Positions 1-64,000 of a DNA stretch of 64,000 bases are shown here, piece after piece. The translations under genes were made by a program, and so were the position numbers. Positions within the stretch are counted from its first letter, which is position 1. Every line of letters starts with the position of its first letter. The notes beneath the pieces are model-generated. The model did no database searches. It was given only the letters and a program-made list of their open reading frames with translations, and was not told the origin of the DNA. The stretch is from assembly GCF_015353075.1 (NCBI RefSeq), contig NZ_CP064188.1, positions 62,001-126,000 on the forward strand, in the 5' to 3' direction. The stretch is from Rhizobium sp. 007. Lineage in GTDB: Bacteria; Pseudomonadota; Alphaproteobacteria; Rhizobiales; Rhizobiaceae.

Positions 1-352
1 AGCGGATATTCCGTCTCTTTCCGAGGTCTTCGCGTCCGTAGAGCGTGCGGGTCTAATTGTCACTGACGTCGAAATCCTGCGCCTGCACTATGCGGATACC
101 CTCCGCCACTGGCGTGAGCGCTTCATGACTAACCGTCAGCGCATTGCGGCGCTCTATGATGAACGGTTCTGTCGCATGTGGGAATTCTATCTCGTTCTGT
201 GCGAGATCGGCTTTCGCTTTCGCTCGATGATGGTGTTTCAGATTCAGCTTGCCAAGCGGGCAGACGCCGTCCCGTTCACCCGTGACTACATGGTGAACTG
301 GGAGCAGGCCCATAGGATGATGGCAAACTCTGGTGTACGGGCTGCGGAATGA
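1..352 (+). CDS. cfa: Cyclopropane-fatty-acyl-phospholipid synthase, C-terminal part
   Basis: This is the 3' end of a gene that starts before the window; the reading frame is open from base 2 to the TGA at 350-352. The enzyme family methylenates unsaturated acyl chains of membrane phospholipids using S-adenosylmethionine. The visible residues include LHYADTLRHWRERF, YDERFCRMWEFYL and MVFQIQLAKR, which match the conserved C-terminal region of Cfa proteins, with the Tyr/Glu-rich helix and the QIQLAK segment. The SAM-binding N-terminal part lies outside. The C-terminus looks intact, so I read this as a functional gene cut only by the window edge. Confidence 0.9.
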   Translation, partial: ADIPSLSEVFASVERAGLIVTDVEILRLHYADTLRHWRERFMTNRQRIAALYDERFCRMWEFYLVLCEIGFRFRSMMVFQIQLAKRADAVPFTRDYMVNWEQAHRMMANSGVRAAE

Positions 353-373
353 GGTAGCACCACCAACAAGCAC

Positions 374-697
374 GTGGACCTGAGATCGCCGGTAGCCCGA
401 GCGCTAAACAGAAGCAAATCTGCGCGCCGGCGTGCACACACAGACCGGCACCTGGTCACGATTTTGCTGCCGCAGTCGATCGTTGGCCGCCCCACGATCA
501 GGATGATGGAGAGCCGGGAGGTAGTTCCCTTCGACGTCGCCGACCAGATCGCGTTCGCTGGCAAACTCACATCCGGCGCGTTGGTAGCCAGCCATCTCAG
601 TGGCGGGCTGTCGCGCGCCACGAACTTTCACATGGAGATCATCCGCGAGCGCGACGAACGCCCCACCTTTCCTTTTGTGATCGAGGCCGCGGGATAA
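374..697 (+). pseudogene. Remnant of a Gfo/Idh/MocA-type oxidoreductase
   Basis: The 107-residue frame has no recognisable start region. Its second half (from IVGRPTIRMMESREVVPFDV through SGGLSRATNFHMEI) resembles the C-terminal domain of Gfo/Idh/MocA NAD-dependent sugar dehydrogenases, where a GG-x-SRATNFH-x-EI stretch follows the substrate-binding sheet. The Rossmann N-terminal domain and the end of the C-terminal domain are absent. I infer a decayed fragment left by rearrangement next to cfa. Family recognition is from motif memory only. Confidence 0.4.
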
Positions 698-725
698 GCT
701 CCTTCATAGACAGGAGTGGAACGGG

Positions 726-986
726 ATGGTTGGAGATCGCGCTGATGCCATGCTTGAAGCCATGGATGAAGGCATGCATGAAGCCAGGCATGAGGGAAAA
801 TATCGTCGGATTGAGGTGATCGCCGGTCGGCACCAGCGACCGGTCGCTGTCGCGAGGCCAAATGGCTCAGGCAAAACGACCACTTCTGTCCGTGATCACC
901 GGTTGCTGCCGTCGAAGATTGTTCCCGTCGAAGTTCGATTACCGCTCCTAGACCGGAGGATTCATCGACCCCAGCGAATGCGATAA
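726..986 (+). pseudogene. Possible transposase (IS66 OrfA-like) N-terminal remnant
   Basis: An 86-residue frame holds YRRIEVIAGRHQRP near its middle. That resembles the N-terminus of IS66/IS3-group OrfA proteins in rhizobia (RRIEV-x-x-G-RRRR-W), which bind DNA through a following helix-turn-helix. The expected WS-EEKA-IVAES continuation is not in frame, so a frameshift or decay is likely. No terminal repeats could be found. This is weak evidence for a degraded insertion sequence. Confidence 0.22.
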
Positions 987-1045
987 ACAGCGCAATGGTT
1001 GAGGCGGCGCGGCAGCTCAAGAATCTGAATGAGCTGTATACATGT

Positions 1046-1073
1046 TCGCGGCCCGAAATGAGGGGGGCCGCGA
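1046..1073. terminator. Strong hairpin downstream of the epoxide hydrolase gene
   Basis: The arms TCGCGGCCC (1046-1054) and GGGCCGCGA (1065-1073) pair perfectly over 9 bp around a 10-nt loop. The hairpin begins 20 nt beyond the stop of the minus-strand epoxide hydrolase gene. There is no clear U-tract on either side, so it may be a weak terminator or an RNA-stabilising end. Confidence 0.5.
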
Positions 1074-1093
1074 TTACTACGTGTTAGCTGATA

Positions 1094-2431
1094 TTATCGG
1101 ACAGACTTGAACGCTGCACGCAACTCTTCGGCAAAGAGCCGGGGCTGCTCCCACGCAGCGAAGTGTCCACCTTTCGCTACCTGATTATAGTAGTACAAAG
1201 TCGGATACGCTTGCTTGCTCCAGCTCTCAGGTGCTTTGTAGATTTCCTTAGGAAAAACAGAAATGGCGACCGGTATCTTGATTTCTTTGGTCTTCTGCGC
1301 ATCGGCGCTGAAGTTGTTGTTGTTGTTTTCCCAATAGAAACGAGAGGATGACGCTCCGGTGTTCGTCAGCCAGTACAAAGTGATGTCATCGAGCATCTCG
1401 TCCTTGGACAGGACACGCTCAGGGACGCCATCACTGTCGCTCCACTGGGCAATTTTTTCATACATCCATGCGGCAAGACCCGCGGGCGAGTCTGACAGCG
1501 AGTAGCCAATGGTCTGCGGGCGGGTCACCATCATCGCACCGTACGCGGCATTGCGTCCAAAAAATGTGCTGAGCGACTGGAAGGCCTCGCGTTCTGGTGC
1601 CTCCAGGTCAGACGGAGCGGGGTCGCCGCTATTGATCGCTCTAATCAGTTCGCCTGGAACCGTCGCGGGCATATTGAGATGGACTGCACGCAAACCCTTT
1701 GGTGCCTGGCGAGCCAGCGCATCGGATACTACCGAGCCATGATCCCCACCCTGGGAAACGTAATGCTCATATCCGAGCCTTTTCATGAGGGTGTCCCAAG
1801 CCCGTGCAGTGCGATCAGGACCCCAGCCCAAATCCGTCGGCTTCCCAGAAAAGCCGTAGCCGGGGATGGAAGGGATGACAACATCAAATGCATCCTCGGC
1901 GCGGCCGCCGTAAGCTGTGGGATCGGTAAGAGGGCCGATGGACTTAATGAACTCGAATGTTGAACCCGGCCAGCCGTGAGTGAGAACCATGGGCAGGGCG
2001 TTGGGGTGACGGGAGCGAACATGGATGAACTGGATCTCGACCCCATCGATCGTTGTGATGAATTCCGGCAATGAATTAAGCTGCGCCTCGGCTTTACGCC
2101 AGTTGTACTCAGTGCCCCAATAGCGAACCAGTTCCTGAACTTGCGCCAGTTGAATGCCTTGTGAGGAATCATCGACGGTTTCCTTGTCCGGCCAGCGTGT
2201 CTCGGAAATGCGCTTGCGTAAATCATCGAGTTGGGATTGGGGGACGTAAATATGGAACGGACGGATACTCTCATCCGAGCTGGTGCTTTTTGCTGACGTG
2301 GCCGAAATGGCATCGGCGGCGATCGCCGGCAGGACGTATCCCGCAGGAACGAGCATGAGGGAGCCAACCGCAACTGCGATCAGGCGGCCAGCGAAATGCA
2401 CCCGAATAGAGGCGATTTCAGTTCTAGTCAT
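1094..2431 (-). CDS. Secreted EHN-domain epoxide hydrolase (alpha/beta hydrolase)
   Basis: The 445-residue protein belongs to the microsomal-type epoxide hydrolase family, which opens epoxides to diols through an Asp ester intermediate. A Sec-type signal peptide (about residues 1-38, ending near IAADA) is followed by the EHN domain (about 55-165) and the alpha/beta-hydrolase core. HGWPG (152-156) supplies the oxyanion hole. The nucleophile is D230 in GGDHG; most relatives, including the paralogue at the right end of the window, have GGDWG. H423 in KGGHFAAWEQ is the likely catalytic base. I chose the ATG at 2431 because GGAG lies 7 nt upstream and the signal peptide begins there; a longer frame reaches 2536. 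Physiological substrate unknown. Confidence 0.88.
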   Translation of the reverse strand: MTRTEIASIRVHFAGRLIAVAVGSLMLVPAGYVLPAIAADAISATSAKSTSSDESIRPFHIYVPQSQLDDLRKRISETRWPDKETVDDSSQGIQLAQVQELVRYWGTEYNWRKAEAQLNSLPEFITTIDGVEIQFIHVRSRHPNALPMVLTHGWPGSTFEFIKSIGPLTDPTAYGGRAEDAFDVVIPSIPGYGFSGKPTDLGWGPDRTARAWDTLMKRLGYEHYVSQGGDHGSVVSDALARQAPKGLRAVHLNMPATVPGELIRAINSGDPAPSDLEAPEREAFQSLSTFFGRNAAYGAMMVTRPQTIGYSLSDSPAGLAAWMYEKIAQWSDSDGVPERVLSKDEMLDDITLYWLTNTGASSSRFYWENNNNNFSADAQKTKEIKIPVAISVFPKEIYKAPESWSKQAYPTLYYYNQVAKGGHFAAWEQPRLFAEELRAAFKSVR

Positions 2432-2864
2432 AAGATACTCTCCGTTGTTTTGCCTGTTGGTGACGGAGAGCAGGCTAGAGGGCGGACGTATCCAGCATGT
2501 TCTGAAAATTGCCGGAAGTGTATCAGAGCGTAGCATCGCGATCGTGAGCCCGCTCCACGCATCGGTCGTAAAAGCCTTTTTGTATCAGGTTCTTGACAGT
2601 ATGGTGAACACTGCGGTTCTGCCGGGGATCCGGATCACGCGACTGTAGGGCAAGGATCGACTTGTTTGCTTGATCGAATGTGCTCGCGAAGCGGGTTAAG
2701 AGCGATACGGCATCGCTGAGGCAAATCTTGTCCTGTCGTTCCAGACGTAATTTTTGGCGAAATGTGTTCTGGCAATGCCGAGCGGCGATAGCTGTCGTGT
2801 CTTGGATAGTGCCGACATGCGCAGGCAGCGCCACCGCTCCTTGCGCATCTTGCCGGATTAGTCG
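2432..2864. other. Intergenic stretch upstream of epoxide hydrolase
   Basis: No convincing gene was found. The stretch holds the promoter side of the minus-strand epoxide hydrolase, including the direct repeat at 2520-2535. The possible frames here have no recognisable motifs, and the base composition looks less coding-like than in the neighbouring genes. Confidence 0.4.
2520..2535 (+). promoter_or_regulatory. Direct-repeat box (GTATCA-N4-GTAGCA), possible response-regulator site
   Basis: GTATCA at 2520-2525 and GTAGCA at 2530-2535 are spaced exactly 10 bp apart. They lie 89-104 bp upstream of the epoxide hydrolase start. A near-identical box occurs at 5876-5891. One-turn direct repeats are the usual site layout of OmpR/PhoB-type regulators, and one is encoded at 7144. 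The assignment is inferred. Confidence 0.4.
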
Positions 2865-3023
2865 TTATTCTGACGGCACGACCAGGGTCTGGCCTCTCTG
2901 GACGATATAGGCGGCAAGCTCCGAGGCTTTGACAGTGCCTACATTTTGCGCCGAATGAGCAACGCCTGTCGGAATGAAGAGTGATTGACCTGCGGAAAGG
3001 GTGACCGGCTCGCGACCGTTCAT
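2865..3023 (-). pseudogene. C-terminal fragment of a cupin-domain protein
   Basis: The frame encodes 52 residues with GREPVTLSAGQSLFIPTGV, then AHSAQNVG and a tail with AYIVQRGQTL. This matches the second half of a small cupin barrel (G-x-SFFIP-x-GV-x-H), with the conserved His kept. The first half of the barrel and its metal-binding HxH are missing, and an in-frame stop lies just upstream of the ATG. AAGGA sits upstream of that ATG, so a short peptide could still be made, but it could not fold as a cupin. Probably a truncated remnant. Confidence 0.5.
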
Positions 3024-3083
3024 GACTGTGTCCTTTCAGGATACTTGTGGAGGTGATCGCGGGTGCGGCACTAGGGGATGCGC

Positions 3084-3851
3084 CTACTTGCTCTTTGCAC
3101 CAGCTTGCCGCGCCGCTGTTTCGATGACGTCGGCAACCTTCTCGGCCTGCGACGCGAACACGGCGTGGCTTGCCTTGATCTCGGTCACCACGCTGCCCGC
3201 GCGCTTAGCCATTTCGCGTTCCAGTTCAGGATTGATTGAGCGGTCTTCGGAAGCAACAATTGACCAGCTCTGCTTTGTCTTCCAAGCGGGATCCCCGATC
3301 TTGGCGGAAAAAGCTTCCTTCGAGGCGTAGACCTGCGATCTCGCCAGAAACGCTGCGTCGTCTTTCGGCAGGTCCGCGGCGAAGTCGTTCGCGAACGCGG
3401 CGGGGTCGAGATAGAGATATTTGCCATCCTTCGTTTCGCGAATATTCATGCCGCCGGCCGGCTTGGAGCTTGCAAGGCTGAGGAGGCTTTCGCCACTGTC
3501 CGGCTGGAAGGCCGCGACATACACGAGACCAGCGACAATGGGACTGTGGCCAGCTTCGGTGATCACCATGCCGCCATAGCTGTGACCGACGAGAAGCGTT
3601 GGGCCGTCCTGCAGGTCGAGCACCCGATTGGTTGCGGCGATATCGTCGGCAAGCGACGTGATCGGCTCCTGTACAATCGTGACATTGAAGCCTCGCTCGA
3701 CGAGGATATCAGATGCCTTGCGCCAGCCCGAACCATCGGCGAGCGCACCATGGACGATAACGATGTTTTTCACGTCGGCGGCCTGTGCCGCGAAGGCAAT
3801 CACGCTCGTGGCGAAGGCGAGTGCTAGGGTCGAGATGTAATGGCGGTTCAT
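3084..3851 (-). CDS. Secreted alpha/beta hydrolase
   Basis: The 255-residue protein has a signal peptide (about 1-24, ending AAQAA) and a compact alpha/beta-hydrolase fold of the methylesterase/salicylate-esterase-like type. VIVHGALADGSGW (about 32-43) forms the oxyanion region, GHSYGG (89-94) carries nucleophile S91, and H229 in KASHAVF is the likely catalytic His. An acidic residue in ASEDRSI can complete the triad. It lies 50 bp beyond the stop of dipZ on the same strand but is transcribed after it, so the two may be co-transcribed. Substrate not deducible. Confidence 0.85.
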   Translation of the reverse strand: MNRHYISTLALAFATSVIAFAAQAADVKNIVIVHGALADGSGWRKASDILVERGFNVTIVQEPITSLADDIAATNRVLDLQDGPTLLVGHSYGGMVITEAGHSPIVAGLVYVAAFQPDSGESLLSLASSKPAGGMNIRETKDGKYLYLDPAAFANDFAADLPKDDAAFLARSQVYASKEAFSAKIGDPAWKTKQSWSIVASEDRSINPELEREMAKRAGSVVTEIKASHAVFASQAEKVADVIETAARQAGAKSK

Positions 3852-3901
3852 GGGTTTGACTCCTGTCTGTTGGGGGTGGTTTTGGTAGGGGAGATGAACT
3901 T

Positions 3902-5677
3902 TCAGCCGAAGGTGAAGGCGTAGGCTTCGACGCCTGGATCGAGGAAACGGATTTCGAACGTCCGTTCCTCCACGTCGCCGGACTGGCGGACGAGTTGGTA
4001 GAGCTTGGTGGACATCACCGTGCCCTGGCCGTCGGCGTTAGTATCTGCGCCATGGTTGGGTCCGGGAGCCTTGCCGTCGATCGTCACCTGGAAGCGGACT
4101 GGCTTGCCGGCAGCACCGGGTCCGAGAACCAGATGCAGGTCGCGGGCGCTGAATCGGTAGACGATGCTACCATCCGGCTGGTTCAGGACGGCCTGCTCAG
4201 CGCCAACCGTCCAGGTTCCGGAGAGGCCCCATTCATTCAGGCCCGGTTCGTCGATAGAATAGGCGTTGGCGGCGCCGGCACGGAGGTTTTCCGGAGAGGC
4301 GAAGCTGGTGGCGCGTTTGTATCCGAGATAGGTTTCGCCCGAACGGACGTTCTTGAGGTCCGGGCTGGCCTCGGCTCCTTTGGCGTCCGGCGTCACTGGC
4401 GCAGTCGAGGGCATCTCGCTGCCGGCTTCGCGCAGAAGGTCCTGGATCGCCTGCTCGGTCTGGCGGTAGTTGCCTTCGCCGAAGTGGTGGTAGCGGATAT
4501 TGCCCTTTGCATCGATCAGATAATGCGCCGGCCAGTAGCTGTTCTCGAAGGCGCGCCAGATCTTGTAGTCGTTGTCGATCGCAACCGGATAGCCGATCTT
4601 AAAATCCTCGACCGCCTTTTTGACGTTATCGATCTTTTTCTCGAAAGCGAATTCGGGGGCGTGCACGCCGATCACGACCAGGCCCTGATCCTTATATTTT
4701 TCCGACCAGGCACGGACGTAAGGCACGGTGCGAATGCAGTTGATGCACGAGTAGGTCCAGAAATCGACGAGGACGACCTTGCCGCGCAGCTGTTCAGTCG
4801 TCAGCGGCGGCGAGTTCAACCACTCGACGGCGCCATTTAAAGACGGCGAACCACCTTCGATAGGCAGGCTGCTGCGAAACGGTTGATTCCTGTCAGCGAG
4901 GGCAGCCGTCGCGCCACGATCGGCAGCTTCTGAGGACGAGTTCGCCGCAGGCCTCTCGTGCAGTTGGTCAAGCACGGTCTGTTCGAAGGCGGCTGTGCTG
5001 GCATAGGAAAGCCGTGCCAGGAGGCCGGTATCGAGACCGAGCGCAATGACGGCAACGCCGGCCAGAACCGCGGCACCCAGCACCTGACGAATACGCTCGC
5101 TTACGCCGAGCGACCGCTTCATGCCGGCAAAGATCTTGCCCCCGACAAGAAGGGCAATGGCAAGCGATGTCGCGGCACCAGCGGCATAGCCGACGAGCAG
5201 GAAAGTCGTCTGGAGATTGGCGCCTTGCAATGCCGCACCCGTCAGCAGGAGGCCAAGGATCGGCCCAGCGCAGGGTGCCCAGAGCAGACCGGTCGCAATG
5301 CCGAGGATGAAGGAGCTTGCGGGAGTCGGTACGGAGCCGGGTTTGCCCGACGCGTTCAGCAGCCTGTTGCCGAAGTCGACGACCGGCAGGGTGATGACGC
5401 TTGCAACGCGTGGCGAAAGAAGGCTTACCCCGAAGACCGCAAGTATCAGAATTGCGGCGAAACGCCCGTATTCATTGGCATGGATCGCCCAACTTCCGCC
5501 GACCGCTGCAAGCGTCGCGACAAGTGCGAAAGTACCACTCATGCCGATCAGCATGGGCAGCGTGCTTCGGATAAAGGGCTGTCCTGCGCGGGCAAAGACG
5601 AAGGGGAGAATGGGAAGGATGCACGGGCTGAGTATGGTTAGCGCTCCTCCGAGATAGGCAATGATGAGAAGTGTCAT
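3902..5677 (-). CDS. dipZ: DipZ-type CcdA-thioredoxin fusion, periplasmic reductant transfer
   Basis: The 591-residue membrane protein passes electrons from the cytoplasm to periplasmic thiols. The N-terminal CcdA module (about 1-225, six membrane helices) has the two paired cysteines C19 (LSPCI) and C136 (WAPCAGP). A linker leads to a TlpA/AhpC-like thioredoxin domain (about 295-430) with C311-I-N-C314. A C-terminal beta domain typical of DipZ follows. I chose the ATG at 5677 because AAGGA lies 7 nt upstream and residue 1 begins the first helix; the frame stays open to 5836 without a good start. Lying between hydrolase genes, it may keep cysteines of exported proteins reduced or serve oxidative-stress repair (inference). 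Confidence 0.9.
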   Translation of the reverse strand: MTLLIIAYLGGALTILSPCILPILPFVFARAGQPFIRSTLPMLIGMSGTFALVATLAAVGGSWAIHANEYGRFAAILILAVFGVSLLSPRVASVITLPVVDFGNRLLNASGKPGSVPTPASSFILGIATGLLWAPCAGPILGLLLTGAALQGANLQTTFLLVGYAAGAATSLAIALLVGGKIFAGMKRSLGVSERIRQVLGAAVLAGVAVIALGLDTGLLARLSYASTAAFEQTVLDQLHERPAANSSSEAADRGATAALADRNQPFRSSLPIEGGSPSLNGAVEWLNSPPLTTEQLRGKVVLVDFWTYSCINCIRTVPYVRAWSEKYKDQGLVVIGVHAPEFAFEKKIDNVKKAVEDFKIGYPVAIDNDYKIWRAFENSYWPAHYLIDAKGNIRYHHFGEGNYRQTEQAIQDLLREAGSEMPSTAPVTPDAKGAEASPDLKNVRSGETYLGYKRATSFASPENLRAGAANAYSIDEPGLNEWGLSGTWTVGAEQAVLNQPDGSIVYRFSARDLHLVLGPGAAGKPVRFQVTIDGKAPGPNHGADTNADGQGTVMSTKLYQLVRQSGDVEERTFEIRFLDPGVEAYAFTFG

Positions 5678-5875
5678 CGTCGTTTCCTTGAAACCGGTTG
5701 GTCGGGTTCTGGACGGCGATGGGGCACGACCAGCAACGGGGCCAATCTGGTCGGCGCGACGTATCCCGGATGTGTCCGGCTTCCATAAGAAATGTACCGC
5801 AGTGTAGGGAACCGCCGGGCGACTACAGAGTGACACAAATCGTCGGCGGCCCGGGTTCGAGACGCAGGGCAGATT

Positions 5876-5891
5876 GTATCAGAACGTATCA
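5876..5891 (+). promoter_or_regulatory. Direct-repeat box (GTATCA-N4-GTATCA)
   Basis: Two perfect GTATCA repeats, at 5876-5881 and 5886-5891, are spaced 10 bp. They lie 109-124 bp upstream of the hydrolase start at 6000 and 199 bp upstream of divergent dipZ. The box resembles the one at 2520-2535 (TGTATCAGARCGTAKCA in common), suggesting a shared activator. Confidence 0.45.
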
Positions 5892-5999
5892 AGGCGGCCG
5901 GATGCTACATCTGCATTCGATTGCGGGCTTTGCGGGACACGTTGGGGATACATGCGGCCGGCTCTCTTCAGGTCACGATCAATCGAGATGGAGAGAACG

Positions 6000-7043
6000 A
6001 TGTCCCCTGAATTCAACCACCAGCGCCGCCGCTTCTTTGGTGTCGCCGCCATGGCCGTGGCCGCCGCCGAATTCGGCATGACCGCGATCGCAAACGCTCA
6101 GTCGTCCGCGGTATCCTTAGCAGCGGTCAAGCCAGGAAGGCATACTTCATTCGGAGCGCTGAAGCAGATTAAGGCAGGTGTGCTCGATGTCGGATATGCA
6201 GAAGCCGGTCCGGCAGATGGTCCCGTCGTCCTGCTTGTTCACGGCTGGCCCTACGACATCTACAGCTATGTCGATGTCGCACCGATCCTGGCCGATGCAG
6301 GCTACCGCGTCATCATTCCCTATCTGCGCGGTTATGGCACGACGCGCTTCCTTTCGCAGGAGACACCGCGAAACGGCCAGCAGGCGGCACTGGCGACCGA
6401 CATGATCGCCTTGATGGACGCACTCGGCATCGAAAAGGCGATCCTCGGCGGATATGACTGGGGTGCGCGCACCGTGAACATCATGGCGGCTCTCTGGCCG
6501 GAACGCTGCGAGGCAATGGTTTCCGTCAGTGGCTATCTCATCGGCAGCCAGGAAATCAACAAGAAGCCTTTGCCGCCGAAGGCGGAGCTGTCCTGGTGGT
6601 ACCAGTTCTACTTCGCCACCGAGCGCGGCCGGCTCGGCTATGCCGCCAACACGCACGAGTTTGCAAAGCTGATCTGGCAGACGGCCTCGCCAACCTGGGC
6701 CTTCGACGACGAGACCTTCAACCGTTCGGCAGGCGCGTTCGACAATCCAGACCATGTGGAAATTACCGTCCATAACTATCGCTGGCGGCTCGGTCTCGTA
6801 GAAGGCGAGCCGAAATACGATGCCTACGAGAAGCAGCTGGCGATGGGGCCGATGATCACGATCCCGACGATTACCATGGAAGGCGATGCCAACGCCGCGC
6901 CGCATCCGGAACCATCCTCCTATGCGAAGAGGTTCTCCGGAAAATACGAGCATCGAAATGTAACGGGCGGTGTCGGGCATAATCTGCCGCAGGAAGCGCC
7001 GCAGGCGTTCGCCCAAGCCATCCTTGATGTCGCCAAACCCTGA
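6000..7043 (+). CDS. Tat-exported alpha/beta hydrolase (epoxide hydrolase/haloalkane dehalogenase-like)
   Basis: The 347-residue protein starts with a twin-arginine signal (QRRRFFGVAAMAVAAA, about residues 8-23). In the hydrolase core, HGWPYD (81-86) forms the oxyanion region. D153 in GGYDWG is an Asp nucleophile, as in epoxide hydrolases and haloalkane dehalogenases. H327 in GVGHNLPQ is the general base. The ATG at 6000 has GGAG 6 nt upstream and gives the complete Tat signal; the frame is open further upstream to 5874. Divergent from dipZ and followed by a two-component pair, so it may be a regulon member. Export before or after cofactor-independent folding suggests a periplasmic or secreted detoxifying enzyme (inference). 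Confidence 0.85.
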   Translation: MSPEFNHQRRRFFGVAAMAVAAAEFGMTAIANAQSSAVSLAAVKPGRHTSFGALKQIKAGVLDVGYAEAGPADGPVVLLVHGWPYDIYSYVDVAPILADAGYRVIIPYLRGYGTTRFLSQETPRNGQQAALATDMIALMDALGIEKAILGGYDWGARTVNIMAALWPERCEAMVSVSGYLIGSQEINKKPLPPKAELSWWYQFYFATERGRLGYAANTHEFAKLIWQTASPTWAFDDETFNRSAGAFDNPDHVEITVHNYRWRLGLVEGEPKYDAYEKQLAMGPMITIPTITMEGDANAAPHPEPSSYAKRFSGKYEHRNVTGGVGHNLPQEAPQAFAQAILDVAKP

Positions 7044-7143
7044 CTGGTCAGGCTGCCGCGAAAAAACTCCTTTACTCGCGGCTGCCGACACGGACAAATA
7101 ACGGCTGCATAGCAGACAACCGATATTGTTTGAAAGACAAAAG

Positions 7144-7884
7144 ATGGAGCATGTCGACCACATCCTGATTGTCGATGATGATCGTGAAATTCGCGAACTG
7201 GTATCGAGCTATCTGAAGAAGAACGGTCTTCGCACGACGGTTGCCGCCGACGGCCGGCAGATGCGCAGGTTCCTCGAGACCAGCACGGTCGACCTGATCG
7301 TGCTCGACGTGATGATGCCGGGCGATGACGGGCTGGTCCTTTGCCGGGAACTGCGCGCCGGCAAGCACAAGGCGACGCCGGTCGTCATGTTGACGGCGCG
7401 CGACGACGAGATGGACCGGATCATCGGGCTTGAAATGGGGGCCGACGACTATCTTCCGAAGCCTTTCGCGGCGCGCGAGCTTCTTGCCCGCATCAAGGCG
7501 GTGCTGCGGCGCACGCGAATGTTGCCGCCCAACCTTCAGATCAGCGAGGCAGGACAGCTGCTGACTTTTGGCGAGTGGCGGCTCGACACGGTTGGCCGGC
7601 ATCTTCTTGACAGGGACGGCACGGAGATCGCGCTAAGTGGTGCCGAATACCGGTTGTTGCGGGTCTTCATCGATCATCCCCAACGCGTGCTCAACCGAGA
7701 TCAGATCCTGAACCTGACGCAGGGCCGCGATGCCGAGCTCTTCGACCGATCGATCGACCTTCTGGTCAGCCGTCTGCGCCAGCGGCTCGGCGACGACGCA
7801 CGCGAGCCGACTTACATCAAGACGGTGCGGGCTGAAGGCTATGTGTTCTCCGTACCAGTCGAGATTTCGGTGCCCAGGACATGA
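7144..7884 (+). CDS. OmpR-family response regulator
   Basis: The 246-residue protein has an intact receiver (about 6-120) with acidic pair D11/D12, phosphoacceptor D55 in LDVMMPG, and switch Lys K106 in DDYLPKPF. A winged-helix DNA-binding domain (about 145-240, ending IKTVRAEGYVF) follows. I chose the ATG at 7144; an in-frame TTG at 7126 adds six residues. It overlaps the following kinase gene by four bases (ATGA), so the pair is translationally coupled. Its likely targets include the neighbouring hydrolase promoters that carry 10-bp-spaced repeats (inference). Confidence 0.93.
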   Translation: MEHVDHILIVDDDREIRELVSSYLKKNGLRTTVAADGRQMRRFLETSTVDLIVLDVMMPGDDGLVLCRELRAGKHKATPVVMLTARDDEMDRIIGLEMGADDYLPKPFAARELLARIKAVLRRTRMLPPNLQISEAGQLLTFGEWRLDTVGRHLLDRDGTEIALSGAEYRLLRVFIDHPQRVLNRDQILNLTQGRDAELFDRSIDLLVSRLRQRLGDDAREPTYIKTVRAEGYVFSVPVEISVPRT

Positions 7885-9200
7885 GTGAGGAGGGCAATTT
7901 CCGGTTCGGCTGGTGGCCAAGCACGCTACGCTCGCGCCTCTTCCTCATCCTATTTGCCGGACTGGCGATCGCCTATAGCCTCTCGTTCAGCATCCTTTTT
8001 GCCGAGCGCTACATGTCGGCCAAGGCCGTCATGCTTGGTACGCTGGAAAGCGATCTAGCGACGTCGATCGCCGTGATCGACCGACTGCCCGCCAGCGAGC
8101 GGGCCGAATGGCTGGACCGCCTGAGCCGTGGCAACTATCGCCTTGTTCTTGGGCCGGGTCTTCCCGGTGTGCCGGACATGTCGGGCCGCGGAGCGGAAAT
8201 TGCAAAACGGATAGAGGAGGCGGCAGGCAACAGGTTTCCGCTCCGCGTCGAAGCCATTCCAGGTGACGGCAAGCGGCTGCAGGGACATCTGACGCTTTCA
8301 GACGGTGCACCGCTCACCATTGACGTGACGCCGCGCGGCGTCATGCCGTTGGCCGAATGGCTGCCATATGTCTTTGCCGCCCAGATGGTGCTGCTGATCC
8401 TCTGCACCTGGTTTGCGGTGCGCCAGGCAGTTCGCCCGCTTGGCGATCTCGCGGCCGCCGCCGATGCACTCGATCCCAACAAGAAGGGGTCCCCATTGAG
8501 CGAGAGCGGGCCGAGCGAAGTCGCCAATGCGGCGCGCGCCTTCAACGCCATGCGCGACCGTATCGCCCATTACCTGGAAGAACGCGTGCAGATTCTCGCG
8601 GCGATCTCGCATGACCTGCAGACGCCGATCACGCGCATGCGCCTGCGGGCCGACTTGGCGGACGATACCCCCGAAAAGGACAAGCTGGTCAGCGACCTGC
8701 GGGAGATCGAGCGGTTGGTTCAGGACGGAATTGCCTATGCGCGCAGCTCTCACGGCAACGGCGAAACGACATCTCGCATTGATCTGTCTTCCTTTATCGA
8801 CAGCATCGCCTACGACTACCAGGATACTGGAAAGGCGGTCACCGTTGCCGGCATCGTTCACGGCACGGCCGTGACGAAACCGCACGCGTTGCGGCGTATC
8901 CTGACCAACTTCATCGACAACGCCCTCAAGTTTGCGGGTGCTGCCGAGATCAGCGTCGAACGGAAGGGCGATGGAAGTACCATCATTACGGTCACCGACC
9001 GTGGGCCAGGTATTCCGGACGGCAAGCTGGAGGCCGCCATGCAACCGTTCTACAGGCTTGAGACTTCGCGCAACCGCGCCACCGGGGGTACAGGGCTTGG
9101 ATTGGCCATCGCTCAGCAGCTTGCCGTCTCGGTTGGCGGCGCAGTGAGGATCTACAACCGCCCCGGCGGAGGCCTCGCCGCAGAGATATCGCTGCCCTGA
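7881..9200 (+). CDS. HAMP-containing sensor histidine kinase
   Basis: The 439-residue inner-membrane kinase has two membrane helices (about 18-42 and 160-182) enclosing a periplasmic sensor of roughly 115 residues. It continues with a HAMP domain (about 183-236), a HisKA domain with phospho-accepting H244 in AISHDLQTP, and a HATPase with NFIDNALKFA (N box), DRGPGIPDG (G1) and GGTGLGLAI (G2). It is coupled by an ATGA overlap to the response regulator before it. The sensor has no recognised ligand motif. The HisKA/HATPase arrangement is of the EnvZ/CusS type. Confidence 0.93.
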   Translation: MSEEGNFRFGWWPSTLRSRLFLILFAGLAIAYSLSFSILFAERYMSAKAVMLGTLESDLATSIAVIDRLPASERAEWLDRLSRGNYRLVLGPGLPGVPDMSGRGAEIAKRIEEAAGNRFPLRVEAIPGDGKRLQGHLTLSDGAPLTIDVTPRGVMPLAEWLPYVFAAQMVLLILCTWFAVRQAVRPLGDLAAAADALDPNKKGSPLSESGPSEVANAARAFNAMRDRIAHYLEERVQILAAISHDLQTPITRMRLRADLADDTPEKDKLVSDLREIERLVQDGIAYARSSHGNGETTSRIDLSSFIDSIAYDYQDTGKAVTVAGIVHGTAVTKPHALRRILTNFIDNALKFAGAAEISVERKGDGSTIITVTDRGPGIPDGKLEAAMQPFYRLETSRNRATGGTGLGLAIAQQLAVSVGGAVRIYNRPGGGLAAEISLP

Positions 9201-9239
9201 AGAATGCCCGGTTTTGTTGTGCATTTTGTATGAAAAAGT

Positions 9240-9265
9240 AGCCCCGCACGCGGACTTCCGGGGCT
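9240..9265 (+). terminator. Hairpin after the two-component operon
   Basis: AGCCCCG (9240-9246) pairs with CGGGGCT (9259-9265) around a 12-nt loop, 40 nt after the kinase stop codon. There is no U-run, so termination is plausible but not certain. Confidence 0.45.
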
Positions 9266-9269
9266 TAAT

Positions 9270-9392
9270 CCGGAACTTGCGAGCGCGCTGATCGACGAAG
9301 CCCACCAGACCTGCCCCTATTTCCAAGGCGACACGGGGGAATATCGCGGTCGAGTTGAAGCTTGCCTGAGCGTCTCGCAAATCCAAATGTAA
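9270..9392 (+). pseudogene. C-terminal remnant of an OsmC/Ohr-like protein
   Basis: The frame reads PELASALIDEAHQTCPYFQG and ends at TAA 9390-9392. It matches the C-terminal helix and the resolving-cysteine segment (EAAHQVCPYS-x-ATRG) of OsmC/Ohr peroxide reductases. After CPY the sequence diverges (GDTGEYRGRVE), and the N-terminal two-thirds is missing. It is a short relic beside redox-linked genes. OsmC identity rests on the A-H-Q-x-CPY motif. Confidence 0.5.
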
Positions 9393-9558
9393 CGCCTGAT
9401 CGTTGGCATGCTGGCGCTCGCGGTTTTGGCAGCGCCTTGCGTCTATGACGTGCTCTCGCCGGAACCATCCCCCATGGCCGCGCTGGCCACAGCCGTTGGT
9501 CTTCAAGGATTGGCGTGCCTAACGGGGCGCAGGATGACTTGCACGCCAGCTCCGATAG

Positions 9559-10941
9559 TCATGGCGCCACGGAAGCCGCTTCTGCTTGTCGGATCGTCTC
9601 GATGGAATCGGCTGACGGCAAGTTGATTTCGGCAATGAAACCCGTTGGCGTGACATTCTCGAGCCTAAGCGTTCCAAAATGGCTTCCAACGATGTCGTTT
9701 ACGATGGATAGACCCAAACCGAATCCGCCCCGGTCGTTGCGCGCAGAATCCAACTTGTAAAACGGTTCCAGGACGTCAGTATGGAACTCGGGGGGAATGC
9801 CGGGTCCGTCGTCGCTGACGCCGATGCTGATCGCCCCATCCGGTTTGACATGAAGTTCGACATTCACGTGCCGGGCAAACTTGGTGCCGTTGTCGATGAG
9901 ATTGGCGATAGCGCGCTTGAGCGCATGGGGTCTGCAGGGGTAGGCGAAGCGATCAGGTCCACGGTAGATCACCGAGTAGCCCATATCAGCAAAATCATTG
10001 CAAGCCGTGTTGATGAGGCTCGGCAGGTCAACCCTGAGATGGGTTTCTTTCGATGTGTCTTTTCTCAGGTAAACCAATGTCTCCTCGACCATCAGCGTCA
10101 GGGCGTCAATGTCTGCCAGCAAGGCGTTGCGCAGCGAGGGCTCATTTGAGCGCTCGGCTCTGAGGCGTAGACGCGTCAAAGGCGTTCTCAGATCGTGACT
10201 GATAGCGCGCAACATGCGCGTGCGTGCTTCGATCATCCCACGGACCCGGCTCCGCATATCGTTTAGCGACTTCGCAAGCGTCCGTATTTCTGGAGGACCC
10301 GTTTCCTCGAAGGGGCGCTCGGACCCCTTGTCCGGATCAAGATCCCGCGCTGCTTGGGAAAATCGTTGAAGCGGCGAGGCGATCATGCGGCTTCCATAGA
10401 GGGACAACAGGATGACCGGCACGAACATGGCCATGGTCGCGAGGAAATCGCTGATTTCACGATCTGTAATAGGGGAGTCAGGCAGGGCGGACGGCGGTGC
10501 AAAAGCCAAAGCGCGGTCCTGATCGATGCCAACGACCAGCACCTGCTGCAGGTGACCGGCCACGGTTCCAGCGCTAAGCTTGACGTTGACATCTGGCCGC
10601 GACAGGTTGTTTTTAATCTCGGAACGAAAGTCGCCCATTTCCGTCGGCTGTTCGGCGCGCTGGAGTTCCGTTGCGGATACTTCTTCGACCTGAAGCCCGG
10701 TCCTTGTCACAGCGCCGAGGATGGTCGCCTCTTGATCCGCTGTCTCGGCAGATCGGATCATGTCGACGACGAGCTCGATGCGCATGGCAACGGAGCGCGC
10801 CTGTGAAACGCTCTCAGGCTCCTTGATCGTCAGGTGTTCACTAATGATGCCGAGGATTGCAAACAGGGCCACTGGCATGACAGCAAGCAGAGCAATCTGT
10901 CGGTGGATGGAACCCGCAAAAAATCGCACCAGCATCATCAA
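9559..10941 (-). CDS. Orphan sensor histidine kinase
   Basis: The 460-residue membrane kinase has helices at about 13-35 and 168-186 that bracket a periplasmic domain of about 130 residues. HAMP, HisKA with H249 in AISHDLRTP, and a HATPase with NLIDNGTKFA, DDGPGIPPE and GGFGLGLSI follow. It resembles the kinase at 7881 but has no adjacent response regulator on its strand. The closest unpaired regulator is at 15845, beyond a glycosyltransferase and a MipA gene. The first ATG at 10941 has AAGGA only 3 nt away; the next two ATGs (10938, 10935) are better spaced. Confidence 0.9.
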   Translation of the reverse strand: MMMLVRFFAGSIHRQIALLAVMPVALFAILGIISEHLTIKEPESVSQARSVAMRIELVVDMIRSAETADQEATILGAVTRTGLQVEEVSATELQRAEQPTEMGDFRSEIKNNLSRPDVNVKLSAGTVAGHLQQVLVVGIDQDRALAFAPPSALPDSPITDREISDFLATMAMFVPVILLSLYGSRMIASPLQRFSQAARDLDPDKGSERPFEETGPPEIRTLAKSLNDMRSRVRGMIEARTRMLRAISHDLRTPLTRLRLRAERSNEPSLRNALLADIDALTLMVEETLVYLRKDTSKETHLRVDLPSLINTACNDFADMGYSVIYRGPDRFAYPCRPHALKRAIANLIDNGTKFARHVNVELHVKPDGAISIGVSDDGPGIPPEFHTDVLEPFYKLDSARNDRGGFGLGLSIVNDIVGSHFGTLRLENVTPTGFIAEINLPSADSIETIRQAEAASVAP

Positions 10942-11478
10942 TCCTTCTCATGGGTACGGCAACAGCCGCTAGGGCTCGCCGCTGACCGTTCGCCTGTCGG
11001 CAGACACCGCAAACCGGAATCAAATATCGGTCGCAACGGTATCTATTTCAGCCGGAAAGATGTTTTTATTTGTTATTACATACCGTTCATCGAGCGGAGA
11101 GATGGGCACTGCAGCAATTCCTTCGGCAATCCGTCGCCAGGAACGAAGCAACTGGCGTGCGAGAACGAAGAACGAAGGAAGGTCGGCGAAGGATCAATCC
11201 GTTTGAAGATCCATAAACACATCCGCGCGATTTTCTCACGGCGATACCCAAAGGAATGACGTCGCTATTGCTTATGCGCCTACCGTCTCATAGCTTCATT
11301 GACATCCTTGCGGACGCCCTGAGTGAGGCGACGTGCCCGATCGGACTGCCAAAACTAGGCGCTGAAATCGGCGGATGACGACCTAGCGGAGCGATCATAA
11401 AGAGCAAAGGCGACCCGCTTTCGTCGGCGACTGTTCCCGAGCGATGATCGATTAGGGAATCTCACCGCACGCGGACAA
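10942..11478. other. Intergenic region without recognised gene
   Basis: This 537-bp stretch lies between the start of the minus-strand kinase and the end of the minus-strand glycosyltransferase. It must hold the kinase promoter. The frames present have no recognisable motifs. An AT-rich patch around 11040-11090 is the most promoter-like part. Confidence 0.4.
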
Positions 11479-14310
11479 TCATTGCGTGCTCTGCCGAGAC
11501 ATCATGCGAGCACCGGCATCGAGCGTCACATGTAAGCCGACACATTTACAGTCGCTTCTCTTCCCAGCCACCGCAGAAGATATCGCCTCTTCAGGCATGT
11601 TGTTCGGATTTTCTTGCCCGCGAGCAGCGCCAGCGATCGCGCGCTTCAGGCACCATCCCGGAACAACGCTCGGCTTGCGAAAACCATAGCCGATCCTATA
11701 GAAGAACTGACCGGCGGCAGCCCTGTCTTTATACACGGTGCGCCTTTCAACTGGGCCAATGCTTTCGAACCACTCCGGTAGGCCGTCGGTGGACAGGCTG
11801 TCTTCCTTCACACCGTACATGATCACCGACCTGCCTTTGAATGAACGATCGGCTTGCCAGAACTCGAACATCAGCCCACTCTCTCCGAAGAGGTTCCGAC
11901 TGGTAATGTCGTTCAACGCCGTGCGACCTCTGCTGTAAAAGCCGAGTTCGCTGGCGACGTTGTACTTGTCCATCCCGACAAGGAGCGGCGGCGAACCGGT
12001 CTCGGCCGCGACCTTTGTCTCAATGTCTTCGGCGGCGGAGACGAATTCTTCCCATGCGATGGGCAGCCCGCGCAGGCCGGTGGTATAGCCGACCAGGGGC
12101 AGGCCGAGCGCTAGATAATGGAAGAGGATCGCGAAGAATAAAACACTGCCCCCCGCGGCGGCTTTCACTGCCGCCAGCAGACGGGGCATTGTGCCCCGAG
12201 ACAGCGCCGTCTCGACCACATTCGCCATGACCGGCAGCAAGGAAAGCCAGACGGGACCCGTCCAGTTCATCTTGACGCTATGGAACAGGCTGAAAAAGAT
12301 GAAGACGAAGAGCGGCACCAAAGTGAAGACGGCCAGGAACGCCTCCTTGCCACGAAAGTCAAACCTGTCGGAAAGCACAGCGATCCTGCCGGCGCCAGCG
12401 CCGGCGAGAAGCAGTCCAACGGGCCCAAGCAATATAGCGATGAAGAGGAGAAGGCTCGGCGTCGAAAAGACCAGGTCTTCGAATGCCCACCGCCGACTTC
12501 CCTGGAACTGAAACGATGCCCAATCGTGGCGGGCATTCCAGGCAATGACGGGCGAGAACAAAACAAATGCCAGAACTGCCCCGAGGTAGGGCCATTTCGT
12601 AAGAAGCCCCCGCCGATGCATAGGATGGAGGACCAGGAAGACGAGCGTAGCGGGTCCAAGGAGGGCGATCGTATATTTCGAAAGCATGCCGAGGCCGATG
12701 CAAACGCCCGCGCGCAGCCACGCTTGCGGACGGTTTTGAAGAATTGCCCGCTGCAAGAAATACAAAGCGCCGGCCCATGCGGCGGTCAGCGGAGCATCCG
12801 GCGTCGTCACGGTTCCGATCATGAAGAAGAACGGAAGGACTGACAGCAGCAAAAGCGTCAGGAAAGCGGTCATGCGGCCGAAGAGACCGTCCGCGAACCG
12901 GAACGCGAAATATGCGGTCACCAGCCAGCACAAGGTGGCACCGATCCGCACGCCGAATTCGGTGTCGCCGAAGACCGCCGTTCCCAGCCATATCAGCCAG
13001 GCTACCATTGGCGGGTGATCAAAATATCCCCAAGCCGGATATTGCGCATATGTCCAGTAATAGGCTTCCTGCGGCATGAGGTCGATGGCGCCCTGGTAAA
13101 GCAGCCGCAGTGCGACGACGTAGCAGACGAGTCCGACAGTGGCCATTCTCCATCGGGTCTTGGCGGCGTGCTGGCCACCGCCTCGGAAGACGTAGAAATC
13201 ATTTCCGATGTAGCTGACGATGCCTCCGCCGAGGATGCCAGCGACCAATACGACGATCATTGGCAGGCCAAGCGCTGATGCCGTGGCGATCGCGCCCCCG
13301 CGCATCGCCAGGGCCATGATCCCTACGAGCACAAAGCGCAGCAACTGCATGCCGCCCTTCGGGCGATCGCGGAATGAAAAATGGGCGTGTGCAACGTAGT
13401 TGCAGACTGTTGCGACGCAAAAACCCCAGATGTGGGCGACCATGATGTCGGCGCCGAGCGTCTGTGCGGAAGCCACGATCAGAAGGTCGAGGAAGAAGCC
13501 CACCAAACCGACCAGTGAAAAGCGCTGGAGGGTCTCAAAGGAAGAGGTTCCTTTGCAGAACCTTATCAACTGGCTGAGATAGGCGGCGAACTGCCTTCCT
13601 CCGATTTTTGACTTTCCCTTTTGCCGCTCGAAGAAAGAGATCGGGACTTCGCACACTTTGAGCGAGTCGCCGCCTGCAAATAGCGTCTCCAATCCGATCT
13701 TGAACCCCTTGGCACGAGTGCCTGCATCCAGGAGCTGCTCTCGGCGTATGGCAAAAAAGCCCGACAGCGGATCTTTGACATCGGTGAACGGGGACGCCAG
13801 CGCCGCGCCGAGACGGGAAAGCGCGTTGCGGTAGAAGGGCCAGCCGACAGTCGCTCCGCCATCGACGTAGCGGCTGCCAATTGCCATGTCATAGCGGCTG
13901 GACGCCACAGCATCCACCAAGGCCTTGATCGAAGGGGCGGGATGGCTCCCATCGGCGTCGAGGACGACGACGATCGAAAATCTTGCCTGAGCGGCGGCCG
14001 ACAGGACATCTTCGGCCAGACTGCCGCCTCGGCCGTTCTGGATGAGGGTCACCGGGTGGGCTCGCTGCCATTGCTGGACTTTTTCGCAGGTTCCATCCGT
14101 GGAACCGCCATCCGCCACGATGATTTCGAAGGTAAAGTGGCGGTAGACATTGTCTATGATTTCGCCAATCGTCTCGTCGATGTTTTCGGCCTCGTCCAGA
14201 GTGGGAACAACGATCGAGATGGACGGGCAAGGCGCGCCTCTCTCTGATTCCGAGGGCTGCGTTCCCTCGAACGCCATGGTCCCCCGCAATGGCTTCACAT
14301 GCGACAACAT
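11479..14310 (-). CDS. Three-module membrane glycosyltransferase: GT2 + GtrA + ArnT/PMT-like
   Basis: The 943-residue protein fuses three functions. Residues about 30-255 are a dolichyl-phosphate-mannose-synthase-type GT2 domain (SIVVPTLDEAENID; VLDADGSHP with the DxD metal site; SGFFAIRR). Residues about 260-380 are a GtrA four-helix flippase-like domain (FSLVGLVGFFLDLL; GNDFYVFRG). The rest is a GT39/ArnT-type multi-helix transferase (PQEAYYWTYAQYPAWGYFDH; TTPDAPL) with a C-terminal periplasmic part. Together it could load a sugar on a polyprenyl phosphate, flip it and add it to lipid A or a surface glycan. The start at 14310 has GGAG 7 nt upstream. The last about 60 residues look unstructured. 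Confidence 0.85.
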   Translation of the reverse strand: MLSHVKPLRGTMAFEGTQPSESERGAPCPSISIVVPTLDEAENIDETIGEIIDNVYRHFTFEIIVADGGSTDGTCEKVQQWQRAHPVTLIQNGRGGSLAEDVLSAAAQARFSIVVVLDADGSHPAPSIKALVDAVASSRYDMAIGSRYVDGGATVGWPFYRNALSRLGAALASPFTDVKDPLSGFFAIRREQLLDAGTRAKGFKIGLETLFAGGDSLKVCEVPISFFERQKGKSKIGGRQFAAYLSQLIRFCKGTSSFETLQRFSLVGLVGFFLDLLIVASAQTLGADIMVAHIWGFCVATVCNYVAHAHFSFRDRPKGGMQLLRFVLVGIMALAMRGGAIATASALGLPMIVVLVAGILGGGIVSYIGNDFYVFRGGGQHAAKTRWRMATVGLVCYVVALRLLYQGAIDLMPQEAYYWTYAQYPAWGYFDHPPMVAWLIWLGTAVFGDTEFGVRIGATLCWLVTAYFAFRFADGLFGRMTAFLTLLLLSVLPFFFMIGTVTTPDAPLTAAWAGALYFLQRAILQNRPQAWLRAGVCIGLGMLSKYTIALLGPATLVFLVLHPMHRRGLLTKWPYLGAVLAFVLFSPVIAWNARHDWASFQFQGSRRWAFEDLVFSTPSLLLFIAILLGPVGLLLAGAGAGRIAVLSDRFDFRGKEAFLAVFTLVPLFVFIFFSLFHSVKMNWTGPVWLSLLPVMANVVETALSRGTMPRLLAAVKAAAGGSVLFFAILFHYLALGLPLVGYTTGLRGLPIAWEEFVSAAEDIETKVAAETGSPPLLVGMDKYNVASELGFYSRGRTALNDITSRNLFGESGLMFEFWQADRSFKGRSVIMYGVKEDSLSTDGLPEWFESIGPVERRTVYKDRAAAGQFFYRIGYGFRKPSVVPGWCLKRAIAGAARGQENPNNMPEEAISSAVAGKRSDCKCVGLHVTLDAGARMMSRQSTQ

Positions 14311-14681
14311 TGAATTTCTCCAGGTAATTTCGATGAGGGCGCAACCGGAGGGCCCGGAGACGCAAGGGCCTGGAAGTAGCGGTTCTGGCCGCCAAGTGGT
14401 TTTAAGTGATGTTAATGTGTGCTCCGATTTGTTTCCCTGCCCGCTGCCCGGATGCGGGTGGTCCCCCCAACTGGAGCGTCAGAAGCACGGTCTCCGGTCC
14501 TAGGAAGCTGCTTGCGCCTGCGGTGAAGGTCTCAGCGTTCGCCCGTCCTGAAGCATGGCTCGGCTTCCGCCGACGGCGCTTAGAAACATTTCTTAACAAG
14601 ACAAAATCCATCCCAAAACGGATTTCCTGCACGGTGCAGCCGGTCGGGGGGCGGCGAGCCCTTTAAAACACCCAGGAGCGG
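14311..14681. other. Divergent promoter region, glycosyltransferase/mipA
   Basis: This 371-bp divergent intergenic region has no gene. TTAAGTG (14402-14408) and TTAATGTG (14412-14419) start 10 bp apart and could be an OmpR-type direct-repeat site. An AT-rich segment around 14580-14615 may be the plus-strand promoter. Confidence 0.35.
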
Positions 14682-15527
14682 ATGTTGTCTTCTATGAAGC
14701 AAAATGCTGGTTTGATGTTATTGTCGGCGCTTGCCGTGCCTCTTGCAGCGGGCACTGCGGCACGGGCCGCGGATCCGGGCGAATTTGGCGCCGGCGAACC
14801 TCCTGAAGCATCCAGCGAACGGCCCAGCGGTTTTCGCGGCAAGCTTCACGACTGGAACGTCGTTGTTGGGGCTGGAGCCATATACGGACCGAAATTCGAG
14901 GGGTCGAAGGACTTCAAGGTCATGCCGGCCCCTTTCGTTTCTGCAAGCTTCTTCAACGATTACGTACACGTCGGCCCGACCGGCGTGCTCGTCGATATCT
15001 ACAAGGTCGAAAATATCAAGATCAGCGCTAAGGGCGGTATGGAATTTGGCCGTGACGAAGACGAGAGCGATCATCTGAAGGGACTGGGCGATATCGATTC
15101 CGGTGCGGAAATCGGAGGTGTCATTTCCTATGAGCTGGGACCGATCGAGCTCACCGCCGGGATTGACAAAATCATCGGTGGCAGCGACGGTCTCACCGGC
15201 ACATTCGGCGCAGAATATTCCCATATGGTAGGTCGGTTTATCTTCTCCGCGGGGGCTTCTGCGACCTGGGCGGACAAGAATTACATGAAGTCCTATTTCG
15301 GCGTCACTCCTCTGCAGTCGGCAAGGTCCGGCCTCGAGGTTTATGACCCTGGAGCGGGCTTCAAACGCATCGACCTCACCGCGTCCGTCACATACCTGGC
15401 ATCCGAGCACTGGTTCGTCCGCGGCCAGGCGGAACTCGGGATCCTGACCGGCGACGCACGAAATAGTCCGGTGGTTCAGAAGGAAACCCAGCCTTCCGTC
15501 ATGATGTTCGTCGGCTACAAATTCTAG
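14682..15527 (+). CDS. MipA/OmpV-family outer-membrane protein
   Basis: The 281-residue precursor has a signal peptide (about 1-29, ending ARAAD). It is followed by a beta-rich porin-like sequence ending in aromatic GYKF, the usual outer-membrane C-terminal signature. WNVVVGAGAIYGPKFEGS near the mature N-terminus matches the MipA/OmpV pattern (VG-x-G-x-x-Y-x-P-x-Y-x-GS). Family members scaffold murein enzymes or act as inducible outer-membrane proteins. The start is uncertain: ATG 14682 is only 3 nt after AGGAG, TTG 14685 is better spaced and ATG 14694 is far. It is divergent from the glycosyltransferase and precedes a response regulator. Confidence 0.85.
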   Translation: MLSSMKQNAGLMLLSALAVPLAAGTAARAADPGEFGAGEPPEASSERPSGFRGKLHDWNVVVGAGAIYGPKFEGSKDFKVMPAPFVSASFFNDYVHVGPTGVLVDIYKVENIKISAKGGMEFGRDEDESDHLKGLGDIDSGAEIGGVISYELGPIELTAGIDKIIGGSDGLTGTFGAEYSHMVGRFIFSAGASATWADKNYMKSYFGVTPLQSARSGLEVYDPGAGFKRIDLTASVTYLASEHWFVRGQAELGILTGDARNSPVVQKETQPSVMMFVGYKF

Positions 15528-15844
15528 AAGGAACGCCTCAACCGAGATCATGTCCGAGCCGAGGTGCGGGCCGACGACTACATGGTCGATTGCCATGTCA
15601 GAGTGTCGGCCGGCTCGGCGCGGGCATATTCGTAAAGCTCCGCATCGGGCCGGTGATTGAGATCGCCTCAAACGCCGATAATTTGTTTTCGACGGCGCTG
15701 GTCCAACCGCGCATCTCTTTCCACGTAATGGGCGGAGATATTCTCAGCGGTCGACCCTTTTTAGCCGAAGCTAAACGAGATCGACTCTATTTTTCTGTTA
15801 AACAGGATCTGAAGCGGATGCTTTTCCAAGTCCAGGCACCAAGT
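15528..15844. other. Spacer between mipA-like gene and response regulator
   Basis: No gene was found in this 317-bp gap. The response-regulator frame extends upstream to 15590, but the extra residues look non-coding. Confidence 0.35.
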
Positions 15845-16585
15845 ATGAACAACATCGCACCCAACGCGCCCTCGCAGGCTCCCGTCCGAATTCTTATCGT
15901 CGAGGACGATCGAGATATCGCGAGCATGTTGATCGACCTGATGAAGGATGCGGGCTACATTGCCGAAGCGGTCGGCTCCGCGATGGAGATGGACCGGGTC
16001 CTGAAGAAGAAGGAATTTCAGCTCATCGTCCTGGACGGCATGCTGCCGGGTGAGGACGGCTTCAGCATTTGCCGGCGAATCAGGTCTACCAATACTGTTC
16101 CGATCCTCATGCTGACGGCCCTGGCGAAGGAAGTCGATCGGGTGATCGGTCTGGAACTCGGCGCCGACGACTATGTTACGAAACCCTTCAATTCGAGGGA
16201 ACTACTGGCAAGGATCAGGGCGCTCTTGCGGCGCTCTTCCTATTCCATGCAAGTCAAACCGGTTCAGGAGGCCATGACCTTCGCCGGCTGGCGCATCGAC
16301 CCCGTCACGCGCGAACTGATCGACAGTGATGGGGTTCATGTGTCCCTGACGACAGCAGAATTCGATGTCTTGCTGGTGTTCTGCCAGAACCCGCGACAGG
16401 TCATGAATCGCCAGGAAATCCTTGCCCGCACCCATGCCGGTTCCGCCGGCCCGGTCGAGCGCAGTATCGATGTGCATGTCAGCCGCGTTCGGCAAAAGAT
16501 AGAGCCAGACTATAAGGATCCGACGTTCATCAAGACGGTACGGCTGGGCGGTTATATCTTCACGCCTGAGGTGACGCGCGATTAG
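15845..16585 (+). CDS. Orphan OmpR-family response regulator
   Basis: The protein of about 246 residues has a complete receiver (acidic D21/D22, phosphoacceptor D64 in LDGMLPGEDG, and Lys in DDYVTKPF) and a winged-helix output domain ending IKTVRLGGYIF. An upstream in-frame ATG at 15818, 10 nt after AGGA, is an alternative start. No kinase gene adjoins it. The nearest unpaired kinase is at 9559-10941, so the two may form a split pair controlling the glycosyltransferase and MipA genes between them (inference). Confidence 0.9.
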   Translation: MNNIAPNAPSQAPVRILIVEDDRDIASMLIDLMKDAGYIAEAVGSAMEMDRVLKKKEFQLIVLDGMLPGEDGFSICRRIRSTNTVPILMLTALAKEVDRVIGLELGADDYVTKPFNSRELLARIRALLRRSSYSMQVKPVQEAMTFAGWRIDPVTRELIDSDGVHVSLTTAEFDVLLVFCQNPRQVMNRQEILARTHAGSAGPVERSIDVHVSRVRQKIEPDYKDPTFIKTVRLGGYIFTPEVTRD

Positions 16586-16669
16586 TATAAGCCGAGCCCG
16601 ATTTCACCAGCGTTGTCGGCCTCGATGATCCGGTTGAACATGGATCTGTGTCCTTTACGTCTATGAGCG

Positions 16670-16864
16670 TCACGGCCTTGCGCGAGCCGCATCGATTTCT
16701 GCCGCCTGCGGAACATGCTGGAAATGCTCTGACACAGACTGCCTCGTGGCTGCTTCCCCAAGCCGCTTTTCCAGCTGTTCCACAGATACGCAGTCGGCCC
16801 GCATCATCTGGCCGATCAGTGGGTCGTTCAGGATCTCGGCGACGGTCATCTCATGATGGCGCAT
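16670..16864 (-). CDS. Small conserved-type protein of 64 residues, function unknown
   Basis: The ATG at 16864 has a strong AAAGGAG 6 nt upstream. The protein contains MTVAEILNDPLIGQMMRADC, a motif I recall from short rhizobial orphan proteins of unknown role (VxDILxDPLIxxLxxADxV), followed by a Leu-rich helix. No signal peptide or membrane segment. The ribosome site and the conserved-looking motif favour a real gene. It stands alone between the orphan regulator and the patatin gene. Confidence 0.6.
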   Translation of the reverse strand: MRHHEMTVAEILNDPLIGQMMRADCVSVEQLEKRLGEAATRQSVSEHFQHVPQAAEIDAARARP

Positions 16865-17239
16865 GGTAATCTCCTTTGTCGCCGACACGAATAGTCGGTG
16901 CAAGGAGCCTGGCGATGTCAAAACGGACGAAATCAAGGCGGTTGCTGAAGATATGTTTCCGGTCGATTCTCGCCCCAGCATGCGAAGCCCTAGGTCGCAG
17001 CAGCGATGTTGACGGTAAAGCGTGATGTGGAGCCGCGGCTAAGACGGGACGGGCAATACGCCCTTCTCCGCTGAAAGCCTGCGGGGTCCGCAACAACTCT
17101 TAACATCACAAAACCCAAGGCAATAGCGAATCCGGATTAATGCCATCAGACGCGATCCGGAAGGAAGCTCGCGGGGCGACGCTCCACGGCGGGCGGCGAT
17201 CTTGCCGCTCTCGCCGTGGTCGAAGACAGGGCGACAAAA
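16865..17239. other. Intergenic region upstream of the patatin gene
   Basis: This 375-bp gap lies between divergent genes. No coding motif was recognised. It should hold the promoters of the 64-residue protein and the lipoprotein operon. Confidence 0.35.
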
Positions 17240-18409
17240 TTGAATCGACTGATGGCCATCCTGATGCTGGTCCTTCTTGCTGGTTGCATGGCGCCGGACC
17301 GGGTTGCCTATAGCCCAAAGGCGGCGGCCACCGCCAATATCGAAGGGTTCGGCGATATCCGCACCTATGCGGATACCGGCCGGCAACTGCCCGATGCGCG
17401 CGCCTGGCTCGCCGTCCCGAGACACAAGGACGTCAATTATCTCATCTTGTCTGGCGGCGGGGCCGGAGGAGCCTTCAGCGTCGGAGCACTGAAGGCCTGG
17501 TCGGACAGAAAAGAGCGGCCGGAGTTCGATATCGTCAGCGGGGTCAGTACCGGCGCGCTGATCGCACCAATGGCTTTCCTCGGTCCCGCCTATGACGACA
17601 CGCTCGTTGATCTCTATACGAGCGGGGTCGCAAAAGAACTGGTGGACGCGGATTTTCTGCCCAAGGGGCTGCTTGGCCCAAGCCTGCTGAAGCAGGAGCC
17701 GCTTCGCCGGATGGTCGAGCGCCATCTCACACCGGAGATCCTGAGAAAAATAGCCACCGAACACCGAGCGGGGAGGCGCCTTCTGGTCCTTACCTCCAAT
17801 CTCGATTCACAGAGACCGGTGATCTGGAACATGGGCGCGATTGCCAATAGCGGTCGGCCCGATGCGCTGAAGCTATTTCAGGATGTCATCATTGCCTCGG
17901 CCAGCATCCCAGGGGTTTTCCCGGCGGTGCTCATCAAGGTTAAGGCAAGCGGCGAGGAGTTCGAGGAAATGCACTCGGACGGCGGCTCGTCATCCCAGAT
18001 CCTGACGATCCCCGAGGGCTGGATGGCAAGTCCGCAGCAGGCCGCTTGGCCGACGGGCTTCAAGCTGAACATGTATGTCATCGTCAACAATGCCCTCATG
18101 CCGGAGTTCTCGACGACGACGAACAACACGCTGGCTGTCATGGCCAGGGCGAGCGCAGCCCTTATCAAGTCACAGACACGCAGCGCACTCGTGGCGACCT
18201 ACGTCTATGCCCAGAAGAACGGCATTCGCTTCCGTGTCGCCTCCATCGACAGGCAAATCCCCTACAAGATGACCGACCCCTTCAACACCAACTATATGCG
18301 TGCCGTCTACCACCTCGGATACGCAAAGATGGCGAGCGGCAGCCTGTGGAAGGATGAGCCGATCTTCACGGACCTTGTCTCTGCAGAGCCCGCCCAACCC
18401 TCGCAATAG
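17240..18409 (+). CDS. Patatin-like phospholipase lipoprotein
   Basis: A lipoprotein signal (MAILMLVLLAGC, lipobox LAGC) precedes a patatin domain. SGGGAGGAFSVGAL is the oxyanion loop, GVSTG holds the catalytic Ser, and SDGGSS holds the Asp of the Ser-Asp dyad. The family hydrolyses acyl chains of lipids. The start is debatable: GTG 17216, TTG 17240 (8 nt after AGGG, giving an ordinary n-region) or ATG 17252. I chose TTG. About 390 residues. The downstream gene encodes another lipoprotein 42 bp away, so both are probably one operon acting at the envelope. Confidence 0.85.
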   Translation: MNRLMAILMLVLLAGCMAPDRVAYSPKAAATANIEGFGDIRTYADTGRQLPDARAWLAVPRHKDVNYLILSGGGAGGAFSVGALKAWSDRKERPEFDIVSGVSTGALIAPMAFLGPAYDDTLVDLYTSGVAKELVDADFLPKGLLGPSLLKQEPLRRMVERHLTPEILRKIATEHRAGRRLLVLTSNLDSQRPVIWNMGAIANSGRPDALKLFQDVIIASASIPGVFPAVLIKVKASGEEFEEMHSDGGSSSQILTIPEGWMASPQQAAWPTGFKLNMYVIVNNALMPEFSTTTNNTLAVMARASAALIKSQTRSALVATYVYAQKNGIRFRVASIDRQIPYKMTDPFNTNYMRAVYHLGYAKMASGSLWKDEPIFTDLVSAEPAQPSQ

Positions 18410-18451
18410 TCGGGCCGACTGTCCCAAACTTTCCAACCATAGGAGACCGAA

Positions 18452-19348
18452 ATGTCACATTCCCATATCGGCATGGCCACCCATCGACGCCATTGTAGTC
18501 CGGCAGCCTCAGCACTCTTGTCTTGCCTGATCGTTTCGGCCGCCGCCGGTTGCGCCGCGGTGCCGCTGGAGGAGGCCCACACGCTGGTATCCTACGGCGG
18601 CCTGACGTCGAACAATGGCAAGATCACCAAGGCGAAATTTAAGATCGATCCCAACGAACTCGCGGCAACCAAGACCATATACATCGAGCCGACGACGGTT
18701 TCGCCCAATGCGGCGCCGTCGATCAAGAAGCCTTCCGATCAGGCCCTCGTCGCCAATGTGATCAGCCGTAACCTCTGCATTGGCGTCAGCGACCGTTTCC
18801 AGGTTGTCGATCGAAGGGAGAACGCAGACGTCGTCGTTCACGCCACCGTCACCCGCATCGTACCGACAAACGCCGCGATGGCCGGTGTGTCGACCGCGAC
18901 GTCGCTCGGAGCGTCGTTGGTAGTTCCGGTTCCCGTGCCTCGGCTGCCGATGGGTCTCGGAGGACTTGCGGTCGAGGCTGAAGCGATGACAAGAGACGGC
19001 AAGCAGGTGGGCGCCATGGTCTGGGCGAAGGGCGCCAACGCCATCACCACGAGCGCACGTGTTTCGCAAGTTGGCGACGCCTACTCGCTCGGCTCGAGCT
19101 TCGGCAGCGATTTCTCCAAGATGCTCGTCACCGGCAAGACACCCTATAAGGGGCTGCCCAAATTCCCATCGGCACAGAAGATCAAGTCAAACCTCGGCGG
19201 AAGGCCGAAATATCCGGCCTGCGAGCGGTTCGGCCGGTCACCTGGGGTCAAGGACTTCGCGGCCTCGCAGGTTGGCCTGCCACCATCCTGGACGGACAAG
19301 CGGCCTGCGGTTGTCGGCCAAGGTCCCCATGATGAGGCACGACGATAG
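18452..19348 (+). CDS. DUF3313-type lipoprotein
   Basis: The 298-residue protein has a good AGGAG 6 nt before the ATG. Its signal sequence contains lipobox SAAAGCAA (Cys about residue 33). The body has the DUF3313 pattern: a short YGGL linker, a TIYIEPTTV strand, then VVHATVTRIVPTN and a Gly/Val-rich loop. The family is of unknown function. Overlap of promoter and close spacing with the patatin gene suggest joint function at the inner or outer membrane. Confidence 0.75.
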   Translation: MSHSHIGMATHRRHCSPAASALLSCLIVSAAAGCAAVPLEEAHTLVSYGGLTSNNGKITKAKFKIDPNELAATKTIYIEPTTVSPNAAPSIKKPSDQALVANVISRNLCIGVSDRFQVVDRRENADVVVHATVTRIVPTNAAMAGVSTATSLGASLVVPVPVPRLPMGLGGLAVEAEAMTRDGKQVGAMVWAKGANAITTSARVSQVGDAYSLGSSFGSDFSKMLVTGKTPYKGLPKFPSAQKIKSNLGGRPKYPACERFGRSPGVKDFAASQVGLPPSWTDKRPAVVGQGPHDEARR

Positions 19349-19909
19349 AAGTTTAGCCGGTGAGCCGGCTTCGTCGGGTCTGTCGGACCGGACAATCAAG
19401 TCTACACCGCTCGATATGTAAAACGGCGCGGAATTTGAACCTCGTGTGATCCCTCGCCGACATCCCGGATGTCGGCGGATTTGTCTGTAGCCACGCGGCT
19501 GACGCGGTTCGAGAGACGCCGTCCGCCATTCGCGCGAGTGTCTCGTCCGGGCGACCTGGCGTGGAAACAAGGACTTCGATGGTAATTGGCTGCATGCCGA
19601 GACTGCATTTCCTAGAGCGTCTCTGGCGTGATTCAGCGAGCCTTTCCGGCCTCCGGAGCTACCCCGCAGGTCTAGTCTGCCGATTGCCCGAAGGCGGAAC
19701 GAATCTCTCCTTCGATCCGTCGCCGATAGCCAGAGCGGGATGCACCCCGTTTCGTGCCGGTACTGGGAATTCGTCGATAGGCTGACAGTTTGAGTGGGAG
19801 AGGCGGTCTCTCCTCTGTCGATACCGGCTCGATTGCACTTTATTGGCGACCTCCCCCGCGGAGCCCTTCGGGGCTAGTACCGAACGCACCGTTTGCCCGT
19901 GCAAGAGCA
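19349..19909. other. Intergenic region between convergent operons
   Basis: No supported gene in 561 bp. GGAGAG (19797-19802) and CTCTCC (19808-19813) form a small hairpin that could end either convergent transcript. A minus-strand frame beginning near 19595 (MQPITIEVLVST) has a plausible first strand but no continuing homology I recognise. Confidence 0.35.
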
Positions 19910-22900
19910 TCATTTCGCTAGGCTGATTTTTCCGCCATGGCGCCTTGAATCCTTTGGAATTTCTTCCCGTTTTTCACTTGCCGGCAAAGCCTCCTGCCGC
20001 CGTGCGCCGACAATTCGCCTGAGGATTTGGAGGAAGTCGTCGACGACGGTGAAGATGACGGGAATGACCAAGAGGCTGAGGACAGTCGAGGTAATCAGGC
20101 CGCCGATCACGACGATCGCCATTGGCTGCCGGAAGCTTGCGTCGCCACCGCTGAGGCTGAGAGCCACCGGGAGCATGCCGCCACCCATCGCCATCGTCGT
20201 CATGACGATCGGACGGGCGCGCTTGTGGCAGGCATCCACCAGAGCATCCAAGCGCGAGGCACCTGTGCGTCGCGACATGATCGCATATTCGACCAGCAGG
20301 ATTGAATTCTTCGTCACCACCCCCATCAGCATCAGCAGACCAATGACAACAGGCATGGAGAAACTGATCCCCGTCAGCACGAGCGGCAGGAGGGCCCCGC
20401 CGAGTGACAAGGGAAGCGCCATTAGAATTGTCGCCGGCTGGAGGAAGTCATGGAAGAGCAGGACCAACACAGCGTAGATGCAGAATACGCCAATTGCCAT
20501 GGCAATGCCGAAGCTATCGAAGAGGTCGGACCTGCGCTCGAGTTCGCCCTGTTCGACAAGCCTCACGCCTTCAGGAAGGTTCTGGAGCGCAGGCAGGGCC
20601 TGGGCCTCGCGGTAAACGTCGCTGAGAACGCGACCGTTGAGCTCGACCGAGAGCATGACGTTGCGCGTTCGGTCGAAGCGGCTGATCTCCGACGGACTGC
20701 CACCGATACGGATACTCGCGACCGAGCCGAGGTCGACGCTGCCTCTGCTGCCGGCGACGCGAAGATTGGCGATGTCGTCGAGCGTCTTGCGGTTGCTCGG
20801 ATCGAACCGCACGCGGATGGCGAGTTGGCGTTGCGGCAGGTTCAGCTTCGCAAGAGCGGAGGAATAGTCGCCGCTGGTTGCAACGCGGACCGCCTCGGAG
20901 ATCGAGTCCGCTGTTACCCCGAGGGCGGCAGCCCGGACTAGATCCGGAACGATCTGGATTTCCGGAGCTTGGAGCGAGGCGCTTGATGTCACCGCCCCAA
21001 TGCCCCGCAGCGTCCGAAGCTGTTCCTCGAGCGCGCCAGCCGCCTTGCCGAGTGGGCCGGCATCGTCACTGGCAAGCGTAATGTCCAGCCTGGTGCCGTT
21101 GCCCCCCGAGCCGACCTGGATCCGCGCGCCGGGGAGAACGCCGAGCGCCTGCCGGATATCGTTTTCAATATCTAGCTGCGACCGCTGCCGTTCGTTGATC
21201 TTCTTCATGTTGACCACGAGGGATGCGCTCGCCGTATCGACCGTTGTAGCGGAATCCAGGAGATCGCTTGATGAAACGGTTCCGACAGCGGTAAACACAT
21301 GTGTCACGTCCGGCAGATGGGAGATGATATTGGCCGCGCGCCGCGTGGTCGCGTCGGTCTGTTCGATCGGTGTGCCAGGCTGCAACGTGATGGTGACCTG
21401 CGTTTGCGCATCGTCCGAAGCCGGCAGGAAGCCCGAGCTGAGCAGCGGGATCGTCGCCAGCGACAGACCGAGGAAGACGAAGACGCAGATCATGGTCAGC
21501 ATGCGGTGATGGAGGCAAGTTTTGACGAAGGCCATGTAGTCCCGCATGATCCGACCGTCCTTGGCTTCGACAGGATGGGCTTTCATCATGTAGGCGGCCA
21601 TCATGGGCGTCAAAAGCCGTGCGACCAGCAGCGAGGCAAGAACCGCGACCGACGCCGTCACCCCGAATTGCCGGAAGATCAGTCCCGGAATGCCGCTCAT
21701 GAAAGCTGTCGGCAGGAAGACAGCGACGAGTGTCAAGGTCGTGGCGATGACGGCAAGGCCGATCTCGTCGGCCGCCTCGAGGGCTGCGTTCTTCGCCGAT
21801 TTGCCCGACTTCAGGTGGCGCGCAATGTTCTCGATTTCGACAATTGCGTCGTCCACGAGGATGCCGACCACCAGCGAGAGCGCCAGTAGTGTCACCGTGT
21901 TAAGACTGAAATCGGCCAGATACATGACAAGGAAGGCCGGAATGACGGACAGCGGCAGCGCCACCGCCGACAGGAACGTCGCTCGCCAGTCGCGCAGGAA
22001 GAGCCAAATCACACCAACAGCCAGGATAGCCCCTTCGTAGAGCATCTGCATTGAACCATCGTAATTCTCGATGATCGGACCGACCGTGCTGTATGCCTCG
22101 ACGATTTCAACATCGGGATTGGCCTTGGCGAAGTCCTGCATAGCTGTTTCGATGGCCGTAGCGACGGCCGTGTCGGAGAAGCCATTTGAGCGCTTGATCT
22201 CTAGGGCGATCACCGGTTTGCCGTCGAGGTAGGCGATCGACGATCGGTCGGCAAAGCTGTCGGTTACCGTGCCGATTTCGTCGAGCCGCACCAGCGCCCC
22301 ACTCGGAAGTGGGATTGCGAGCGCCTTCAGTTCCTCGACCGAGGAAACCGCTCCGAGCGTTCGGATCGCCTCTTTGATGCCTCCGACATCCCCTCGTCCG
22401 CCCGAGGTGTCGGACTGCACGGACCGCAGTCCCGAGGAGATGGTCGCCGCGCTGATATTGAGCGAGCTCATCAGCTGCGGGTCGAGATCGATATGGACTT
22501 CACGGTCGACGCCGCCGACGCGGGTGACGTTGCCGACGCCTGGAACGGCAAGCAGCGCTTTCGTTAGGTCGTTGTCGACGAACCAGGAAAGCTCGGTCTG
22601 GTCGAGCCGGGTGGACCGCACGGCATAAGCGATCAGGGTCGACCCCTGAATCATGTTCCTCGTTACGCTCGGGGCCTGCATGGCAGGGGGTAGATTCCCA
22701 CTTGCGCTGTCGACGGCGTTGCGCACTTCGTTAAGCGCTTCCTCGCCGTCCTTGCCGATCTGAAAGGACACACTGATCAGGACCGTCCCCTCCGTGATCG
22801 TCGTCGTTATGTGGTCGAGCAGGCTGAGCGAGGCGAGCTTGTCTTCGATCTTGCGAGCGACTTCAGTTTCAAGTTGGGCCGGGGCGGCGCCCTCGAGAGT

Positions 22901-23047
22901 GGCGTTGATCTGAACCGTCGGAAGATCTATGTCGGGAAAATTCTGCACCGAGAGCCGGTCGAAGGCGATTAGACCGCCGGCAGTCAGCAGGATGAACAGA
23001 AGGACGGCGGGAACCGGATTTCGGATGGACCAAGCGGAGAAGTTCAT
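19910..23047 (-). CDS. RND-type multidrug efflux permease (HAE1 family)
   Basis: The 1045-residue inner-membrane pump is the proton-driven component of a tripartite efflux system. The N-terminus (NFSAWSIRNPVPAVLL) and NFPDIDLPTVQI match HAE-1/AcrB-like transporters. The second repeat begins about residue 510. The proton-relay pair is D399/D400 in VVGILVDDAIVEIENI. Length is normal for the family. It overlaps the adaptor gene by four bases (ATGA) on its 5' side, so the two are coupled. No outer-membrane channel gene or local TetR-type regulator is present; it presumably shares a TolC encoded elsewhere. Confidence 0.93.
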   Translation of the reverse strand: MNFSAWSIRNPVPAVLLFILLTAGGLIAFDRLSVQNFPDIDLPTVQINATLEGAAPAQLETEVARKIEDKLASLSLLDHITTTITEGTVLISVSFQIGKDGEEALNEVRNAVDSASGNLPPAMQAPSVTRNMIQGSTLIAYAVRSTRLDQTELSWFVDNDLTKALLAVPGVGNVTRVGGVDREVHIDLDPQLMSSLNISAATISSGLRSVQSDTSGGRGDVGGIKEAIRTLGAVSSVEELKALAIPLPSGALVRLDEIGTVTDSFADRSSIAYLDGKPVIALEIKRSNGFSDTAVATAIETAMQDFAKANPDVEIVEAYSTVGPIIENYDGSMQMLYEGAILAVGVIWLFLRDWRATFLSAVALPLSVIPAFLVMYLADFSLNTVTLLALSLVVGILVDDAIVEIENIARHLKSGKSAKNAALEAADEIGLAVIATTLTLVAVFLPTAFMSGIPGLIFRQFGVTASVAVLASLLVARLLTPMMAAYMMKAHPVEAKDGRIMRDYMAFVKTCLHHRMLTMICVFVFLGLSLATIPLLSSGFLPASDDAQTQVTITLQPGTPIEQTDATTRRAANIISHLPDVTHVFTAVGTVSSSDLLDSATTVDTASASLVVNMKKINERQRSQLDIENDIRQALGVLPGARIQVGSGGNGTRLDITLASDDAGPLGKAAGALEEQLRTLRGIGAVTSSASLQAPEIQIVPDLVRAAALGVTADSISEAVRVATSGDYSSALAKLNLPQRQLAIRVRFDPSNRKTLDDIANLRVAGSRGSVDLGSVASIRIGGSPSEISRFDRTRNVMLSVELNGRVLSDVYREAQALPALQNLPEGVRLVEQGELERRSDLFDSFGIAMAIGVFCIYAVLVLLFHDFLQPATILMALPLSLGGALLPLVLTGISFSMPVVIGLLMLMGVVTKNSILLVEYAIMSRRTGASRLDALVDACHKRARPIVMTTMAMGGGMLPVALSLSGGDASFRQPMAIVVIGGLITSTVLSLLVIPVIFTVVDDFLQILRRIVGARRQEALPASEKREEIPKDSRRHGGKISLAK

Positions 23048-24117
23048 CGTGCTTCTCCTTCCACGCGCACGAGCGCGCCGTCCGAAAGGAAGGCGCCGCC
23101 AGTTGACACGACCTCTGCTGAGGGGTCGAGACCGGAGAGGATTTCGACTTCGCCGCCGTTACGGCGACCGGTTTCGACGCGGACGCGTGTAACGCGTTTG
23201 TCTCCATCGACGGCAACCACGTAGCTGATACCGTCGCGCACAACAAGCGCGGTCTCAGGCACGGTGAGGGCGGGTTCGTCCCCGAGCTCGATTTGCCCGG
23301 TCGCATAGAGGCCGATCGGCGGATGCGCCCCGGCTGGCAGGGAGATATAGACCAGCGCCCTGCCAGTATCGGCGCTGATAGTTGGGGCGACAAGCCGAAC
23401 CATTCCCTCCATCTGCTGGTCGCCCGGACGATGAATCGTCGCCGCTAACCCTTCCTTGATGAGAGGGCGGTATCGCGCCGAGACCTCGGCCTGCCACTCG
23501 ATGCGCTGTTGGCGCACGAGGCGGAACAGCTCCGTGCCGGATGCGACGACAGCGCCGAGCTGGGCGGAGCGAGAGGTAATAAGCCCATCGTCGACGGCCA
23601 CAATGGTGGTCTGGGAAAGCTTGATCCTTTGGCTCTCGACCAAAGCCTCGGCGGATTCGACGCCAGCGATCGCCGTTTGCTCGGTGCTTAGATATTCGAT
23701 TATCTTCTCATCCGACAGAACGCCGCTTCCCTTCATCTTGCGCGCGCGCTCGGCATTTGTCGCGGCCTTGGAAAGATCGGCTTTGGCCGTTGCCAGAGAG
23801 GCTTCCTCCTTCCGCAGATCGGCGCGGACGGTGTCGTCGGTGAGCCGCGCGAGTGGCTGGCCCTTCGTCACCACAGACCCGACGTCGACGAGAACATCTG
23901 TGATACGCAGGCCGCCGACCTCCGCAGCGCTAATCGCCTCATGCCAGGGTTTCAGCCAGCCGCTGGCAGGGACAGTTTCGGGCCATAGTCGTTCCGCGGG
24001 CTTTTCGACAGCAACGGTGAGTGCCGTAGCACTGCTCTGTTGCGCGAACGCTGCTCCCTGGGAGACAGGCAAAGCGCCCAGTACAAGGCCAAGGACTAAG
24101 GGGAGACGTTGCGTCAA
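23044..24117 (-). CDS. RND efflux periplasmic adaptor (HlyD/MFP family)
   Basis: The 357-residue protein has a signal peptide (about 1-26, ending AFAQQ). It continues with a barrel-sandwich/lipoyl half motif (AEVGGLRITDVLVDVGSVVTKG), an alpha-hairpin (about residues 95-150, Ala/Lys/Glu-rich) and a beta-barrel domain ending in GLDPSAEVVSTGGAFLSDGA. It links the RND permease to an outer-membrane channel. It is the first gene of a two-gene operon; its stop overlaps the permease start. Confidence 0.92.
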   Translation of the reverse strand: MTQRLPLVLGLVLGALPVSQGAAFAQQSSATALTVAVEKPAERLWPETVPASGWLKPWHEAISAAEVGGLRITDVLVDVGSVVTKGQPLARLTDDTVRADLRKEEASLATAKADLSKAATNAERARKMKGSGVLSDEKIIEYLSTEQTAIAGVESAEALVESQRIKLSQTTIVAVDDGLITSRSAQLGAVVASGTELFRLVRQQRIEWQAEVSARYRPLIKEGLAATIHRPGDQQMEGMVRLVAPTISADTGRALVYISLPAGAHPPIGLYATGQIELGDEPALTVPETALVVRDGISYVVAVDGDKRVTRVRVETGRRNGGEVEILSGLDPSAEVVSTGGAFLSDGALVRVEGEAR

Positions 24118-24932
24118 AGCAGAGTTCCTTTTCGTGATCTTCTTGCAGCCGGTGCGTCAAGTGCGCTCGCATTCCCGATGGCAGGCGACCTCGCGACGCA
24201 TTGGACCGCGATGGGCCTCGGCCGGGCGACGGTTGAAAGCCGCCTTTTTCCGCATGGGGTGTAGCGGATCGACCGCTCGATGCGGTCAAAGATCGGCAAA
24301 GATTGGTTAAGTAAGATTAAGCCGATGGCTGCAGGGCCGGCCCGCGGGCAACCCCTGAATTTGCCAAGCGGCACGATGAGAACGCCTGTCCGATCGGAGC
24401 GCGCGTGTGCGGTGCTATTCCCTCTTCCCAAGCACCGCTTACCCGCCGCATCTAAGCCGGGCAGCCGTGGTGACAGGCCTGCGACGTTTGCCCCTGCTAT
24501 GCAGTCGCTGCTTACTGTGCTGGCTGGGAGGGGGCTGAGGGGTCTCTGGTGAAGTGGCCGGCTCGTTGGAGCGCCGAAAGTGTTGTCAAGAGTGCGAGCA
24601 CGCTCGGATGGCTGCAGCTATCGTAGCGGTACTGCGCCTTCTTCTGACGGACACCGGCCCGGATTGGTGCAGGCGCGCCAAGTGCCGGCTTAAAGCCGAC
24701 TGCGTAGTCCGACCCTCGTGGCAAGGCTGTTGACATCAAACTCGTCCCGCCACAGCAGCGGACAAATTTTCAGGCGCCTGAAATTGGCGAGCGTCTTTAA
24801 AGTCGCGATTCAGTCTGGAAACGGTCGGCCAGGCCTCTCTTACATGGTATCCCCGATCATGCGCACGATTGGGTCGCCGGACATGGAGGTTCATACCATG
24901 ACAACCGCACTTCAGGTTCTATGCCCCCAATG
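24118..24932. other. Gene-poor region upstream of the RND operon
   Basis: The stretch of about 815 bp lacks a convincing gene. It should contain the promoter of the adaptor gene near 24120-24310. Frames in it have no motif I recognise, and the sequence next to 24933 is decayed coding material. Probably eroded DNA. Confidence 0.4.
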
Positions 24933-25169
24933 TCACGAATGTGCTGATTGCGCATGATTGCTGGCTATCGCGGCACACCAGCCGAGGCGGTTGGAGGGGA
25001 GGAAGTCCATCAATTCCTCGAGTTGGTCCACGTCGAAGCCGCCGACGTAGTCGTCGCCGTCGATGTAGCCCGGGGAAGCGGCCTTGTCGAAACGGGTGGC
25101 CTGGCTGATCCCGCCTTCCGCCAGGACGATGGCGTTAAAGCTTAAGTTGGCGGAAAGTCCGAGGCTCAA
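24933..25169 (-). pseudogene. Internal fragment of an RsbQ-like alpha/beta hydrolase
   Basis: The frame has coding-like third-position GC and reads ASPGYIDGDDYVGGFDVDQL, ELMDFLPSNRLGWCAAIASN. This matches the middle of RsbQ-family hydrolases (G-x-SPRYIDDGDYVGGF-x-x-x-x-I-E-x-LL-x-LESNHLGWS-x-AMAP), which in Bacillus act with RsbP in stress signalling. The N-terminal GHS nucleophile region and the C-terminal His region are absent. It directly abuts the stop of the sugar ABC ATPase gene on the same strand, implying that a rearrangement joined them. Confidence 0.5.
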
Positions 25170-26233
25170 TCCGGCCGCAACGTCTTGCCCGATCCCGCAT
25201 CGAATAGATGGAGCTTTCCGGTACGAGGGGCTATCGTCACGACCTGCCCTGGCTCAAAATCGTGGCGTTCCGAAAAGACCGCGACAAGCTCGCCCGGCCC
25301 GTAACGAAGGAACACCATCGTTTCATGGCCGGTGGGTTCGGTGACGTTGACAGTCGCCGTGAGGCCGCTTTCGGCCAGCGACAGATGTTCAGGCCGCATG
25401 CCCAGGAGGACCGACTGCCCGTCGGACGCTTCCGGGGTGAAGCCGAGCGCGATCTCGTCGCCGTTCTCCGTGACGAAGATTGCACCATCGGCCTTGTACC
25501 AGCCTTTGAGGAGATTCATCGACGGCGAGCCGATGAAGGTTGCCACGAATGTGTTGCTGGGACGGTCGTAAAGTTCCAGAGGCGTGCCGATCTGTTCGAC
25601 CTTGCCGGTCTGCATCACCACGATCTTGTCGGCCATGGTCATCGCTTCGACCTGGTCATGAGTGACATAGATGGTCGTGGTTTTCAGCCGCTGGTGCAGT
25701 TCCTTGATCTCCTTGCGCATCTGCACGCGCAGCTTGGCATCCAGGTTCGACAAAGGCTCGTCAAACAGGAATACCTGCGGCGACCTGACGATGGCGCGAC
25801 CCATCGCCACACGCTGCCGCTGGCCGCCCGAAAGCTGCCGCGGATAACGGTCCAGATAGGGCACGAGATCGAGCGTTTCGGCCGCCGCCTGCAGGCGCTG
25901 TTTGATGACGTCGGCTGGCTGCTTCTGTAGGCGCAGCGCAAAGACCATGTTTTCGGCAACGGTTTTGTGCGGATAAAGCGCATAGCTCTGGAAGACCATC
26001 GCAATGTCGCGGTCCTTGGGCGGCAGATTGTTGACGACCTTTCCGCCGATTGAGATGGTGCCGCCCGTGATGCTTTCGAGCCCTGCGACCATTCGCAACA
26101 GAGTCGACTTCCCGCAACCGGACGGGCCGACGAGCACTACAAACTCGCCGTCGCGGATTTCTATATCTACATCATGCAGGACATTTACGGCGCCGTAGGC
26201 CTTCTGCGCCCCTGAAATATTGACCTCAGCCAT
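25166..26233 (-). CDS. Sugar ABC transporter ATPase (MalK/UgpC type)
   Basis: The 355-residue cytoplasmic ATPase powers the divergently encoded CUT1-type importer. Walker A GPSGCGKST (36-44), signature LSGGQRQR (134-141), Walker B VFLFDEP with D158/E159, and the switch His in YVTHDQVEAM are intact. A C-terminal TOBE/regulatory domain follows (about 240-355). I chose ATG 26233, 5 nt after GGAG; the frame stays open to 26398 but the extra part runs over the promoter and operator. It lies in the divergent LacI-operator region, so it is probably co-regulated with the permease operon. Confidence 0.92.
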   Translation of the reverse strand: MAEVNISGAQKAYGAVNVLHDVDIEIRDGEFVVLVGPSGCGKSTLLRMVAGLESITGGTISIGGKVVNNLPPKDRDIAMVFQSYALYPHKTVAENMVFALRLQKQPADVIKQRLQAAAETLDLVPYLDRYPRQLSGGQRQRVAMGRAIVRSPQVFLFDEPLSNLDAKLRVQMRKEIKELHQRLKTTTIYVTHDQVEAMTMADKIVVMQTGKVEQIGTPLELYDRPSNTFVATFIGSPSMNLLKGWYKADGAIFVTENGDEIALGFTPEASDGQSVLLGMRPEHLSLAESGLTATVNVTEPTGHETMVFLRYGPGELVAVFSERHDFEPGQVVTIAPRTGKLHLFDAGSGKTLRPD

Positions 26234-26378
26234 CTCACTCCCACTTGCTTTCCGGCGGCCTCCCTTTTGCGGAGAGTCCCGGGACTTATGCATGTCTTGC
26301 CGTGGAATTTCGAGCATCCGGCCGGGGTAAAAACTGCCCCTCCTGCGTCTGCTCAAAAACACCCGACGATCTCCTCCA

Positions 26379-26390
26379 TGAAACGTTTCA
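26379..26390. promoter_or_regulatory. LacI-family operator 1 (TGAAACGTTTCA)
   Basis: A perfect palindrome, extending to ATGAAACGTTTCAT, with the central CG typical of LacI/GalR operators. It lies just upstream of the -35 element of the plus-strand promoter. It is identical to operator 2, 87 bp away centre to centre. Confidence 0.8.
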
Positions 26391-26397
26391 TTTTTCA

Positions 26398-26425
26398 TTG
26401 ACTTTTTCCGCTTGCCGTCTAATGC
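26398..26425 (+). promoter_or_regulatory. Sigma70-like promoter of the sugar operon
   Basis: TTGACT (26398-26403) and TAATGC (26420-26425) are separated by 16 nt. The promoter sits between the two LacI operators and about 160 bp ahead of the binding-protein gene. Confidence 0.45.
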
Positions 26426-26462
26426 TCGATGGCGAGACCGGGAGGAGCGGTTTCAAGACAAG

Positions 26463-26480
26463 ATATGAAACGTTTCATAT
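26463..26480. promoter_or_regulatory. LacI-family operator 2 (ATATGAAACGTTTCATAT)
   Basis: An 18-bp perfect palindrome downstream of the predicted start point. Together with operator 1 it allows repression by looping by the LacI protein encoded in the same operon at 30345. Confidence 0.82.
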
Positions 26481-26584
26481 TCTTGTTTACCAGATAGTTC
26501 TGCACGAGGCCAGTCTTAAATGGGACTGGAGCCGGCCCGGCAACACCGGTTGGCGGAAGCACAACGAAACGTGAGGAGGAAGAC

Positions 26585-28225
26585 ATGAAAGTCGAATTAT
26601 ACGATGCATTAATGCGCCGTCAGGCAAGTCGCCGCGACGTTTTGCGCGGAACGGCAAGTGCCGCGGCTCTGCTCGGCTTGTCGGGCGCGATGGGCGGGAT
26701 TGCCGGCACCGCGTTTGCCGCCGATGATTTGCGCGCTCAAATCCTGCAAATTCCGGGTGTCGGCAAGGGCTCGCCGACGGACGCAGACTGGCAGAAGGTG
26801 GGCGAGCTCTGCCTCGGTCCGACCAAGGCGAATGTCAAGCAGGGCGAGTTCGCCGGCGTCGAGCTGACCTTCATGGGGCTCAACAACCAGAATCTCCACA
26901 ACTTCCTGTTCCGCGGTTTCCTGAAGCCGTGGGAAGCTTATACGGGAGCCAAGATCAACTGGATCGACCTTGCCCAAGCCGACTATAACGCCCGTCTTCA
27001 ACAGTCGATCGCAACGGGCACGGTCGACTTCGACATCCTTGAAATGGGCGCACCCTTCGAAGGCGACACCGCCGGGCGCGGGCTTCTGGACGAGATGCCC
27101 GACTGGGTTGGAAAGCAGATCGAGGCAGACGACCTGGTGACCTACCTGAAGCCGCCGGTCGGCACCTGGGACGGCAAAACCTATCGCGTGACGATTGACG
27201 GTGACTGCCACACCTTCGCCTATCGCAAGGATTACTTCGGCGAAGGCTCGATCAGCGGCATGGCCGAGCCGCCGAAGACGTGGCAGGAAGTGAACGAAGC
27301 TTCCAAGGCGCTGATCGGCAAGACCGATCCGCTGACCGGCCAGCCAGCCTACGGTTATCTCGACCCGCTCAAGGGCTGGGGCGGTTTCGGCTTCTATTTC
27401 ATCGAGAACCGCGCCACCGCCTATGCCAAATATCCGGGCGACCCGGCTTGGCTGTTCGATCCTGAAAACATGAAGCCGCTCGTCAATAACCCCGCGTGGG
27501 TTCAGGCGATCCAGGACGTCTTGGATCTGATCGCGGCTAAGGCCTATCCGGCCGACCAGATCAATGCTGATCCTGGAACCACAGCCTTCTCGCAGTTCCT
27601 GGCAGGAACCGGCGCAATGCTGATGTGGTGGGGCGATGTCGGCTCCGGCGCGCGCACCTCCGACACCTCAGTTGTGGGCGACGTGGTCGGCTTCGGCATC
27701 AACCGCGGTTCCAACCGCGTCTTCAACCGCAAGACCGGGCAATGGGAAGACAAGTATAACGAAGCGCCGAACATGGCCTATATCGGCTGGGGCATCTACG
27801 TCACCAAGCAGGTCTCCGGCGACGAGAAGAAGCGCAAGGCGGCTTGGTCTGCTGCTGCCCATCTCGGCGGCAAGGATCTGTCCCTGTGGACGTCGGCCTA
27901 TCCTTCCGGCTTTCAGCCCTACCGTCAGTCCAACTTCAACTATGACGAATGGGAAAAGGCAGGTTACGACCGCGCCTATATCGAGGACTATCTGGGCTCG
28001 AACGCCGACAGCTACAACCACCCGAACGCGGCCATCGAACCGCGCATCCCCGGCATCTTCCAATATTACTCTGTCGCCGAGGACGAACTGGCGAAGGGTT
28101 TTGCCGGACAGTACAAGTCGGCACAGGAAACCGCGGATGCGATTGCAGGCGCCTGGGAGAAGATCACCGACCAGATCGGCCGCGATAGCCAGCTGAAACT
28201 CTATCGGGCGAGCCTCGGGCTCTGA
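26585..28225 (+). CDS. Tat-exported sugar ABC substrate-binding protein
   Basis: The 546-residue periplasmic protein starts with SRRDVLRGTASAAALLGLSG, a twin-arginine signal (about 15-45, cleavage near TAFAADD). The mature part is a large family-1 solute-binding protein (ITLAQADYNARLQQSIATG and DFDILEMGAPFEG segments). AGGAGG lies just before the ATG. It heads an operon with two permeases, LacI, a mutarotase and a sugar kinase, so the ligand is probably a monosaccharide or a glycoside cleaved later; which one cannot be told. Confidence 0.88.
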   Translation: MKVELYDALMRRQASRRDVLRGTASAAALLGLSGAMGGIAGTAFAADDLRAQILQIPGVGKGSPTDADWQKVGELCLGPTKANVKQGEFAGVELTFMGLNNQNLHNFLFRGFLKPWEAYTGAKINWIDLAQADYNARLQQSIATGTVDFDILEMGAPFEGDTAGRGLLDEMPDWVGKQIEADDLVTYLKPPVGTWDGKTYRVTIDGDCHTFAYRKDYFGEGSISGMAEPPKTWQEVNEASKALIGKTDPLTGQPAYGYLDPLKGWGGFGFYFIENRATAYAKYPGDPAWLFDPENMKPLVNNPAWVQAIQDVLDLIAAKAYPADQINADPGTTAFSQFLAGTGAMLMWWGDVGSGARTSDTSVVGDVVGFGINRGSNRVFNRKTGQWEDKYNEAPNMAYIGWGIYVTKQVSGDEKKRKAAWSAAAHLGGKDLSLWTSAYPSGFQPYRQSNFNYDEWEKAGYDRAYIEDYLGSNADSYNHPNAAIEPRIPGIFQYYSVAEDELAKGFAGQYKSAQETADAIAGAWEKITDQIGRDSQLKLYRASLGL

Positions 28226-28297
28226 CCGGTTGACTAAACGCGCTGGCGCATCAAAAGCGATTTCGCCAGCGCCCATTCTGTCCGGGCGAGGAATATC

Positions 28298-29416
28298 ATG
28301 TCGACAGTCGAAGGCGACCTGCTCCACACGGTCGAAGCCGGCTCCATTTCCACGAGCCGTCGTTTCTGGGGCCGCACGGTTCTGTGGCTGAGCGCTATAT
28401 GGTTCGTAGCATCGTTTGTATTACAGGGTGCCCATGAGCTGGGCTGGACCGATTGGGGATTTGCGAACTGGCGCCCGGTTCTCTATGCCTATTTTCTCTG
28501 GGCCGCCGTTTTGTGCGTCACGCGCGTCGTCATTTACGGCGAAGCAGGCAAGAAGGCGCTTTTTGTTCTGCCGGCAGCGCTTTTCGTTGTGTCGATGGTG
28601 GTATTCCCGCTGATCTTTGCGCTCTGGATCGGCTTTTCTGATTGGAACCTCGCCTCTTCAACCGGGCGCCGCTTCAACGGCCTCGACAATGTGCGCCGGA
28701 TGATCGCGGATCCGTTCTATACCAACGCCTTGCTCAATATGATCCTTTATTGCCTGGCGATTGCGGTCGAATATGCAATCGCGTTCGGTCTGGCCTTGCT
28801 CCTCAATCAGGAAATCGTCGCACGCAAGTTCTGGCGCGTGACCTTCCTGGTGCCGTTGATGCTGTCGCCGGTCGCGGTGAGTTGGATGGTCGGCAAGTCG
28901 ATGCTGGAGACCCGTTTCGGCCCGGTCGCGCGGTTTGCCCGCTGGCTCGGCTTAGAAAATCCATCCTTCTTCGGCGACCCGGTGACAGCGCGGCTTTGGA
29001 TCATGATCATGGATGCCTGGACCTTCATTCCCTTCATGATGATCATGCTGCTCGCCGGATTGCAGGCCTTGTCGCGGGAGGTGCTGGAGGCGGCCGAAGT
29101 CGATGGTGCCACCAAGTGGCAACGCTTTTGGAAGGTCATTTTCCCGCTCATGCTGCCGGTTTCGGTAACGGCGGTGATGATCCGCATCATCTTCAAGCTC
29201 AAGCTCGCCGACATCATCATCACGGTGACATCAGGAGGTCCCGGCGGGGCGACCGATTCCGTCACCAGTTTCATTTATCGCGAATACCGCGACCGTTCGA
29301 ATGTCGGATACGGCACCCTTCTCGCACTCGTCTATCTGGTGATCATCGTCGTCGGTATGACGGTGCTGATGAAGTTTTCCGACCGCATTGTGAAGCGTAT
29401 GACAGGAAGGCTCTGA
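28298..29416 (+). CDS. Sugar ABC permease (MalF type)
   Basis: The 372-residue inner-membrane permease has about eight hydrophobic helices, with an N-terminal extension of two helices before the core. The EAA loop LEAAEVDGATKWQRFWKVIF (about residues 264-283) is where the ATPase docks. Its TGA overlaps the ATG of the second permease by one base, so the two are translationally coupled. CUT1-family uptake system. Confidence 0.9.
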   Translation: MSTVEGDLLHTVEAGSISTSRRFWGRTVLWLSAIWFVASFVLQGAHELGWTDWGFANWRPVLYAYFLWAAVLCVTRVVIYGEAGKKALFVLPAALFVVSMVVFPLIFALWIGFSDWNLASSTGRRFNGLDNVRRMIADPFYTNALLNMILYCLAIAVEYAIAFGLALLLNQEIVARKFWRVTFLVPLMLSPVAVSWMVGKSMLETRFGPVARFARWLGLENPSFFGDPVTARLWIMIMDAWTFIPFMMIMLLAGLQALSREVLEAAEVDGATKWQRFWKVIFPLMLPVSVTAVMIRIIFKLKLADIIITVTSGGPGGATDSVTSFIYREYRDRSNVGYGTLLALVYLVIIVVGMTVLMKFSDRIVKRMTGRL

Positions 29417-30327
29417 TGGTTCGCATCGATTTCGAAAAATACGCGCGTGGCCAGCGCATTCGCTGGTGGGCCATGCGTTTGGCCGTCTACGGCCTGCTCG
29501 TCATATGGGCATTTGTATGCGTCTTCCCGCTGTTCTGGACGGTCTCGACTTCGTTCAAGACTGCCGCCGATGTCATGCGGGGCAATCTGATCCCCTGGTT
29601 CAACTTTTCGCCCAGCTGGCTGGGCTGGCGCTCGCTCGGGCTTTCCCCGGATACGATTTTCCAGATATCGACGGTACGCGACGAGTTCATGCGCAGGCTT
29701 TGGAACAGCGTCATCATCTCGGTCACGGCGTCTGCCCTTGCAGTCGTGCTCGGATCGCTCGCAGCCTATGGCCTCAGCCGCTTTTCCTACAAGTTCGGCC
29801 ATATGCGCAACTCAGACATTTCCTTCTTCTTCCTGTCGCAGCTCATTATGCCGCCCGTCGTCCTCGCCCTGCCGTTCCTGGTCCTCTACAAGGAGTTGGC
29901 GCTGCTGGACACTTATGTGGGCATGATCGCCGTCTACACGCTGATGGTCCTGCCGATCGTCGTCTGGATCATGCGCGACCAGTTCGCCACGGTGCCAGTA
30001 GAGCTCGAGGAGGCCGCGCTCGTCGATGGGCTGTCGATCTGGGGCGCGTTTGCCCGCATCATCGTGCCGCTCGTTCTGCCGGGCATGGTTGCCGCCTTCC
30101 TCCTGGCGCTGATCCTGTGCTGGAACGAATATTTCTTCGCCGCACTGCTGACCTCCACCAATACCAACACCCTGCCGGTGATGATTGCCAGCCAGACGGG
30201 CAGCCAGGGCATCAACTGGTGGTCGATGGCAGCCCTTTCCACTGCCGGCATCCTTCCGCTGGTCATCGTTGGCGTTGTGCTGGAAAAGCACATCATCGCC
30301 GGGATGACCGCAGGAGCAGTAAAGTAG
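29416..30327 (+). CDS. Sugar ABC permease (MalG type)
   Basis: The 303-residue inner-membrane permease has six helices and an EAA loop with ELEEAALVDGLSIWGAFARI (about residues 195-214). The N-terminal KYARGQRIRWWAMRLAVYG precedes the first helix. The start ATG at 29416 shares a base with the preceding stop. A long frame in the same register reaches upstream through the first permease but is not coding. It pairs with the MalF-type permease. Confidence 0.9.
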   Translation: MVRIDFEKYARGQRIRWWAMRLAVYGLLVIWAFVCVFPLFWTVSTSFKTAADVMRGNLIPWFNFSPSWLGWRSLGLSPDTIFQISTVRDEFMRRLWNSVIISVTASALAVVLGSLAAYGLSRFSYKFGHMRNSDISFFFLSQLIMPPVVLALPFLVLYKELALLDTYVGMIAVYTLMVLPIVVWIMRDQFATVPVELEEAALVDGLSIWGAFARIIVPLVLPGMVAAFLLALILCWNEYFFAALLTSTNTNTLPVMIASQTGSQGINWWSMAALSTAGILPLVIVGVVLEKHIIAGMTAGAVK

Positions 30328-30344
30328 CTGCGGAACGCTCGAAA

Positions 30345-31373
30345 ATGTCAAAAATGCCCACAGTCAAGGATGTCGCCGAATATGCGGGCGTATCCGTGGG
30401 CACCGTTTCGCGCGTGCTGTCGGGCGAAGCCGCGGTCAAACCTTTGCTGCGCGAAAAGGTCAACGGCGCCATTTCTGCGCTCGGTTACCGTCCGAACGTG
30501 ACCGCGAGAGCGCTGCGTACCAGCAGGACCGATGTCATCGGCCTCGTCGTTCCCGACATCACCAATCCTTTCTTCGCGCAGCTTGCCGCAAGCGTCGAGC
30601 GGGCGGCGCTCGAATGCGGGCATAGCCTCATGCTGGCGAGCTCGCATAACGATCGCGCGGCGGAACAGAGCCACGTTTCTGCGTTTCTTGACCGGTCGGT
30701 GCGCGGCATCATCGTGGTGGCTTCGAGCGACGGTTCGGGGCTCCACCTCGAGGCAGCGGTTCCGATCATATCGCTGGACCGGCGCTTCGGCTCCTTTCCC
30801 CTGGTATCGACCAACCATGCGCAAGCGGCCGCGCTGATTGCGGACCATCTCTATGGGCTGGGGCACCGCCACATCGCCTATATCGCCGGGCCGCCCGACA
30901 CGGAGGCCGGGCGCATGCGCGAGGAGGGCTTCGTCAGCCAAATCGACCGGTTCGGCAAGACCGGCGAACCTGTTGAACTCGAAATCGCCTACGGCAGATT
31001 CGACTACGAGTCCGGTGAAAGAATTGCCCGCGACCTGCTTTCGCGTTCGCCGCAGGACCGGCCCACGGCGGTTGCAGCTGCCAGCGACCAGCAGGCCATC
31101 GGCGCGCTGCGCGCTGCCCGCGACCTCAAGATCGACGTGCCGCGCAAACTCTCAGTGACGGGTTTCGACGACATTTCGCTCGCCAATCTCGTCGTGCCGC
31201 GGCTGACAACCATACGCCAGCCGGCCGACACGCTGGCACGGCGCGCCGTCGGCCTTCTCCTTGAGGAGCCACCGGGCAGGGGAGACGAGATGGTTGACGG
31301 GTCGCTGATCGTGCGTGGCTCGAGCGGCCCGCCCGCGCAACCTAAGGCGGATATCGCTGGGCATAAAAATTGA
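30345..31373 (+). CDS. LacI-family transcriptional repressor
   Basis: The 342-residue regulator has an N-terminal helix-turn-helix (TVKDVAEYAGVSVGTVSRVL, residues 6-25), the hinge helix (NVTARALRTSRT) and a periplasmic-binding-protein-like sensor domain (DVIGLVVPDITNPFFAQ onward). It is placed inside the sugar operon. It is the obvious owner of the two TGAAACGTTTCA operators upstream and would control the whole operon plus the divergent ATPase. The inducer is probably the transported sugar or its phosphate (inference). Confidence 0.92.
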   Translation: MSKMPTVKDVAEYAGVSVGTVSRVLSGEAAVKPLLREKVNGAISALGYRPNVTARALRTSRTDVIGLVVPDITNPFFAQLAASVERAALECGHSLMLASSHNDRAAEQSHVSAFLDRSVRGIIVVASSDGSGLHLEAAVPIISLDRRFGSFPLVSTNHAQAAALIADHLYGLGHRHIAYIAGPPDTEAGRMREEGFVSQIDRFGKTGEPVELEIAYGRFDYESGERIARDLLSRSPQDRPTAVAAASDQQAIGALRAARDLKIDVPRKLSVTGFDDISLANLVVPRLTTIRQPADTLARRAVGLLLEEPPGRGDEMVDGSLIVRGSSGPPAQPKADIAGHKN

Positions 31374-31416
31374 AGCAAGGCCGGCACTGCGGCCATTAGA
31401 AAGGGATGGAAGATCA

Positions 31417-31878
31417 ATGCTCAAGGGAATCAGGGCCGAACTCAACGGCGACATTCTTCAAGCACTTTGCAACATGGGACACGGCGACTATCTCGTCATT
31501 TCCGACATGAACTTTCCGTCGGATTCGATAGCCCGACAGACGCGTCTGGGTAAGCTTTTGACTATGGAAAACATCCCCGCGCCGCAGGCGATAGACGCGG
31601 TCCTTTCCGTCTTCCCGCTGGACACACCGATCCAGCCTTCGGTGGGGCGCATGGAAGTGATCGGCAAGCCCGATGAAATTCCGCCGATTCAACAGGAAGT
31701 CCAGGCCATTGTCGACCGCGCCGAAGGCAAGCCATCGCCGATGTATCCCGTCGAACGGATGGCGTTCTATGACATCGCCAGCAAGGCCTATTGTGTGATC
31801 GCAACCGGGGAACTGCGATTCTACGGATGTTTCCTTCTGACCAAGGGTGTCATTGCCGCGGCGGAGACCGTCAGATGA
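31417..31878 (+). CDS. RbsD/FucU-family sugar mutarotase
   Basis: The 153-residue cytoplasmic protein matches the RbsD/FucU fold: LQALCNMGHGDYLVISDMNFP with the conserved catalytic-site H22, and a C-terminal CVIATGELRFYGCFLLTKGV. Family members interconvert sugar anomers so that the next enzyme receives the right form. The length is that of FucU rather than shorter RbsD. The stop overlaps the start of the PfkB kinase (ATGA), so the two proteins are coupled and probably act in series. Confidence 0.88.
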   Translation: MLKGIRAELNGDILQALCNMGHGDYLVISDMNFPSDSIARQTRLGKLLTMENIPAPQAIDAVLSVFPLDTPIQPSVGRMEVIGKPDEIPPIQQEVQAIVDRAEGKPSPMYPVERMAFYDIASKAYCVIATGELRFYGCFLLTKGVIAAAETVR

Positions 31879-32804
31879 GCGAAAAAAGTGGGATCGTCAT
31901 TCTGGGCATTTTTGCCGCCGACACCGCCTACAAGGCCAAGCGCCTGCCCCATCTTGCCGAGACGCTGATGGGGTCGGGCTTTACGCTTGGGCCGGGAGGC
32001 AAGGGCTCCAACCAGGCAATTGCCGCGGCAAAAGCCGGCGGTAAGGTGACCTTTATCTCCCGGGTCGGCAACGACCCGTTCGGCGAAATGGCGCTTGCGG
32101 CCTATGCGGCGGCGGGCGTCAAAGCCAATGTGATGAAGATGGAAGGCGTATCCACAGGCGCGGCCTTCATCTTCGTCGACGAAGTGAGCGGCGACAATGC
32201 CATCATCGTCGCACCGGGTGCCGCAGGCCTTATCGGCATCGACGATGTCGACGCGAACCGGACGGAGATCGAAAACGCTGCCATTTTCATGACCCAACTC
32301 GAACAGCCGCTCGAGGCGGCCATACATGGCCTGTCGATGGCGAAAAGGGCAGGAGCGACGACGATCTTCAACCCCGCGCCTGCCCGCGCCATCCCGGACA
32401 GCATCTACGGCTTGTGCGATTTCATCGTCCCGAATGAAGTCGAAGCAGCGGAAATGGTGGGCCACCCGATCGAAACCGATGAACAGGCACGTGGGGCGGC
32501 CTGCAGCTTGCTTGATCGAGGGGCGCGAGCGGTGATCATCACGCTCGGCGCACGCGGCGCCTTCTATCACAGCACCGGGCAGAGCGAATTCGTACCCGCG
32601 TTCTCGGCGGGCAATGTCATCGACACAACCGGAGCCGGGGATGCCTTCCTTGGCGCCTTCGCGACGGCGATTTCCGAAGGATGTGCGCCGGTCGAGGCTG
32701 TCCGATTCGGTTGCGCGACCGCGGCAATCGCCGTGACGCGGCCGGGCACGGCCCCCGCCATGCCTTCGCGCGCCGAGATCAACGCCTTGCTGCGCTCATC
32801 ATGA
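31875..32804 (+). CDS. PfkB/ribokinase-family sugar kinase
   Basis: The 309-residue cytoplasmic kinase phosphorylates the imported sugar. The N-terminal glycine motif GPGGKGSNQAIAAAKAGG (39-56) and the C-terminal DTTGAGDAFLGAF (250-262, catalytic base D256) are the two PfkB signatures. The start ATG overlaps the mutarotase stop. Substrate pocket residues are not diagnostic; together with RbsD/FucU, a pentose or deoxyhexose is the best guess. Confidence 0.9.
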   Translation: MSEKSGIVILGIFAADTAYKAKRLPHLAETLMGSGFTLGPGGKGSNQAIAAAKAGGKVTFISRVGNDPFGEMALAAYAAAGVKANVMKMEGVSTGAAFIFVDEVSGDNAIIVAPGAAGLIGIDDVDANRTEIENAAIFMTQLEQPLEAAIHGLSMAKRAGATTIFNPAPARAIPDSIYGLCDFIVPNEVEAAEMVGHPIETDEQARGAACSLLDRGARAVIITLGARGAFYHSTGQSEFVPAFSAGNVIDTTGAGDAFLGAFATAISEGCAPVEAVRFGCATAAIAVTRPGTAPAMPSRAEINALLRSS

Positions 32805-33113
32805 TTGAACAGCGCAAGGGAAATCTAGATCACCCGGCTGTTGGATGCGCGGAGCGAGAGAATGGTCGGTTTGTCATCGGCGTGACGTGGGAACCGCAAC
32901 GTGCCGCTCGTTAGGCAACTGTGGCCGGCGAGTGCGACACGGAAAGTCTTAGCCGAAAAGAGCGGCGTCGGCTCACGCCACGGTTTTTGGCCCGAACAGG
33001 TCGGCGCGCACCTCGCCCGAGAATTCTTTTGGAGAGCGCGTTTTGTCACCGAAGGTTTCGATCACTTTGCCCGTCGAACAGAACTCTCTAAGGTCCTCCA
33101 GGAAAACTTGGCC
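32805..33113. other. Intergenic region after the sugar operon
   Basis: No gene supported in 309 bp. No clear terminator hairpin with a U-run was seen directly after the kinase stop. Confidence 0.35.
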
Positions 33114-33329
33114 TTAGCCGTCGTCGCCAAGATGACGAAACACCCGGACCCAAAAGGCGAAGTCGCCTCTCCGCCCGTCACTGCGCGCGTGAATGGCGCA
33201 CCATGCGACAGCCGTTTTCGCGCCGGCGCCGTAGAGTGAGGAGGCGGCGGCCGCCGCCGCTTCGATTGTAGTACCAGCGCCAAGCGCCGCTTCAAAACAA
33301 TGTTGTTGCTTCAGAACCTTGTCACGCAT
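33114..33329 (-). CDS. Small 71-residue rhizobial-type orphan protein
   Basis: The sequence holds an Ala-rich helix (FEAALGAGTTIEAAAAAASS), then GAGAKTAVAWCAIHARSDGR and FAFWVRVFRHL. I recall this GAGAK-AVAWC-ARSDGR-DF-FW pattern from many short uncharacterised rhizobial proteins, often in several copies per genome. No signal peptide. It is alone and faces the response regulator region. Length and motif support a real gene; function unknown. Confidence 0.55.
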   Translation of the reverse strand: MRDKVLKQQHCFEAALGAGTTIEAAAAAASSLYGAGAKTAVAWCAIHARSDGRRGDFAFWVRVFRHLGDDG

Positions 33330-33463
33330 CCACTCGTCCCGTCACCGTCCGGCGCGGGTTGATCGAAAGACGATTGCCGGACGTCAATCCCTGCGGGCCA
33401 CGATCACGTGCCGTCCTTGGCAATCAGCCACGAGTGCTTGCGTTCAAAGTAACGCGGCTCACA

Positions 33464-33479
33464 TTATGTTGTAACATAA
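33464..33479. promoter_or_regulatory. Inverted repeat TTATGTTGTAACATAA
   Basis: Perfect 7-bp arms (TTATGTT/AACATAA) around GT, 154 bp before the degenerate response-regulator gene. A 13-bp part (TGTTGTAACATAA) is repeated exactly at 40598-40610 before the aminotransferase operon. Likely operator of the GntR protein at 39851 (inference). Confidence 0.6.
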
Positions 33480-33580
33480 ACGGAAGATCAAGCCTTTATG
33501 AATCACGCAAAACGTGTTTATTGAAGTAAATTCTCGTTTATACGCCTATTGGAGGTGGTTTTGCCGCTATCTGCCTTGTA

Positions 33581-33593
33581 TGATGTAACATCA
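33581..33593. promoter_or_regulatory. Palindrome TGATGTAACATCA
   Basis: A 13-bp perfect palindrome with central A containing the same TGTAACA core as the site at 33464. It lies 40 bp before the chosen start of the response regulator, where binding would block expression. Confidence 0.5.
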
Positions 33594-33632
33594 AAAATGG
33601 CTCTTCATCGCAGGACGTCCGCGAGGTACCAA

Positions 33633-34322
33633 ATGACACCCCGTATCGCAATCCTATCAATGGATGCGGACTACTACCTGATGCTGTCCCACGTTCTCTT
33701 GGCCGCAGGCTATTCAACAGTTCTGGCCGATGGATCCGAGGCAGCACTGGCATTGATCGCCGAGAAAAAGATCGAAGTGCTGCTGATCGACTGCCAGCCG
33801 GCGTCCTCCATCCTTTCAGATCTTTCCGACCGGCTGAAGGCATCAGGCCATTCAACAGACGTGCTGGTCGTCGCGCTCGTTGCCGAAGGAGTTCCCTATA
33901 TCGACATTCTCAAGGCTGAGGTCGATGAGAGTTTCATCCGCCCGATGAAGCCCGAATGGCTGCTGTCTTACCTTCATGGCCGTCTTAAAGGAGGCACCAA
34001 TGACGCTGCCGGTCGCTCCGCCACTTCCGGTCCAGACGATCTCCGGCTCGATGCCGGCGCAAGACGCGCGCTTGCAAACGACAAGCCGGTAGGCCTCAGC
34101 CCGATCGAATTCCGGATACTCAGCACTTTGATGAGCATACCCGGGCGGGTGTTTGGCCGGCCCGAATTGATCGAGGCAGTCTGGCCAAAGGCGAATTTCG
34201 TGGACCCACGAACCGTCGACGTGCATGTGGCGAGATTGCGCCGCTCCTTGCACGATGCTCTCGGGCGCGAGGTCATCCGGACCGTTCGCGGCGAGGGATA
34301 TGCTGTCGAAATGAAGGAATGA
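33633..34322 (+). CDS. Atypical OmpR-type regulator with degenerate receiver (first of two)
   Basis: The 229-residue protein has a receiver-like domain (about 3-118) and a winged-helix output domain ending IRTVRGEGYAVEM. The presumed phosphoacceptor D53 (LLIDCQP) and one acidic residue (MDAD) remain. The conserved switch Thr is replaced (VVALVAEG) and the switch Lys is Arg (FIRP, R103). It is probably phosphorylation-independent or ligand-sensing. It resembles the regulator at 44512. The start is uncertain: TTG 33561 follows a good GGAGG but would put the 33581 palindrome inside the gene; ATG 33633 is preferred. No kinase is nearby. Confidence 0.8.
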   Translation: MTPRIAILSMDADYYLMLSHVLLAAGYSTVLADGSEAALALIAEKKIEVLLIDCQPASSILSDLSDRLKASGHSTDVLVVALVAEGVPYIDILKAEVDESFIRPMKPEWLLSYLHGRLKGGTNDAAGRSATSGPDDLRLDAGARRALANDKPVGLSPIEFRILSTLMSIPGRVFGRPELIEAVWPKANFVDPRTVDVHVARLRRSLHDALGREVIRTVRGEGYAVEMKE

Positions 34323-34442
34323 ACGTCACGCAAGCCTTTCGGGCCGTCACAGAATCTTAAGGAAAAATTCGGGCTGGCTTCGTTGTATGAAGGCGGGGCT
34401 CCTCCTTACGCTTAATGGATCAGAAGCGGGCGGGAGGGTTCA

Positions 34443-35684
34443 ATGCAGAACGAACAACAGCACAATGCGCCGATGCCTACGCGGCATCGCAACACCGCAA
34501 GTCTCATCCATACCTCGGCGCCGCATTTTACCGCGGCACATTCGAAGGGCCTTATGGCGCTCTATGCGAGGCCGCTCGCAGGGCGAAAGGCCGAGATACG
34601 ATCGGCAAATGGCAAGACGAGAATTGTGACCGATTTCGTGCGGTGTTCCTATCTTGGGCTCGACAATCATCCGATGATCGCGGCCGGTGCGATGGCAGCA
34701 GTCCTGGACTACGGGACCCTTCACTGGTCCTGCGCGCGAACGCGCCTGAATTTTGCCGCTCTCGGCACCCTCGAGGAAGCCCTATCGGATCTCTTCGGTG
34801 CGCGTGTCATTACATACACGACGGTGCTTGCCGCCAACATGAGTGCATTGCCACTGATCGCCTCGGGCGCGCTGACAGAGGGTGTCAAGCCCGTCATGGT
34901 CTTCGATCGTTTGGCCCATGCAACGCTCGCCTTCAACAAGCCGGTCGTCGCCGAAGAGACAGATGTCCGCACGATCGCTCATAACGACCTTGCCGCGCTC
35001 GAAGAGATCTGCGAGGCACACCCATGCGTCGCCTATATCTGCGACGGCGTCTATTCGATGGGTGGCAATGCGCCCATCGCCAAGCTTCTGGAGCTCCAGC
35101 GGCGCTATGGATTATTCCTTTATATCGACGACGCCCATGGCGTTTCGATCTTCGGAGAGAAGGGCGCGGGTTTTGCCCGTTCGCAGATGCCAGGTGGCCT
35201 TGGCGACCGGACGATCGTTGCAGCCTCTCTCGGCAAGGGCTTCGGTGCTTCCGGCGGCATCCTGATGCTCGGCACGGCGCCACAGGAGGAGATCTTTCGG
35301 CGTTTCGCCATTGCCCATGCCTTTTCCGCTTCGATCAATGTTGCCGCAATCGGGGCTGCCATGGCGTCTCAAAGCCTCCATCGCACGGATGAGCTCAGGC
35401 ATCGGCAGCAGAGGCTTGCGGCAAACATCGCACTCTTCGACGAATTGGTGCCGACCGCCCAGTCCGGATCGACACTCCCGATCCGAACCGTTCTCATCGG
35501 CGATGAATTGGCAGCGATCAACGCCGCAAGACGTGTTCTGGTCGCCGGCAGCTATGTGTCGGCCATCTTCTTTCCGACAGTTGCTTCCGGGCGGGCCGGC
35601 CTGCGCGTCTGCCCGACCGCCGATCATACTGTCGATGAGATCAGGGCGCTTGCCCTGGCAACCGACAAGGCACTGGAGCGGTAG
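34443..35684 (+). CDS. Alpha-oxoamine synthase (PLP-dependent, BioF/KBL/CqsA superfamily)
   Basis: The 413-residue cytoplasmic enzyme belongs to the family that condenses an amino acid with an acyl-CoA to give an alpha-amino ketone with loss of CO2. Visible residues: H159 in DRLAHATL (stacks on PLP), DDAHG (229-233) and PLP lysine K265 in SLGKGFGASGG. The substrate loop WSCARTRLNFAALG differs from BioF (usual GTR-x-x-x-G). GGGAGG precedes the ATG. Family members make biotin precursors, sphingoid bases, aminolevulinate, aminoacetone or alpha-hydroxyketone signals; which applies is unknown. It follows the regulator by 120 bp. Confidence 0.82.
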   Translation: MQNEQQHNAPMPTRHRNTASLIHTSAPHFTAAHSKGLMALYARPLAGRKAEIRSANGKTRIVTDFVRCSYLGLDNHPMIAAGAMAAVLDYGTLHWSCARTRLNFAALGTLEEALSDLFGARVITYTTVLAANMSALPLIASGALTEGVKPVMVFDRLAHATLAFNKPVVAEETDVRTIAHNDLAALEEICEAHPCVAYICDGVYSMGGNAPIAKLLELQRRYGLFLYIDDAHGVSIFGEKGAGFARSQMPGGLGDRTIVAASLGKGFGASGGILMLGTAPQEEIFRRFAIAHAFSASINVAAIGAAMASQSLHRTDELRHRQQRLAANIALFDELVPTAQSGSTLPIRTVLIGDELAAINAARRVLVAGSYVSAIFFPTVASGRAGLRVCPTADHTVDEIRALALATDKALER

Positions 35685-35718
35685 GGAAGGGAGCCGGGTC
35701 TTTCGACCCGACACATCT

Positions 35719-36774
35719 TCAGCGTATCCAGGCGTTCCAGCGCTCCAGCAGCAAGGCGGCATTGGTGTTGATCCACGTGGCATCCGGGATGACGATATGA
35801 TCCCGGATGTCTTCCTCGCTCGGAAGCGCTGCACGGGCCGCCGGCGACATCGCCGCGATCGCCTTGCTGCTTGGCGGCGTGCACAGTAGCTCCTCGCAGA
35901 CGCGCGCCTGCGCGTCCGGACTGTTCAGCCAGAAGGCGATCAGCATCAGGGCATTTTCCTTATTTGGCGCTCCCTTGATGACGGTCAGACGATCGCCGAC
36001 CAGGAAGGACGCTTGATTGGACCAGCCGATGGCGCGCCCCTCGGCCTTCAACGCATTGGCTCGCGTCAGCCAGATCTGGCCGATGCTGTAGTCGCCGTTG
36101 CGGAAGCCCTGCACACTTTGGTCGCCGGTCTTCCACCAGACGGAGATGTCGCCGCGAATGGTTTCAAGCTTGGCGAGCGCCCGATCGATATCGAGCGGGA
36201 AGAGCCTCTCCCGCGCGACACCGTCGGCAAGCAGGGCAGCCGCCATAACGCGCCAGGGATCGTCGAAATTCGGAAAAGCCCGCCCGCCCGGAAAGCGTTT
36301 CGTGTCCCACATGTCCGCCCATGTCGTCGGTGCTCCATCGGGGAACGCGTCGGATTTATAGGCCATCAACGTTGCCGTCGAAAACAGCCTGGCGCCGGCA
36401 CCGATGCAGGCGTCCTCAACGAGGTCCGGCCGGTCCTTGAACGCCTCGCAGAACACAGCGAGGTCTTCCGATGTCGCCTTGTGATTGTCGGAATCCGCCT
36501 GGATTTCCCCGTCGGGATAAAGATCCCAGGTCACATTGCCGGTTTTGACCATGGCCGTTGCCTTGGCGCGCATCTCGGCATTGGTCGCAGCCACCGAAAC
36601 GACCTTGATCCCGGTGCTCGCGGTGAACGGATCGAACCAGAACTTCCTCAGGGCAGCGTCATAAGAGCCACCCGTCGTTGCCACTACAACGCGCTCCTCA
36701 GCAAGTGCCGGCGAAACCACAGCGAACTGCAGGGCAGCCATGCAGGCTGCGATAAATGTCATTGACCTCTTCAT
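35719..36774 (-). CDS. PotD-type ABC substrate-binding protein
   Basis: The 351-residue periplasmic protein has a Sec signal (MKRSMTFIAACMAALQFAVV, ending ALAEE) and a type-II binding fold (VVVATTGGSYDAALRKFWF near the N-terminus). It resembles spermidine/putrescine and opine/iron-type solute-binding proteins. I chose ATG 36774 because GAGGA lies 5 nt upstream; a GTG at 36786 is an alternative. It is the last gene of a four-gene ABC operon transcribed toward the alpha-oxoamine synthase, with convergent 3' ends 34 bp apart. Confidence 0.88.
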   Translation of the reverse strand: MKRSMTFIAACMAALQFAVVSPALAEERVVVATTGGSYDAALRKFWFDPFTASTGIKVVSVAATNAEMRAKATAMVKTGNVTWDLYPDGEIQADSDNHKATSEDLAVFCEAFKDRPDLVEDACIGAGARLFSTATLMAYKSDAFPDGAPTTWADMWDTKRFPGGRAFPNFDDPWRVMAAALLADGVARERLFPLDIDRALAKLETIRGDISVWWKTGDQSVQGFRNGDYSIGQIWLTRANALKAEGRAIGWSNQASFLVGDRLTVIKGAPNKENALMLIAFWLNSPDAQARVCEELLCTPPSSKAIAAMSPAARAALPSEEDIRDHIVIPDATWINTNAALLLERWNAWIR

Positions 36775-36805
36775 GTCTTTCCTCACGTGATAAAAATTCG
36801 ACCGC

Positions 36806-37636
36806 CTACTCCTCCCGGCGGCCCTTCAGGAGTTCGACCGAGCCCATCAACAAAAGCGAGATTGCGACCACGAGGGTCGAGACCGCGGCGATGACGGGCG
36901 TCAGGTTGAAATCGATGTCTTCGAACATCTTCCGGCTGATCGTCTTGCCTCCTGTATCCGAGATGAAGAACGCGACCGTCGCCTCGTCGAAGGAGGCGAG
37001 GAAGGCGAAGACGGCGGCCACTGCCACGGCAGGCGCGATGTTCGGCAGGACCACGCTGAAAAATGCCCGTGTTCGCGAAGCGCCGCAGCTGAGCGCCGCA
37101 CGCTCGAGCGCCGGATCGAAACGCTCGAGTGCTGCGCTGACGGTAATCACCACATAGGGGATCGACAGGACGCAATGGGCAATCAGAAAGCCGCTGAAGT
37201 TGCCGGTAAGCCCGATCGGCGAGAAGGCGAGATAAAGCGCGACGCCGAAGACGACATGCGGAACGATCATCGGAGCCATCGCCAACGCCTTCAGAGCGTT
37301 CCGGCCGGGCAGGCTCCCGCGCACGATCGCAAGCGACGCCAGCGTGCCTGTCGCAGTCGCTGCGACAGCGGTCGAAAGCGCAATCTTCAGACTGAAGACG
37401 GTTGCTGCCTGCCAGTCCGGATCGGCCAGATAATCGAGGTACCAACGCAGCGTCAGCCCGCGGGGCGGCAACTCGATATAGGCCGTTCCGTTGAGCGACA
37501 TTGGAACGATGAGAAGCGTGGGCATCAGCAGGAAGAACAGCACGGCGCCGATTCCGACACCGCCCGCGAGCCGAACGATCGTCATGCGGAGCGGATGGCC
37601 AATGGTTTTTGCTGCAACGGATTGATCAGGCGACAC
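36806..37636 (-). CDS. PotC-type ABC permease
   Basis: The 276-residue inner-membrane permease has six helices, with the EAA-loop region ERAALSCGASRTRAFFSVVL (about residues 178-197). The GTG start lies inside the end of the preceding permease gene (11-bp overlap), so the two are coupled. Family: polyamine/opine/Fe(III)-type importers. Confidence 0.87.
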   Translation of the reverse strand: MSPDQSVAAKTIGHPLRMTIVRLAGGVGIGAVLFFLLMPTLLIVPMSLNGTAYIELPPRGLTLRWYLDYLADPDWQAATVFSLKIALSTAVAATATGTLASLAIVRGSLPGRNALKALAMAPMIVPHVVFGVALYLAFSPIGLTGNFSGFLIAHCVLSIPYVVITVSAALERFDPALERAALSCGASRTRAFFSVVLPNIAPAVAVAAVFAFLASFDEATVAFFISDTGGKTISRKMFEDIDFNLTPVIAAVSTLVVAISLLLMGSVELLKGRREE

Positions 37637-38543
37637 TGTTTATTCCTTTGCTGATCGAAAGTGCGCGGCGGAACACGAGGACGAAGAGCAGCGTTACCAG
37701 GAGCAGGACGCTCGAAAGAGCTGCTGCAAACGGCCAGTCGAGAACGACCGTCGTCTGCTGGGCAATGAGGGTCGCCATGGTCATGGCTTCCGGTCCACCG
37801 ACGAGTGCTGGAGTGATGTAAAAGCCGATCGCCAGGATGAAACACATGACGCAGCCGGCAAACACGCCGGGTAGCGAGAGCGGCAGGACGACGCGCAGGA
37901 AGGTCGCAAGCGGACCTGCGCCAAGGCTGCGGGCCGCGAGCGCATAGTCAGGGGAGATCGAGCGCAACGCATTGGCGATGGGCAGGATCATGAACGGCAT
38001 CAGCACATGCGTCATGGCCAGGATGACCGCGCCGTCGGTATAAAGCAATTTCAGCGGCGCGGCGATGAAACCGCTCTCGACCAGAAAGGCGTTGACGAGG
38101 CCGCTGCGCTGCAAGAGCACGATCCAGGCGTAGGAGCGCACGAGCACCGAGGTCCACAATGGAACGAGGACCGCCGCGGCAATGACGAGCGCCAGGCGGC
38201 CCCGCGCTTTGGACATCGCCAGAGCGACTGGATAGCCGAACATCAGGCTGAGCAGCGTGACGATAGCGGCAGTCGAGATCGTGCGCGACAAGACGCCGAG
38301 GTAAAGCGGTGTCGCAAAGATGCGCCGGTATTGCTCGAGATCCGCTGCGGCGTCGCCGAAGCTCATGATCACGAGTCGCGCAATCGGATAGAGGAAGCCG
38401 ATCGAAAACAGGACCGTCAACGGCATCAGGAGAACGAGTGTCAATATTGGTCCGTAGCGCCCGGCCGGTCTCGCTGCTCTAAGGCGTAGCGCCGGTCTGA
38501 TGAGGCGTCCAGGTGTTGGTGCGGCCGACATATCCATGCTCAC
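37626..38543 (-). CDS. PotB-type ABC permease
   Basis: The 305-residue inner-membrane permease has a hydrophilic N-terminus of about 30 residues, six helices and EAA-type loop ALAARSLGAGPLATFLRVVL. The GTG start at 38543 overlaps the ATPase stop (GTGA); internal ATGs at residues 3 and 5 are alternatives. Translational coupling along the operon is tight. Confidence 0.87.
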   Translation of the reverse strand: MSMDMSAAPTPGRLIRPALRLRAARPAGRYGPILTLVLLMPLTVLFSIGFLYPIARLVIMSFGDAAADLEQYRRIFATPLYLGVLSRTISTAAIVTLLSLMFGYPVALAMSKARGRLALVIAAAVLVPLWTSVLVRSYAWIVLLQRSGLVNAFLVESGFIAAPLKLLYTDGAVILAMTHVLMPFMILPIANALRSISPDYALAARSLGAGPLATFLRVVLPLSLPGVFAGCVMCFILAIGFYITPALVGGPEAMTMATLIAQQTTVVLDWPFAAALSSVLLLVTLLFVLVFRRALSISKGINSVA

Positions 38544-39637
38544 GACCCTTGCCTTTCGAACAGATGCAGGCTGTCTTGGTCTGCCACGATGTCGACCCGC
38601 GCGCCGGCATTGAGACCGGCCGGTTTGGTATCGACCGACGTCTGGACCTGGATGAGCGGACGGCCATCGGTCTCGGCGCGCACCAGATGCAGGTCGCAGG
38701 CTCCGGTAAAAACACTCGCTTCAAGCGTTCCGGGAATGACGTTCCTTCCGCCTTTGCCGCGTGCCGTCAGGCATAGCTTTTCCGGGCGCATGGCAAGCTT
38801 CAGCCGCGCGCCTGGACGGATCGTGCCGTTGACGCTGCTTGCCTGCAGCACGACGGTCTCGCCAAGCCTCACCGCATGAAAACCCTCATGAAGGCCAAGA
38901 TAGATCCCCTCGGCAAAGCTCATTCGGCCGATGAAATCGGCAACGAATGCGGTTTGCGGCTGCCGGTAAAGCGTTGCAGGGCTTCCCACCTGGACAATCT
39001 CGCCGGCAGCCATGACGGCGACCCGATCCGACATGGTGAGCGCCTCCTCCTGATCGTGCGTGACATAGATCACCGTCGCCCCAAGGCGTTGCTGAAGCTG
39101 CTTGATCTCCAACTGCATGGCCTCTCGCAGCTTCTTGTCGAGCGCGCCGAGCGGCTCGTCCATGAGGAGCACCGGTGGCTCGAAGACGATGGCACGGGCA
39201 ACCGCGACGCGCTGCTGCTGGCCGCCTGACAGTTGATGGGGATAGCGGCGAGCAAGGTCACCGAGCTGCACGAGTTCGAGCGTCTCGGCCACCTTGCGCT
39301 CCCGTTCGTTTCGCGGCAGGTGGCGCATCTTCAGCGGAAAGGCGATGTTTTCGGCAACAGTCATGTGCGGAAAAAGCGCGTAGCGCTGGAACACCATGCC
39401 TATGTCGCGCCGGTTAGGCGCGAGCTGCGTGACGTCCCGCCCGCCGATGACGATGCGCCCGGCGCTTGGCGTCTCAAAACCGGCTATCATGGTCAGAAGC
39501 GTCGTCTTTCCCGAGCCCGATGGCCCGAGGATCGAAACGAATTCGCCAGCTTCGACCTCAAGCGTCACGCTTCGGACCGCGGTATGGGCGCCATACTGCT
39601 TGCATGCGCCGTCGATGAGTATGGGGGCACCGATCAA
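38540..39637 (-). CDS. PotA-type ABC transporter ATPase
   Basis: The 365-residue ATPase starts at TTG 39637, which has GGAGGAG 5 nt upstream; the longer open frame to 39754 would cross the divergent promoter. Walker A GPSGSGKTT (38-46), signature LSGGQQQRVA, Walker B PVLLMDEPLGALD and switch His in YVTHDQEEALT are intact, with a C-terminal TOBE domain. It is the first gene of the operon and divergent from the GntR regulator gene. Confidence 0.9.
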   Translation of the reverse strand: MIGAPILIDGACKQYGAHTAVRSVTLEVEAGEFVSILGPSGSGKTTLLTMIAGFETPSAGRIVIGGRDVTQLAPNRRDIGMVFQRYALFPHMTVAENIAFPLKMRHLPRNERERKVAETLELVQLGDLARRYPHQLSGGQQQRVAVARAIVFEPPVLLMDEPLGALDKKLREAMQLEIKQLQQRLGATVIYVTHDQEEALTMSDRVAVMAAGEIVQVGSPATLYRQPQTAFVADFIGRMSFAEGIYLGLHEGFHAVRLGETVVLQASSVNGTIRPGARLKLAMRPEKLCLTARGKGGRNVIPGTLEASVFTGACDLHLVRAETDGRPLIQVQTSVDTKPAGLNAGARVDIVADQDSLHLFERQGS

Positions 39638-39761
39638 GTTTTCTCCTCCTACTTGAGCCGTCCGTACGGTCTGAAGACATGGCTTTGCCGCTCCGGCGGC
39701 GGGTCTTTCCAAGCACGCGCGCCGCAATCTCCGCCTAGCGTTGCGAATGTTCACAATCTCG

Positions 39762-39818
39762 TTATGCTGTTACATTAAACCGTAATATTCCTGTAATATG
39801 TGTTTTGTTGCAACAAAA
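39762..39818. promoter_or_regulatory. Operator cluster between ABC operon and gntR-type gene
   Basis: The 213-bp divergent region contains TTATGCTGTTACATTA (39762-39777), a variant of the TTATGTTGTAACATAA motif. It also has two GTATAT-like direct repeats GTAATAT (39782-39788 and 39793-39799, 11 bp apart) and the 16-bp perfect palindrome TTTTGTTGCAACAAAA (39803-39818). GntR/FCD autoregulation at one of these is likely (inference). Confidence 0.6.
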
Positions 39819-39850
39819 ACGCGGCATGTCAATGCTGGGGGGGAGAAAAA

Positions 39851-40561
39851 ATGGACGAAAGTACAACTGCGAGTGCTTCTGGTGCGGAAGGCCACCAGGG
39901 GCGGCTCAGCGATTATGTCTATGAATCGCTCAAGGATCAGCTCACCCGAGGCGCTTACAGCCCCGGCAAGAAGCTGCCGATCCGCACTGTCGCCGAGACA
40001 TTGGGCGTCGGGTCTACTCCGGCGCGCGAAGCGATCAATCGACTGGTCTTCGAAGGCGCCTTGGTGATGTCGGGTCCGAAGACCGTCATCGTTCCCTATC
40101 TCGATCTTGCGGGGCTTTATGAGGTGACGCAGATGCGGCTTGCCCTCGAGGGGCTTGCGGCCGAAAAAGGTGCCGCCAGCGCAACCGACGAAACCGTCGA
40201 AACTCTTTTGAAATTACAGGAGAAAATCAGTCTTTCCCTCGACGAGAAGCGCTACAGGGATGCGCTACACGTCAATAAAGAGTTTCATTTTACCATCTAT
40301 CGTCTTTGTGGCATGCCGCATCTTCTCTCGACGATCGAAGCTTTATGGCTGCGTGTCGGATCATCCTTCCACGATCTCTATCCGGAATTTGCCGAGCAGC
40401 GATACGGCGTCCACAACCACATGGTCGCCATCGAGGCGCTGGCCGAGGGTGAGGCGTCTTTCGTGCGAGCGGCCATGGAAAATGACATTCGCGACGGCTA
40501 CAGGCGCCTCAAGAAGGCGGCCATGTCGCGCGTCGGACATCGCGCTGCGCCGTCCGGTTGA
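39851..40561 (+). CDS. GntR-family regulator with FCD domain
   Basis: The 236-residue regulator has an N-terminal winged helix (about 18-85; IRTVAETLGVGSTPAREAIN) and an FCD ligand-binding domain (about 95-225) with an NKEFHF segment that supplies metal/ligand-binding His. The chosen ATG at 39851 follows GGGAG by 6 nt. It sits between the ABC operon (divergent) and the aminotransferase operon (downstream), where shared TGTAACA sites occur. Effectors of FCD regulators are usually organic or amino acids of the controlled pathway. Confidence 0.9.
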   Translation: MDESTTASASGAEGHQGRLSDYVYESLKDQLTRGAYSPGKKLPIRTVAETLGVGSTPAREAINRLVFEGALVMSGPKTVIVPYLDLAGLYEVTQMRLALEGLAAEKGAASATDETVETLLKLQEKISLSLDEKRYRDALHVNKEFHFTIYRLCGMPHLLSTIEALWLRVGSSFHDLYPEFAEQRYGVHNHMVAIEALAEGEASFVRAAMENDIRDGYRRLKKAAMSRVGHRAAPSG

Positions 40562-40597
40562 TCTTTTTTGTTGCATCTCCTTCGCCATTGTGATTTT

Positions 40598-40610
40598 TGT
40601 TGTAACATAA
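40598..40610. promoter_or_regulatory. Operator-like motif TGTTGTAACATAA
   Basis: Thirteen bases are identical to part of the inverted repeat at 33464-33479. The motif sits 41 bp before the aminotransferase ATG, where bound regulator would block the promoter. Confidence 0.6.
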
Positions 40611-40650
40611 TTGCAATGTTCGGACGCACGGTGCGTCCCGGAGGAAGAAG

Positions 40651-42012
40651 ATGCTTCATACACGTGACATTTCCGGGGACCGGCCGCTGTCGCGCGCCCG
40701 GTCCCATCATTTTTTCAACAGAGGGCGGAAAATCTTTCCCTCGGGCGTGACGCGGGTGACCGTCGAGCGTCAACCGGTGCCGCTCTACATTGCCCGCGGC
40801 GAAGGGGCTTATGTGCTCGACGTCGACGGCAACCGGTTCTTGGATCTCAACAACAATTTTACGACGTTGATCCACGGCCACGGTTTCCTGCCCGTCGCCG
40901 ACGCCGTTGCCGACCTCCTTCACCGCGGAACCTGCTTTTCCAATCCGACGGAACACGAAATCGCCCTTGCCGAACTCCTCTCCGAGCGCATTCCGGCGAT
41001 CGAACACGTTCGCTTCGTCAACAGCGGGACGGAAGCCGTAATGTTTGCGATCAAGGCGGCGCGTGCCTTTACGGGCCGGACCGGCATCGTCCGCGTCGAG
41101 GGCGCCTATCATGGCGCCTATGACTGGGCCGAGGCCGGTCAGTCGAGTTCACCGACACGTTGGGGGGACGGGTCGAGACCCGATGCGATTCCCGCCTATC
41201 GCGGGACGCCCCCGTCGGTCGCCGACGATGTTGCCGTCATTCGCTTCAATGATGTCGAGGGCGTCGAACGGCGAATGGCGGACGTTGGCGCAAGAACGGC
41301 CTGCGTCCTTATCGATCCCATGCCGAGCCGCGCGGGGCTGATCGAGCCGAAGGCGGATTTCCTGGAGGCGTTGCAGGCTGCCGCGCGCAAGCATGGCGTT
41401 CTCCTCGTCGCCGATGAAGTGCTCAATCTGCGGCAGTCCTATCGCGGCGCCTCGGCCCGCTATGGCCTTGAACCGGATCTGATTGCCTGCGGCAAGATCA
41501 TCGGCGGCGGCTTTCCAGTAGGCGCTGTCGGTGGACGGGCAAACGTCATGAGCGTTTTCGCCAACGACAAGGGAAAGCCGCTCCTGCCGCAGGGCGGAAC
41601 ATTTTCGGCAAACCCCGTGTCGATGGTGGCCGGCCGTGTTGCGATGGAGGCGATGACCGAGGACGCCTTCGACGGTCTGGAGCGCCTTGGTGATCACGTC
41701 CGGTCCGGATTGCAGGACGCAATCGATCGCACCGGCGCGCCCTTCAGCGTCAGCGGTGCCGCCTCCTTGTTTCGCATCCATCCGAAGAAGCAGGTGCCCA
41801 GCGACTATCGAAGCGGCTATCCGACACAGGCCGAAAACGACATCAATACCGCGCTTTCCGATTGTTTCCTTCACCGCGGCATCCTGCTGCCGAACGGCGC
41901 CGCCGCCTGCCTGTCGACCGCAATGACGGCCTACGACGCCGATGCGGTCGTCACGACCTTCTCCGACTTCCTCTCGACCCCTGCCGCTCAAGAATTCGAG
42001 GCCTCCCGATGA
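40651..42012 (+). CDS. Class-III aminotransferase (HemL-like)
   Basis: The 453-residue PLP enzyme resembles glutamate-1-semialdehyde aminomutase and related omega-aminotransferases. Motifs: NSGTEAVMFAIKAAR (phosphate-binding loop, 125-138), YHGAYDW (153-159), D255 in VADEVLN (pyridine N) and PLP lysine K282 in CGKIIGGGFPVGA. A perfect GGAGGAAGAAG precedes the ATG. The fold alone does not show the substrate. Its stop overlaps the start of the ThDP enzyme (ATGA). Probably uses an amino donor delivered by, or related to, the ABC importer's ligand (inference). Confidence 0.87.
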   Translation: MLHTRDISGDRPLSRARSHHFFNRGRKIFPSGVTRVTVERQPVPLYIARGEGAYVLDVDGNRFLDLNNNFTTLIHGHGFLPVADAVADLLHRGTCFSNPTEHEIALAELLSERIPAIEHVRFVNSGTEAVMFAIKAARAFTGRTGIVRVEGAYHGAYDWAEAGQSSSPTRWGDGSRPDAIPAYRGTPPSVADDVAVIRFNDVEGVERRMADVGARTACVLIDPMPSRAGLIEPKADFLEALQAAARKHGVLLVADEVLNLRQSYRGASARYGLEPDLIACGKIIGGGFPVGAVGGRANVMSVFANDKGKPLLPQGGTFSANPVSMVAGRVAMEAMTEDAFDGLERLGDHVRSGLQDAIDRTGAPFSVSGAASLFRIHPKKQVPSDYRSGYPTQAENDINTALSDCFLHRGILLPNGAAACLSTAMTAYDADAVVTTFSDFLSTPAAQEFEASR

Positions 42013-43724
42013 CACATTCCCCTGACATGTTGACAGTCGCGGAGCGTATTGCGCTCAGCTTGAAGCGGCACGACGTTTCAATGATCTTTGCCCAAAGCCT
42101 TCCGTCCGCCGTCATTCTCGCAGCCGAGGCGATCGGCATCCGGCAGGTTGCCTACCGGCAGGAAAACATGGGCGGCACGATGGCCGATGGCTATGCGCGG
42201 CGGTCGGGAAAGGTCGGGGTCGTCGCCGCCCAGAACGGTCCGGCGGCAACACTTCTCGTTCCGCCGCTCGCCGAAGCCCTGAAGGCCTCCGTGCCGATCG
42301 TTGCCCTCGTTCAGGACGTCGAACGGGATCAGGCGGATCGCAACGCGTTCCAGGAACTCGACCATCTGGCGCTCTTCCAGTCCTGCACAAAATGGGTGAG
42401 AAAGGTGATCGTTCCCGAACGCATCGACGACTATATCGACGCCGCGTTTACCGCCGCGGTATCGGGGCGGCCGGGGCCTGTCACCCTGCTGCTTCCCGCC
42501 GACCTCCTGCGCGCAAAGATCGAGGAGCCGGTGCTGCGCCGGTCGGTGAGCTTGGGACGATGGCCGCTTGACCGCAACCGTCCGGCGGACACAGATATCG
42601 CGCGGGCCGCGGCAATGATCGCCGCGGCACGGGCGCCCGTCGTCATCGCCGGCGGCGGCGTGCATGCGAGCCGCGCCGCTCCGTCGCTCGCAAAGCTCCA
42701 GGAGGAAGCATGCCTTCCCGTTCTCACGACCAATATGGGCAAGGGGGCCGTCGACGAACATCATCCATTATCGGCTGGTGTCCTGGGCGCGCTGGTCGGT
42801 CCGAATTCGCTCGGCCGCCATACGCTTGCCCTTGTCCAGGAGGCGGATGTCGTTCTCCTCATCGGAACGAGAACCAATCAGAACGGCACCGACAGTTGGC
42901 GTCAGATTAACCCAGCCTCGACCGTCATCCATATCGACGTCGACCCTTCGGAAATCGGACGCACCTATGAAGCCGTCAGGCTAGCAGGTGATGCGGCCGA
43001 GACCATTGACACGTTACGGGCAGCCCTTGCGACGCGCGATCTGTCGAAACGTCACGCCGCGCGTGCGGAACTGGTCGAACGCATCGCCAATTGCTGGGCG
43101 ATGTTTGACGCCGAACGGCAACGCGTCAGTCATTCAGGTGCAACTCCGATCCGGCCGGAACGGATCATGCGCGAGCTGCAATCGCAATTGACAGCAGATA
43201 CGACGGTCGTCGCAGACGCGAGCTACTCCTCAATGTGGGTTGCAGGACAGCTCCGGTCGCTTTCAGCCGGGATGCGGTTTTTGACGCCGCGCGGTCTTGC
43301 GGGCCTCGGTTGGGGATTGCCGCTTGCGCTGGGCGCAAAGCTTGCCGATCCGGACAAGCCTGTTGTCGTCTTCGTCGGCGACGGCGGTTTTGCCCACAGC
43401 TGGGCCGAGCTCGAGACAATGGTCCGAAGCAACATCCCTGTGCTGATCATCGTTCTCAACAACGGCATCCTGGGGTTTCAGCGCGATGCAGAGACCGTAA
43501 AGTTCGGACGCTTCACCAGCGCCTGCCATTTTGTCGATGTCGATCACAGCCAAATCGCTGCAGCGTGCGGATGCCCGGCCGTCCGTGTCAGCGTCGCCGA
43601 CGGGCTTGCCGACCATATCCGCACGGGGCTATCCGGCAATAAACCCTTGATGATCGAGGTCTTGACCGATCCCGAGGCCCATCCGCCGCTGTCACTTTTT
43701 GCCGCAATGGACGAGGCGGCATGA
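42009..43724 (+). CDS. Thiamine-diphosphate enzyme, acetolactate-synthase-like
   Basis: The 571-residue protein has the three domains of the acetolactate synthase/benzoylformate decarboxylase family. These are an N-terminal PYR domain with catalytic E52 (RQENMGGTMADGY), a middle domain and a C-terminal PP domain with GDGG (457-460) and NN (484-485) for ThDP-Mg binding. Not recognisably true IlvB: it lacks a neighbouring small subunit. Possible chemistries are decarboxylation of a 2-oxo acid or carboligation to an acyloin. Coupled by ATGA overlaps to the genes on both sides. Confidence 0.85.
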   Translation: MTHSPDMLTVAERIALSLKRHDVSMIFAQSLPSAVILAAEAIGIRQVAYRQENMGGTMADGYARRSGKVGVVAAQNGPAATLLVPPLAEALKASVPIVALVQDVERDQADRNAFQELDHLALFQSCTKWVRKVIVPERIDDYIDAAFTAAVSGRPGPVTLLLPADLLRAKIEEPVLRRSVSLGRWPLDRNRPADTDIARAAAMIAAARAPVVIAGGGVHASRAAPSLAKLQEEACLPVLTTNMGKGAVDEHHPLSAGVLGALVGPNSLGRHTLALVQEADVVLLIGTRTNQNGTDSWRQINPASTVIHIDVDPSEIGRTYEAVRLAGDAAETIDTLRAALATRDLSKRHAARAELVERIANCWAMFDAERQRVSHSGATPIRPERIMRELQSQLTADTTVVADASYSSMWVAGQLRSLSAGMRFLTPRGLAGLGWGLPLALGAKLADPDKPVVVFVGDGGFAHSWAELETMVRSNIPVLIIVLNNGILGFQRDAETVKFGRFTSACHFVDVDHSQIAAACGCPAVRVSVADGLADHIRTGLSGNKPLMIEVLTDPEAHPPLSLFAAMDEAA

Positions 43725-44497
43725 GCACCGGCGGGACGGGGCGGGTTGCCGTCATCAGCGGCGGGACCACTGGCATCGGCCTTGCAACTGCCCGTCGGCT
43801 CCTGAGGGGCGGCTATCGCGTAGGCGTTTTCGGGCACAGCGCCGAGAGCGTCGAGCAAGCCGGCGCCAGTCTTGCCGAGAGCGTCGAAGCGGGTCGCGCT
43901 GTCGCCTCGCAGGTCGACCTTCGCAAGCCCGAAGCCATTCAGAGCTTCTTCAATGACATCCGTGCTCGCTTTGGTGCGCCGTCGGTCCTGGTCTGCTGCG
44001 CCGGGGTCTCACCGAAAGGCAACAATGGCCCGTCACTGGTAAGTACCATTCCGCTCGGGGAATGGGATGACGTGCTTTCCATCAATCTGACAGGTGCTAT
44101 GCTGTGCTGCCAGTACGTTTTGCCCGATATGCAGAACAACCGGTTCGGGCGCATCATCTTCGTAGGATCGCTCGCTGGCCGGACGCGACCATTGATTGCC
44201 GGGCCGGCCTATGCGGTCTCGAAGGCAGCCCTTGCCGGATTGTCACGTTCGCTTGTAACCCAATACGGGCGCTTCGGTATCACCGCCAATGTTGTTGCGC
44301 CCGGCCGAATTCTGACCGGAATGACGGGTCCGGCTTCAAGCGATACCAATCGTGAGGCAATTACGCGAATTCCGGCCGGCCGCTTGGGGACAACCGACGA
44401 GGTCTCGGCCGCCATCGTGTTTCTCGCATCCGACGAGGCAGGCTTCGTCAATGGCGCGATACTCGACGTCAATGGCGGCGAGTTTACGCCAAGCTGA
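43721..44497 (+). CDS. Short-chain dehydrogenase/reductase
   Basis: The 258-residue SDR has the cofactor glycine motif SGGTTGIG (13-20), CAG in strand 4 (93-95) and the catalytic set S150, Y164, K168 (YAVSK). Ends in NGAILDVNGGEF, the usual SDR C-terminus. It is FabG-like by sequence but operon context suggests reduction or oxidation of a ketone/alcohol made by the ThDP enzyme or alpha-oxoamine synthase. It overlaps the ThDP gene by four bases; 14 bp separate it from the second regulator. Confidence 0.88.
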   Translation: MSTGGTGRVAVISGGTTGIGLATARRLLRGGYRVGVFGHSAESVEQAGASLAESVEAGRAVASQVDLRKPEAIQSFFNDIRARFGAPSVLVCCAGVSPKGNNGPSLVSTIPLGEWDDVLSINLTGAMLCCQYVLPDMQNNRFGRIIFVGSLAGRTRPLIAGPAYAVSKAALAGLSRSLVTQYGRFGITANVVAPGRILTGMTGPASSDTNREAITRIPAGRLGTTDEVSAAIVFLASDEAGFVNGAILDVNGGEFTPS

Positions 44498-44511
44498 GAG
44501 GAGGGGCTGCG

Positions 44512-45231
44512 ATGGAAAATCGGGTGCTGATCTGCACAGAGGATCCGGAGCTCTATCTTCTCTTAAACCACATCCTGTCCGTAGAGGGGTTTCCGAGCCA
44601 GCTCGCCGACAGTGACGCCGATGTCGAATGTTGTCTGCAGAAAGGCGGGCTGCTTGCCGTCATCTTCGATGGTGTTGCGTGGCGCGGCGATATCGTCGCC
44701 CTTTGCAGCCTGTCAAAACAGGCTGGACTTGCCGTCGGCGCGTTGATCGCCGGCCACATGCGAACCATGCATCTGCAGATGATCAAGGCCGGGCTTGATG
44801 ACGGCATCATGCGACCGCTCGCCCCCGAACGCCTGCTTGCCTTTCTCCGGCACGCACGTCGTGCGGCCGGTAATCCGTCTGCCTTTGGTGAAGTCCCGCC
44901 GTCAGCTTTGCCCACCGATATATCGGTTTCGTCCGATTCACAGCACGTCACGATCAGTGGAAGGCATCTGGCATTAACCTCGATCGAAGGTCGAATCCTT
45001 GAGACACTCATTCGCCACGGCAACAGGACCTGCTCCCGGGGCGATTTGCTGACTGCCGTCTGGCGAGAGCCGCACGACGTTGGCACCCGCACTGTGGATG
45101 TCCATATCGCTCGCCTTCGAAAGGCTCTGTCCGCCTGTCATGACGTCCGGATCAAGACAGTCTATGGCGAAGGATATGCGCTTGTTTCAACGAGAAAGGG
45201 TGAGGAGTTACGCGTCGCGGCGAGGCGATAA
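44512..45231 (+). CDS. Atypical OmpR-type regulator with degenerate receiver (second of two)
   Basis: The 239-residue protein is a paralogue of the regulator at 33633 (shared Y-L-x-L-x-H-x-L-x-x-x-G-F/Y and LAD spacing, RP-x-x-PE-x-LL). It has an acidic E10/D11, D53 at the phosphoacceptor position (VIFDGV), but no switch Thr (GALIAGH) and Arg (R101) instead of Lys. The C-terminal winged helix ends IKTVYGEGYALV. GAGGAGG precedes the ATG. It closes the operon; the position of one such regulator at each end of the locus suggests a sensory role tied to the pathway. Confidence 0.8.
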   Translation: MENRVLICTEDPELYLLLNHILSVEGFPSQLADSDADVECCLQKGGLLAVIFDGVAWRGDIVALCSLSKQAGLAVGALIAGHMRTMHLQMIKAGLDDGIMRPLAPERLLAFLRHARRAAGNPSAFGEVPPSALPTDISVSSDSQHVTISGRHLALTSIEGRILETLIRHGNRTCSRGDLLTAVWREPHDVGTRTVDVHIARLRKALSACHDVRIKTVYGEGYALVSTRKGEELRVAARR

Positions 45232-45462
45232 TGTCGTTATCAACCTTAAAAAGATCTAGGCAATCAATGGCTTACGTTGCTCGAGGCTCCCCTGCAAGAT
45301 CACAGATGTAGTCGCCGTCGACGCCGGAGTTCGATCGTTCTAGTCTCTCACCGCCGTGTGCAACTTTGTGCCACTTTCCCCGAGAATTTAGGGATATGCC
45401 TCCGACTTCTTTATGGCAAGCTTGGTGTTTGGAGCGGTCGTCGAAGAATGGGAACCAGTGGC

Positions 45463-45835
45463 ATGTCGACCAATACCGAAAGCTGGCGTGCACTCTCCAA
45501 AAGGGAAGTATTGATCACCGAAAAGCTTCTGTCCCGGGATTTTCCCGGACGCCATGAGCTGCGGATGCAATTGCTTTCGGCCCGTGACAGTCCGATTGAT
45601 CGTCAGGGCAGTTTGCAGTTTCGCATCGTTGGTCCCGCTGCACCGGTTGAAACCCGCGTTCCAACCGAAGCGCATTATTTTGATGGACCCAACGAAGACG
45701 GCGGACCAGCTGTCCATCTGCTCATTCACGTTGTCGAAGGCAAGCTGCATGAACTCGAAGTCTAAGAAAGACGACGACACTGCAATCACCGTGCTTCCTG
45801 CCGATATTGACCTAACGAAACTGCATCTTTTTTAG
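45463..45835 (+). pseudogene. DUF6984-type small protein with a one-base frameshift
   Basis: The first part (MSTNTESWRALSKREVLITE, FPGRHELRMQL, then a segment ending VHLLIHVVEGKLHELEV) matches the DUF6984 layout. At 45763-45765 a TAA ends the frame. If one base is restored in the GTC-TA-AAG region, the sequence reads on as V-Y-K-K-D-D-D-T-A-I-T-V-L to a natural stop at 45835. So a single deletion cuts the last about 23 residues. The intact part may still fold. Start at ATG 45463; ATG 45448 is an alternative. Confidence 0.65.
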
Positions 45836-45898
45836 TCTGCCAACTTTTGTGGTCCTGCCATCTTCATCACTCAAATCGTCACGGGAGGCGAGCACATT

Positions 45899-46180
45899 AT
45901 GAAAATCGATCCAGTTTATGCGTTCGAGCTGATTGCCGGAAGCGACGAACTCCTCGGATATGAAGCGACCGAAGAGGATGCGCACAAAGCTGCCCTGGCG
46001 CATCTGCGCGAACTGCGGGTGAGGGATAGAGTGAAAATCAAGATCCCGACGACGATCTACAAGATTTGGCTGAACCCAATCGACACGTCGCTGCTTCTCG
46101 AAATCATGAATTTCCCGGACGAACGTGCGGATTGGCGGCTCGTAGAACGCAAGGAGCGCATTGCGGTCGTAACGGAATGA
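45899..46180 (+). CDS. Small 93-residue protein, function unknown
   Basis: GGAGG lies 10 nt before the ATG. The protein starts MKIDPVYAFELIAGSDELLG and shows regular charged and hydrophobic alternation (EEDAHKAALAHLRELRV, KIKIPTTIYKIWL). No signal peptide. I do not recognise the family. Its stop overlaps the ATG of the next small gene, so they form an operon. Base composition is coding-like. Confidence 0.5.
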   Translation: MKIDPVYAFELIAGSDELLGYEATEEDAHKAALAHLRELRVRDRVKIKIPTTIYKIWLNPIDTSLLLEIMNFPDERADWRLVERKERIAVVTE

Positions 46181-46403
46181 TGGCGACGATCCCAGCATAC
46201 TGCTTGTCGCGACACCTTACCGCTTGTTTGGGCGCGCCCCTGCAGGCACACGTTCTGCGCATGGCCGCTGAAGGCGCTCTCAGCGCCTATGAAGAGATCA
46301 CCGGCGAGACCTGGAAGCCATATGAGCGCGCGGGGGCCAGGCACCTTCCGCTCGGTCGATCGATCAGAAGGCGGCTTCGCTACAGATGTCCGCCTTTGAC
46401 TGA
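46177..46403 (+). pseudogene. Frameshifted small rhizobial-type gene
   Basis: The frame from 46177/46180 encodes LQAHVLRMAAEGALSAYEEI and TGETWKPYERAG, then loses register. In another frame the sequence continues ARSIDQKAASLQMSAFD and stops at 46401-46403. Together they match a pattern I recall from short rhizobial proteins (A-x-x-YE-x-L/I-TG-x-x-WKPY ... SRKAA-x-x-QM-x-AF). A single-base deletion near 46330-46345 explains this. Overlap with the preceding gene's stop implies a former operon. Confidence 0.5.
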
Positions 46404-46406
46404 CCG

Positions 46407-46430
46407 GAAGGGCAAAAGCCCCTTCTTCTT
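46407..46430 (+). terminator. Rho-independent-like terminator
   Basis: GAAGGG (46407-46412) pairs with CCCTTC (46420-46425) around a 7-nt loop and is followed by TTCTT. It begins 4 nt after the stop of the frameshifted small gene. Confidence 0.6.
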
Positions 46431-46698
46431 GGAAATAAGGCTGGTGGCGCAGCGCACCGGCCGTCTTTCGTGTCGTTGGTGGGGCCTTGCCCATCACGGT
46501 TCGAGATGGACGCGCAGTGGAACGTCGTCCCGCACTACCGTTTCGGCTTGCCCGCTACGGTCGAATTATCAACCAGCATGCCAGCAGGTGCGCCGCATCC
46601 GACCTCCGCTTCCTCGACTGCCATGACGAACCGCGACGGGCGCGGTTCGCAGGAATGGGCAAGAGGATGGAGAAGGCAATAAAGAACACCGCAGCGCG
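46431..46698. other. Decayed region, no recognisable gene
   Basis: Frames here have no motif I recognise. A plus-strand frame from 46487 (MPITVRDGRAVERRP...) has some coding-like composition but no identity. Part of a zone of short gene pieces. Confidence 0.3.
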
Positions 46699-46790
46699 TG
46701 GACATACGCAGTCGTTACCGACAAAATCGTAGCCGCGCTCGACGATGGCGTGCGGCCCTCGGTACAGCCATGGAGTACGACGCATCTGAG
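46699..46790 (+). pseudogene. N-terminal fragment of an ArdC-like gene
   Basis: One frame reads WTYAVVTDKIVAALDDGVRP then SVQPWSTTHLS. This corresponds to the N-terminus of the intact ArdC protein at 51895 (IYSRITDKIIAELEQGVRPW, KPWSSAHA). The initiator, the rest of the protein and its HExxH are missing. It is a relic of an older or duplicated ArdC module. Confidence 0.55.
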
Positions 46791-46819
46791 TGTGTATTGC
46801 GGCTCTTGCGACCATAACG

Positions 46820-46930
46820 GCCCTCGTCGTGGTCCGGCTCGACCGTTTGGCGCGCTCGGTCAGCCATCTGCTCGACGCGATGAGCAACTTACGGAAAAGG
46901 GTGCGCATTCTCGGTCCCTGGGATGTTTTC
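46820..46930 (+). pseudogene. Serine-recombinase fragment
   Basis: ALVVVRLDRLARSVSHLLDA matches the conserved V-x-x-LDRL-x-R segment of the resolvase/invertase catalytic domain. The catalytic Ser region and the C-terminal DNA-binding helix are absent. It follows directly after the ArdC fragment, so the two remnants mark a junction of mobile DNA. Confidence 0.55.
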
Positions 46931-47184
46931 GCTGCAAGTGCTCGGCGAGGCCGTTGCCCAGCTCGAGCTGGCATAATCCGTCCAATTTTTCGCCGGTCGA
47001 GTTTGCCTTCGGTTGCTGGGCCGACGCGCGCATTGAAACTGCTATTTGGCGAGCGCCAAAGGGCTAGCACACCAAATGCGAGTTTGACGTTTAGTTAAAC
47101 AGACAAGACTAAAATTCATAAAATGCTTACCAAAAGCCAAGTCTGGTGACCTGGCCTGTCATCGTTCTAAAGGAGTGAGAATAA

Positions 47185-49008
47185 ATGCGCAGGCCTACCG
47201 TCCGAACTTCCCTGAGCGTCATCAATCTGACGTTTGCGTCCATTTTTCTCGCCTTCGCCTTATTCTCGCTGAGTAGCGTGCGAGCGGTAAATGAAGACAC
47301 CACTGCCATCGCCAAGAACTGGCTGCCGAGCGTTTCCGTAGTCCGGAATATGCAACTCAAACTCCAGGAAATGAAGTTTGCGTATGCCAATCATATTATG
47401 TCCATCAGCGATGAGGCGATCGCAGCCGCGGAAAAGCACGTTACCGAGCAGAGGGAGGAACTGGCAAAAGCGATCGAAGCCTATAGTGCACTGATATCGT
47501 CGCCTCGCGAGAAGGAATTGCTGGAGCAGATCGGAAAACGCGCCGCCGACTATGCCAGTGCGGCCGCGCCGATGCTCGAGAAATCCCGAAAGAACGATAA
47601 CGACGCAGCCAAGAGCATTTTCTACAAGGATATGGAGCCCATTGTCCAGGAAGCCGAAAAGGATGCGAGCCAGCTGCTCGACATCAACGTGAGGGGTTCG
47701 GATGCCTCATATGAGAGCAGCAGGCTGACCTATGCGACGATCCTTTGGAGCACCTGGGCGCTCATCGCCCTTGTCCTGGCGCTCGTCGCCGGAGCCATTG
47801 CCTACGTTGCCGTGCAAATCTCCCGTCCAATCAAGGCGATTACGAGTTCGATGACGGGGCTTGCAGCAGGCGATACGGCCTCGGCCATTCCTTATGCGAG
47901 CCGAACGGACGAAATCGGCTCGATGGCCGGAGCAGTCGAAGTTTTCAGGCAGACGGCACTCGATAAGATCAAAGCTGACCAGGAAATCGAGGCAAACCGA
48001 GCCCTTTCAGAAAGTGAGCGCCAGCGGCGGGAGGAAATCGACCGGGCGCGCGCGGCAGCGATGGCCAAGGCGACGAATGGATTGGCTGCAAATTTGAAGA
48101 TGCTGGCCGACGGCGATCTCACAATCCGGATCAGCGAGACGTTCGATCCTGATTTCGAGGCGCTAAGAAGCGACTTCAACAGCGCGGTTGCCCAACTCTG
48201 TCGCACTCTGAGCAAAGTGGCCGGGTCGACAGGAGGCATCGACAGCGGATCGAACGAGATCGCCAACAGTGCGCATGACCTCGCAAGACGCACCGAACAG
48301 CAGGCGGCCGCCCTGGAGCAAACGGCCGCCGCGCTGGACGAAATCACGGCAAACGTCGCCTCATCTTCGAGACGCGCCGAGGAAGCTCGGAAGGTTGCAG
48401 CCGAGGCCAACGCCAGCGCAGCGACGTCGGGCCAGATTGTCACCCAGGCAGTCGACGCGATGAGCCGGATCGAGCAATCTTCCAACGAGATATCGAACAT
48501 TATCGGTGTCATTGACGAAATCGCCTTTCAGACCAATCTGCTCGCGTTGAACGCAGGTGTTGAGGCTGCACGCGCGGGCGAAGCTGGCAAGGGTTTCGCG
48601 GTCGTGGCCCAGGAGGTACGCGAACTGGCGCAGCGTTCCGCCAAGGCGGCGAAAGAAATCAAGGCGCTTATTCAAACGTCGAGCGGTGAGGTGGCGACAG
48701 GTGTGGAACTCGTCTCGAAAACCGGCGGTGCCCTGAAGCAGATTGGGGAACTCGTGGTGGTGATCAACCGACACGTCGACGCGATTGCTGTATCGTCGCG
48801 CGAGCAGTCAGTGGGTCTCGCGGAGATAAACACGGCAGTTAACAGCCTCGATCAAACGACCCAGCAGAATGCCGCTATGGTCGAGGAAGCGAGTGCCGCT
48901 TCCGCATCCCTGGCCAACGAGAGCGCCACGCTACGCGAATTGATTGGTCAGTTCAACGTTGGGAGTGCAACGCGACAACAAGCCTATCCGTTCCGCGAGA
49001 CCGCGTAG
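47185..49008 (+). CDS. Methyl-accepting chemotaxis protein
   Basis: The 607-residue inner-membrane chemoreceptor has two membrane helices (about 10-35 and 188-212) around a four-helix-bundle periplasmic sensor of about 150 residues. A HAMP domain follows, then a cytoplasmic signalling hairpin with tip motif DEIAFQTNLLALNAGVEAAR (CheA/CheW contact). Ala/Gln/Glu-rich methylation helices flank the tip. No C-terminal CheR-binding pentapeptide (ends FRETA). AAAGGAG lies upstream. Promoter elements are not obvious. Ligand unknown. It stands alone in this window. Confidence 0.93.
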   Translation: MRRPTVRTSLSVINLTFASIFLAFALFSLSSVRAVNEDTTAIAKNWLPSVSVVRNMQLKLQEMKFAYANHIMSISDEAIAAAEKHVTEQREELAKAIEAYSALISSPREKELLEQIGKRAADYASAAAPMLEKSRKNDNDAAKSIFYKDMEPIVQEAEKDASQLLDINVRGSDASYESSRLTYATILWSTWALIALVLALVAGAIAYVAVQISRPIKAITSSMTGLAAGDTASAIPYASRTDEIGSMAGAVEVFRQTALDKIKADQEIEANRALSESERQRREEIDRARAAAMAKATNGLAANLKMLADGDLTIRISETFDPDFEALRSDFNSAVAQLCRTLSKVAGSTGGIDSGSNEIANSAHDLARRTEQQAAALEQTAAALDEITANVASSSRRAEEARKVAAEANASAATSGQIVTQAVDAMSRIEQSSNEISNIIGVIDEIAFQTNLLALNAGVEAARAGEAGKGFAVVAQEVRELAQRSAKAAKEIKALIQTSSGEVATGVELVSKTGGALKQIGELVVVINRHVDAIAVSSREQSVGLAEINTAVNSLDQTTQQNAAMVEEASAASASLANESATLRELIGQFNVGSATRQQAYPFRETA

Positions 49009-49570
49009 TTGCCATGAACCACCGTCGCATCCCGTTAAGACCCGGTTCTGATGCCGTTTCTCGCCCGCCGCGCGTTCAAGTTGGCTATCCGAACGGCGCG
49101 AGGGGAAGGCTACTCCCTGGTCGGAAGCGCGTCGTAGTTTCTTATCGAGGCGGACAGTTGGATCTTCGATATCACAGACGCATGGTCGGCAGACGTGCTG
49201 GGCAATGCTGCGGATATGTTTTAGCGCGTCGGGAATTTTGGCCCCCGCGAGACGCCACTTGAATTTTCCATTGCTTGGCGGGCGGCATTGAAATTGCCGT
49301 TCGAATTGTGTCGAGGACATCATGATACTTCTGAATTGCTTGCTCATGAGACTGGCTCGCTCGATTGATATGGCGAAAACTTTGCAAAGCAGGGGCCCGC
49401 GCGGATTGCAGCCTGGAATTGCCTGAGCATTGTCGTCGAGGAAGGCAGCGCGGCGGCAGACAGCCAATTAGACATTAACGCTCTGAATGGGCAGTGTGAT
49501 GCCGCAAACCGGATTTTTGCCTTTGCCTTGCATTCAGAAGCGTCTATTTATGTCGCCGCAAGTTGCGATT
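49009..49570. other. Intergenic region before cspA
   Basis: No supported gene in about 560 bp. The frames are short and without motifs. Promoter for cspA presumably lies in the last 100 bp. Confidence 0.35.
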
Positions 49571-49588
49571 GCCGCACCAGGGTGCGGC
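49571..49588 (+). promoter_or_regulatory. Hairpin in the cspA leader
   Basis: GCCGCAC (49571-49577) pairs perfectly with GTGCGGC (49582-49588) around CAGG. It lies 27 nt ahead of the cspA start and 12-15 nt ahead of its AAAGGA ribosome site. Could act as a structured leader of the kind that controls cold-shock mRNAs. Confidence 0.45.
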
Positions 49589-49614
49589 AGGATTAATGAT
49601 CAAAGGAAGACGCT

Positions 49615-49821
49615 ATGGCGACGGGTACCGTGAAGTGGTTCAATGCAACAAAAGGGTTTGGCTTCATCCAGCCCGATGACGGCAGCGGCGATGTCTTCGT
49701 ACACATTTCCGCGGTCGAGCGGGCCGGCATGCGTGGCCTCAACGACGGCCAGAAGATTACCTATGAGCTGGTCAAGGATCGCAAGTCCGGCAAGATGTCG
49801 GCGGACAACCTGCAGGCCTGA
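49615..49821 (+). CDS. cspA: Cold-shock-domain RNA chaperone
   Basis: The 68-residue protein is a complete cold-shock domain. RNP1 is [10 protein letters not shown] (about residues 13-22) and RNP2 is VFVHISAVE (about 27-35). It binds single-stranded RNA/DNA and helps translation at low temperature or in growth transitions. AAAGGAAG precedes the ATG. A strong terminator follows at 49844. Length is normal for the family. Confidence 0.95.
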
Positions 49822-49843
49822 CGCCGATTGATCCGACAGTACG

Positions 49844-49867
49844 AAGGCCGGGCTCGCCCGGCCTTTT
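49844..49867 (+). terminator. Rho-independent terminator of cspA
   Basis: AAGGCCGGG (49844-49852) pairs perfectly with CCCGGCCTT (49857-49865) around CTCG, followed by TT. It starts 23 nt after the cspA stop. Confidence 0.85.
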
Positions 49868-50090
49868 CCGCTTGCAGACGTTTCGGATATCGAAGCAGCT
49901 CTGTTACCGCGCGTTTGGGCGGCAACCTCAAACGCAGGCGCGATTTTCGACCTTGTTAAGCGCCTGACGCGGGGCGCCCCGGGGACGGAGTTCTTGTCGG
50001 CTCGCTCTGTGCGCACTCGCTCTTCATCGAAGGATCTTCACGCACGGATCGTGGGAGACCTGCCCACCAAGCCGAGATGGATGGCGCTCG

Positions 50091-50552
50091 TTAGGTCCGC
50101 CGATCCCGTCTGAGAAGGGCGGCGCGGATCTGTTCAGTCTTGCTTGGCGGAGCGGCCGGCTCGATACTAGAGGCGCTATTCTCGTCATTGCTTCGTTTCA
50201 GGCTGAGAAAGCGTCGCTGCGCAACAAGTCGGTCTTCGGTTGAAAGTGGTTCCACGGGATTGCCATCGATGTCATGGCGCATCGAGCAAGGTTGGGCGCT
50301 CGCGAAATAGTACCGTTTTGAGTGGACAAAGGAGCCAACGGCTCGGCGCAATGCCGTCGCTTTGACATCAGGCTTTGCCAGCGCGCGGATATCGTTGAAG
50401 AGGCCGAGCGCGAAGGGACGGATCGGATCGCCTGGCTTATTGGGGAGAATGCCGATCGGACGGATCAGCAGTACGCTGATTGCCCCTGCCTTTTGAACAT
50501 CGAACTCTGTTGCTGCGATCGGTCCGTGGCTGGCGGTCCAGGGTTTGTCCAT
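50091..50552 (-). CDS. ProQ/FinO-family RNA-binding protein
   Basis: The 153-residue protein contains the FinO core (about 35-125). Key segments are PIRPFALGLFNDIRAL, ALRRAVGSFVHSKRYYFA and HDIDGNPVEPLSTEDR, with the conserved Tyr and the RHD-x-x-G turn. Family members bind structured RNA ends and sRNAs; FinO itself represses plasmid conjugation. AAGGAG lies ahead of the ATG. The C-terminal tail is short and charged. It is close to ArdC and DUF736, typical plasmid genes, so a role in plasmid transfer or copy control is possible (inference). Confidence 0.8.
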   Translation of the reverse strand: MDKPWTASHGPIAATEFDVQKAGAISVLLIRPIGILPNKPGDPIRPFALGLFNDIRALAKPDVKATALRRAVGSFVHSKRYYFASAQPCSMRHDIDGNPVEPLSTEDRLVAQRRFLSLKRSNDENSASSIEPAAPPSKTEQIRAALLRRDRRT

Positions 50553-50757
50553 GAGCTCCTTACCTTGCGCTTCCTTTCACTACGGATCGATTGTGAAGAG
50601 ACGTTGACAGCAGGTCTGTTTCTAGATTTCCGTTGGCGGCGCTTTATCTAAACGTACACGAGCATTTCGCAATAGCCCTGGCGCCCCTTAAGCGGCCGCC
50701 CCGCCCTTAAGGTGGGAAGGAGATGAAGATGAAGATGAAGAAGACGGGGAGCAAGCC

Positions 50758-51024
50758 ATGTGCCGAAACATAAGAACGCTGTTCAATTTCGATCCGCCGG
50801 CGACGGACGAGGAAATTCATGACGCTGCGCTGCAGTTCGTGCGAAAGCTGAGCGGAACGACCAAACCGGCGAAACGCAATGAAGCGGCGTTCGACCGCGC
50901 GGTCGGTTCGATCGCGGCATGTGCCCGCGAACTGCTCGATTCGCTCGAAACTTCGCAACAGCCGCGCAACCGTGAGGAAGAAGCCGCAAAAGCCCGCGCG
51001 AGAACGCTGACCCGGTTCGCGTGA
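50758..51024 (+). CDS. DUF2277-family small protein
   Basis: The 88-residue protein begins MCRNIRTLFNFDPPATDEEI, the exact N-terminal hallmark of DUF2277, and continues with LQFVRKLSGTTKP. The family is widespread and of unknown function; the absolutely conserved N-terminal Cys-Arg-Asn-Ile is notable. GGGGAG lies just upstream. A short repeat of GATGAA units (about 50721-50743) precedes the ribosome site. Confidence 0.85.
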   Translation: MCRNIRTLFNFDPPATDEEIHDAALQFVRKLSGTTKPAKRNEAAFDRAVGSIAACARELLDSLETSQQPRNREEEAAKARARTLTRFA

Positions 51025-51894
51025 TTGTGCCGACGGTCGGCGCCACCGCGAGCTGGGTTCGGCCTTCCGGGTGGGGGAGAGGCAGGCCTCACAAGAGCGG
51101 TCCGGCCCGCATGACACGTCGACTTCCGCCTAAAAGGTGAGGAGGCACCCTCGGGGCCTCCCGCGGACAGCTTGCCGGGCGCAGTCGGTGAAAAATTCCA
51201 GTTCCAAATGGCCTAATTTGACGGGGGCACGTCACCGCACCGATCGCCAAGGCATACAGAATCGCTAACCTGGACGATGCCCCGGCGTCCTATCATCGGC
51301 GTCCTCGCATCACCGAAGGACAGCGGCATGTCAAACGTCTGCGGCCTTCCTAGGGCAAATCGCCCTGCGTACTGAATCCGGTTGCTGGCTGTCGTGCAAT
51401 AAAAATATCCATTGATCGCCGCGGCCGGCGCGGCAGCTTTGCGACGGTTTTGCACAAAACTGGACAGCTTGATCTGCCCAACCGCGCCTTTGAGCTGAAG
51501 TCGGTGCGTGGAATCGACTCCAAGGCGTGGGTTGGCTGGAAAGATCCACCGCATCACACGACGCCGAATCATCGACATCCGCATGGTCATGGGCACGACC
51601 GAGCGCTGACGAGGTCACCGCGACGTTCTTACCGGCACGATCTTGCGAGGTCGTTCTTCGAGCCATCGGATTTGGCAGGGTGTTTGGCCCAGCCGTCGAA
51701 CAATCCTTGCGGTGCTGCGACCATCGCGTCCTGCCCCGGCTTTAGGTCCTGCCGGGCCCGCGCCGCCCCGCAACGGCTTTGCCGTCCTCCTCTTCCGTTC
51801 CGGCCCTATCGGGTGCTGGCCTGCGCTTAAAGCCCGGCATTCGGACCGCCGTAGCAGGTCGCGATGGTCGCGGCCTCAAAACGGAGGTTCCGAC
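51025..51894. other. Region without a recognised gene before ArdC
   Basis: No frame in these 870 bp has a motif I know. A minus-strand frame of 127 codons (51213-51596) is open and includes NGYFYCTTASNRIQYAGRFA, but it has no strong ribosome site and no recognised family. The last 100 bp should carry the ArdC promoter. Confidence 0.35.
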
Positions 51895-52818
51895 ATGAGC
51901 AGGCAACAAACTCACCAACGATCCGACATCTACAGCCGCATCACCGACAAGATCATCGCCGAGCTCGAACAGGGGGTGCGGCCCTGGATTAAGCCCTGGA
52001 GCTCAGCACATGCGAACGACCGGATCACCCGGCCTTTACGCCACAACGGCCAACCCTATTCGGGCATCAACGTCCTGCTTCTGTGGTCAGAGGCGATCGC
52101 CCGCGGCTTCACCTCGCCGACCTGGATGACGTTTCGCCAGGCCCGCGAACTGGGAGCTGCGGTCCGCAAGGGCGAGACCGGCACGTTGATCGTCTTCGCC
52201 AGTTCCTTCATCCTTACCGAAACCAACGACATGGGCGAAGACATCGAGCGCAATATCCCGTTTCTCAAGCCGTACACGGTCTTCAATGTCGATCAGATTG
52301 CCGGACTGGATGCGGGCTTCCATCAGGTCACATCGGTTCAGGATCCAATTGTCCGTATCGGACATGCCGATCGCTTCTTTGCAAACACCGGCGCACTGAT
52401 CCGGCACGGCGGATCGGCGGCATACTATGCCCCAGCCCGTGATTACATCCAGATGCCGGCCTTCGAAGCCTTCCGCGACGCTGCGTCCTATGTTGCGATC
52501 CTCAGTCACGAACTGACCCACTGGACGGCGGCACCGCATCGACTCGATCGCGATCTCAGCCGCTATGCCGGGGATCAAAGCGAACGCGCCCGCGAGGAAC
52601 TGATCGCCGAGCTCGGCAGTTGCTTCCTTTGCGCTGATCTCGGCATCGTTCCCGAACTCGAGCCGCGGCCCGATCATGCGAGCTATCTTGACTCCTGGCG
52701 CAAGGTTCTCGCCAGCGACAAGCGTGCAATTTTTGTCGCGGCCGGTCATGCGCAGCGCGCTGTCAGCTACCTGCACCACTTGCAACCAGATCAGATAGAC
52801 GAAGGGGCGGCGGTGTAA
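51895..52818 (+). CDS. ArdC-type zinc metalloprotease/ssDNA-binding antirestriction protein
   Basis: The 307-residue protein combines an N-terminal ssDNA-binding domain (about 8-130; DIYSRITDKIIAELEQGVRP, KPWSS, ITRPLRHNG) with a zincin-like domain whose site is H205-E-L-T-H209, plus a downstream acidic helix EELIAELGSCFL. Plasmid ArdC proteins protect incoming DNA from host restriction during conjugation. The ATG at 51895 has GGAGG 7 nt upstream; the longer frame to 51643 is not coding-like. A partial copy of the same N-terminus lies at 46699. Confidence 0.9.
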   Translation: MSRQQTHQRSDIYSRITDKIIAELEQGVRPWIKPWSSAHANDRITRPLRHNGQPYSGINVLLLWSEAIARGFTSPTWMTFRQARELGAAVRKGETGTLIVFASSFILTETNDMGEDIERNIPFLKPYTVFNVDQIAGLDAGFHQVTSVQDPIVRIGHADRFFANTGALIRHGGSAAYYAPARDYIQMPAFEAFRDAASYVAILSHELTHWTAAPHRLDRDLSRYAGDQSERAREELIAELGSCFLCADLGIVPELEPRPDHASYLDSWRKVLASDKRAIFVAAGHAQRAVSYLHHLQPDQIDEGAAV

Positions 52819-53659
52819 GCCGCCTTCCACTCCGTCCGACGACCGATGCTTGCCGCGCGCAAAGTGCGCGGCGGCGCTCCGACGATCGTCGACGCCGAAG
52901 ACCTGCAGAGGCCTGAGCTCGGCAAAAACGCAATTGCATGAAACCTGTGGATGCACATCCGCCAGGCGCTACGTCCAGCCCTGGCTGCCCATCGCCGACG
53001 GATCGACCGCACCCGATGATGACGCGGGGATATCCTCGCCTTGCGGTGGGCCGGAGCCGTATCGGCTTTGCCCGTCGCCATGATCAGATGAGCTGGTTTC
53101 CGCAGATTGCGGCCGGGCCCTCAAGGCAGGATCGCAGGAGGTTGAGATTGCCGATTGACGAGAGGGTCTCGAACTTTCGCCGCGAGGTTTTTTCATCCCG
53201 GCCACGACTTGGCCGCTGGACGACCACAACAAGCGGCAGCATCAGCAAAGGCCTCGACCGAAAAGACGGACACGCTCCCTGGTGTACCGAAAACGCCGCC
53301 CTGAATGACGTTGCCTGCGCAGGCTGTTGAACGACGATGCGCCGGCCCGCTCCCCTCCCCTCCTCTTGTACATGCGCGCACCGACGCAGACCTCGATGAG
53401 GCTGGTGTGACCGACGGACGACTAGAGTCTCGATCAGCCGACCGCAACGGGCGTCTCCGGCTTTTTTCCGCCACCTTCGGCTTTGCATCGCGAAACAAAA
53501 AAGCCAGGCCCGCCCGCCTTCCACTGCGTTCCAGCCCTTGCCACCCCGATGCGCAGGCGCAACGGGGCCCCGCAGGGTGCGTTGCCGATCGCCCCCGGTC
53601 CTTCCACCGACATCGAGGCCGCGATGGGCGCGGCTCGAGCAACCGAAAGGAACCAGATC
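52819..53659. other. Region between ArdC and DUF736 without a recognised gene
   Basis: The 841-bp stretch contains only frames without motifs. In related plasmids the slot between ArdC and DUF736 often carries other small genes, so decayed ones may be present, but none could be identified. Confidence 0.35.
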
Positions 53660-53974
53660 ATGGCAGTCATCGGCGAATTCACCACCAACGGCAACGTCAT
53701 CCAGGGCAACGTCCGCACTCTGACGGTTAACATGAAGGTCCGCCTGCACTCAATCGAGCGCGTCTCGCGCGACGCCCCGGACTTCCGAGCCGTATCCAAC
53801 GGCGCCGAAGTCGGAGCCGGCTGGAAGGCGGTCTCGGGCAGTGGCGAGCCCTATATCTCGCTCAAGCTCGACGACCCGAGCTTCAACGCTCCGATCAGCG
53901 CAGCACTGTGGCCGGCAGAAGCAGACGGCGACTATGTCCTCGTCTGGTCTCGCCTGAACCGTGAATCAGCCTGA
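53660..53974 (+). CDS. DUF736-family small protein
   Basis: The 104-residue protein starts MAVIGEFTTNGNVIQGNVRT. It has the DUF736 features IGEF, W-x-AVS, GEPYISLKLDDPSFNAPI and ALWP. The family occurs on conjugative plasmids and integrative elements of alphaproteobacteria near ArdC-like genes; its biochemical role is not established. AGGA lies 8 nt before the ATG. Confidence 0.9.
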   Translation: MAVIGEFTTNGNVIQGNVRTLTVNMKVRLHSIERVSRDAPDFRAVSNGAEVGAGWKAVSGSGEPYISLKLDDPSFNAPISAALWPAEADGDYVLVWSRLNRESA

Positions 53975-53984
53975 TCCAGCACCG

Positions 53985-54010
53985 AAGGCCCTGCCGAAAG
54001 GCCGGGCCTT
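53985..54010 (+). terminator. Hairpin after the DUF736 gene
   Basis: AAGGCCC (53985-53991) pairs with GGGCCTT (54004-54010) around a 12-nt loop, starting 10 nt after the stop codon. A second GC-rich hairpin ending in CGGCTTTTC lies about 45 nt further on. Confidence 0.55.
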
Positions 54011-54290
54011 CCCCGCATGGTGAAGCCGAAAGCAGGCATCGAGCCCGCTTCCGGCTTTTCGGGTGCCACAGGGGAACTGAAATGTCTGCTCAGTCCGTTC
54101 AAGCGTGCCATGGCGGAAGTATCGTGCGTGGATGACCGAGGCTGGATTGCGGGATATCTCTAGGTCGCGCCTGACGGACGGCTCCACGTTGTTTCGTGCG
54201 CGCCTCACGGGCTGATCGTGGCTGAATGGTTGGTTTCGGACGCAAGGCTCTCCGAGGCGCGAAGCTAACTTTACCACACCAAACGCGCTG

Positions 54291-54325
54291 GTCAGCTTTC
54301 AAGCCCGTCCAACTTGAAAGCTGAC
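54291..54325. repeat. Perfect 13-bp inverted repeat
   Basis: GTCAGCTTTCAAG (54291-54303) and CTTGAAAGCTGAC (54313-54325) are exact inverse copies separated by 9 bp. The repeat sits at the upstream edge of the truncated integrase frame. It may be a recombination or attachment-related site, a terminal repeat or a hairpin. Confidence 0.6.
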
Positions 54326-54688
54326 TTATCCGTTTGCGGCTCCTTCAATCACTGCACCCATGCGTTCCCCTCCCGGCCAATGTCGGCCGAAGGAGAACTG
54401 AAATGGGTATTGCACAATACGATCCTACGAGTCGACCACACCGATCATCTGAGTACTCGTCAGTATGCTCGATTGGTGGACGAATGGGTAACTGCAATTG
54501 GGCTACGGAGAGAAGACTACGGCACGCATTCGCTTCGGCGCACCAAGGCCGCAATGATCTACAAGGCGACAGGCAATCTTCGCGCGATCCAAATCCTGTT
54601 GGGCCACACCAAGATCGAAAATACGGTCAGGTATCTGGGAGTGAATATTGAGGATGCGCTGGAATTAGCGGAGCATACGGAGATATGA
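54314..54688 (+). pseudogene. C-terminal part of a tyrosine recombinase (integrase)
   Basis: From about 54450 the frame encodes HLSTRQYARLVDEWVTAIGL, GTHSLRRTKAAMIYK, ILLGHTKIENTVRYLGV and DALELAEHTEI. These carry the HxxR motif, the second His and the nucleophilic Tyr of phage-type integrases. The first catalytic Arg and the N-terminal core-binding domain are missing; sequence before 54440 does not align to the family. So the gene is truncated, with its broken end next to the 13-bp inverted repeat. Confidence 0.7.
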
Positions 54689-55085
54689 GAGCGGGCGGCC
54701 CCCCGTCCATGCGGGGCCCCCCCGTGTCGAGCGACCTCTCAATTCTGAAGTCCGCAATCGAGCGGCGTTGTTCCTTCGTTTCGGCCGTTCCGGGTGACAA
54801 TTCCGATGCTCAAAGCGGACGTATGGTGCCAGGAAGAGACACTCGTTACTCTCCTTGCGGGCACGGCTCTTAAACGGCTTGCTTGACGAGGATGCAGACG
54901 GGACTTCCGATGCGGCCACCTGATCGTTTTCCGCCAGCATTCCACTGGCGTGATCAATACGGAACGTAACATAGCAACTGGATTGTGCCCGATCCGAGGC
55001 AGGATTACACTGCCACTCGTATCCCGTCTTGTTCGGAACGACGGCGTCTGCGACCGGCAGTGGAGAAAGCCGGGAAGGAGGGGGA
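54689..55085. other. Region between the integrase fragment and the histidine kinase
   Basis: No gene recognised in 397 bp. GGCCCC (54697-54702) and GGGGCC (54713-54718) form a GC-rich hairpin 9 bp after the integrase stop. The rest should include the promoter of the kinase gene. Confidence 0.35.
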
Positions 55086-57155
55086 ATGGACAAGGCAGCT
55101 CCCGCGGCCCAGTTTGTGCCCGTTCCTCCCGCCCTGGCCGCGCAGCTCGCCCGCGCCGCGGCCGCGGCGGCCGGGGCGATCGGCCTTGCCGTCCTGCTCG
55201 GCTGGGCGCTCGACCTCAGCGTGCTGACGACGGCCGGGATCGGCCGCGCCATGCAGCCCTGGACCGCGGTGGGCTTGGTCCTCGGCGCCCTCACACTCTG
55301 GCTCGCCGCCTCTCCCGAGCGCGGGACCCAGGTGGCCTTGGCCGTATTGACACTTGCGCTGGTCGCGATTGCGGGCGCGCCGCTCATCCAATATGTCACG
55401 GGCCTCGATCTCGGCACCGACCGTCTGCTGTTCCCGGAGTCCGTTGTCGCGTCGCAGACACGCCGTTTCACCCCACCCGGACGCATGACGCCGCTCACGG
55501 CGCTGGGCCACCTGACGATAGCCGCGGCGATGCTGCTCGCGCTGCGTGCGCGGGGGCGAGTGGGGCGCCTCGCCTTCTCCATGCTGGCCACGGCAGGGCT
55601 GATGACGGCCGGGGTTACACTGCTCGGCTATGCCCTGGGCCTGGAGCCGCTCAACGCCCTACTCATGAAGCATGTCCCGCCCTTGCACACGGGGATCGCC
55701 CTTGGCCTGCTGGCGGTCGGGGCGCTCGCCCTTCGCCCCGAGGTGGGCTGGGTGTCCAGCGTGGCTAAGCTTGGCCGCGCCGGTTGGGTCGCGGCCGGGC
55801 TGCTCGGCGCCGCCGTTCTGCTGATGGCCTATGGCGCCCAGGCCACCCTGCGAGCCGGCACCGCGGCCCAGGACGCCGTGGGAGCGGCCCTGCGGCTGGA
55901 GGTGCTGCTCTCCACCCTCAAGGATGCCGAGACGGGCCAACGTGGTTACCTCCTGACCGGCAACGAAGACTACCTCCAGCCCTACCGGGCCGCGCTTGCC
56001 CGTCTGCCGGACGAGTTGGCCACCACCGACGTGGAACTGCCCGAGGGGCAGTCGGCCAGCCTGGTGCACCTCCAGACGCTCGCCGACGCGAAGCTGGCGA
56101 ATATGGCGGAGACCATCGCCCTTCGCCGCTCAGGCGACGCGGCAGGGGCGCTGGCGGTGGCGGAAACGGGCCGCGGCAGGGCCATCATGGACGAAATCCG
56201 TGCCACGGCCGGCGCGTTGAGCGGTGCGATAGCCGCCGAGGCGGCCGCGGCCCGGGCGGAGGAACTGCGCGCCGCAATGCTCGCCGGCGTGGGTGGCCTC
56301 GGGCTCGTCGGGCTGGCCTTCTGGGCCATGGCTGCCGCGGCGGAGGCGCGCCGGGCGGCGGAGGTCGTGGCCCGGGAGAGCGGGCAGCGGTTCCACGAAA
56401 TGCAGATGGAGCTGGCGCACGCGAACCGCGTCGCTACGATGGGCCAGCTCACCGCCTCGATCGCCCATGAAGTCAAACAACCGATCGCCGCGACGTTCAC
56501 CAATGCCCAAGCCGCGCTGCGCTGGCTCGGCGCCCAGCCGCCGGAGCTGGAGGAGGTGCGGCAGGCGCTCGCTCGCATCGCCAAGGACGCCAACCGCGCC
56601 GGCGACGTCATCGGCCGGATCCGCGGCCTCATCGGCAAGGCGCCGCCGCAGAAGGATGCCTTGGCGATCAACGAGGCGATCCGCGAAGTCCTTGCGCTCC
56701 TCCAGGGCGAAGCGGTCAAGCACGGCGTCTCGATACAGACGCGGCTGGCGGAGGGCCTGCCGCTCATCCAAGGCGATCGGGTGCAACTGCAACAGGTGAT
56801 CTTGAACCTGATCGTCAACGCCATCGAAGCAATGGCCAGCCTCGGTGACGGGGCACGGGACTTGCTGATCAGCACCGAGGCGGATGCTTCGGGCGCCGTG
56901 CGCGTCAGCGTACGCGATTCCGGCCCGGGGCTCGACCCGCAAAGAGTGGAGCGCCTGTTCGAGGCGTTTTACACGACCAAGCCCGGTGGCCTGGGCATGG
57001 GGCTGTCGATCTGCCGCTCGATCATCGAAGCGCACGGCGGACAGTTCTGGGCATCTGCGAACGAACCGCGGGGGGCAGTGTTCCAGTTCACCCTGCCTCC
57101 AGAAACGGCCGACGCCCCACCTGCCGAGCAAGCCGGCCAAGCGCCCGTAATGTAG
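55086..57155 (+). CDS. Membrane sensor histidine kinase with CHASE3 domain
   Basis: The 689-residue kinase has an N-terminal membrane domain of about seven helices (about 15-235) and then a CHASE3-type extracytoplasmic segment (about 270-390; LLSTLKDAETGQRGYLLTGN). A further helix, a HisKA of the FixL/NtrB class with H461 in SIAHEVKQP and a HATPase (LNLIVNAIEAMAS, DSGPGLDP, GGLGMGLSICRSI) follow. No response regulator is near. The gene is visibly more GC-rich than its surroundings and stands between decayed genes, so recent transfer is likely. GGAGGGG precedes the ATG. Confidence 0.9.
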   Translation: MDKAAPAAQFVPVPPALAAQLARAAAAAAGAIGLAVLLGWALDLSVLTTAGIGRAMQPWTAVGLVLGALTLWLAASPERGTQVALAVLTLALVAIAGAPLIQYVTGLDLGTDRLLFPESVVASQTRRFTPPGRMTPLTALGHLTIAAAMLLALRARGRVGRLAFSMLATAGLMTAGVTLLGYALGLEPLNALLMKHVPPLHTGIALGLLAVGALALRPEVGWVSSVAKLGRAGWVAAGLLGAAVLLMAYGAQATLRAGTAAQDAVGAALRLEVLLSTLKDAETGQRGYLLTGNEDYLQPYRAALARLPDELATTDVELPEGQSASLVHLQTLADAKLANMAETIALRRSGDAAGALAVAETGRGRAIMDEIRATAGALSGAIAAEAAAARAEELRAAMLAGVGGLGLVGLAFWAMAAAAEARRAAEVVARESGQRFHEMQMELAHANRVATMGQLTASIAHEVKQPIAATFTNAQAALRWLGAQPPELEEVRQALARIAKDANRAGDVIGRIRGLIGKAPPQKDALAINEAIREVLALLQGEAVKHGVSIQTRLAEGLPLIQGDRVQLQQVILNLIVNAIEAMASLGDGARDLLISTEADASGAVRVSVRDSGPGLDPQRVERLFEAFYTTKPGGLGMGLSICRSIIEAHGGQFWASANEPRGAVFQFTLPPETADAPPAEQAGQAPVM

Positions 57156-57218
57156 TGTTGCGTGTCAGGGGAGCGCAGCGCATCCGGATCCCTCTGGAGC
57201 AGTTGTCAAGCGAATCGA

Positions 57219-57964
57219 GGAATTGACCCCTCCTATTGCCATGGTGCTGCTGTTGCGTATGCCGCAAATACGTTTGGAGCAAGAAGTCTGATCTTCATGC
57301 CGGAAAACGCCTCGACTGTTAAGGTCGACGCAGTTCGTGGTCTGGGCGCAGAGGTTCGCTTCTATTCGAATGACAGCGGACAAACTGAGATCTACGCCCG
57401 CGCTTTCGCGGACGAGCAAGGGCTCACATTCGTTTCCCCCTACAATGACCCGGCAATTATCGGCGGACAAGGGACGATTGGCAAGGAGTTGATTGAACAA
57501 GTCGGCCACATCGACGAAGTGTTTCTATCGGTCGGAGGCGGTGGTCTGCTCAGTGGTATTGCGGGGTACCTGAAGGGAATTGGTCGGTCCGCGTTTCCGC
57601 GTGCTCTCCCCAAACCGATCATGCGATGTACGCATCGGTCCAAGCCGGCAAAGTGGTTGTTTTCGGCGCTGAGCCAACAATTGCTGACGGATGCGCCGGT
57701 GGCATGGAGGAGGATGCGCTGACCCTGCCTCTGGTCTCGCAGCTCGTCGACGATTGGCATCTGCTTTCCGAGGAAAAGACAAAAGCCGCCATGCGGCTTT
57801 ACATTGAGAATGAGAACCATCTCTTGGAGGGATCGGCGGGGCTGGCCATCGCCGCTTTGCTTGACACGGCGGAGCGCAATCCTGCTCGATTCAAAGAAAA
57901 GACAATCGTTCTTGTCATTTGTGGTTCACGCATTGGCCTCAAGACGTTGAGAAACCTGCTTTAA
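57219..57964 (+). pseudogene. Frameshifted threonine/serine dehydratase-like gene
   Basis: Two frames together cover the later two-thirds of a PLP-dependent threonine-dehydratase-family enzyme (also called EutB-type). Frame one has HGAAVAYAANTFGARSLIFM, VSPYNDPAIIGGQGTIGKEL and the phosphate loop SVGGGGLLSGIAGYL. Frame two, entered near 57560-57640, has MYASVQAGKVVVFG, GGMEEDALTLPL and ENHLLEGSAGLAIAALL. The N-terminus with the PLP Lys is missing. So truncation plus at least one frameshift inactivates it. Confidence 0.75.
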
Positions 57965-58202
57965 GTTTTCCGACAGTGAAGTTCGCGCTGTGTGGAGCAT
58001 TTAGAGGGCATTGCCGAGATTGTGCTGCTCCGCCCGAACAAGGTTGGTGGTGAACTCGAACATTATACTCGTGCGTGCGCTTTGACCTTTGGGCTGGCCA
58101 GCTTCCTCGGCGGCAAGGGCCTCGGGGCGTTCGGGCCGCAGTCTGTCAAGGCCGTGACGGTTACGGCGACCAGCACCTCGCCGGGCATGAAAGCCAGTAG
58201 CG

Positions 58203-58560
58203 TCACAAATAGGCCCGGGCGAAAAATATGGCTGACGTGATAACTGCAAGTGTCAACGTGCCGGCTCGCACTACTGACGCGGGTAACAGCTTGCCGAGGT
58301 GCGCACCTAGCCAACCGCCAACAATTGCCCCACCCATCAGGGGAAAACAGTTCCGCCAACTGATAGCTCCAAAAATCACGAAGACCACAACAGCTATGCC
58401 GTTTGTAACATCCGGGGCGGATTGAGGGCTTTGATCTCGATGTCCTGCAATAGACTCCACGCCGCAATCATCATCAAACCGACCGCGCCGCCGAAGTAGC
58501 CGCCATAAATTCCAAGAATGAATTGCAGCCAAGGCCACGTAGTGCGGCGAGCGAGGCCTG
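58203..58560 (-). pseudogene. Frameshifted TauE/SafE-type anion permease remnant
   Basis: One frame reads FILGIYGGYFGGAVGLMMIA, then IEIKALNPPRML and stops. A second frame continues NGIAVVVFVIFGAISWRNCF, LMGGAIVGGWLGAHLGKLLP and ends FFARAYL. Together they match the C-terminal half of TauE/SafE sulfite-exporter-family membrane proteins. N-terminal helices are absent. A single-base frameshift near 58425 separates the halves. Confidence 0.7.
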
Positions 58561-58633
58561 TTGCTTTTGACCACGGCGAGGAGCTTTACTGCGAATTCCT
58601 TGCTTTGGCCAACTCATAGCGGAGGGCTTCCGG

Positions 58634-59653
58634 ATGCCCAGCATGTCTCAACCGGTGCATACGCGTCTCACCAAGGTGCTAGGCTGCGATTATCCCATCA
58701 TCCAAGCCGGAATGGGCGGGCCGGGTCGCTCCGAACTCTGTGCGGCGGTCAGCTCGGCCGGGGCGTTCGGCTGCATCGGCATGGTCAAAGAGAAGCCGGA
58801 GTTGATCAGGAGCGAGATCGAGGCGGTGAGGGGCAGAACGGATCGACCGTTCGGCGTCAATCTCGTTCCCTCCGTCACCGATCCGGTTCTCCTGGAGGAG
58901 GAGTTGGAGGTTTGTTTCTCTGAACGGGTCAAGGTAATCGTGTTCTTCTGGGACGTAAGGCCGGATTTGGTCGCCCGAGCGCGCGCAGCAGGTTGCAAGG
59001 TTCTCTATCAGGTTGGAAGCGTCGCCGATGCGATCGCCGCCGAACGCGCCGCGGCTGATGCAATCATTTGCCAGGGTGTCGAAGCGGGTGGTCACGTTCG
59101 TGGCAAGGTGACGTCGATGGTTCTCCTTCCCCAGGTGGTCGCCGCGGTGAGTGTGCCGGTCGTCGGGTCCGGAGGGTTCGGTTCAGGGGCGAGTTTGGTC
59201 GCGGCCCTCGCGCTGGGTGCTGAAGGCATTCATTGCGGAACGGTTTTTCTGGCGACCGACGAATGCTACGCACACGACTATCATAAACAGCGTGTCATCG
59301 ACGCCGCCTCGGAGGACGCGATTTACAACGACGTGTTCGCGATAGGCTGGCCGCCGCAGTCCCCGGTCCGCACGATCGAAAACAGCGTCACCAAGCAATA
59401 TGAGAACGACTTACTCGGACATGGTCCCGATGATTTTCCGCTCGAAGTCATCGCCCGCGACGGCGACGACGCGGTCTACCGCTTCAGCACTCACTCACCG
59501 TTGCGCGGCATGTCCGGCGAAATGGAACCCCTGGCGCTGTACGCGGGACAGGTCTGCGGTCAAATCAAGCAAGTTCGTCCCGCAGGGGATGTCGTGCGCG
59601 ACATGGTCAATGACGCCAGACACGCACTCGCCCGTCTGCGTTCGCTGGAATAG
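58634..59653 (+). CDS. Nitronate monooxygenase (2-nitropropane dioxygenase family)
   Basis: The 339-residue FMN enzyme has a TIM-barrel start PIIQAGMGGPG, QGVEAGGHVRG and the phosphate-binding VPVVGSGGFGSGASLVAALA, GAEGIHCGTVF. Family members oxidise alkyl nitronates such as propionate 3-nitronate and so protect respiration. GGAGG lies 8 nt before the first ATG; a second ATG follows three codons later. Length is normal. It stands alone among decayed genes. Confidence 0.88.
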   Translation: MPSMSQPVHTRLTKVLGCDYPIIQAGMGGPGRSELCAAVSSAGAFGCIGMVKEKPELIRSEIEAVRGRTDRPFGVNLVPSVTDPVLLEEELEVCFSERVKVIVFFWDVRPDLVARARAAGCKVLYQVGSVADAIAAERAAADAIICQGVEAGGHVRGKVTSMVLLPQVVAAVSVPVVGSGGFGSGASLVAALALGAEGIHCGTVFLATDECYAHDYHKQRVIDAASEDAIYNDVFAIGWPPQSPVRTIENSVTKQYENDLLGHGPDDFPLEVIARDGDDAVYRFSTHSPLRGMSGEMEPLALYAGQVCGQIKQVRPAGDVVRDMVNDARHALARLRSLE

Positions 59654-59655
59654 CG

Positions 59656-59778
59656 GTGAGCCGATTCAATGCCGTCGAAACGAAGCGGCTCCGCAACAGT
59701 TCGAAGCGGCTGGCCCTGATTCCCGAAGCAGCGCGCGTGCTGGAATACGAAGACGAGCACGTCGCGGGTAAGGCATGA
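59656..59778 (+). CDS. Micro-ORF overlapping the recombinase start
   Basis: A GTG-started 40-codon frame begins 3 nt after the nitronate monooxygenase stop. Its TGA overlaps the ATG of the serine recombinase (ATGA). It contains a basic helix (TKRLRNSSKRLALIPEAARV) followed by an acidic tail. Such overlap usually indicates translational coupling. It may be a leader that tunes recombinase synthesis, or a remnant. No family known. Confidence 0.35.
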   Translation: MSRFNAVETKRLRNSSKRLALIPEAARVLEYEDEHVAGKA

Positions 59779-60446
59779 ATAGGCGAGAAATCCCCAGTTT
59801 GCGCGTCGCGCGTATCTATTTGCGGGTCAGCACCGAAGAACAGGACCTGGCTCGCCAAGAGGCGATGGTAGGCCAAGCCAAAGCGGCCGGATATTACATC
59901 GCCGGCGTCTACCGCGAAAAGGCGTCGGGTGCTCGCGCCGATCGGCCGGAGCTGCTACGCCTCATCTCTGAGCTCCAGCCGGGCGAGGTTGTCATTGCGG
60001 AGAAGATCGACCGCATAAGCCGCCTGCCGTTGCCAGAGGCCGAAAAGCTCGTTGCCACAATCCGCGCGAAGGGCGCACGGCTTGCCGTGCCCGGTATTGT
60101 CGATCTGAGCGATATCGCGGCCGACGCTGAGGGGGTCGCGAAGATCGTCCTCGAGTCGGTGCAAGAGATGTTGCTGAAACTCGCCCTGCAGGTCGCTCGT
60201 GACGATTTCGAGGATCGGCGTGAGCGCCAGCGCCAGGGCATCGATCGAGCCAGGATCAACGGCAAATACGCTGGCCGACAGGCGGACACGGCGACACACG
60301 AAAGAATCGTCGCCCTGCGAACGGGCGGAAACAGCATCGCTCGCACTGCTAAACTCGTAGGATGCAGTGAAAGCCAGGTCAAACGCGTTTGGGCGGAGCA
60401 TCAACGCTCAGAAGGCGGCATGCGCGTCGGCGAAAATGCAACCTAG
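59775..60446 (+). CDS. Serine recombinase (resolvase/invertase family)
   Basis: The 223-residue protein has the catalytic N-terminal domain with S19 in YLRVSTEEQD, the EKIDRISRLPL segment, and a C-terminal helix-turn-helix (about 172-208; GGNSIARTAKLVGCSESQVKRVW). It catalyses site-specific resolution or inversion. The length is typical of small Tn3-type/Hin-type resolvases. No res-like repeats were identified nearby. It overlaps the upstream micro-ORF. Confidence 0.9.
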   Translation: MNRREIPSLRVARIYLRVSTEEQDLARQEAMVGQAKAAGYYIAGVYREKASGARADRPELLRLISELQPGEVVIAEKIDRISRLPLPEAEKLVATIRAKGARLAVPGIVDLSDIAADAEGVAKIVLESVQEMLLKLALQVARDDFEDRRERQRQGIDRARINGKYAGRQADTATHERIVALRTGGNSIARTAKLVGCSESQVKRVWAEHQRSEGGMRVGENAT

Positions 60447-60627
60447 ACCATACAAAGTCGAATAGGTCGCAATTCGATCGTTTGCGGCAGAACCGGCATT
60501 AGGAGCGCGCCATAGCGACAAGAAATTACCAAATGTAAGCAGTCGCGCGTTTGCCCTCCGTGCGAAAGCAAGCCGAAGCAATCGGGCCTGTGCCGTTTCC
60601 GAAAAAGTGGCGGCGGCACCGCCGCGC

Positions 60628-60831
60628 TCAGAGATGTCTCTCCACGTATCCGTTTACAAAGTCCCATCCCATGCCGAGTGGTTGCCTGACCAGATCGTAA
60701 TGATCGTTGAACCTCTTGATGAGATGGCCCTCCAGGTCTGGTTCCCAGATTGTCGCCTCATAGCCCAGTCGGCCGCTGACAAACACGGAAAACTCTCTGA
60801 CCCGAAACGATCTTTCATCGTCTGCGCGCAA
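60628..60831 (-). CDS. Possible small 67-residue protein
   Basis: An open minus-strand frame reads FVSGRLGYEATIWEPDLEGH, then LIKRFNDHYDLVRQPLG. It has coding-like codon use but no recognised family and no strong ribosome site, and it overlaps plus-strand decayed sequence. It could be the end of a lost gene. Confidence 0.25.
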   Translation of the reverse strand: MRADDERSFRVREFSVFVSGRLGYEATIWEPDLEGHLIKRFNDHYDLVRQPLGMGWDFVNGYVERHL

Positions 60832-61030
60832 GAAGGCCTCCGCGGCAAGCGGGCTATCCGCTACGATGACATCGAGGAGGGGATCCGGAGCAACCGTCCT
60901 CCCTTACCAATCAATCTGCGCTATCGTTTCGCGATCCACGAAGCGGGTCATGCGGTTGCCATCATGCTCTCGACCTCGGACCGGTCCGTGGCCTCCACGT
61001 CGACACCGGTAGGGCGGCTAAATCGTTCCA
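60815..61030 (+). pseudogene. FtsH/M41-like metallopeptidase fragment
   Basis: The frame reads RAIRYDDIEEGIRSNRPPLP followed by LRYRFAIHEAGHAVAIML. That is the junction from an AAA-ATPase helical lid to the M41 peptidase domain with intact HEAGH zinc motif, as in the AAA/zinc-peptidase proteins seen on rhizobial plasmids. The ATPase domain before it and most of the peptidase domain after it are missing; the 3' end is overrun by the AraC-type gene. Confidence 0.55.
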
Positions 61031-61063
61031 TCTCCGGTGGCGATCTTCTCACGCTCTCCTCAT

Positions 61064-62014
61064 TCAGGAAGCCATTGCGTTTTCGCGGGCGTTGCGCCGG
61101 ATCGTCTGGGGCGGCTGTCCAAGCGTCCGCAGAAAAGCCCGGCGCATGCGATCACTATCGGCAAAGCCGGTTTCCTCCGCGATCACGTCCATGGAGTGGC
61201 GACCTTGTTCCATCATCAGCCGTGCCGCCTCCACGCGCAGGTTCTCCACGGCCTTGGCGGGCGACTGACCGGTCTCTGACCGGAAGGCTCGGCTGAACTG
61301 ACGCGCGCTCAAGCCCGCCGCATCCGCGAGCTCCTCAACCGACAGAACGCCGCGCAGGTTGGCCTTGGCGTACTCTACGGATTTCTGGATCCGGTCCGAC
61401 TTCGGGTCCAGTTCGAGCAGCGCCGAAAACTGCGATTGGCCGCCGGCCCTGCGGTGGTAGACCACCAGCTTGCGTGCGACCGAGCGAGCGACGTCCTGGC
61501 CGTGGTCCTTTTCGATCATGGCGAGGGCCAGGTCGATGCCCGCTGTCATCCCCGCCGACGTCCACACGGTACCGTCGACGATGAAGATGCGATCCTCCTC
61601 GACCCTGACGGCCGGGAAGCGCTCCCGGAGTTGGCGTGCGAACAACCAGTGCGTCGTCGCCCGGCGCCCATCCAACAATCCGGATTCCGCAAGGATAAAG
61701 GCGCCGGTACAGGGCGCGGCCAGCCGTCGCGCGGTTCGCAGGGAGTGACGCGCGAATGCGATCAGCCCGGCTGTCACCGGCTCAATCGTCGTACCGGCTC
61801 CGAAGATCACGGTGTCGTAAGCGGTGTGCTCGTCGAAGGCTTTCGTGTTGACCCCAAAGCCAGCGGACGACTTGATCTCGCCGCCGGGTTCCGAAAGCAG
61901 CTCGATCTGGTAGGCCGGCTCTCCAAGCTGGAGATTGGCCATCTCGAAGGCAGTTACCGCTGCAAAACCCAAGAGCTGGAATCCTGGAAAGACGACGTAG
62001 CCGATTTTGTGCAT
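61064..62014 (-). CDS. GlxA-type AraC-family regulator (DJ-1/PfpI domain)
   Basis: The 316-residue regulator has an N-terminal DJ-1/PfpI-like domain (about 1-165; nucleophile-elbow Cys C102 in APCTGAF) and a C-terminal AraC domain with two helix-turn-helix motifs (about 215-310; LSVEELADAAGLSARQFSRA). Such GlxA proteins sense small metabolites, e.g. in amine or glycine betaine catabolism. ATG 62014 was preferred over an upstream start at 62068. It faces the VOC gene from the same strand. Confidence 0.9.
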   Translation of the reverse strand: MHKIGYVVFPGFQLLGFAAVTAFEMANLQLGEPAYQIELLSEPGGEIKSSAGFGVNTKAFDEHTAYDTVIFGAGTTIEPVTAGLIAFARHSLRTARRLAAPCTGAFILAESGLLDGRRATTHWLFARQLRERFPAVRVEEDRIFIVDGTVWTSAGMTAGIDLALAMIEKDHGQDVARSVARKLVVYHRRAGGQSQFSALLELDPKSDRIQKSVEYAKANLRGVLSVEELADAAGLSARQFSRAFRSETGQSPAKAVENLRVEAARLMMEQGRHSMDVIAEETGFADSDRMRRAFLRTLGQPPQTIRRNARENAMAS

Positions 62015-62081
62015 GACGCACCACCCTTGTCTGTAACTGCAGTATACATCACATTTACGCCATCGCAAAAAGTCCTGTGTC

Positions 62082-62206
62082 CTACCGGACGTTGCTCAGA
62101 TCGATTGACACCAGCGGCGGATCTTCGATGACGTTATCGTCCATGGCGCGCCCGGAGAAAGGCGCGGCGCTTCTTCGGAAACCGGATGCCGTCGGCCTCG
62201 TCGTAA
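62082..62206 (-). pseudogene. C-terminal relic of an uncharacterised protein
   Basis: Two frames read YDEADGIRFPKKRRAF and then DNVIEDPPLVSIDLSNVR before a stop. I recall this (Y-x-E-x-x-G-I/F-x-x-P-x-RRR-x-x ... P-x-LVSIDI-x-x-x) from the end of a family of bacterial proteins without known function. One frameshift separates the parts and the rest is missing. Confidence 0.4.
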
Positions 62207-62353
62207 TCTCAGACGCGCTGTGCGGTCGCAAAGCCACCGGCGACTTTGCCACCCCGGCCTTGTTGCGGGGTCGCCACGCAGGTGAGAAGGAGCGGGCGGG
62301 TACGCACTCCGGCCTTCGCTAGATTGCGTACCCGTAGACGTCATCGCGAAGAT

Positions 62354-62983
62354 TTATGACGGCAGCGGCTTGCCGGCCTGCTCCTGTACAATGTAGTCGG
62401 CGTACCAGTCCGGCCAATTCTCGTCATGCCTGCCGCCGGTTCGCTTCTCGTGTTCGCCATGGGCGGACGCCGCGCGCCGGAGTGTCGCCGCAAGCTCGGT
62501 CGACGAGGTGAACGTCGTAATGTCCGTATCCACGCGTCCAGGCAATCGCTCGGTGACTTCCTGGAGTAGCCATCCGTTGCCGTCCGGATCGCTGAACGAG
62601 GCGTAGGAGCGGTAGCTGCGCCGCTCGGGATCGCGACCGCTGACCGGCGGCTGTCCAGGACCGGCGCGGTGGATGATCTCGCTCACGTCGGCGCCACGAC
62701 CGATGAGTTCGGCGCGCGCGGCCTCGATATCCGACACGACGAGATAGAGCCCGCTTGCCGAGCCGGGTGCGGCCGACGTCAACCCCGTGCCGAAATGGAT
62801 CGAGCTCGGCGAGCCTGGCGGTGTGAACTGCACGACCCGGAATGTGTCACCGACAGCGAAGTCGGCGTCGAGCCTCCAACCCAGACCGTCATAAAAGCGC
62901 TTTGCGCGGTCGACGTCCGAGACGGGGATAACGAAGACCTCAAGTTTCAGGTCGGTCGTAGAGGTTTTGGTTGCACTGGTCAT
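62354..62983 (-). CDS. VOC-superfamily protein (glyoxalase/bleomycin-resistance fold)
   Basis: The 209-residue protein has the paired beta-alpha-beta-beta-beta modules: KLEVFVIPVSDVDRAKRFYD, GLYLVVSDIEAARAEL and FSDPDGNGWLLQEV (metal-ligand Glu). A C-terminal extension with HDENWPDWYADYIV is typical of a VOC subgroup found next to regulators. ATG 62983 follows GGAG by 6 nt. Function unknown; possibly dioxygenase or resistance. It precedes the GlxA gene on the same strand, with the eroded fragment between. Confidence 0.85.
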   Translation of the reverse strand: MTSATKTSTTDLKLEVFVIPVSDVDRAKRFYDGLGWRLDADFAVGDTFRVVQFTPPGSPSSIHFGTGLTSAAPGSASGLYLVVSDIEAARAELIGRGADVSEIIHRAGPGQPPVSGRDPERRSYRSYASFSDPDGNGWLLQEVTERLPGRVDTDITTFTSSTELAATLRRAASAHGEHEKRTGGRHDENWPDWYADYIVQEQAGKPLPS

Positions 62984-63052
62984 GGTTTTCTCCAATGAAG
63001 GAACGTGGCTGGGAAAGCGGCGCGCCGAGCGCGCCGTGGTTTTTCAAAGCGA

Positions 63053-64000
63053 CTAGCGCAGCGACTTGAACGAGGCTCTGAGCTCCTGGGTGAAGATCTC
63101 CGGCTGCTCCCAGGCCGCAAAGTGCCCGCCTTTCGGCAGTCGATTGTAGTGGATCAGCTTCGGGAAGGCTTTCTCGGTCCAGCTGCGGGGAGCGGTGTAG
63201 ATTTCGTCAGGAAAAGCACTCACCGCGACGGGGATGGTAACGCCCTTGGGAGCGAAGAATGCGAGCTTGCTCTCCCAGAAGAGGCGCCCCGAAGACAGCC
63301 CCGTGTTAGTCAGCCAGTAGAGCGTGATGTTGTCGAGGATGTCATCGCGCGTCAGCCCTTCAGAAGCCCCGTCAAAGACGCGGCCGATCAGCTTCTGGCT
63401 CTCCGGATCATGGTCAATCATCCACGCGGCAAGGGCGATGGGCGAATCGTCCAGGCCGTAGAGTGTCTGTGGCCGAGCCCCCATTTCCTGTGCATAGCCA
63501 ACACGGTGCTTGTAGAAGAAATCGAGCTGCTTCCACGCATAGTCCTCGTCGCCCGTCAGGCCCGTCGGCTGCGGACCGCCGGCCAGCGCCGCTGAAATGT
63601 TGTCGGGAAGCGTGCCGGGCATGTTGGTGTGGATGCCAAGCAGCCCTGCAGGCTTCTGTAGCGCCATCTGCTCGTTGACGGCGTCACCCCAGTCGCCGCC
63701 CTGCGCGACATACTTCTTATAACCCAGGCGGTTCATCAGAACGGCCCAGGCCCGGGCGACACGCTGCGGGTCCCAGCCGAGCTCGGTGGGCTTACCGGAA
63801 AAGCCGTAACCGGGGATTGATGGAATTATGACGTCAAACGCATCGGCTGCCGTGCCGGCGTGCGCTGTGGGATTGGTCAGCGGATCGATGATCTTCAGCT
63901 GCTCTATGATCGAACCGGGCCAGCCATGGGTGATGATGACCGGCAGCGCGTTCGGGTGCTTCGACTTCACATGGATGAAGTGGATGTCGACGCCGTCGAT
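63053..64000 (-). CDS. Epoxide hydrolase, partial (N-terminus beyond window)
   Basis: The frame is open to the right edge (last base 64000), so the start lies outside. It is a close paralogue of the protein at 1094: THGWPGS oxyanion motif, nucleophile Asp in GGDWG, YWLTNTG, and KGGHFAAWEQ with the catalytic His. Unlike the paralogue it has the usual Trp after the nucleophile Asp. C-terminus RASFKSLR is intact. Alpha/beta-hydrolase core present; EHN domain and any signal peptide not visible. Confidence 0.9.
   Translation of the reverse strand: MDGVDIHFIHVKSKHPNALPVIITHGWPGSIIEQLKIIDPLTNPTAHAGTAADAFDVIIPSIPGYGFSGKPTELGWDPQRVARAWAVLMNRLGYKKYVAQGGDWGDAVNEQMALQKPAGLLGIHTNMPGTLPDNISAALAGGPQPTGLTGDEDYAWKQLDFFYKHRVGYAQEMGARPQTLYGLDDSPIALAAWMIDHDPESQKLIGRVFDGASEGLTRDDILDNITLYWLTNTGLSSGRLFWESKLAFFAPKGVTIPVAVSAFPDEIYTAPRSWTEKAFPKLIHYNRLPKGGHFAAWEQPEIFTQELRASFKSLR

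Follow-up and report, generated by a model that had tools for sequence, protein, structure and literature searches.

An att-type locus of Rhizobium sp. 007 that may couple an alpha-oxoamine synthase to the uptake and processing of an amino compound

The window discussed here is a 64,000-nt stretch of Rhizobium sp. 007 (contig NZ_CP064188.1, assembly GCF_015353075.1, forward-strand positions 62,001-126,000), and scans of it for tRNAs and with Rfam returned no hits. Between positions 33633 and 45231 lie eleven genes, all of them real and all belonging by family to transport, metabolism or regulation; each part named in a first-pass annotation of this DNA was recovered in place or immediately adjoining. 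The first unit, on the plus strand, holds RR1 (33633..34322), an OmpR/PhoB-type regulator with an atypical receiver, and AOS (34443..35684), an alpha-oxoamine synthase of the PRK07505 subfamily. The minus strand carries an ABC importer: a periplasmic substrate-binding protein, SBP (35719..36786), a PotC-like permease (36806..37636) and a second permease (37626..38543), and a PotA-like ATPase (38540..~39679) whose start codon is uncertain, the reading frame being open to 39754. Divergent from the ATPase, and again on the plus strand, are a GntR/FCD regulator (39851..40561) and an operon consisting of AT (40651..42012), a class-III aminotransferase of the glutamate-1-semialdehyde aminomutase (GSAM) group, a ThDP-dependent, acetolactate-synthase-like enzyme of the PRK06112 subfamily (42009..43724), a short-chain dehydrogenase/reductase, SDR (43721..44497), and RR2 (44512..45231). 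Four-base overlaps join AT to the ThDP gene and the ThDP gene to SDR; RR2, a second atypical OmpR-type regulator, starts 14 bases past SDR and is probably the last gene of the operon.

This analysis newly identifies an operator-like palindrome ahead of each of the three transcription units. Operator 1 (TTATGTTGTAACATAAA, 33464..33480, plus strand) lies upstream of the RR1-AOS unit and is within one mismatch of TTNTGTTGYAACANAA. Operator 2 (TTTTGTTGCAACAAAAA, 39803..39819) sits in the divergent promoter of the ATPase and GntR genes, and operator 3 (40594..40610) upstream of the AT-ThDP-SDR-RR2 operon, neither with a strand assigned. A possible degenerate second copy in the ATPase/GntR region (TTATGCTGTTACATTAA, 39762..39778, plus strand) is absent from the sites scoring at least 14. 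When the 7.6-Mb genome was scanned for TTNTGTTGYAACANAA with at most one mismatch, it was found in three places, all of them operators of this locus, and the same pattern read backward gave one match per strand. An extended pattern, composed post hoc from an inspected alignment, matched the window four times against 0.00 expected (100 shuffles); when one mismatch was allowed, the short core TGTTGNAACA showed no enrichment in the window (10 matches against 6.7 expected).

For the relatives we used an operator matrix trained on AT promoters alone (15 distinct sites), with its threshold at the 99.9th percentile of shuffles, made by a script that shuffles dinucleotides and, failing that, single bases; an earlier threshold, derived from motif-bearing loci, was too strict and was replaced. 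Coding regions, scored as a control, reached at most 12.4, where the threshold was 18.7. Among identity-filtered relatives, a site above threshold precedes 45/45 ATPase and 49/51 GntR genes (two counts that come from one common divergent region), 41/73 RR1-type genes (a class that takes in the second response regulators of other genera), 13/29 VBP genes (some promoter regions being common to VBP and RR1) and 1/40 SBP genes. The figure for AT genes, 46/52, depends on the matrix's own training set. No site above threshold was found before any of 83 AOS, 41 ThDP, 47 SDR, 39 PermC or 19 RR2 genes. Taken by locus, 39 of 80 have an operator belonging to the AOS unit itself, and in a further 10 that unit lies downstream of SBP on the same strand. 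In 11 loci the unit has no operator and is not linked to SBP, three of these missing the threshold by no more than 1.2 bits, and in 20 it has neither a response regulator directly upstream nor an operator.

The GntR/FCD protein probably binds this palindrome (for example TGTTGCAACA), because a 20-kb stretch of one family genome, G318, has sites before GntR and AT only. That genome has close orthologues of AT and the ThDP enzyme and no AOS match; the stretch (L138) has no match to a response regulator, and these are its sole two operator sites. The GntR-AT-ThDP genes of L138 adjoin Opp-, hydantoinase- and aldehyde-dehydrogenase-like reading frames, named by eye, which lend the stretch a catabolic flavour.

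RR1 and RR2 match Trans_reg_C above its cut-off and full-length PhoB models below theirs, and no Pfam receiver domain was found in RR1 at E<=0.001 or in RR2 at E<=0.5. Both had been called degenerate at first pass, and the residue losses in our alignment of response regulators confirm this for the receiver. The alignment holds 113 rows drawn from 120 matches, after removal of four repeat loci and of identical, interrupted and short sequences; two rows are from the window, and the 80 loci and the window together supply 87. The first acidic residue, the Thr/Ser and the Lys are all lost in 83 of these 87 receivers, 76 of which retain the Asp; the motif is EDDTK in six canonical relatives aligned with them. 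In RR1 the Asp is kept while the acidic pocket, Thr and Lys are gone. Structures matched by the regulators include 2hqr ("atypical orphan response regulator"), which we take to be HP1043, and GlnR, both ranked below canonical ones. With the acidic pocket, switch Thr/Ser and Lys of a canonical OmpR/PhoB receiver missing, the two are unlikely to be ordinary phospho-switches.

Turning to the enzymes, AOS scores 514.8 bits against NCBIfam PRK07505 (cut-off 342) and the ThDP enzyme 937.4 bits against PRK06112 (cut-off 673). A match to a characterised pathway would have counted against the first-pass annotation; the enzymes score under the cut-offs of those characterised families that were tried. 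A biosynthetic acetolactate synthase role was rejected for the ThDP enzyme, which reaches 331.3 bits against the TIGR00118 equivalog (cut-off 538.35), and a role in heme synthesis was rejected for AT, at 311.1 bits against the HemL equivalog TIGR00713 (cut-off 527.3). Relatives of the ThDP enzyme include BbmA and CsmA. The first-pass annotation had also raised the CqsA/LqsA signal class; AOS reaches 54.7 bits against NF005526, the hydroxyketone autoinducer synthase family (cut-off 428), and membership was rejected on that account. It does carry the residues of an alpha-oxoamine synthase: R99, R101, H159, D229, H232, K265 and R388 are invariant in 12/12 aligned AOS proteins, distant ones included, and of these K265 is presumably the PLP lysine and H159, D229, H232 and R388 the catalytic His, Asp and Arg residues. 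By sequence and fold its closest structure is Alb29, which fills the first 11 structure matches (38-39% identity, E 1e-38 to 7e-37; the next match has 1.4e-26) and was also crystallised with L-glutamate. Glutamate is the amino substrate of Alb29; AOS chemistry, according to the part of PMC11906848 available to us, is an irreversible synthesis. Judged by this resemblance, AOS is perhaps an Alb29-type enzyme that uses L-glutamate.

The complete gene set is found again, in several arrangements, in Rhizobium, Sinorhizobium, Agrobacterium and Shinella. Conservation of the neighbourhood across Rhizobiales (AOS, the ThDP enzyme and both regulators together) is supported, and the clustering has been retained through rearrangement. 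Within a family sample of 199 genomes, our own included, AOS occurs in five (E<=1e-100), and all five also carry the ThDP enzyme (15/199 at E<=1e-180; hypergeometric 1.2e-6) and AT (10/199 at E<=1e-120; 1.0e-7), which agrees with the expectation that the synthase and the aminotransferase operon co-occur elsewhere. At identity cuts chosen post hoc from inspected lists (ThDP >=63%, AT >=55%), each enzyme is found in 6/199 genomes (2.4e-9). Please note that all of these probabilities ignore the kinship of the genomes. In each of the five, the AOS, ThDP and AT genes share one contig within ~14 kb. The association is weaker in the wider sample taken across the order, where AOS was found in 4/199 genomes and the ThDP enzyme (E<=1e-150) in 9/199, including three of those four (2.5e-4); two of the four have it at >60% identity and one has no ThDP match. 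The two without a close ThDP orthologue have a different AOS neighbourhood (L039, L040).

We put at about an even chance the reading that all eleven genes work together as a rhizobial version of the locus to which attA1A2BC on pAtC58 belongs, importing and converting an amino compound under the control of GntR. GntR/FCD would repress from the palindrome in the absence of a pathway ligand; once one is present, the PotABCD/opine-type importer would take up a small plant- or nodule-derived amino compound. Its amino group could be removed or moved, a C-C bond cleaved or formed, and ketone and alcohol interconverted by the GSAM-type aminotransferase, the ThDP enzyme and SDR. AOS may contribute an alpha-aminoketone step that ties the pools of amino acids and acyl-CoA into this pathway, and the two atypical regulators might fine-tune the units, perhaps by sensing the small molecule. 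In favour we count the operator data, the co-occurrence, the neighbours of L138 and two published observations: potABCD3 (SMa0951-3), the Sinorhizobium meliloti orthologue by position, is listed among TnSeq symbiosis genes (PMC7268258), and att expression is lowered in vtlR and vrsA mutants of Agrobacterium fabrum C58 (PMC7486931). Against it we count the biosynthetic genes adjoining distant AOS relatives, the 15 of 80 AOS loci whose fetched flanks lack the ABC/enzyme module, the AOS units without an operator, the short core that is not enriched in the window and the two order-sample genomes already mentioned. An irreversible synthesis, as the available part of PMC11906848 describes AOS chemistry, is awkward for a purely catabolic route.

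A tentative alternative, which we hold possible though less probable than that, is that the cell itself makes an aminoketone or hydroxyketone as a signal or public good: AOS joins an amino acid, perhaps glutamate, to an acyl-CoA, the product is converted by AT and SDR and released from the cell, the importer and ThDP enzyme recover and destroy it, and GntR and the atypical regulators sense it. The chemistry does fit alpha-amino- or alpha-hydroxyketones, as first proposed, and the Alb29 structure with L-glutamate and the seven invariant residues suit a synthase of this kind. Among nine Bradyrhizobium loci in the 80, four (L125, L127, L134, L137) have AT, AOS and SDR without a ThDP match; a scan of one of them, L134, also showed an EctB-like aminotransferase, a CoA-transferase, an enoyl-CoA hydratase and a monooxygenase; GNAT genes accompany AOS in 20/80 loci and EamA-family transporter genes in 6/80. 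However, AOS lies far below the autoinducer synthase cut-off, sensor kinase and exporter are both absent among the eleven genes, and an importer and enzymes under one GntR-linked operator resemble a nutrient locus. More doubtful still is the specific form in which a plasmid-borne rhizobial and agrobacterial circuit has an Alb29-type AOS make the ketone, its own importer retrieve it and the ThDP enzyme degrade it, under one locus-specific GntR operator and ligand-sensing pseudo-response regulators. We find it likelier that an imported compound is assimilated than that a signal is made; the catabolic route that the first-pass annotation named as its alternative is at least as likely as its signal, and its interpretation as a whole is partly supported.

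That the locus is an opine-type, mannopine-like catabolic one is unlikely. The best solved relative of SBP is 5l9s (484.4 bits), deposited as "ABC transporter, substrate binding protein (Mannopine)", but that name is annotation alone, the scores of the agropine binder (85.6 bits) and of MotA (80.7) are far smaller, behind those of several other binders, and MocC/D/E, the enzymes of mannopine use, are absent among the eleven genes. In a 2016 report, AttC reportedly did not bind mannopine.

We regard it as very unlikely that a regulator-AOS pair merely adjoins an unrelated amine-catabolism operon; the 15/80 loci without the module, G318 with its AT and ThDP enzyme and no AOS, and the two of four order-sample genomes would fit, but the common operator is confined genome-wide to this locus and recurs in relatives, all five AOS genomes of the family sample have the companion genes, and the cluster survives rearrangement. 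As a main reading it was rejected on the family co-occurrence and the shared operator, and the claim of one linked system is supported. A direct part in plant binding, as the att name implies, is the least probable: att transposon insertions abolished attachment in calcium-containing medium (PMC4046570, available part), but strains without pAt remain virulent, insertions in attC and attG act as dominant negatives and the effect is judged indirect or unclear in reviews (available parts of PMC4046570 and PMC4018554), and the eleven gene families are of other kinds.

Parts of this locus are already known, as judged by orthology, and the first-pass remark that no described system of this content was known is not supported. 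On pAtC58 of A. fabrum C58, atu5117-atu5129 form the orthologous locus, attA1A2BC and neighbours, with the same ABC importer divergent from GntR-AT-ThDP-SDR-RR and RR1-AOS nearby; its ABC genes are the att genes (available parts of PMC4046570, PMC4018554 and PMC9138961). SBP corresponds to AttC (atu5129), and the ATPase to AttA1 and AOS to atu5118 by gene order. Identities to the window are 56-62% for the ABC genes, 52% for GntR, 57% for AT, 68% for the ThDP enzyme, 50% for SDR, 30 and 35% for the two regulators and 64% for AOS. In C58, however, RR1-AOS lies past RR2, whereas here it is beside SBP, and VBP1 (atu5117) follows AOS, whereas the window has no VBP match at E<=1e-8. The S. meliloti 1021 pSymA potABCD3 region (SMa0951-SMa0956 and on; L049; tags assigned by order and published annotation) has the gene set of the window in the order of C58, with a VBP homologue between its two regulators. 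The description of the system as bracketed by two regulators is right for the gene order of the window, but in Sinorhizobium and Agrobacterium the transporter has both of them to one side.

The att genes were first found in 1987 and have no agreed function in the reviews, so far as the available parts of PMC4046570 and PMC4018554 go, and their S. meliloti counterpart has been listed among symbiosis genes. The open-licence literature naming Atu5117, 5118, 5119, 5121, 5123 or 5124, in its available parts, offers expression data and VBP1 and no function for the enzymes beside attA1A2BC; among the papers listed for oxoamine synthase, Rhizobium and quorum sensing, none concerns this locus as judged by title or abstract start. 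Placing the att-type transporter in one regulon with AOS, AT, the ThDP enzyme and SDR would turn the question of att function into one with named genes, an operator and few chemistries.

Other known systems resemble the locus in part. The atypical OmpR-family regulators 2hqr, GlnR and JadR1, the last a ligand binder, likewise combine a receiver fold with lost switch residues, although most regulators of the locus type retain the Asp. CqsA/LqsA systems have the AOS fold in common with it and the same logic of AOS plus reductase, but the regulators here are atypical OmpR-type ones, with no sensor histidine kinase among the eleven genes. Finally, Alb29, from the albogrisin pathway of Streptomyces albogriseolus, shares the RxR motif with AOS in a very different genetic setting.

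Every gene that the first-pass annotation had reported for this locus was found in the window, and a R. gallicum plasmid aligns to the whole length of the region at 96.9% identity. Judged from gene spacing, the eleven genes (33633-45231) form three transcription units. The first (+ strand) encodes RR1, an OmpR/PhoB-type regulator with an atypical receiver, and an alpha-oxoamine synthase (AOS). The second (- strand) encodes an ABC importer in the order ATPase, permease, permease, and substrate-binding protein (SBP), and is divergent from a GntR/FCD regulator gene, GntR (+). The third (+ strand) holds a class-III aminotransferase (AT), an acetolactate-synthase-like ThDP enzyme, a short-chain dehydrogenase/reductase (SDR), and a second atypical regulator, RR2, with 4-base overlaps or a 14-base gap between adjacent genes. 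Named by eye, a sugar-type ABC importer with a LacI-type regulator and RbsD-like and ribokinase-like genes (26585-32804) is apparently separate, and a methyl-accepting chemotaxis-like protein lies 3' of the locus (47185-49008).

A check for a conserved neighborhood across Rhizobiales had been proposed, and the eleven-gene set does recur in relatives. Annotated plasmid records of Rhizobium sp. N621 and R. acidisoli carry it in the order of the window; it is rearranged in S. meliloti (L049), A. fabrum C58, and Shinella, and in S. meliloti RCAM1750 AT is split over two reading frames. Ten of the eleven genes are visible in Ochrobactrum (L093, L097) and Brucella tritici (L113), one regulator being absent at the cut end of the stretch, and a Mesorhizobium plasmid stretch, which stops within the transporter, shows one regulator. 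The locus on this last plasmid also adjoins an acyl-homoserine-lactone synthase and its regulator.

In a family sample of 199 genomes, AOS occurs in 5, all of which have AT and ThDP relatives passing the search cut-offs (10/199 at E<=1e-120 and 15/199 at E<=1e-180 in the whole sample) on the same contig within a span of ~14 kb or less; under post hoc identity cuts, one additional genome, G318, lacks AOS but carries AT and ThDP. The order sample yielded AOS in 4/199 genomes (E<=1e-60): a close ThDP orthologue accompanies it in two (100 and 67%), the third has 56% copies only, and the fourth has none. Around AOS in the two genomes without a close orthologue (L039, L040), the remaining gene set is missing or only remotely similar. 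Linkage is thus strong in Rhizobiaceae-like genomes and looser further out, and that the eleven genes are one system in Rhizobiaceae-like genomes is well supported.

We also scanned GTDB contigs, retaining the best 80 of 124 AOS loci with flanks of up to 10 kb per side (some shortened by contig ends) and applying identity cuts. Among these 80, the flanks hold a regulator of this family in 62, AT in 57, GntR and the ATPase in 49 each, SDR in 46, ThDP in 43, SBP in 34, and a homologue of VBP1 in 29; AT, ThDP, SDR, GntR, ATPase, and SBP are all missing from the fetched flanks in 15. By tblastn (E<=1e-60), 131 of 72,556 plasmid records contain AOS relatives, and 97 of the 131 were assigned a conjugative type. 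On the plasmids of L045, L046, L051, and L057, the locus lies near traA/traG/traC/traD or T4SS genes.

When upstream regions from seven sequences, the window included, were aligned, the palindrome TGTTGYAACA emerged, framed by A/T-rich sequence, 5' of RR1 and between the ATPase and GntR genes. An extended pattern drawn up from that same alignment matches four times in the window versus none in 100 shuffles; with one mismatch allowed, the short core alone is not significantly enriched there (10 matches, 6.7 expected). Allowing at most one mismatch, TTNTGTTGYAACANAA occurs at three places in the entire 7.6-Mb genome (33464, 39803, and 40595), one 5' of each transcription unit, and its backward control matches once per strand genome-wide. 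We built a matrix from 15 distinct sites in AT promoters and set its threshold at the 99.9th percentile of the scores from 1,797 shuffles. This threshold was exceeded upstream of 45/45 ATPase and 49/51 GntR genes, which share one divergent region, and of 41/73 RR1-type and 13/29 VBP genes, compared with 0/83 AOS, 0/41 ThDP, 0/47 SDR, 0/39 PermC (a permease), 1/40 SBP, and 0/19 RR2. For the AOS unit, the best 80 of 124 loci divide as follows: 39 give it an operator of its own, 10 place it downstream of SBP in the same orientation, 11 show a regulator but neither operator nor SBP linkage, and 20 show no operator and no regulator directly upstream.

GntR is probably the operator's binder, mainly because of L138. 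This 20-kb stretch has GntR, AT, and ThDP and no AOS or RR match, and its sole two sites lie 5' of GntR and AT. On the other side of the GntR site is a divergent aldehyde-dehydrogenase-like ORF. By eye, the GntR-AT-ThDP genes of this stretch (L138:1-14266) are next to an Opp-type transporter, two hydantoinase-like ORFs, and that aldehyde-dehydrogenase-like ORF.

As had been noted, the regulators are degenerate, here in the receiver: of 87 RR sequences (AOS loci plus window), 83 are missing three features at once (the first acidic residue, the Thr/Ser, and the Lys), and the Asp is retained in 76 of those 83. In six canonical relatives within that alignment, every one of these residues is present. 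Neither window regulator matches the Pfam receiver; relatives in L063 and L069 do so weakly (E 0.0023-0.055). The predicted RR1 structure has a receiver-plus-winged-helix layout (mean pLDDT 86.6, pTM 0.55), with MtrA as top PDB match. Genome G136 has two extra RR copies away from the locus, each partnered by a VBP homologue.

AOS is a member of NCBIfam PRK07505, its presumed catalytic residues are invariant in the alignment, and its closest solved relative, in sequence and in fold, is Alb29. AT belongs to the glutamate-1-semialdehyde aminomutase group, yet scores under the HemL cut-off. One idea starts from the product that an Alb29-type enzyme would form from glutamate: this 4-amino-5-oxo acid would be a glutamate-1-semialdehyde homologue, and AT's group acts on substrates of that type, a resemblance that would account for the joint occurrence of AOS and AT. 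Both are present in Bradyrhizobium L125, L127, L134, and L137, with no importer match within the fetched flanks. The ThDP enzyme falls in subfamily PRK06112, for which we know of no assigned reaction; more distant copies (56-58%) adjoin GntR genes in L041, L044, and L141. We give an even chance to import and conversion of an amino compound. A self-made aminoketone circuit is the less likely reading. AOS scores far under the hydroxyketone autoinducer synthase cut-off, which speaks against membership of the CqsA/LqsA class. 

Other AOS clusters were seen in relatives. Bradyrhizobium L134:1345-17630 was scanned (AOS, AT, SDR, EctB-like aminotransferase, enoyl-CoA hydratase, family III CoA-transferase, NtaA-type monooxygenase); L129 resembles it by eye, with no AT orthologue match, and both look biosynthetic. 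Mesorhizobium L124:5462-17672 combines radical SAM/SPASM, EctB-like aminotransferase, WelO5/HilA-like dioxygenase, AOS, SDR, and AT with a ThDP-like ORF (fragmentary, by eye) and an ATP-grasp fragment. In Mesorhizobium L057:15359-21076, a second GSAM-like aminotransferase, an EamA transporter, a GNAT, and two amidohydrolases lie between AOS and the SDR-ThDP-AT operon. Distant AOS relatives accompany carrier protein, AMP-binding, and NRPS genes in Rhodococcus (L052), and three ATP-grasp genes, a dioxygenase, and a monooxygenase in Rahnella (L053); both are candidate natural-product clusters.

In A. fabrum C58, the orthologous genes are placed between traA and blcR/attM. Since attC is given as atu5129 (PMC9138961), Atu5119 is listed as a two-component response regulator (PMC7003649), and VBP1 is atu5117 (PMC4667095), we infer by gene order that AOS is atu5118 and that AT, ThDP, and SDR are atu5124, 5123, and 5122. 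Homologues of VBP1, a VirD2-binding NTase/HEPN protein, lie close to the atypical regulators in many relatives (e.g., L051:21387-22328, L050:11848-12768, L035:9409-10311, and L037:225-1130); the window has no match at E<=1e-8. Expression of the att operon (atu5126-5130) is described as down in vrsA and vtlR mutants; atu5116, 5118, 5119, and 5121 are among the genes changed in the vtlR mutant, and that account reports no binding of VtlR protein to their promoters (PMC7486931). Reviews describe virulence as not dependent on the att genes and regard their part in attachment as indirect or unclear (PMC4046570, PMC4018554). In S. meliloti, potABCD3 (SMa0951-3), termed a putrescine uptake system, is listed among transport genes that matter in symbiosis by TnSeq (PMC7268258), and SMa0956, named glutamate-1-semialdehyde aminomutase (PMC3272708), fits the AT counterpart by gene order.
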